Of a stretch of 21,028 nt of DNA, positions 1-21,028 are shown piece by piece. Position numbers and translations under genes: made by a program. Source of the DNA: a virus; the IMG/VR virus record IMGVR_UViG_3300027963_000394, positions 1 through 21,028 of that record. The stretch is one strand, 5' to 3'. How positions within the stretch are numbered: the first letter of the stretch is position 1; every line of letters begins with the position of its first letter. The notes beneath the pieces were generated by a model. The model saw only the letters and a program-made list of their open reading frames with translations, was not told where the DNA came from and ran no database searches.

Positions 1-1
1 A

Positions 2-454
2 GAAATGAATTTTGCAAAAAGTGGAAGGGCACTTCTAAACGATGTGGACGTGGCCAAACCATTATCCAACAGGTTGGGATATACACAAGATCAATCTTTT
101 GATGGTTGTTTAAAAGTTGTCATGGCAAACCCGGATCACCTATCCAACTCATATTTGAGTACCGTACCAACTGCGGATAAAAAAGATATATACGCATCAG
201 TTTTTGTACCCAGCAGAACAATTGATATATCTTCTCTTGAACATACAAGAATCAAGGTTGTTGTACCAGGTGATTCAAATTTAAAAGTTGGTCTTGTTGT
301 AAATATTGTTATACCAAAGGTGCAAGAAAATGATAAATCACCAAATCCATTGTATTCTGGTAAATATTTAATTACTGCTGTCAGGCATTCGATTGTTACA
401 CCCGAATATTATCAAACTTTATTAGAACTATCTAAGGATAGTTATGCGACGTAA
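2..454 (+). CDS. Baseplate hub protein, gp27-like, C-terminal part (5' truncated by window)
   Basis: The reading frame is open to the left edge of the window, with no stop before the first ATG at 5, so that ATG is probably internal and the true start lies upstream. About 150 residues are visible. The C-terminal stretch GKYLITAVRHSIVTPEYYQT, followed by LELSKDS, is the kind of ending I associate with T4-superfamily hub proteins: a beta-rich domain that reports the position of a previous domain and closes on a Lys-Asp-Ser tail. In T4, gp27 forms the trimeric torus that holds gp5 at the end of the tail tube. The next gene encodes the gp5 OB-fold, which supports a hub role. The family assignment rests on motif memory and context, since most of the protein is missing. 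A different hub or tube-cap protein is possible. Confidence 0.6.
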   Translation, partial: EMNFAKSGRALLNDVDVAKPLSNRLGYTQDQSFDGCLKVVMANPDHLSNSYLSTVPTADKKDIYASVFVPSRTIDISSLEHTRIKVVVPGDSNLKVGLVVNIVIPKVQENDKSPNPLYSGKYLITAVRHSIVTPEYYQTLLELSKDSYAT

Positions 455-460
455 TAAATA
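453..460 (+). promoter_or_regulatory. Candidate T4-type late promoter (AATAAATA)
   Basis: The octamer AATAAATA, followed by CTTTATT, differs at one position from the T4 late -10 box TATAAATA and also resembles its usual downstream flank. It overlaps the stop codon of the hub gene. A start site would fall near 466-468, about 15 bases before the ATG at 483, and GAGAGG at 472-477 would serve as ribosome binding site. The same octamer occurs inside a coding region at 3030-3037 and at 3449-3456, so chance in AT-rich DNA is a real alternative. Confidence 0.3.
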
Positions 461-482
461 CTTTATTATTTGAGAGGTTTTA

Positions 483-788
483 ATGAATTTTATAGGTAAA
501 AATGGATTTACTTGGTGGATTGGAATGATTGTGAATACAGATGATCCATTAAAAATGGGAAGACACCAGGTGCGAATATATGGTTGGCATAGTGAAAGTA
601 CAAGTGAGATACCAACAGAAGATTTACCATGGGCACAAACTCTATTATCGTTAAACGGTTCTACGGGATCCTCAAATGCAAGGGAATCTGAATTGGTATT
701 AGGATTTTTCACCGATGGTCTATCTGGTCAATTTCCTGTAATTATAGGAAAATTTGGTGGATTAATTAATTCTCAAATTAAAAATTAG
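483..788 (+). CDS. gp5-like baseplate hub OB-fold protein (stand-alone N-terminal module)
   Basis: This 101-residue protein matches the N-terminal OB-fold of T4 gp5 and its relatives. FTWWIGMIVNTDDPLKMGRH and VRIYGWHSE lie in residues 9-38, IPTEDLPWAQ in the middle, and a Gly-rich FPVIIGKFGG near the end. In T4 the OB domain plugs into the gp27 torus and carries the lysozyme and needle domains. Here the chain stops after the OB-fold at TAG 786-788. The spike domain is encoded separately at 1812-2636. The start at 483 is preceded by GAGAGG at 472-477. The stop codon overlaps the AGGAG ribosome binding site (787-791) of the next gene. The domain call is firm. That it acts together with the separate spike protein is inferred from gene order. 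Confidence 0.8.
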   Translation: MNFIGKNGFTWWIGMIVNTDDPLKMGRHQVRIYGWHSESTSEIPTEDLPWAQTLLSLNGSTGSSNARESELVLGFFTDGLSGQFPVIIGKFGGLINSQIKN

Positions 789-796
789 GAGTATAA

Positions 797-1798
797 ATGG
801 CTGAAAATGCTACATTAGGACTTAAAGATGTTCAAAGTTTTGCTGATGCATTAATAGCAAAAATGCCTTCTGGTTTTTCAAACAAAACCACATTAAAAAA
901 TATAGCAACACCTCCAGAAGGCATAATTGTTTATAAGAATGGAGAACCTGCTACGCCTAGATTGGCAAGAGGTGATCTAGCAAATTCAATAATAAAACTA
1001 ACAAATAATAATTCACAACACGCCTGTGATTTTAAATTTTTAATTAATTTTGGCGATCTTAATATTGGTGTAATTGATAATCCTGTTACTGTTATACAAA
1101 ACGCAATTAAAGAAGGAAAAAACAAAGCTGCGCAAATTATCAAAGCCCTTCTTGGGCAATTCATGGATGGCGTAAGAGCAGTATTAACAGCATTAAACGC
1201 AACACTTAGTTTAGATCCTTCTGGTCTATATTCCGCCGCATTTGATGCGGCAAGAGATATTATCAGAAGAATTAACAAAATAACAAAAAAGATAGCAGAA
1301 TATGTTGCCACGGCAGCAATGTATGTGTATCTTGTACTCGAATTAAAACAAATTGTGGAGTGGATTAAACAGTTACCAAATTACATTAAAAAATTATTGC
1401 AGGATTGTTTGAACACCTTCAATAAAAATATACAAGGGCTTGTCAATCAAGTTACTGGTGTGGTTGCAGCATTGAATTCTAGTATTGCTTCTGCAACATC
1501 TCAATTTTCATCAACACAAAATATTGATTTTTCTACTGTCACAGGCGCTAACGATTTAAATACAATATTGAGTTCGTTAACAACTTTAGGTGATTCTACA
1601 AATACTGCAATAAATGATATAGCTGTTTCCGCAAATACGCCAGGGGCAAATCTTATAAATTCTAGTGTTATTTCAGAATTTCTATATACATCAACACCAG
1701 ATACAGACGCATTGAGAATATTCTTGCAAAAAGAGTTTGCAAACTCGGCAAGTGATTTTCAAAATTCTAACAGTACGGCAGATTCGATGCCGCCATGA
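797..1798 (+). CDS. Unrecognised 333-residue helical protein between the two gp5 modules
   Basis: I do not recognise this protein. It begins with MAENATLGLKDVQSFADALI. The middle (about residues 95-235) is mostly alternating hydrophobic and Lys-rich segments suggesting long amphipathic helices. The most hydrophobic run is near 168-185 (TAAMYVYLVLEL), too short and charged to be a confident membrane span. The C-terminal third is Ser/Thr/Asn-rich with weak heptad character and ends in SMPP. No catalytic motif is visible. A good AGGAG at 787-791 sits six bases before the ATG. Its place between the hub OB-fold gene and the spike gene suggests a virion or hub-assembly part, for example a spike chaperone, hub plug or injected protein. 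It occupies the place where T4 gp5 carries lysozyme, but nothing lysozyme-like is seen. Confidence 0.75.
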   Translation: MAENATLGLKDVQSFADALIAKMPSGFSNKTTLKNIATPPEGIIVYKNGEPATPRLARGDLANSIIKLTNNNSQHACDFKFLINFGDLNIGVIDNPVTVIQNAIKEGKNKAAQIIKALLGQFMDGVRAVLTALNATLSLDPSGLYSAAFDAARDIIRRINKITKKIAEYVATAAMYVYLVLELKQIVEWIKQLPNYIKKLLQDCLNTFNKNIQGLVNQVTGVVAALNSSIASATSQFSSTQNIDFSTVTGANDLNTILSSLTTLGDSTNTAINDIAVSANTPGANLINSSVISEFLYTSTPDTDALRIFLQKEFANSASDFQNSNSTADSMPP

Positions 1799-1811
1799 GG
1801 ATTAAAATATA

Positions 1812-2636
1812 ATGGCAACAACTAAACCAGATTTTTTTAGTGGATGGGTAGAACCTAGGTCGCCGGCAAACGAAGATACGCCGCCTGTATATCCATTTAA
1901 TCATGTGCAATCGACACCTTCTGGCCATTCATTTGAGATGGATGACACACCAGATAGACAAAGGATTCGCCTGCAACATAGAATGGGCACATTCATAGAG
2001 ATGCATCCAAACGGCGACGAGGTGCATAAGGTTTATGGTGACGGTTACGAAATAACAATCAAAGATAAGAATGTTCTCGTTAAAGGCAAATGTAATATCA
2101 CTATTGAAGGTGATGCACAATTGCATTACATGGGCAACAAGACAGAATATATTGAAGGTAACTACGAATTACACGTTAAGAAATCATTTAATATTTTATC
2201 CGAAAGGTCAATCCAAATGACTTCACAATCTGATATGATGATTCGTGGAGGTAATGGTTTAACTGGCGCCATAGATATTCAAGCGGCAGATAACGTAACT
2301 ATAACGGCTGATGTAAACATAGAAGGTGGTGTAACCGCACAAAAAATGCTTTCACTTGGTGATGTTAACGCATTGACAGGTGTCCGTGCGGGACCATTAG
2401 GATTTGTTTCTGTTCTTGGAGGATTATCAATTGGTATTCCTGCTGCTACACCAGGAAATATTCTTTGTATCGGAACAATTGATGCCGGAGTAGCAATGAT
2501 CGCACCTTTGGGCATTTTCGGTACAATGAAAGCAATATTGATGACGGATATTGTAAACACTTCGATTTATAGTCGTCATGTACATATAACAAAAGTCGGG
2601 ACGACAACACCGCCAGCACCAGGACCAATGATTTAA
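1812..2636 (+). CDS. gp5-like central spike, beta-helix needle with HxH tip
   Basis: This 274-residue protein carries the family signature SGHSFEMDDTPDRQRIRLQH (residues 37-56), then GTFIEMHPNGDEVHKVYGDG. A run of gp5-type octads follows: VKGKCNIT (90-97), IEGDAQLH (98-105), YMGNKTEY (106-113) and IEGNYELH (114-121). In T4 such VxGxxxxx octads build the trimeric beta-helix needle. The last part contains RHVHIT with H256 and H258. An HxH near the end of contractile-tail spikes is known to bind iron at the tip, as in P2 gpV and phi92 gp138. No lysozyme domain is present. It lies in the hub operon, 13 bases after the previous stop, with TGAGGA (1796-1801) upstream. The role is a trimeric cell-envelope-piercing spike. 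That it docks on the separate OB-fold protein at 483-788 is inferred. Confidence 0.82.
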   Translation: MATTKPDFFSGWVEPRSPANEDTPPVYPFNHVQSTPSGHSFEMDDTPDRQRIRLQHRMGTFIEMHPNGDEVHKVYGDGYEITIKDKNVLVKGKCNITIEGDAQLHYMGNKTEYIEGNYELHVKKSFNILSERSIQMTSQSDMMIRGGNGLTGAIDIQAADNVTITADVNIEGGVTAQKMLSLGDVNALTGVRAGPLGFVSVLGGLSIGIPAATPGNILCIGTIDAGVAMIAPLGIFGTMKAILMTDIVNTSIYSRHVHITKVGTTTPPAPGPMI

Positions 2637-2646
2637 GGATTATATT

Positions 2647-3453
2647 ATGAGCACACCAATTTATTCATCGTTAAATTTTCCCGCATCAATGAGCAATAAT
2701 GTTGTTGACTTTGATTCAAGAACAAAAAAACATTTAGATAGTTTACCAAAATTAGTTTCAGAATGGCAATACGAAGATATGGCCAACAATGCCACAACTG
2801 GTTACTATGTAAATCCTGTTGCAAATGTTTGCAATACTATTATATCCATTGCATATCGAATTTATGGTACAACAAAAATTGCAAATGTTTCGTCTGATTT
2901 GCCTACCATAAATTCTTATGCATATTTATTGGCAAACACAGCAAATAATTTCTTATACCACACAAATCGAATATCTGGTATGCAACCTCCGACACAAGAT
3001 ACTGGTAATTTACCACATTTGGAATCGGCAATAAATACAGGAAGAGTTTTAACTTATTTTTTATATCAAAACGAAGGCATTTCAAACAATTCCATTATTT
3101 TAGGAAACTTTTCATCGTTATATACAGCTAACGATTTAATTGCATACGCGAATACAATTTCAGATTATCCAAATGTGGTTAACAATAGCATATATAGCGA
3201 AAGTTTACCATTAACTGGTTATAGGAGTAATTTATCCTCAATAATAAAAACACAAATGGCTTCCGATTTGAATAATATTATAACTTTTATGGCAAATACT
3301 GAAACTTCTGATGTTAATTTTTTCAATAACTCGCAAACCGTAGTAAGTGATTTTAATAAAGTAAAAGGTATGAATGCAATGGGTGCGACATACAATCAAT
3401 TGGTAAATGAAGTAATAGGTACAGACAAATTAAAGAGTAGCCTTAATCAATAA
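2647..3453 (+). CDS. Unrecognised 268-residue probable virion protein
   Basis: I cannot name this protein. It starts MSTPIYSSLNFPASMSNNVV and is rich in Asn, Ser, Thr and Tyr, with predicted helical stretches such as YLLANTANNFLYHTNRI and SSIIKTQMASDLNNIITFMA. It has no cysteine-rich, catalytic or membrane-spanning motif that I can see. It begins 10 bases after the spike stop (AAGGAT lies upstream) and ends 7 bases before gp25, so it is co-transcribed with baseplate genes. In T4-superfamily genomes this position often holds hub or wedge assembly factors such as gp53, gp26 or gp51. The 268-residue length and the sequence do not let me choose among them. A structural or assembly role is inferred from position only. 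Confidence 0.7.
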   Translation: MSTPIYSSLNFPASMSNNVVDFDSRTKKHLDSLPKLVSEWQYEDMANNATTGYYVNPVANVCNTIISIAYRIYGTTKIANVSSDLPTINSYAYLLANTANNFLYHTNRISGMQPPTQDTGNLPHLESAINTGRVLTYFLYQNEGISNNSIILGNFSSLYTANDLIAYANTISDYPNVVNNSIYSESLPLTGYRSNLSSIIKTQMASDLNNIITFMANTETSDVNFFNNSQTVVSDFNKVKGMNAMGATYNQLVNEVIGTDKLKSSLNQ

Positions 3454-3460
3454 ATAAAAA

Positions 3461-3865
3461 ATGTTAAAAACATCATTACAAAAAATATATTCGGACATAG
3501 ACTTCACTTTTGCCAGACAACCAGGCAAAACTGTGAAGGATTTGGCTTTAAGTTATGATGATAAAGCAGTTATTCGATCTGTTAGAAATTTATTATTGAC
3601 AAACCATTATGATAGATTATTTAATCCTGATATAGGATCCAATATATCATTTATTTTATTTGAACCTTTATCTGGTTCCACAGAAACTTCATTGGAAAGA
3701 GAGATTAGAACCACAATAAATAATTTTGAACCTAGAGTTGAAATCGAATCAGTTGTAGTTAACACCGACTATGATAGGAATGGTTACAATGTCACTTTAA
3801 CTTTTTACATACTTAATGCGACGGCAGCCACAGTAACAACACTTTTCTTAGAGAGAACAAAATAA
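3461..3865 (+). CDS. 25: Baseplate wedge protein gp25
   Basis: At 134 residues this matches the gp25/GpW-lysozyme-like family in length and motifs: SDIDFTFARQPGKTVKDLAL near the N-terminus, VIRSVRNLLLTNHYDRLFNP in the middle, then GSNISFILFEP, and the conserved NFEPRVEIESVVV (around residues 89-101) containing the E-P-R signature. In T4 gp25 forms part of the wedge core with gp6 and gp53 and links the baseplate to sheath polymerisation. It is encoded immediately before gp6, with one base between stop and start, as in many T4-like phages. The start has no clear Shine-Dalgarno sequence, only an A-rich leader, so translation may be coupled to the preceding gene. A 13-bp hairpin lies at 3502-3538 inside the gene. 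Confidence 0.9.
   Translation: MLKTSLQKIYSDIDFTFARQPGKTVKDLALSYDDKAVIRSVRNLLLTNHYDRLFNPDIGSNISFILFEPLSGSTETSLEREIRTTINNFEPRVEIESVVVNTDYDRNGYNVTLTFYILNATAATVTTLFLERTK
3502..3538 (+). other. Bulged inverted repeat (13-bp hairpin) inside gp25
   Basis: CTTCACTTTTGCC at 3502-3514 pairs with GGCAAAA (3524-3530) and GTGAAG (3533-3538), leaving a 9-base loop (3515-3523) and a two-base bulge CT (3531-3532). All 13 pairs are Watson-Crick. It lies about 40 bases into the gp25 coding sequence and is not followed by a U-run, so it is not a standard terminator. A role in mRNA stability or in tuning gp25/gp6 translation is possible. Chance is not excluded. Confidence 0.4.
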
Positions 3866-3866
3866 A

Positions 3867-5945
3867 ATGGCCTCTGCCAATTCATTAACACAATTTATAG
3901 ATTTAGATTTTGATTCAATTAAAAATAATTTAAAAACATTTTTAAGAGGACAAGATACTCTAAAAGATTACGATTATGAAGGGTCTGCAATGTCCGTTCT
4001 TTTGGATGTTCTTGCATATAATACACAATATAATGCTTATTATTTAAACATGATAGCGAATGAAATGTTTTTGGATAGTTCTGTGCAAAGAGGATCAGTT
4101 GCTTCACAGGCAAAATTATTAAACTATACACCATCATCAAGCATAGCACCGCAGGCAACAATAATTTTAACAATGAGTGGCGTAACAGATGCATCATTAA
4201 CATTACCAAAATACACAAATTTTTTATCTGAACCTATTGACGGTGTTAATTATAACTTTATTAATCCGAATGCATACACAGTTAATGTGGTTAATAATAC
4301 TGCTACGTTTGAAAATGTGGTCTTAAAACAAGGAAGATTATCCGCATTTAATTTCATCGTGAATAGTACAGAAAATCCAAAATATATTTTTGAAATATTG
4401 GATGAAAATATTGACACAACGACACTTTCCGTTTTAGTACAAGAAAATTCGACTAATACAACGACACAAATTTACAACAAAGCAAGCGACTTTTTAACAA
4501 TTGATGGCGACTCTTTAGTTTATTTCTTACAAGAAGGTAACAATAATTATTATGAAATTTATTTTGGTGATGGAATTTTAGGTAAAAAATTAAAAGATGG
4601 TAATATTGTAAAAGTTTCGTATATATCCACAGAAGCTACATTGAGTCACGGTGCAAATACGTTTTACTTGATGGACACAGTAGGCGGGTATTCAAACGGA
4701 TTAGTTACACCAATATCAGAAGCAACAAATGGTGTGCAAAAAGAATCTATAGAATCGATTAAATTTCAGGCACCCAAGAATTTTGCAGCACAAAATCGTG
4801 CAGTAACAAAGAATGATTACATGACATTGATACAACAAAACAAATTAGGTATCACATTTGATTCTGTTAGTGTTTGGGGCGGAGAAGAAAATGATCCGCC
4901 TCTATATGGAACAGTATTCATTTCTTTAAAACCTACAGGTGCATACGATTTAACAACAACACAAAAACAAAGGTTGGTCGAAGAGGTCATAAAACCTATT
5001 TCTGTATTAACAGTCACACCACAGATTGTGGATCCAGACTATGTTTATGTACAGTTAACAATTAATGTTTATTATGATCCAAATAAAACCACACAGACAT
5101 CTGGACAAATTCAAGAAGGCATCAAACAATCAGTATTTTCTTTTGCAACCAATACATTAAATACTTTTAATTCGACTTTTAACTCTTATACACTATTAAC
5201 TTATATTCAAAATTATAATCCCTCAATTATAACTACAGATTATGAGATGAGGTTGCAGAAAAAGTTTTATCCTAATTTATCGGTAGCAACAAATTATAAA
5301 TTTTTATTCAATACACAATTGCAAAAAGGTGTACTGACAAGTGGTGTCGGTAGTAGTCCTGGTCTAACATTTAAGGATCCATTAAATCCGGCTTTAGAAA
5401 TTAATAACATACAAATTGAAGAATATCCATCATTGACTTATGGTGTCGAATCAATTTCTATTATTAATCCTGGTTTCAATTATCAATCTACACCAACAAT
5501 TACAATTACAGGTGACGGCACTGGTGCAACCGCTACCGCAACTATTTCTGCTGGAAGTATTAGATCGGTTACTGTTACAAATGCAGGAAACAATTATACA
5601 TCTGCAATTGCAACTGTGACTCCAGCAGAAGGAGATTTAACCGGACAATTAGGTGCTCTTGTTGTAAATTTAGAGGGGCGATACGGAACACTTAGAACTT
5701 TTTACAATAGTAACACCGCAGTCAAAACAATATTAAAACAAAATGTGGGAACAATAGATTACAATGAAGGTGTTGTGACTTTAAATTCATTTAATCCTAT
5801 TGACATTGATAATCCTTTAGGCAATCTAACAATTTCAGTAAAACCTAAAACCACAACAATATCATCAACATATAATAGGATAATAACTATTGACCCATAT
5901 GATTCTGCATCTGTTGTGGTGAATGTAATAGCGCAACCTCAATAA
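3867..5945 (+). CDS. 6: Baseplate wedge protein gp6 (baseplate J family)
   Basis: The 692-residue product has the typical T4-like gp6 N-terminus. IDLDFDSIKNNLKTFLRGQD is followed by YDYEGSAMSVLLDVLAYNTQ and by NAYYLNMIANEMFLDSSVQR with a Gly-Ser continuation. A baseplate-J-like core follows with GNNNYYEIYFGDGILGKKLK (about residues 224-243) and NFAAQNRAVTKNDYMTLIQQ (about 307-326). In T4, gp6 dimers form the ring that ties the wedges around the hub. Near the C-terminus, residues 527-588 hold a Gly-Tyr-rich insert (INPGFNYQSTPTITITGDGT onward) that also occurs in other proteins of this window. It directly follows gp25, with GAGAGA at 3851-3856 as possible ribosome binding site. The length is close to T4 gp6. 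Confidence 0.9.
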   Translation: MASANSLTQFIDLDFDSIKNNLKTFLRGQDTLKDYDYEGSAMSVLLDVLAYNTQYNAYYLNMIANEMFLDSSVQRGSVASQAKLLNYTPSSSIAPQATIILTMSGVTDASLTLPKYTNFLSEPIDGVNYNFINPNAYTVNVVNNTATFENVVLKQGRLSAFNFIVNSTENPKYIFEILDENIDTTTLSVLVQENSTNTTTQIYNKASDFLTIDGDSLVYFLQEGNNNYYEIYFGDGILGKKLKDGNIVKVSYISTEATLSHGANTFYLMDTVGGYSNGLVTPISEATNGVQKESIESIKFQAPKNFAAQNRAVTKNDYMTLIQQNKLGITFDSVSVWGGEENDPPLYGTVFISLKPTGAYDLTTTQKQRLVEEVIKPISVLTVTPQIVDPDYVYVQLTINVYYDPNKTTQTSGQIQEGIKQSVFSFATNTLNTFNSTFNSYTLLTYIQNYNPSIITTDYEMRLQKKFYPNLSVATNYKFLFNTQLQKGVLTSGVGSSPGLTFKDPLNPALEINNIQIEEYPSLTYGVESISIINPGFNYQSTPTITITGDGTGATATATISAGSIRSVTVTNAGNNYTSAIATVTPAEGDLTGQLGALVVNLEGRYGTLRTFYNSNTAVKTILKQNVGTIDYNEGVVTLNSFNPIDIDNPLGNLTISVKPKTTTISSTYNRIITIDPYDSASVVVNVIAQPQ

Positions 5946-5950
5946 AATAA

Positions 5951-8917
5951 ATGTTAGATTACAAACCAAATACATCAATATTAATACCGTATCAGGTTCC
6001 AGAATTTGTCCGGGATAATCCGGATTATTCCACATTTATTTTATTTCTAAAATCATATTATGAATGGTTCGAACAGGGTGGCACAGCAAATACACCAGGA
6101 AATACTGGCGCCATATCTAAAAATCTTTTAGATTATAAAGATATTGACAAGACACCAGATCAATTTCTAGATTCTTTCTATAATGATTTTCTAAATTATT
6201 TTCCAAAAGAAATACTTGCAGACAAAACAAAAGTTACAAAACTTGCAAAAGAATTATATAAATCTAAAGGTACGCCGTCATCGTACAAATTTTTATTCAG
6301 AGTATTATATAATTCCGATGTAGACTTTTTCTTTACAAAAGATGTTGTTCTAAGACCTTCATCTGGAAAATGGTACGTTGCAAAAAGTTTAAGACTTTTA
6401 ACAACAGATACAAATTTTTTAAATATTAGTAACCTGAGACTTTTTGGAATAACATCAAAAGCAATTGCTACAGTCGAAAATTCTCTTGCTGCAGGAACTA
6501 AAACAGAAGTATTCATTTCAAACATATTAAGACTTTTCAGTTCTGGTGAATTTGTCAAGGTTGTTGATTCAAATAATCAAGATGTATACTTTAAAGACGG
6601 TGAAATTGTTTCATCAACCACTTCTGGTGCAGAAATTTTAACTGCAAAAATTGTTGGACAAATTAGTCAAATCAAAATAAACCCCAATTACAGAGGTCAA
6701 AATTATGTTGGTTATGACTCTGATACTGGTTATCCTGGCGACCCAATCGTTATCTACGGTGGTCTAAGTTCGAATACAGGAATTGGTGCAGAGGCAAAAG
6801 TCGGAACTGTAACGACAGGATCAGTTGTTTCTATCGCTACTTTGTTTGGTGGTTATGGTTATAGAGAAGATCCAAACACACAAATTGTATTTACAAACTT
6901 AGTTGGTAGAAGTCCAAGAACGCCTATTGCTACAGTAGGTTCTGTTAATGTTGCATCATCAACGATGGCCAATGTTAGAATCTCGATTGATTATATAGGG
7001 TTAGCAGGGTTAACACGAATTAACGCCGCAGCATATAGTTGGTCTACAGCAAATACACTTGCAACGGCAAACTCAAGAATTGCAAACACATTAACTTATA
7101 CTTCTTTTACAACATATCCAATATCATCAGTAATTGTGCAAAATGGCGGTGGCGGATTAACACAAAAACCAACGGTAACAGCACAATCGGTATACCAAAG
7201 AGCATATTCCGGATCATACTCGGGAACAAATGCAGACCTTAAAAATTTAGGTATACTTGCACCAATTCAAATTGTTTCTGGTGGCACAGGTTATGTTGCT
7301 AATGATAGAATAAACATTCTTGGTGGAACTGGTGCCGGTGCGTATGCGAATGTTATAACCGTAAGTGGATCAGGGGCAATTACTTCTGTTAGTTATGTTA
7401 ATCCACCATCAAGTAATACAGCAAATAGTTTCTACCCTTATCCTTTGGGCGGATTAGGTTATTCCGCTTCTGTACTACCAATAGCAAATGTAACTTCTTC
7501 AAATGTTCTTGCATCAAACGCTATACTTACGATATCAGGAATACTAGGTGATGGTGCAGTATTAGAACCTGCAACAGATCGAATTGGTCAAATACAATCA
7601 ATATCAATTTCAAATTATGGTGAAGATTATATTGCAGCACCAACAGTATCATTTAAGGTACAAGATATTGTAGTTAAGAATATTAGTCTAGGTAATTTGC
7701 CAAGTAAAGGTGACCCAATCTATCAAGGTGCAAATTCAAATGTTGCATCATATACTGCATCTGTGGATTACGTTGAGCAAATATCTACAGATGCGAATCC
7801 ATTACAATCATTATTCTTTATTAGGATTTACAACTATAGTAAAGCAAGACCAAACACAAGTCTGCCATTAAAGATTGATTCAAAATCAATATCTATGAAT
7901 GTTGTCACAGGAACTTTATCTTCTTCTGTCGGTTATCCAAGGTATTCGACAATAGCAGAAGGTAGATATGATACTGCAAATAACATATACACATACGGTG
8001 ACGGCACAGCAAAAGGCACTGCAACATTCTTAAATGGACTTACAATTGGTGACGGGCAATATCTAGATTCTACAGGGCAGTTAAGTTCTTCTGATGTTTT
8101 ACAAAGTGTTGATTATAATAATTACACATATCAAATTACATTAGAAAAAGAAATCGCAAAATATAGAAAACTTTTATTAGAACTTCTTCATCCTGCAGGA
8201 ACAAGGTTAAGAGGACGTTTTGCGATGAAATCAAATTCATCAATAGATTTCAATTTATATGATGCATTGTATCAAGGATATCCTTTGTCAAGGTTATTAT
8301 CCGATACAGTTGTCACATTTAATATGGTCTCAGATTTCACAAATTACAGTAACAATATTATAAGATTCTTGAATGTTAGTGGTGGCACAAATATTGCTAA
8401 TATATTTACGACAAATACCCTCGTTAAATTTACGACAGCAAATGGAGATGTTGGCGCAGGGTTAATTAACTCAATAAATTATGTTGCAAATACAATTACT
8501 TTGACAACAAATACATGGTTAACATTTGGAAATGTTGCGGTTGTATCATCTAATGCGAACAGTTGCACTATAAATATTACGGCATTAACAGATTCGTACA
8601 ATATAATTAATAATGGAGTTTACTCAAATACTGCTGCACCATTAAGAGATATTATTAAAGCTGGTGACATAATACAAACAAATAATATGATAAGGACTGT
8701 GAGTAGTGTCAATTATTCTACAAATGTTATTACTTTAACTGCGAATTTAACTTATGGATCAAGCGGATATATGTCTGTAAGAAGAACTTATACGGGTATT
8801 CCATCAAACTTTATTGTTTATGGACCTGTTGGACAAGAGTATTTCACAGAAATTGTAATTGAAAATGGTCTATATACTATAACAGATGAAGACGGTAAAA
8901 CAATCCTATTAGATTAA
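5951..8917 (+). CDS. Large baseplate/virion structural protein in the gp7 position
   Basis: This 988-residue protein lies between gp6 and the fibre and gp8 genes, where T4 has gp7, and is similar to gp7 in length. The N-terminus (residues 10-120) has the pattern I know from large T4-superfamily structural proteins: VPEFVRDNPDYSTFILFLKS, YYEWFEQ, then ELYKSKGTPSSYKFLFRVLY. The C-terminal third carries LLLELLHPAGTRLRGRF (about 745-761), also usual in this family. The middle holds several Gly-Tyr-rich units, for example GGYGYREDP near 299, VSGGTGYVANDRINILGGTG near 440-460 and NYGEDYIAAPTVSF near 555. The likely role is a wedge or wedge-fibre connector. Membership of a virion structural family is well supported. 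Direct homology to T4 gp7 is inferred from position and length. Confidence 0.7.
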   Translation: MLDYKPNTSILIPYQVPEFVRDNPDYSTFILFLKSYYEWFEQGGTANTPGNTGAISKNLLDYKDIDKTPDQFLDSFYNDFLNYFPKEILADKTKVTKLAKELYKSKGTPSSYKFLFRVLYNSDVDFFFTKDVVLRPSSGKWYVAKSLRLLTTDTNFLNISNLRLFGITSKAIATVENSLAAGTKTEVFISNILRLFSSGEFVKVVDSNNQDVYFKDGEIVSSTTSGAEILTAKIVGQISQIKINPNYRGQNYVGYDSDTGYPGDPIVIYGGLSSNTGIGAEAKVGTVTTGSVVSIATLFGGYGYREDPNTQIVFTNLVGRSPRTPIATVGSVNVASSTMANVRISIDYIGLAGLTRINAAAYSWSTANTLATANSRIANTLTYTSFTTYPISSVIVQNGGGGLTQKPTVTAQSVYQRAYSGSYSGTNADLKNLGILAPIQIVSGGTGYVANDRINILGGTGAGAYANVITVSGSGAITSVSYVNPPSSNTANSFYPYPLGGLGYSASVLPIANVTSSNVLASNAILTISGILGDGAVLEPATDRIGQIQSISISNYGEDYIAAPTVSFKVQDIVVKNISLGNLPSKGDPIYQGANSNVASYTASVDYVEQISTDANPLQSLFFIRIYNYSKARPNTSLPLKIDSKSISMNVVTGTLSSSVGYPRYSTIAEGRYDTANNIYTYGDGTAKGTATFLNGLTIGDGQYLDSTGQLSSSDVLQSVDYNNYTYQITLEKEIAKYRKLLLELLHPAGTRLRGRFAMKSNSSIDFNLYDALYQGYPLSRLLSDTVVTFNMVSDFTNYSNNIIRFLNVSGGTNIANIFTTNTLVKFTTANGDVGAGLINSINYVANTITLTTNTWLTFGNVAVVSSNANSCTINITALTDSYNIINNGVYSNTAAPLRDIIKAGDIIQTNNMIRTVSSVNYSTNVITLTANLTYGSSGYMSVRRTYTGIPSNFIVYGPVGQEYFTEIVIENGLYTITDEDGKTILLD

Positions 8918-8925
8918 GGTAAAAA

Positions 8926-10695
8926 ATGTCTACAATTAAAATTTCACAATTACCCGCATTAACATCAATTTCTTCAAATACGCAAAACACTTTATTTATA
9001 GCTGTTGATTTGCCGACTAGTACAACAGGAAAATTGACAGGAAAAGCTTTGGCACAAGGGTTGTTTGCGAATGAAGTTTTAAATGTTGGTAATAATGCTA
9101 TTGTTTATCCTAATGTTATAGGGCAATTTGCTGGTTCAAGTAATACATATTTACAAATTAATCTTCAGAATTTCAATTCAAATGGTTCTTCCGACTTTGT
9201 TGCATCTACAAGTGATAGTGATAACTCAGTAAAATATATTGATTTTGGTATAAGCGGCAACACATATAACGATCCTATCAACTATAGTGCATTTAAAGCA
9301 TATGACGGATATATGTATGTATATGGTCCATCAAACACAAGTCAGCAAGGTAATTTAATCATAGGTACTGCATCAACAAGAGCAAATATTGTATTTCTTG
9401 TTGGTGGATTAGGCACAGGCAACATTGTTGGTAGAGTCAGCAATTCTTCATTTGATTTCCTCAAACCAGTTTATGTGACAGGTAACGTGAATACCACTGG
9501 GTCTTTCATATTCTCTGATGGTTCAGTTCAAACCACAGCCTATACCAGCGTTTATGCTCAAAGTGGTGCTACATCTGCGTATGCAACTCAAAAAGTTTTA
9601 CAGTATAATCCGTCAACCAATGCCGTTACATACAGCAATACTTTGGATGCGGTAAGAGCATACATCACAGGATACAGTTCAGAAATTCACGTTAGTCCTG
9701 TTGCGGTTGATGACACTGGCAACGGAACCATTGGTGATCCAGTTAAAACCATTGCTCGTGCCAAGGTACTCTTAGCCGCGGCTTTTGAAACAACTGCGGC
9801 TGGTCAAAGAAAGACAATTATCTTACATCCGGGCAGTTATGCAGAAGATGTAACAATTGATACTCAGTACACTGTTTTAACCACACACGAGTTGGTGGGT
9901 AAAAGTACAACACTGGCTGGTACATTGACTCTTACAACAGGATGTACCGTTGATGGTTTAAAGATGACCAATCTTGTTATTTCAGGATCATCAGCAGGAG
10001 GTTCGATTGATATTATTGGTTGTACTGTGACAACCGCAACAACAAAAACATCAACAGCATACACAGTTTTTAGAGGATGTGATTTATCTTCATCAACACT
10101 AAGCATTACTGGTGGCGGCACAACAATACTAAATGGTGGTAATTATTTTACACTTACAGTGAACAATGCGGCCGCTGGAGTTTTAGCCAAATCAGTTGTT
10201 AGTATGGGCCCAGTGACACTGACACTAGGAACGCTACAACTTTCTGACACGCTGATTTACTCTGCTACCAATACATCCTATGCCATAACGCAAAGTGCTA
10301 ATTCAGTCATAACAATAAACAATTGTCAGACACTAATACCAGATTTGTCAAATGTGTCGAGAAATAGTTTGAGTGGTTTCTATTCTATCCTAAGCAGTGT
10401 TTATGATCGACCAAACTCAATCTTAGCCACTTTATCTGCGACTGGTGGTCCGTTAAATTCAATTATATATGATCAGTACATCAATGCTGATCGATTAATT
10501 CTATCAGCAGGTGGTAGAATAACGTTCCCAGATGCCACATACCAAACCACAGCCTATACTGGATTAACCCCTAACGATACTAAAGCATCAAATGCTACTG
10601 GTACTGCTGGACAAACTAGTTACGATTCTAATTACTTTTATGTTTGTATAGCAACCAATACATGGCGTCGTGTGGCACTGGGTAGCACTTATTAA
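8926..10695 (+). CDS. Tail fibre-like protein with two QTTAY motifs and a central beta-solenoid-like region
   Basis: The 589-residue product starts MSTIKISQLPALTSISSNTQ, a common start for T4-superfamily fibre or neck-appendage proteins. Two motifs typical of fibre modules are present: FSDGSVQTTAYT near residue 196 and FPDATYQTTAYT near 535. Between them, residues about 245-510 contain HVSPVAVDDTGNGTIGDPVK, IILHPGSYAEDVTI and many short Thr/Val/Ile strands with periodic turns, suggesting a pectin-lyase-type beta-solenoid. The C-terminus, YDSNYFYVCIATNTWRRVAL, is a module often found at the end of such proteins. The part after about 9470 is richer in G+C than the first 180 codons: sampled 60-base blocks gave 50% at 9721 and 48% at 10201, against 27% at 8941. 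AAGGT lies before the start. The likely role is host recognition or a decorating fibre. Confidence 0.72.
   Translation: MSTIKISQLPALTSISSNTQNTLFIAVDLPTSTTGKLTGKALAQGLFANEVLNVGNNAIVYPNVIGQFAGSSNTYLQINLQNFNSNGSSDFVASTSDSDNSVKYIDFGISGNTYNDPINYSAFKAYDGYMYVYGPSNTSQQGNLIIGTASTRANIVFLVGGLGTGNIVGRVSNSSFDFLKPVYVTGNVNTTGSFIFSDGSVQTTAYTSVYAQSGATSAYATQKVLQYNPSTNAVTYSNTLDAVRAYITGYSSEIHVSPVAVDDTGNGTIGDPVKTIARAKVLLAAAFETTAAGQRKTIILHPGSYAEDVTIDTQYTVLTTHELVGKSTTLAGTLTLTTGCTVDGLKMTNLVISGSSAGGSIDIIGCTVTTATTKTSTAYTVFRGCDLSSSTLSITGGGTTILNGGNYFTLTVNNAAAGVLAKSVVSMGPVTLTLGTLQLSDTLIYSATNTSYAITQSANSVITINNCQTLIPDLSNVSRNSLSGFYSILSSVYDRPNSILATLSATGGPLNSIIYDQYINADRLILSAGGRITFPDATYQTTAYTGLTPNDTKASNATGTAGQTSYDSNYFYVCIATNTWRRVALGSTY
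9529..9545 (+). repeat. 17-nt direct repeat, copy 1 (encodes QTTAY)
   Basis: CAAACCACAGCCTATAC occurs here and again at 10543-10559, identical over 17 bases and in the same reading frame. The spacing from start to start is 1014 bases, exactly 338 codons. It encodes Gln-Thr-Thr-Ala-Tyr of the fibre motif. Confidence 0.9.
10543..10559 (+). repeat. 17-nt direct repeat, copy 2 (encodes QTTAY)
   Basis: This is the second identical copy of CAAACCACAGCCTATAC, in frame with copy 1 at 9529-9545. The two copies bracket the beta-solenoid-like part of the fibre gene. Confidence 0.9.
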
Positions 10696-10726
10696 AATAC
10701 GGTAAATATACTAAAGAGAGCGGATT

Positions 10727-10843
10727 ATGGCAACTATACAAACAATCAACATTGGTAACATTGTGAACGACGGCTTAGGCGATGATCTACGAATGGGATT
10801 CAATATTCTTGCAAATACATATTGTTCTGTCTCATATAGTTAA
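10727..10843 (+). pseudogene. 38-codon remnant of a T4-superfamily structural protein (MATIQTINIGN family)
   Basis: The short frame reads MATIQTINIGNIVNDGLGDD, then LRMGFNILANTY and a short tail SVSYS before TAA at 10841-10843. This start is one I recognise from longer structural proteins in T4-like phages, where GDDLRTAFQKVNANF is followed by a few hundred residues. Here the frame loses the family pattern after about residue 31 and stops, and gp8 begins 13 bases later. AAGAGAG (10714-10720) could act as ribosome binding site, so a 38-residue peptide may still be made. The base composition of its first 75 bases resembles the G+C-richer fibre segment before it, which suggests that both arrived together and that the junction near 10820 is a recombination scar. 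A functional mini-protein is the alternative. Confidence 0.6.
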
Positions 10844-10856
10844 TCGGAATTAAATA

Positions 10857-12260
10857 ATGGCAAATAAAAATCTTCTCACTTATGGGTTTAGTTTAGAACA
10901 AGTAATACAAAATTATTTTGCTCCTTCCGCAACTGTTGCAGGAAAAAATATCAATAATATGTATTGTTTTTTGTCGAAAGTTTTACCTTGGACTGATGAT
11001 ACAAATCCGGAACAGCCGACACAAGACCAAAGATATTTAAAAGATGTATTTAAAAATATGTTTGTGGCAAAAAGAATCACATCCAATGATGTTTCTGGTG
11101 TCGTAGAAAGAATAAATTGGGTTTCTGGTTTAACTTATGATTATTATCGTGACGATATTGATATGTTTGAACTCGATGATAATGGGTTTCTAATAAAACA
11201 ATTTTATATTATCAATAGATACGATCAAGTATTTAAGTGTTTGTGGAACAACAATGGCGGCACATCTACAGTAGAACCAATGTTTCAACCTGGAACTTAT
11301 GGAACAAATAACATTTATTTGGGTTCTGACGGTTACAAATGGAAGTTTATGTTTACAGTTTCCGGACAAAGTAAGTCTAAATTCATGGACAGAGAATGGA
11401 TTCCTGTATCAATCTCTTCTAATACTACTCCTAATCCAATTCAAACAACTGCGGGATATGGCGACATTGAAGTGATAAATGTTGTCAGCGGCGGAAGTGG
11501 TTATGATTCTGGCAATTCGTCTATTGTTGTTACGATTTCTGGCGATGGATCAGGTGCTACTGCAAATGCAACCGTATCTGGCGGTGCAATAAGTCAAGTG
11601 TATGTTAATGCAGCTGGTTCAAATTACACATATGCAAATGTATCTATAAAAGGAACTACTGCAAATGGTTCAACATTAGGTAGTGGCGTTTCTTTATTGT
11701 CACCAATTTCTCCTGTCGGTGGTCATGGATTTGATCCAAAATCTGAATTAGGTTGCCGACATTTTATGATTACAACTGAATTTAATGCAAAAGAAACATA
11801 CAATTCTGTTAATTATATACCTACTGATATTGACTTCCGGCAAGTTGGATTACTGTTAAATCCAACATCGGTAAGTAGTTATCCAAATTCAGCAAATGGT
11901 AACATTTATAATATTGCAACACAGTTTACAGTTTCTTCAGGATTTGGAAGTTATGTTCCTGATGAAGAAGTGTATCAGTATACTTCTTTAATCGATGGAT
12001 TACCAGATAAAACTTTCACTGCTACTGTATTAAGTTTTAATCCTGTAACAAATATATTACAGTTAATAAATACATCAGGAACTTACACTACTTCAGCACA
12101 GTTATATAGCGGAACATCAGGAACAACAAGGACTTTATTAAGTGCAAGTACGCCAAACTTTTATAAATTCTCTGGTTATATAATTTATCTAGAGAACAGA
12201 AGTGCCGTTACAAGAAGTACAGACGGAATAGAACAATTTAAATTCGTTTTGGGATATTAA
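10857..12260 (+). CDS. 8: Baseplate wedge protein gp8-like
   Basis: The 467-residue product shows gp8-family features: FLSKVLPWTDDTNPEQPTQD (about residues 38-57), the KRITSNDVSGVVERINWVSG segment (about 77-96), YDYYRDDIDMFE, IINRYDQVFKCLWNNNGG, a YLGSDGYKWKFMFTVSG segment and a late GCRHFMITTEFNAKE. In T4, gp8 dimers sit in the wedge with gp7 and gp10. The protein is longer than T4 gp8 (334 residues). Part of the excess is a Gly-Tyr-rich insert at about 209-264 (VVSGGSGYDSGNSSIVVTIS onward) that is shared with gp6 and other proteins in this window. It is separated from its usual gp7-side neighbour by the fibre gene and the remnant at 10727-10843. The start at 10857 has only an A-rich leader. 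Confidence 0.8.
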   Translation: MANKNLLTYGFSLEQVIQNYFAPSATVAGKNINNMYCFLSKVLPWTDDTNPEQPTQDQRYLKDVFKNMFVAKRITSNDVSGVVERINWVSGLTYDYYRDDIDMFELDDNGFLIKQFYIINRYDQVFKCLWNNNGGTSTVEPMFQPGTYGTNNIYLGSDGYKWKFMFTVSGQSKSKFMDREWIPVSISSNTTPNPIQTTAGYGDIEVINVVSGGSGYDSGNSSIVVTISGDGSGATANATVSGGAISQVYVNAAGSNYTYANVSIKGTTANGSTLGSGVSLLSPISPVGGHGFDPKSELGCRHFMITTEFNAKETYNSVNYIPTDIDFRQVGLLLNPTSVSSYPNSANGNIYNIATQFTVSSGFGSYVPDEEVYQYTSLIDGLPDKTFTATVLSFNPVTNILQLINTSGTYTTSAQLYSGTSGTTRTLLSASTPNFYKFSGYIIYLENRSAVTRSTDGIEQFKFVLGY

Positions 12261-12269
12261 GGGAAAAAA

Positions 12270-15200
12270 ATGGCATTAAATTTTAATACAGATCCATATT
12301 ATGATGATTTTGACCCAAATAAAAATTTTCATAGGATTTTATTTAAACCTGGATATTCTGTACAGGCCAGAGAACTTACGCAATCTCAAACAATTTTACA
12401 AAATCAAATTTCGCAGTTTGCAGATGCAATTTTTAAACAAAACACTCCAGTTAGCGGCGGGCAAGTAACAACAAATTTAAGAGTTGGATATTTAAAATTA
12501 AATCCATCATACAATGATGAAGATGTTGTAGCGGAAAATTTCTTAAATAGAACCGTTCAAAATGCATATGGTAATGTTGTTGCTAGAGTTGTAGCAACAG
12601 CAGAGGCTACTGATGCGGATCCGTATCCAACATTAATGTTAAATTATTTTACAGGTACGACATTCGCAAACAATTCTCTTGTAACAATTTCTGATGCAGC
12701 ATACAGTTATACCGCAAACTCAATATCATCTGGTGCAACTGGACTTGGATCAATCGCCACAATTGCAAACGGTGTTTTTTATATTGTTAATGGTTATTCT
12801 TATTCGGATACTTTGGATTCTAATGGAAATCCATTAAAGTATTCCATTGGTAATTTTGTAAATGTGGTGCCACAAACTATTATTTTAAGCAAGTATAGTA
12901 ATACACCAAACGTAAGAATTGGTTTAGAGATAACAGAAACAATATATGATTATGTTAATGATACATCGTTATTGGATCCTGCAATTGGTGCATCAAATTA
13001 TCAGGCACCAGGTGCAGATAGATATGTTGTTGATGTATCACTGACAACAAAACCATTAGAATTTGGTGATGATCAAAACTTTATCGAGTTGGCAAGAGTT
13101 GAAAGCGGTGTTATTGTAAAACAAATTAATGAAACAGAATATTCTAAGATTGATGATTATTTTGCAAAAAGAACCTATGAAACTAATGGTGATTATGTCG
13201 TAGATGATTTTAAATTAACACCAAAAGCTGCAATCGATTCTAATAATTGGGTTCTTTCTATTGGACCAGGTGTTGCTTATGTGCATGGTTATCGTGTTGA
13301 AAATCAATCAACAACAACAATAACATCAACAAGAGCAAGAACAACAGATTTTGTAAACAACAATTCTGTGTTTACAGACTATGGTAATTATTTTTATGTT
13401 GATACATTTAGTGGTGCAAATTCAAGTTTCATTGATGTAACTCAAGCAAATACTGTTGACTTACACGTTGTTGGAAATTCAAATGTTTTTACTGGTAATA
13501 CAAATATTTACAATTCCACTCTTGCTGCAACAGGTTATGTAAGATCAATCGACTATGAAACAGCAACAGGAACAACAGCAAACACATATGTCTATAGATT
13601 GCATATGTTTGACATTCAAAATAAAGTATTGTCTGGAAATATAACATCTGCAACGGCAACTACAATAACAATAAATGATACGACAAGCAAATTCTCTACA
13701 GTAGCAAATGCTTACACTGGAGTCGCCGTAACAATTGATTCTGGAACAGGCCTCAATCAAACTTCTACAGTTACAACATACAGCGGTTCAACCAAAATAC
13801 TAACTGTAAGTCCTGCATTTACAATTACTCCAGATTCAACATCAAAGTTCTCATTAAAATTTTCAGTAAAGGATGTTGAAACAGTTGTAAGAGCAGCAAA
13901 TACTGGAACATCTTATACTATTTACGGTTCTTCTAATATTAATAATCTAAGTAAATCTAATGGTTATACTACGGGTGATACTATTTTACAAAATCCTTCT
14001 GTACAAGAACTATTATTTACAATTGGTAATCCGTATGTTGCAAATACTAGTGGGACTGCGCCGACATATGCAACAGAAATTACATTTAAAAATCTTACTT
14101 TTAGCACAGACGGTGCATCCGGTTCTAAAGTTGAATTAAATTTAACCACATTAGGTTTAAGTTCGGCATTTAATTTCTTACGTTCTGGTTCGTCAGAAAC
14201 TTCAGATGCAATTAAACAAAACTTCTTAGTGCTCAGTACAAGTACCGGTAGTCTTCTTAATCTAACATCAGGAACAAGAAGTATTGTTGTGAATGCTGCA
14301 AAAACACTTGCAACAATAACATTACCTGATTTGGCCGCTGGATATACAGGAATTGTTATTGCTAAAATGACTGTAACAGATGCTTCAAGTGCGCTTGTAA
14401 GAAAAACAAAAACTTTAGTAACAGCAAACACTTCCGCAAATGGTGCGCCAGCTTCTGCAACAGTTGTTGGAAATACTAAAATAGATTTAACTAACTCACA
14501 GGTTTATATTAGCTCTGGTGACATACAATCGTCTGGTGTGAATCAATTATTGTATGTTTCCGACGTTAAAAACATAGTTAAAATTCTTGATACAAAAGGT
14601 GTGGCGCCAAATATAAGTATGTATTCTAGTGCAAATTATGACGTAACATCAAATTATTTGTTCAATAACGGACAAACAGATAATTACTACGGACACGCAT
14701 ATCTTAAATTAAAACCAGGTGCACCAAAACCAACTGCATTATGGGTATTCTTTAACTACTATTCACATGGTGGCGGTGACGGATATTTTTCAGTTGACTC
14801 TTATCTTAACGAAAGTTATGCCGCAATTGGTGCGTACACAAGTACAAGCGGAAGAATTTACAACTTAACAGATAGTTTAGATTTCAGACCAGCAGTAAAA
14901 AATGGACAATCGAGTTTTGTTTTCCGATACAGTAACGAGGCTTCAAACCAAAACGGATTATTATTACCAATAGATTCTTCCATTTTTACACACAAATATT
15001 ATTATTATCTTGGAAGAAAAGATGTATTAACTATAAACAAAGACAAAACATTTACTTTAAAATCAGGAACTCCGTCATTAAGTCCTAATTTCCCTGCTGT
15101 TGCAAAAGATGAATTGTTATTGGCAAGAATAACATTGGACCCCTACACAGCATACGTTCAATCTGAGGTTAGCGGTAAAAATTCTCTTGTTTATGGACCT

Positions 15201-17468
15201 TATACCAGAAGTAATCTTTCTGTCGAACCGGTTAAACATAAAACATATAAGATGCAAGATATTACTGGCATCGAAGAAAGAATTAACAACTTAGAATATT
15301 ACGCATCTCTAAATCTAGTGGAACAAGGCGCGTCTGGTTTGCAAATAACTGATGCTAACGGTTTGAATAGATTTAAAAATGGAATTTTAGTTGACGATTT
15401 CTCCACATTTAATGTTTCAGATTCATATAATCCAGATTTCTCTGTTGGAATAGATACAACAAGAAGCATTTTATCACCAGCAATAGTCGTTAAAAACTTC
15501 CCACTTAGAAATCTTTTATTGACGCAAACAAATAATACACCAACAGATGCAACAATAAGTGGATTATCTTACAAAATGTACAATTTGGGCAATAGTAATT
15601 TGTACAGTTTACCATACACAGAAACATCTATCGTATCGCAAACTATAGCAAGTAAGGCCTTGAGTGTGAATTCATCCACAATTAGTTATGCTGAAGGATC
15701 AGTTGAAATTTATCCAACAATGGATAATTGGATCGATACAACTGCTGATCCGGCATTTATGTTTATTGATCCTACACTCACACAATATAAAGCTGTTGAC
15801 CGCCTTAATACTTTAGATGGTGATCCTACATTATCTGTTTCCAATTGGCAACAAATTCCTGGAACACAAAGAGAAGTTATTACAAATAGTGAGTATGATG
15901 TTCGTACTGCTGGAGCAACAAGAACTGAAACTCGTTATTATGCACCAGCTTATGAAGGTCAAGATGGCACCTCAGAAGAAGTGACAGTAACAACTGGTGC
16001 AGGCGTAACAACTTACAAATCACTTAATACAAAAACGTATTCCGACGTACAGAACACATATACTCAGGGCAAGTACGCAAGGAGTTATGATTCACAATTA
16101 AATTATATCAGCAATATATCAATATTACCTTACATTAAACAACAATTTATTGAATTTAAGGCAACAGACCTTTTAATCAATACAAAATTAAATGCCTTCT
16201 TTGACGGTCAAAGAGTCACAAGACAAATAAGAAGACCAAATATTTTAGAATTGACCAGTGTGACTGGAACATTTAGGCGCGGTCAAGCCATTGGATATCT
16301 ATCAGGAAGTACCTACATATATACCGGATTTATTACTGATGTGTATGTGTATCCAACAAATACAACTAATGTTCGTTTATATGTATCTGGTGATGATGCA
16401 ACAACAACATATGGTGCAACAGTTGTCAGTATCACACAGTCGGGCGGAGTTTATTCCGCTTCGGGTGCTTCCGGAACATTATCAACCAGAACACATTATT
16501 CTGGTGTAGTAAGTGCATCTGGAACTGGTACCGCAACTGTCACATTAGCATCAACTGCATCTAGTACTACAGACTATTATGTTGGTCAATATTTGTATAT
16601 TGTTGGTATGAATTCATCATCCGTGTTGTCTGTACCAATTGGACGCAGTTTAGTTATTACAGCATATAATGGAACAACAAAAGTTGCAACAGTTGCTTAT
16701 GATGGCGGTGGTACTCCAACTGTCACAACGGTTTCTGGTCAAGATGTTTATTCGATTGGTGACCTGACAACAAACGAAACAGGAAATATAACTGGAATAT
16801 TTTATGTTCCGGGTAATTACTTTCAAACTGGTCCAAGAGAATTCATTTTAGACAATAGAGTTGTCGATAGATCAGGAAACATTTACACATACAATCAAGG
16901 AACAGAAACAACTTTTGCAAAAACAACTTTCTTCGCACAAGGGTTATCGACTAGAACACAACAAGTTAATTTCTCTGCATCAATTCAAAATCCACAAACA
17001 TTTACTAGAACAGACGTTCTAAGAAATCAAGTTATTTCGGATGTGACAAATACAACTAGTACATTTGTTGAAGATTATGTTGCACCTCCACAAAATAATA
17101 AAGGTTGTTGTGTCGTTTCGACGGCATTTGCGGACCAAGGAATTTGGAAACAAAATCAAAAAGATGAATTGATTGAATGGTGTGAAAAGTACCTACACAA
17201 TAATATACTCGGCGAATGTTTCCGTAGAGGATATCAAGTTCTTGGATCTAAATTTGTTCCAAGTATTCGGTCAGATAATAAATATTTGAAATATTGGAAA
17301 AAATATTGTGTGTGGGCATTTAATAATGGAACAAATATGGTTCAAGGACAAAAATTTAATCCAATTACCATACCAAATTCGTTGGTTTGGATTACTGCTT
17401 TCATGATAACTGGTATGATTGTTTCGAAAAAATATGCTGATGATTGTTGGAAAAAATTGTATAAGTAA
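12270..17468 (+). CDS. DUF4815-type giant virion structural protein with Cys-containing C-terminal domain
   Basis: This 1732-residue protein opens with the DUF4815 signature: NFNTDPYYDDFDPNKNFHRI (residues 4-23), then LFKPGYSVQARELTQSQTIL. Family motifs recur around 1000-1045, IEERINNLEYYASLNLVEQ and NGLNRFKNGILVDDF. Between are Thr/Ser-rich beta repeats, and residues about 1330-1560 look like added beta-sandwich modules. The end is different: from residue 1612 the sequence GCCVVSTAFADQG begins a compact domain of about 120 residues with six further Cys, several Trp and LGECFRRGYQVLGSKFVP. It loosely recalls the C-terminal 'CFI-box' tails of phage and bacterial surface proteins and has one hydrophobic run near 1707-1720 (VWITAFMITGMIVS). 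Members of this family form peripheral baseplate or fibre-base structures. AAGGG at 12259-12263 precedes the start. The C-terminal domain's role is unknown. Confidence 0.8.
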   Translation: MALNFNTDPYYDDFDPNKNFHRILFKPGYSVQARELTQSQTILQNQISQFADAIFKQNTPVSGGQVTTNLRVGYLKLNPSYNDEDVVAENFLNRTVQNAYGNVVARVVATAEATDADPYPTLMLNYFTGTTFANNSLVTISDAAYSYTANSISSGATGLGSIATIANGVFYIVNGYSYSDTLDSNGNPLKYSIGNFVNVVPQTIILSKYSNTPNVRIGLEITETIYDYVNDTSLLDPAIGASNYQAPGADRYVVDVSLTTKPLEFGDDQNFIELARVESGVIVKQINETEYSKIDDYFAKRTYETNGDYVVDDFKLTPKAAIDSNNWVLSIGPGVAYVHGYRVENQSTTTITSTRARTTDFVNNNSVFTDYGNYFYVDTFSGANSSFIDVTQANTVDLHVVGNSNVFTGNTNIYNSTLAATGYVRSIDYETATGTTANTYVYRLHMFDIQNKVLSGNITSATATTITINDTTSKFSTVANAYTGVAVTIDSGTGLNQTSTVTTYSGSTKILTVSPAFTITPDSTSKFSLKFSVKDVETVVRAANTGTSYTIYGSSNINNLSKSNGYTTGDTILQNPSVQELLFTIGNPYVANTSGTAPTYATEITFKNLTFSTDGASGSKVELNLTTLGLSSAFNFLRSGSSETSDAIKQNFLVLSTSTGSLLNLTSGTRSIVVNAAKTLATITLPDLAAGYTGIVIAKMTVTDASSALVRKTKTLVTANTSANGAPASATVVGNTKIDLTNSQVYISSGDIQSSGVNQLLYVSDVKNIVKILDTKGVAPNISMYSSANYDVTSNYLFNNGQTDNYYGHAYLKLKPGAPKPTALWVFFNYYSHGGGDGYFSVDSYLNESYAAIGAYTSTSGRIYNLTDSLDFRPAVKNGQSSFVFRYSNEASNQNGLLLPIDSSIFTHKYYYYLGRKDVLTINKDKTFTLKSGTPSLSPNFPAVAKDELLLARITLDPYTAYVQSEVSGKNSLVYGPYTRSNLSVEPVKHKTYKMQDITGIEERINNLEYYASLNLVEQGASGLQITDANGLNRFKNGILVDDFSTFNVSDSYNPDFSVGIDTTRSILSPAIVVKNFPLRNLLLTQTNNTPTDATISGLSYKMYNLGNSNLYSLPYTETSIVSQTIASKALSVNSSTISYAEGSVEIYPTMDNWIDTTADPAFMFIDPTLTQYKAVDRLNTLDGDPTLSVSNWQQIPGTQREVITNSEYDVRTAGATRTETRYYAPAYEGQDGTSEEVTVTTGAGVTTYKSLNTKTYSDVQNTYTQGKYARSYDSQLNYISNISILPYIKQQFIEFKATDLLINTKLNAFFDGQRVTRQIRRPNILELTSVTGTFRRGQAIGYLSGSTYIYTGFITDVYVYPTNTTNVRLYVSGDDATTTYGATVVSITQSGGVYSASGASGTLSTRTHYSGVVSASGTGTATVTLASTASSTTDYYVGQYLYIVGMNSSSVLSVPIGRSLVITAYNGTTKVATVAYDGGGTPTVTTVSGQDVYSIGDLTTNETGNITGIFYVPGNYFQTGPREFILDNRVVDRSGNIYTYNQGTETTFAKTTFFAQGLSTRTQQVNFSASIQNPQTFTRTDVLRNQVISDVTNTTSTFVEDYVAPPQNNKGCCVVSTAFADQGIWKQNQKDELIEWCEKYLHNNILGECFRRGYQVLGSKFVPSIRSDNKYLKYWKKYCVWAFNNGTNMVQGQKFNPITIPNSLVWITAFMITGMIVSKKYADDCWKKLYK

Positions 17469-17470
17469 TT

Positions 17471-17899
17471 ATGGGTATATCCGTTGCTGAGTATTTTGCA
17501 AGAAAAGAAGCTTGCAATCATTGTGTTGAACATGATGATGAAGAACATTGTACGACCACTCTTTTGAGTAGGTTAGAAAATTGTTTCTTTTACAATGCGG
17601 TGAAAATGTCTATTGGTGAATATAATGATAGAGAAAGAGAAGCTGCTAGAAATTTAAGAAATAGTATACCAGAAGAAGTTTTGGTTGATTATTATTTTAG
17701 AGGCGAAAAACTAATTGAAAAAATGAACCTGATGTATATGCCGTCTTATCAAAAATATGATGTGATGAATAAAATTAATCATCTATATATTAAAAATATC
17801 ATAGATAAATTGATGCGTAAAGAGGAAGAAAAAACAATTGAGTTGATAAGTAATATGTTAAATGCTTTAGAACTAGAAAATAATATTCGAGGAAATTAA
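17471..17899 (+). CDS. Unrecognised 142-residue protein with N-terminal Cys/His cluster
   Basis: I do not recognise this protein. It starts MGISVAEYFARKEACNHCVE and has C15, C18, H21, H26 and C27, a spacing that could bind a metal ion. The remainder is charged and helical (YNDREREAARNLRNSIPEEV; KLMRKEEEKTIELISNMLNA). The composition, rich in Glu, Lys and Arg, is unlike the Ser/Thr/Asn-rich beta proteins on both sides. It begins two bases after the DUF4815 gene stops and its stop codon abuts the next ATG, so it is tightly coupled to both. It could be an assembly chaperone for one of these large proteins, which T4-like phages commonly encode beside fibre genes, but nothing in the sequence proves this. 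Confidence 0.75.
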   Translation: MGISVAEYFARKEACNHCVEHDDEEHCTTTLLSRLENCFFYNAVKMSIGEYNDREREAARNLRNSIPEEVLVDYYFRGEKLIEKMNLMYMPSYQKYDVMNKINHLYIKNIIDKLMRKEEEKTIELISNMLNALELENNIRGN

Positions 17900-19561
17900 A
17901 TGGCCATAACAATTAGTGATCCGTTAGCACAAACATTTTTGATAGATAGTAGTACTTATCCGAACGGAGCTTTTCTAAGTTCTGTTAATTTATTTTTTAG
18001 TGCAAAACCTGGAACAAATTTAAGTCTTCCTATAAACATTTCAATAGTGCCAACACAAAGTGGTTATCCTACTGGAAAAATTTTAGATTATTCATATGTT
18101 TCTTTGACACCAGATAAAGTTAAGATTAGTGATCAACCATATTATCAAGACACATCAACTTACACCACATTTACATTTCCTGTACCGGTAAAAATTAATG
18201 CAGATGAGTTGTACGCTATTATTGTGAAATCAAATTCACCAGATTATTATATTTGGACAGCAATACAAGGCGAAACAGCAATACGTTCGACACTAAAAAC
18301 ATCGAACACCGCATCTATACCAACAGAATCGACAAAGATTACTTCTTTACCTAAAGTCGGTTCGTTATTCAAATCACAAAACTCCATCACATGGAGTGCG
18401 ATTCAAAATGAAGCATTGATGTTTCAGATTAATAGATGCGTGTTTAATACTGCATTAACACCAACAATTCAATTTACAGTACCAAAAGGATTGCCGCAAT
18501 CCAGAGGAATAGTTCCTTCGTCTTTACAAGCAACTGCTAATGTAAAATACGACACTTTAAACATATCGACTACGGCAATAAATCCTGGACCTACTGCGAT
18601 TTCATACACATATACGCCCACATTGAGCAGTGGATCAACAGATGATACGAAAAGAATTGTGCCAGGTTCTTTTGGATCGCCAATGGAAACAAGTGTATAT
18701 TTAAACGATAACAAAGGATATAGAGTATTAGACTACACATCAAACACTTCTTTCTCTTTAAATGCAACAATGACTTCATATGATGATGCGGTATCTCCGT
18801 TATTATCGGATGATGGATTAGCTCTTTACACAACAAGAAATAGAATAAACAATTTAGAACTTTCAAATAGTTCATTTGTTATTATTTCTGGTGGTACCGG
18901 TTACACAATAAGCGGATCGGCAAACGGAACATTTACAAGTCCAAACATTGCTATCTCTGCGCCGACTAGTTCAAACGGAACACAAGCATATGTAACTGCA
19001 AATGTTATAAATGGAGTAATTGATAGAATTTATGTGACAACTCCTGGATCAGGTTATGTAGCGACACCAAATGTAACTATATTGCAACCGAATACAACAT
19101 CTGCGGTCATAACTATTAGCGGAGAAACTTCTACAAGTGGTGGCAATGCAAACTCTCGTTACATTTCAAAAGTAGTAACTTTAGCAAGCGGTTTAGATTC
19201 ACAAGATTTAAGAGTATATTTTACTGCTTATAGACCACCAAATAGTGATATTAATGTGTATTATAAGATTCTTTCTAGACAAGATACACAACAATTAAGT
19301 TCTCAATCATGGCAGTTGATGACGTTAATCTCTAATTCTGATACGTTATATTCTCAAAATTTTGGTGATGTTTATGAGTACGTTGCGGCACCGGGAACAA
19401 ATAATGTTCCTTCAGGGTTAATTTCTTATACCAATACCGCAGGAATAACATTCAATGACTTCTATCAATTCGTAATTAAGATTGTATTATCTTCGGCAGA
19501 CAGTACTTTTTCACCTTACTTGAACGATATGCGAGTCATTGCATTGCCATCTGGAGTGTAA
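17900..19561 (+). CDS. DPLAQTF-type virion structural protein
   Basis: The 553-residue product begins ITISDPLAQTFLIDSSTYPN (residues 3-22), then GAFLSSVNLFFSAK and SGYPTGKILDYSYVSL. This domain is usually found in, or fused to the end of, DUF4815-type proteins of T4-superfamily phages. Here it has its own start codon, preceded by GAGGA at 17889-17893. The C-terminal half has QDLRVYFTAYRPPNSDINVY, WQLMTLISNSD and FYQFVIKIVLSSADSTFSPY, then the typical last strand LNDMRVIALPS. A Gly-Tyr-rich module at about 328-397 (ISGGTGYTISGS to GSGYVATPNVTILQP) matches those in gp6, gp8 and the 988-residue protein. The likely role is a peripheral baseplate or fibre-attachment component acting with the protein at 12270-17468. 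Confidence 0.78.
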   Translation: MAITISDPLAQTFLIDSSTYPNGAFLSSVNLFFSAKPGTNLSLPINISIVPTQSGYPTGKILDYSYVSLTPDKVKISDQPYYQDTSTYTTFTFPVPVKINADELYAIIVKSNSPDYYIWTAIQGETAIRSTLKTSNTASIPTESTKITSLPKVGSLFKSQNSITWSAIQNEALMFQINRCVFNTALTPTIQFTVPKGLPQSRGIVPSSLQATANVKYDTLNISTTAINPGPTAISYTYTPTLSSGSTDDTKRIVPGSFGSPMETSVYLNDNKGYRVLDYTSNTSFSLNATMTSYDDAVSPLLSDDGLALYTTRNRINNLELSNSSFVIISGGTGYTISGSANGTFTSPNIAISAPTSSNGTQAYVTANVINGVIDRIYVTTPGSGYVATPNVTILQPNTTSAVITISGETSTSGGNANSRYISKVVTLASGLDSQDLRVYFTAYRPPNSDINVYYKILSRQDTQQLSSQSWQLMTLISNSDTLYSQNFGDVYEYVAAPGTNNVPSGLISYTNTAGITFNDFYQFVIKIVLSSADSTFSPYLNDMRVIALPSGV

Positions 19562-19562
19562 T

Positions 19563-19793
19563 ATGGCACTTGTAAAGGTTGAAGGTACAAATTTTTATAG
19601 AGACACAAAAACTTTAGCATTAATTAATTCTGACACGGCTGGAAGAGAAGATTATTTAACAAAGAAAAAACTATTAAATAATCAAAAAGAAGAAATAAAT
19701 AAAGTAAGGTCCGAAATTAATGAAATAAAAAATGATTTATCTGATATAAAATCTTTAATGCTACAAATATTAGAAAAAGGTAAAAATGGCTAA
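19563..19793 (+). CDS. Small conserved coiled-coil virion protein (76 residues)
   Basis: The start at 19563 is chosen over an upstream in-frame ATG at 19539 because MALVKVEGTNFYRDTKTLAL is the expected family N-terminus, the upstream codons lie inside the previous gene, and GGAG at 19553-19556 is well placed. The N-terminal third (VEGTNFYRDTKTLALINSD) resembles small conserved proteins found beside fibre genes in T4-superfamily phages. Residues about 34-72 form a Lys/Glu-rich heptad run (KEEINKVRSEINEIKNDLSD, then IKSLMLQILEKG), a clear coiled coil. Its stop overlaps the next start by 8 bases, indicating coupling to the repeat protein that follows. The function is not known to me. It may be a trimeric connector or chaperone. 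Confidence 0.7.
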   Translation: MALVKVEGTNFYRDTKTLALINSDTAGREDYLTKKKLLNNQKEEINKVRSEINEIKNDLSDIKSLMLQILEKGKNG

Positions 19794-21028
19794 TACCGTA
19801 AATATCATAAGTGCTGCTAATACATTCTATGAATGGATGGGAGCAACAATAAATCTCACAGTAGAAAATAATACTTTAGCTAAAAGTGATTATACAAAAG
19901 ATTCTGGTGTATTAATTTTAAACGGAACACCGCAATCATTGAGAGCAAACGGACCTGTTTTCGTTTATAGTACATTTCAAGTTACTGGCGTAGGTTCAAG
20001 TGCAACAATTGATAACAATTTAGGCGTTGGCGGGCAAGCATATTTTACAAATACATCTTTAAGTATCATTGCATCTGGTCAAGCAAACGTACAAGGACCA
20101 GTATTTGCTTTAGGTTCTAATACCGGTCTCACAGTTGCAAACACAGCAAATATTGGGGGCAATTTAAATGTTACTGGACCAACAGCATTAGGTAATACTA
20201 TCAGTGTTGTGGGTAACGGAACATTTTCTAGTAATTTAGTTGTTCGAAATGATGTAACATCAAATACTTTACAAGCAAATCTTAGTATAAACACAGCAAC
20301 GATATCGGTTACTGGTACTGGATTGATGAACATTCTTCAAGCAAATACGTCTGTTAACACTAGAACACTATCTGTAACTGGTACTGGATTCGTAGATGTT
20401 CTTCAAGCAAACACATCAGTAAATACTAGAACATTAAGTGTTACTGGTACTGGATTCGTAGATGTTCTTCAAGCAAACACATCAGTAAATACTAGAACAC
20501 TATCTGTAACTGGTACTGGATTCGTTGATATTCTACAAGCTAATACATCTGTTAATACTGCAACTGTTAATACTAGAACATTATCTGTAACAGGTACTGG
20601 ATTCGTTGATATTCTACAAGCAAATACATCTGTTAATACTGCAACTGTTAATACTTCCAATTTAAGTGTTGTAAATACTGGATTTGTTAATGTTCTACAA
20701 GCAAACACATCAGTAAATACTAGAACATTATCTGTAACAGGTACTGGATTCGTAGATGTTCTTCAAGCAAACACATCAGTAAATACTGCAACTGTTAATA
20801 CTAGAACATTATCTGTTATCGGTACTGGATTCGTTGATATTCTACAAGCTAATACATCTGTTAATACTGCAACTGTTAATACTAGAACATTATCTGTTAT
20901 CGGTACTGGATTCGTAGATGTTCTTCAAGCAAACACATCAGTAAATACTGCAACTGTTAATACTAGAACATTATCTGTTATCGGTACTGGATTCGTTGAT
21001 ATTCTACAAGCTAATACATCTGTTAATA
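19786..21028 (+). CDS. Tandem-repeat tail fibre-like protein (3' end beyond window)
   Basis: An open frame starts at ATG 19786 and runs to the window edge with no stop (414 codons visible). AAAAAGG at 19774-19780 is the ribosome binding site. The N-terminal part (MANTVNIISAANTFYEWMGA, then TINLTVENNTLAKSDY) is of a type seen at the start of fibre-like proteins in T4-superfamily phages. A beta-rich stretch with Gly-Asn repeats follows to about residue 170. From there the protein is tandem repeats of RTLSVTGTGFVDVLQANTSV plus NT, or plus NTATVNT. These repeats have a strand-turn-strand pattern with no Pro or Cys, as expected for a trimeric fibre shaft. The receptor-binding tip, if present, lies past 21028. 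The role is inferred to be a fibre or adhesin shaft. Confidence 0.72.
   Translation, partial: MANTVNIISAANTFYEWMGATINLTVENNTLAKSDYTKDSGVLILNGTPQSLRANGPVFVYSTFQVTGVGSSATIDNNLGVGGQAYFTNTSLSIIASGQANVQGPVFALGSNTGLTVANTANIGGNLNVTGPTALGNTISVVGNGTFSSNLVVRNDVTSNTLQANLSINTATISVTGTGLMNILQANTSVNTRTLSVTGTGFVDVLQANTSVNTRTLSVTGTGFVDVLQANTSVNTRTLSVTGTGFVDILQANTSVNTATVNTRTLSVTGTGFVDILQANTSVNTATVNTSNLSVVNTGFVNVLQANTSVNTRTLSVTGTGFVDVLQANTSVNTATVNTRTLSVIGTGFVDILQANTSVNTATVNTRTLSVIGTGFVDVLQANTSVNTATVNTRTLSVIGTGFVDILQANTSVN
20296..21028 (+). repeat. In-frame tandem repeat array of 66- and 81-bp units
   Basis: Units begin at 20296 (degenerate), 20362, 20428, 20494, 20575, 20656 (diverged), 20722, 20803, 20884 and 20965 (cut by the window). 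Those at 20296, 20362, 20428 and 20656 are 66 bp (22 codons). Those at 20494, 20575, 20722, 20803 and 20884 are 81 bp (27 codons), differing by the 15-base insert GCAACTGTTAATACT. Two synonymous versions exist, one with GTAGATGTTCTTCAAGC and one with GTTGATATTCTACAAGC. They alternate in the last four units, which makes a 162-bp higher-order period. Confidence 0.95.

Follow-up and report, generated by a model that had tools for sequence, protein, structure and literature searches.

A 22/27-residue repeat shaft in a probable T4-type myophage tail fibre gene that runs into the end of its contig

Gene content upstream of the fibre

We analysed all 21,028 bases of the viral record IMGVR_UViG_3300027963_000394 (hereafter the window). 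Its plus strand carries a series of T4-type baseplate genes at 1812..12260, namely gp5-like (1812), gp25-like (3461), gp6-like (3867), wedge-like (5951) and gp8-like (10857) genes, with ORFs of 268 aa (2647) and 589 aa (8926) among them. The baseplate proteins matched phrog_430, phrog_261 and phrog_438 in PHROGs, Pfam Gp6-like_1st and Gp6_C-III were found above cut-off, and the gp6 homologue shares 40% identity with Pelagibacter phage HTVC008M. With homologues of gp5, gp25, gp6 and gp8 upstream of the fibre, the region represents a T4-type tail module. The genes are tightly packed, apart from 161 bases at 10696-10856 that separate the gp8 homologue from the 589-residue protein and for which no ORF is listed on either strand.

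Positions 12270-17468 encode a 1,732-residue protein, apparently of the tail or baseplate, which ends in a stretch that includes cysteine and a hydrophobic segment (CCVVSTAFADQG...ITAFMITGMIV). Next on the plus strand are a tail-associated protein (17900..19561, phrog_358), with relatives in Rhizobium and cyano-myophages, and a small virion structural protein (19563..19793, phrog_473) upstream of the fibre. The fibre ORF itself (19786-21027, plus strand) consists of an N-terminal domain followed by ten units of 22 or 27 residues and is open at the contig end.

Repeat units and their two DNA versions

The N-terminal domain comprises about 138 residues (19786..20199), as delimited by alignment and by identity to relatives, and by analogy would be the attachment end. 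It is separated from the canonical units by a transition at 20200..20301. When unit phase is set to start at 20302, the lengths are 22, 22, 22, 27, 27, 22, 27, 27 and 27 residues, followed by 19 residues of a unit cut by the contig end. The units of 22 and 27 codons with nearly the same peptide, described in an earlier sequence-only reading of this DNA, are thus present, ten of them from 20302 onwards. Five of the nine complete units have 27 residues, and these are the carriers of an extra ATVNT.

The core of the unit is encoded by two DNA versions, A (GTA GAT GTT CTT CAA GCA AAC ACA TCA GTA AAT) and B (GTT GAT ATT CTA CAA GCT AAT ACA TCT GTT AAT). That reading had called them synonymous; two versions do exist, but one of their mostly synonymous differences changes Val to Ile. 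The array starts with three 22-residue units (20302..20499), of which the one at 20302 is divergent and those at 20368 and 20434 are of version A. Two 27-residue units of version B follow, each with the ATVNT insert (20500..20661), and then a 22-residue hybrid unit (LSVVNTGFVNVLQANTSVN; 20662..20727), which resembles a recurrent unit type of the relative L005 (50/57 nt). Three 27-residue units of versions A, B and A (20728..20970) and the last, incomplete unit of version B (20971..21028) complete the array, all on the plus strand. From 20368, the order of versions is therefore A, A, B, B, hybrid, A, B, A, B, and the alternation claimed for the last four units is indeed seen: neighbours are unlike, and each unit is identical or almost identical to the next but one. 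Elsewhere in the fibre gene, units of the same version differ at 2-4 of 57 bases. All five 27-residue units have the same insert DNA (ACTGCAACTGTTAAT), whether the preceding DNA is A or B, which indicates that the insert has spread between the versions by recombination.

Relatives of the fibre

A search of IMG/VR with the whole protein found 13 loci, and a search with an alignment of the N-terminal domain confirmed 240, of which the best 80 were kept. The N-terminus is conserved across this family; complete fibres measure 683 to 1,723 residues, and their shafts contain up to about 26 units or are absent altogether. That the array is a fibre shaft was borne out by relatives which share the N-terminal domain as well as units of 22 residues and, when complete, carry Peptidase_S74. 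This domain was above the Pfam cut-off in all four complete fibres tested (L006, L007, L010 and L012), and Collagen was detected in L005, L006 and L007. In the closest complete relatives, the shaft is followed by collagen-like repeats and then by Peptidase_S74; by analogy, the window fibre would have its own S74 C-terminal domain beyond the contig end at 21028. The fibre is in this respect comparable to the S74 tail fibres of cyano-myophages and uncultured Caudovirales, as its close relatives end likewise, but its own C-terminus is missing and its 22-residue unit has no convincing Pfam or PDB match. Synechococcus phage structural proteins were weakly matched by L006 in tblastn (30-38% over part of the protein), and the same program found nothing for the window protein in 50,697 phage records. 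Sequence matches of the repeats in PHROGs, Pfam and PDB were weak, fell in unrelated families and were rejected as chance.

Some of the more distant relatives have tips other than Peptidase_S74. Behind the same N-terminal domain, varied tips were observed (RFMAYKVGT, VTVSSGAVWTIV, STVLINYIGNFA, KLIEAVIL), i.e. swapped fibre tips, in L055-L062, L066, L028, L033, L022, L023, L081, L086 and L090, and a motif search of these swapped-tip relatives saw no Peptidase_S74. One of them, L057, has a fibre of 1,368 residues compared with 1,626 in its close relatives L055 and L056, pointing to an early stop or frameshift near the tip.

The fibre genes of L005-L008 share the N-terminal domain and the shaft repeat period with the window, but their units are almost all of 22 residues, in contrast to the mixture of lengths described above. 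As the sequence-only reading had expected, shaft length varies between phages: L005 has about 21 units and L007 about 25, at an N-terminal nucleotide identity of 96.5%. On the other hand, shaft length was constant within five sets of phages that are near-identical but come from different samples (L010/11/14, L055/56, L058/61/66, L073/75 and L080/82/83/91), in a comparison where assembly favours arrays without long exact repeats. The description of the shaft as actively evolving is accordingly plausible between lineages; at the level of populations it was not supported, near-identical phages sharing their shaft length. Separately, L012 and L013, which come from two samples and are at least 99.9% identical in flanking blocks, are distinguished by a single 33-bp unit in another array of the fibre gene, located downstream of the 22-residue shaft. 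Four copies of an 11-residue repeat (NVSTLNTNISS) are present at L012:7657-7793 and three at L013:7657-7760, a natural copy-number variant.

The two parts of the window fibre resemble different relatives. Its N-terminal domain shows amino acid identities of 95% to L006, 80% to L008 and 61-62% to L005 and L007, while all nine canonical units from 20368 match L005/L007 at 46-51 of 57 nt and L006 at only 37-42 of 57. Measured per 60 bases, identity to L006 declines at 20206, within the transition, from 49-60/60 to 39/60. As the N-terminus is L006-like and the shaft L005/L007-like, the shaft module was probably exchanged in one of the lineages.

Unit spacing and fold

Unit spacings in the family other than 22 and 44 residues cluster near 16.5, 27.5, 33, 38.5, 49.5 and 55. 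After close relatives had been thinned out, every phage contributed each of its spacings a single time. The concentration at a 5.5-residue period then came to 0.75-0.94 according to the match threshold, was stronger under the stricter one and was reached by none of 5,000 uniform sets, even when periods anywhere between 4 and 12 were allowed; the units had been placed by their similarity to a single consensus, a procedure in which self-similarity within a unit could shift the anchors. A period of 11 alone gave a concentration of 0.08-0.10 and does not account for the spacings. Viewed over the relatives L005-L091, shaft spacings appeared quantised at 16/17, 22, 27, 33, 38, 44, 49 and 55, multiples of about 5.5 residues. 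Given spacings on such multiples, ATVNT resembles a single increment of a shaft that lengthens by 5 or 6 residues at a time. Two rung lengths in one shaft, as proposed earlier, is a true description but not a special one, since spacings of 27 and 33 residues recur in several relatives and the ATVNT insert is not unique to the window.

An AlphaFold2 model of the single chain predicted stacked strands throughout at low confidence (mean pLDDT 64), and no structural match of the model in PDB had an E-value below 0.8. For perfect repeats, AlphaFold2 predicts beta-solenoids too readily (PMC11795689). Given its pLDDT and the lack of a match to a solved structure, the monomer model was not accepted as support for any one fold. 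Its best matches in a viral structure library were A0A6J5LIE8 and A0A6J5T5Y3 of uncultured Caudovirales phages (UniProt; 33-35% identity), the latter annotated with an intramolecular chaperone domain; both are predicted structures only, with TM-scores on the query of 0.53 and 0.29, respectively.

The 127-base repeat at the contig end

Positions 20740..20866 and 20902..21028 (both plus strand) are identical over 127 bases at an offset of 162 bp, the match being bounded by mismatches on the left and by the contig end on the right. In an exact repeat count, this was the sole 127-mer occurring twice in the window, and no 128-mer was repeated within it. The 64-base match between 20803 and 20965 reported previously was thus correct but understated. 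The second-longest exact repeat in the window's fibre gene has 77 bases; internal exact repeats in the rest of the fibre genes examined reach at most 110, and exact in-gene repeats of 96-110 bases occur in L005, L006, L007 and L012. When synonymous codons were permuted among same-residue positions (60 trials), the longest exact repeat averaged 28 bases and never exceeded 42, compared with 126 observed, a value that refers to the coding stretch analysed and not to the full match of 127. Considering this maximum of 42, and 127 identical bases against 2-4 differences per 57 elsewhere, the two-unit block is best explained by a duplication or conversion that was likely recent. Of the recent two-unit duplication put forward by the sequence-only reading, the recency is thus likely, while duplication and conversion both fit.

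In published work, JGI metagenomes were assembled by metaSPAdes with k = 33, 55, 77, 99 and 127 (PMC11584781; PMC7171226), and contigs broken at repeats have end sequences of length maxK (PMC10914622). The terminal sequence of exactly 127 bases, maxK in JGI practice, recurs in the contig, and its second copy, which ends at the contig's last base, would be a vertex of the k = 127 graph. Most likely, the contig ended at an unresolved repeat of that graph with a loop of 162 bases, k being taken from published JGI practice and not from this record; the agreement of 127 with the JGI maximum could also be coincidence. As the contig appears to stop at a repeat that the assembler could not resolve, the number of units counted is a minimum for a truncated gene. 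With such a loop, either the block occurs two or more times or unit order differs among strains. The assembly artefact named earlier as a counter-explanation is thus partly realised, as the contig stops exactly at a repeat of the metaSPAdes maximum k used by JGI.

This type of end is not general, since none of 16 other truncated fibres ends in a 127-base repeat found in its own contig. Contig ends amounted to 0.061 per kb inside the fibre gene compared with 0.012 upstream and 0.062 just downstream, numbers that do not show a fibre-specific excess, and a comparison of locus ends among contigs was uninformative owing to the presence of near-identical contigs. An exact search for version A and B DNA in viral contigs, from which records very near the window may be excluded, found no other record, and thus neither another assembly of this phage nor a downstream piece was recovered.

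Interpretation

The structure of this fibre is of an ordinary kind, a stalk of 22/27-residue repeats. We assign a probability of about 0.8 to the reading that the feature is the shaft of a T4-type myophage tail fibre, that its array was shaped by recombination between repeats and that the contig end is an assembly break. According to this reading, the N-terminus would dock the fibre, which is probably trimeric, to the baseplate, the units would build a stiff, beta-rich stalk whose number of units sets its reach, and the distal end would bind the host; in complete relatives, Peptidase_S74 would act as a self-cleaving chaperone at the fibre end. The trimeric, beta-rich form and the link between unit number and reach are carried over from S74 fibres as a class. 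The array would change through duplication and conversion between repeats and also through exchange of shaft modules among related phages, its most recent product being the last block of versions A and B, 81 bp each. The assembler would then have met the 127-base repeat and stopped at 21028, truncating the gene.

As for how the two 127-base copies arose, gene conversion rather than block duplication might have made them identical. Exchange between units is evident from the hybrid unit at 20662 and the shared insert DNA of A and B units, yet the identity covers one and a half units in the 162-bp register, for which one duplication is simpler, and we regard conversion as possible but rather unlikely. 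It is more doubtful still that the 162-bp higher-order repeat is an assembly product, joined from strains with different unit orders that share the 127-mer and tandem in no single phage. Mixed strains could close the graph loop in this manner, the repeat has a length of exactly k and lies at the contig end, and exact in-gene repeats of complete relatives do not exceed 110 bases; a single strain, however, needs fewer assumptions, and the 96-110-base repeats of L005, L006, L007 and L012 make block copying normal in this family. Least of all do we credit that the synonymous alternation was selected to keep neighbours different and so to suppress recombination, which appears very improbable. While adjacent units in the last four do differ, in the window and in most relatives neighbours are as similar as distant units or more so, and the arrangement created a 127-base identity instead of avoiding one. 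Selection for alternating codons was not supported by this comparison.

Shaft length might also be a contingency trait, with repeat recombination constantly yielding longer and shorter fibres in one population. The long exact repeats lie in frame, in multiples of three bases, the L012/L013 pair differs by one unit in its second array, and coevolution of Enterococcus phage EfV12-phi1 gave rise to adaptive tail fibre tandem duplications that vary in number (PMC6365445). The likeness to EfV12-phi1 consists in tandem duplication in frame within a myophage fibre gene, but its blocks are of 1.8 kb and arose in the laboratory, whereas the units of the window are of 81/162 bp, natural and known from one sequence. 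The constant shafts of the five near-identical sets speak against such a trait, with the above reservation about assembly, and we consider it improbable. Little weight is likewise given to the wider proposal of an adjustable-length fibre, in which a population would hold many unit counts, the loop would be a trace of that mixture and the fold would grow in steps of about 5.5 residues.

If the latter were true, a phage lineage could tune the reach of its fibre to the host surface. More generally, fibre genes built of repeats change in length and swap shaft modules more quickly than other parts of the tail do, and short-read viral genomes can break at them, so that some environmental phages probably have receptor-binding ends that are absent from their sequences or wrongly counted. 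Finally, the spacing step of about 5.5 residues would provide a testable constraint on the unsolved fold of the shaft.
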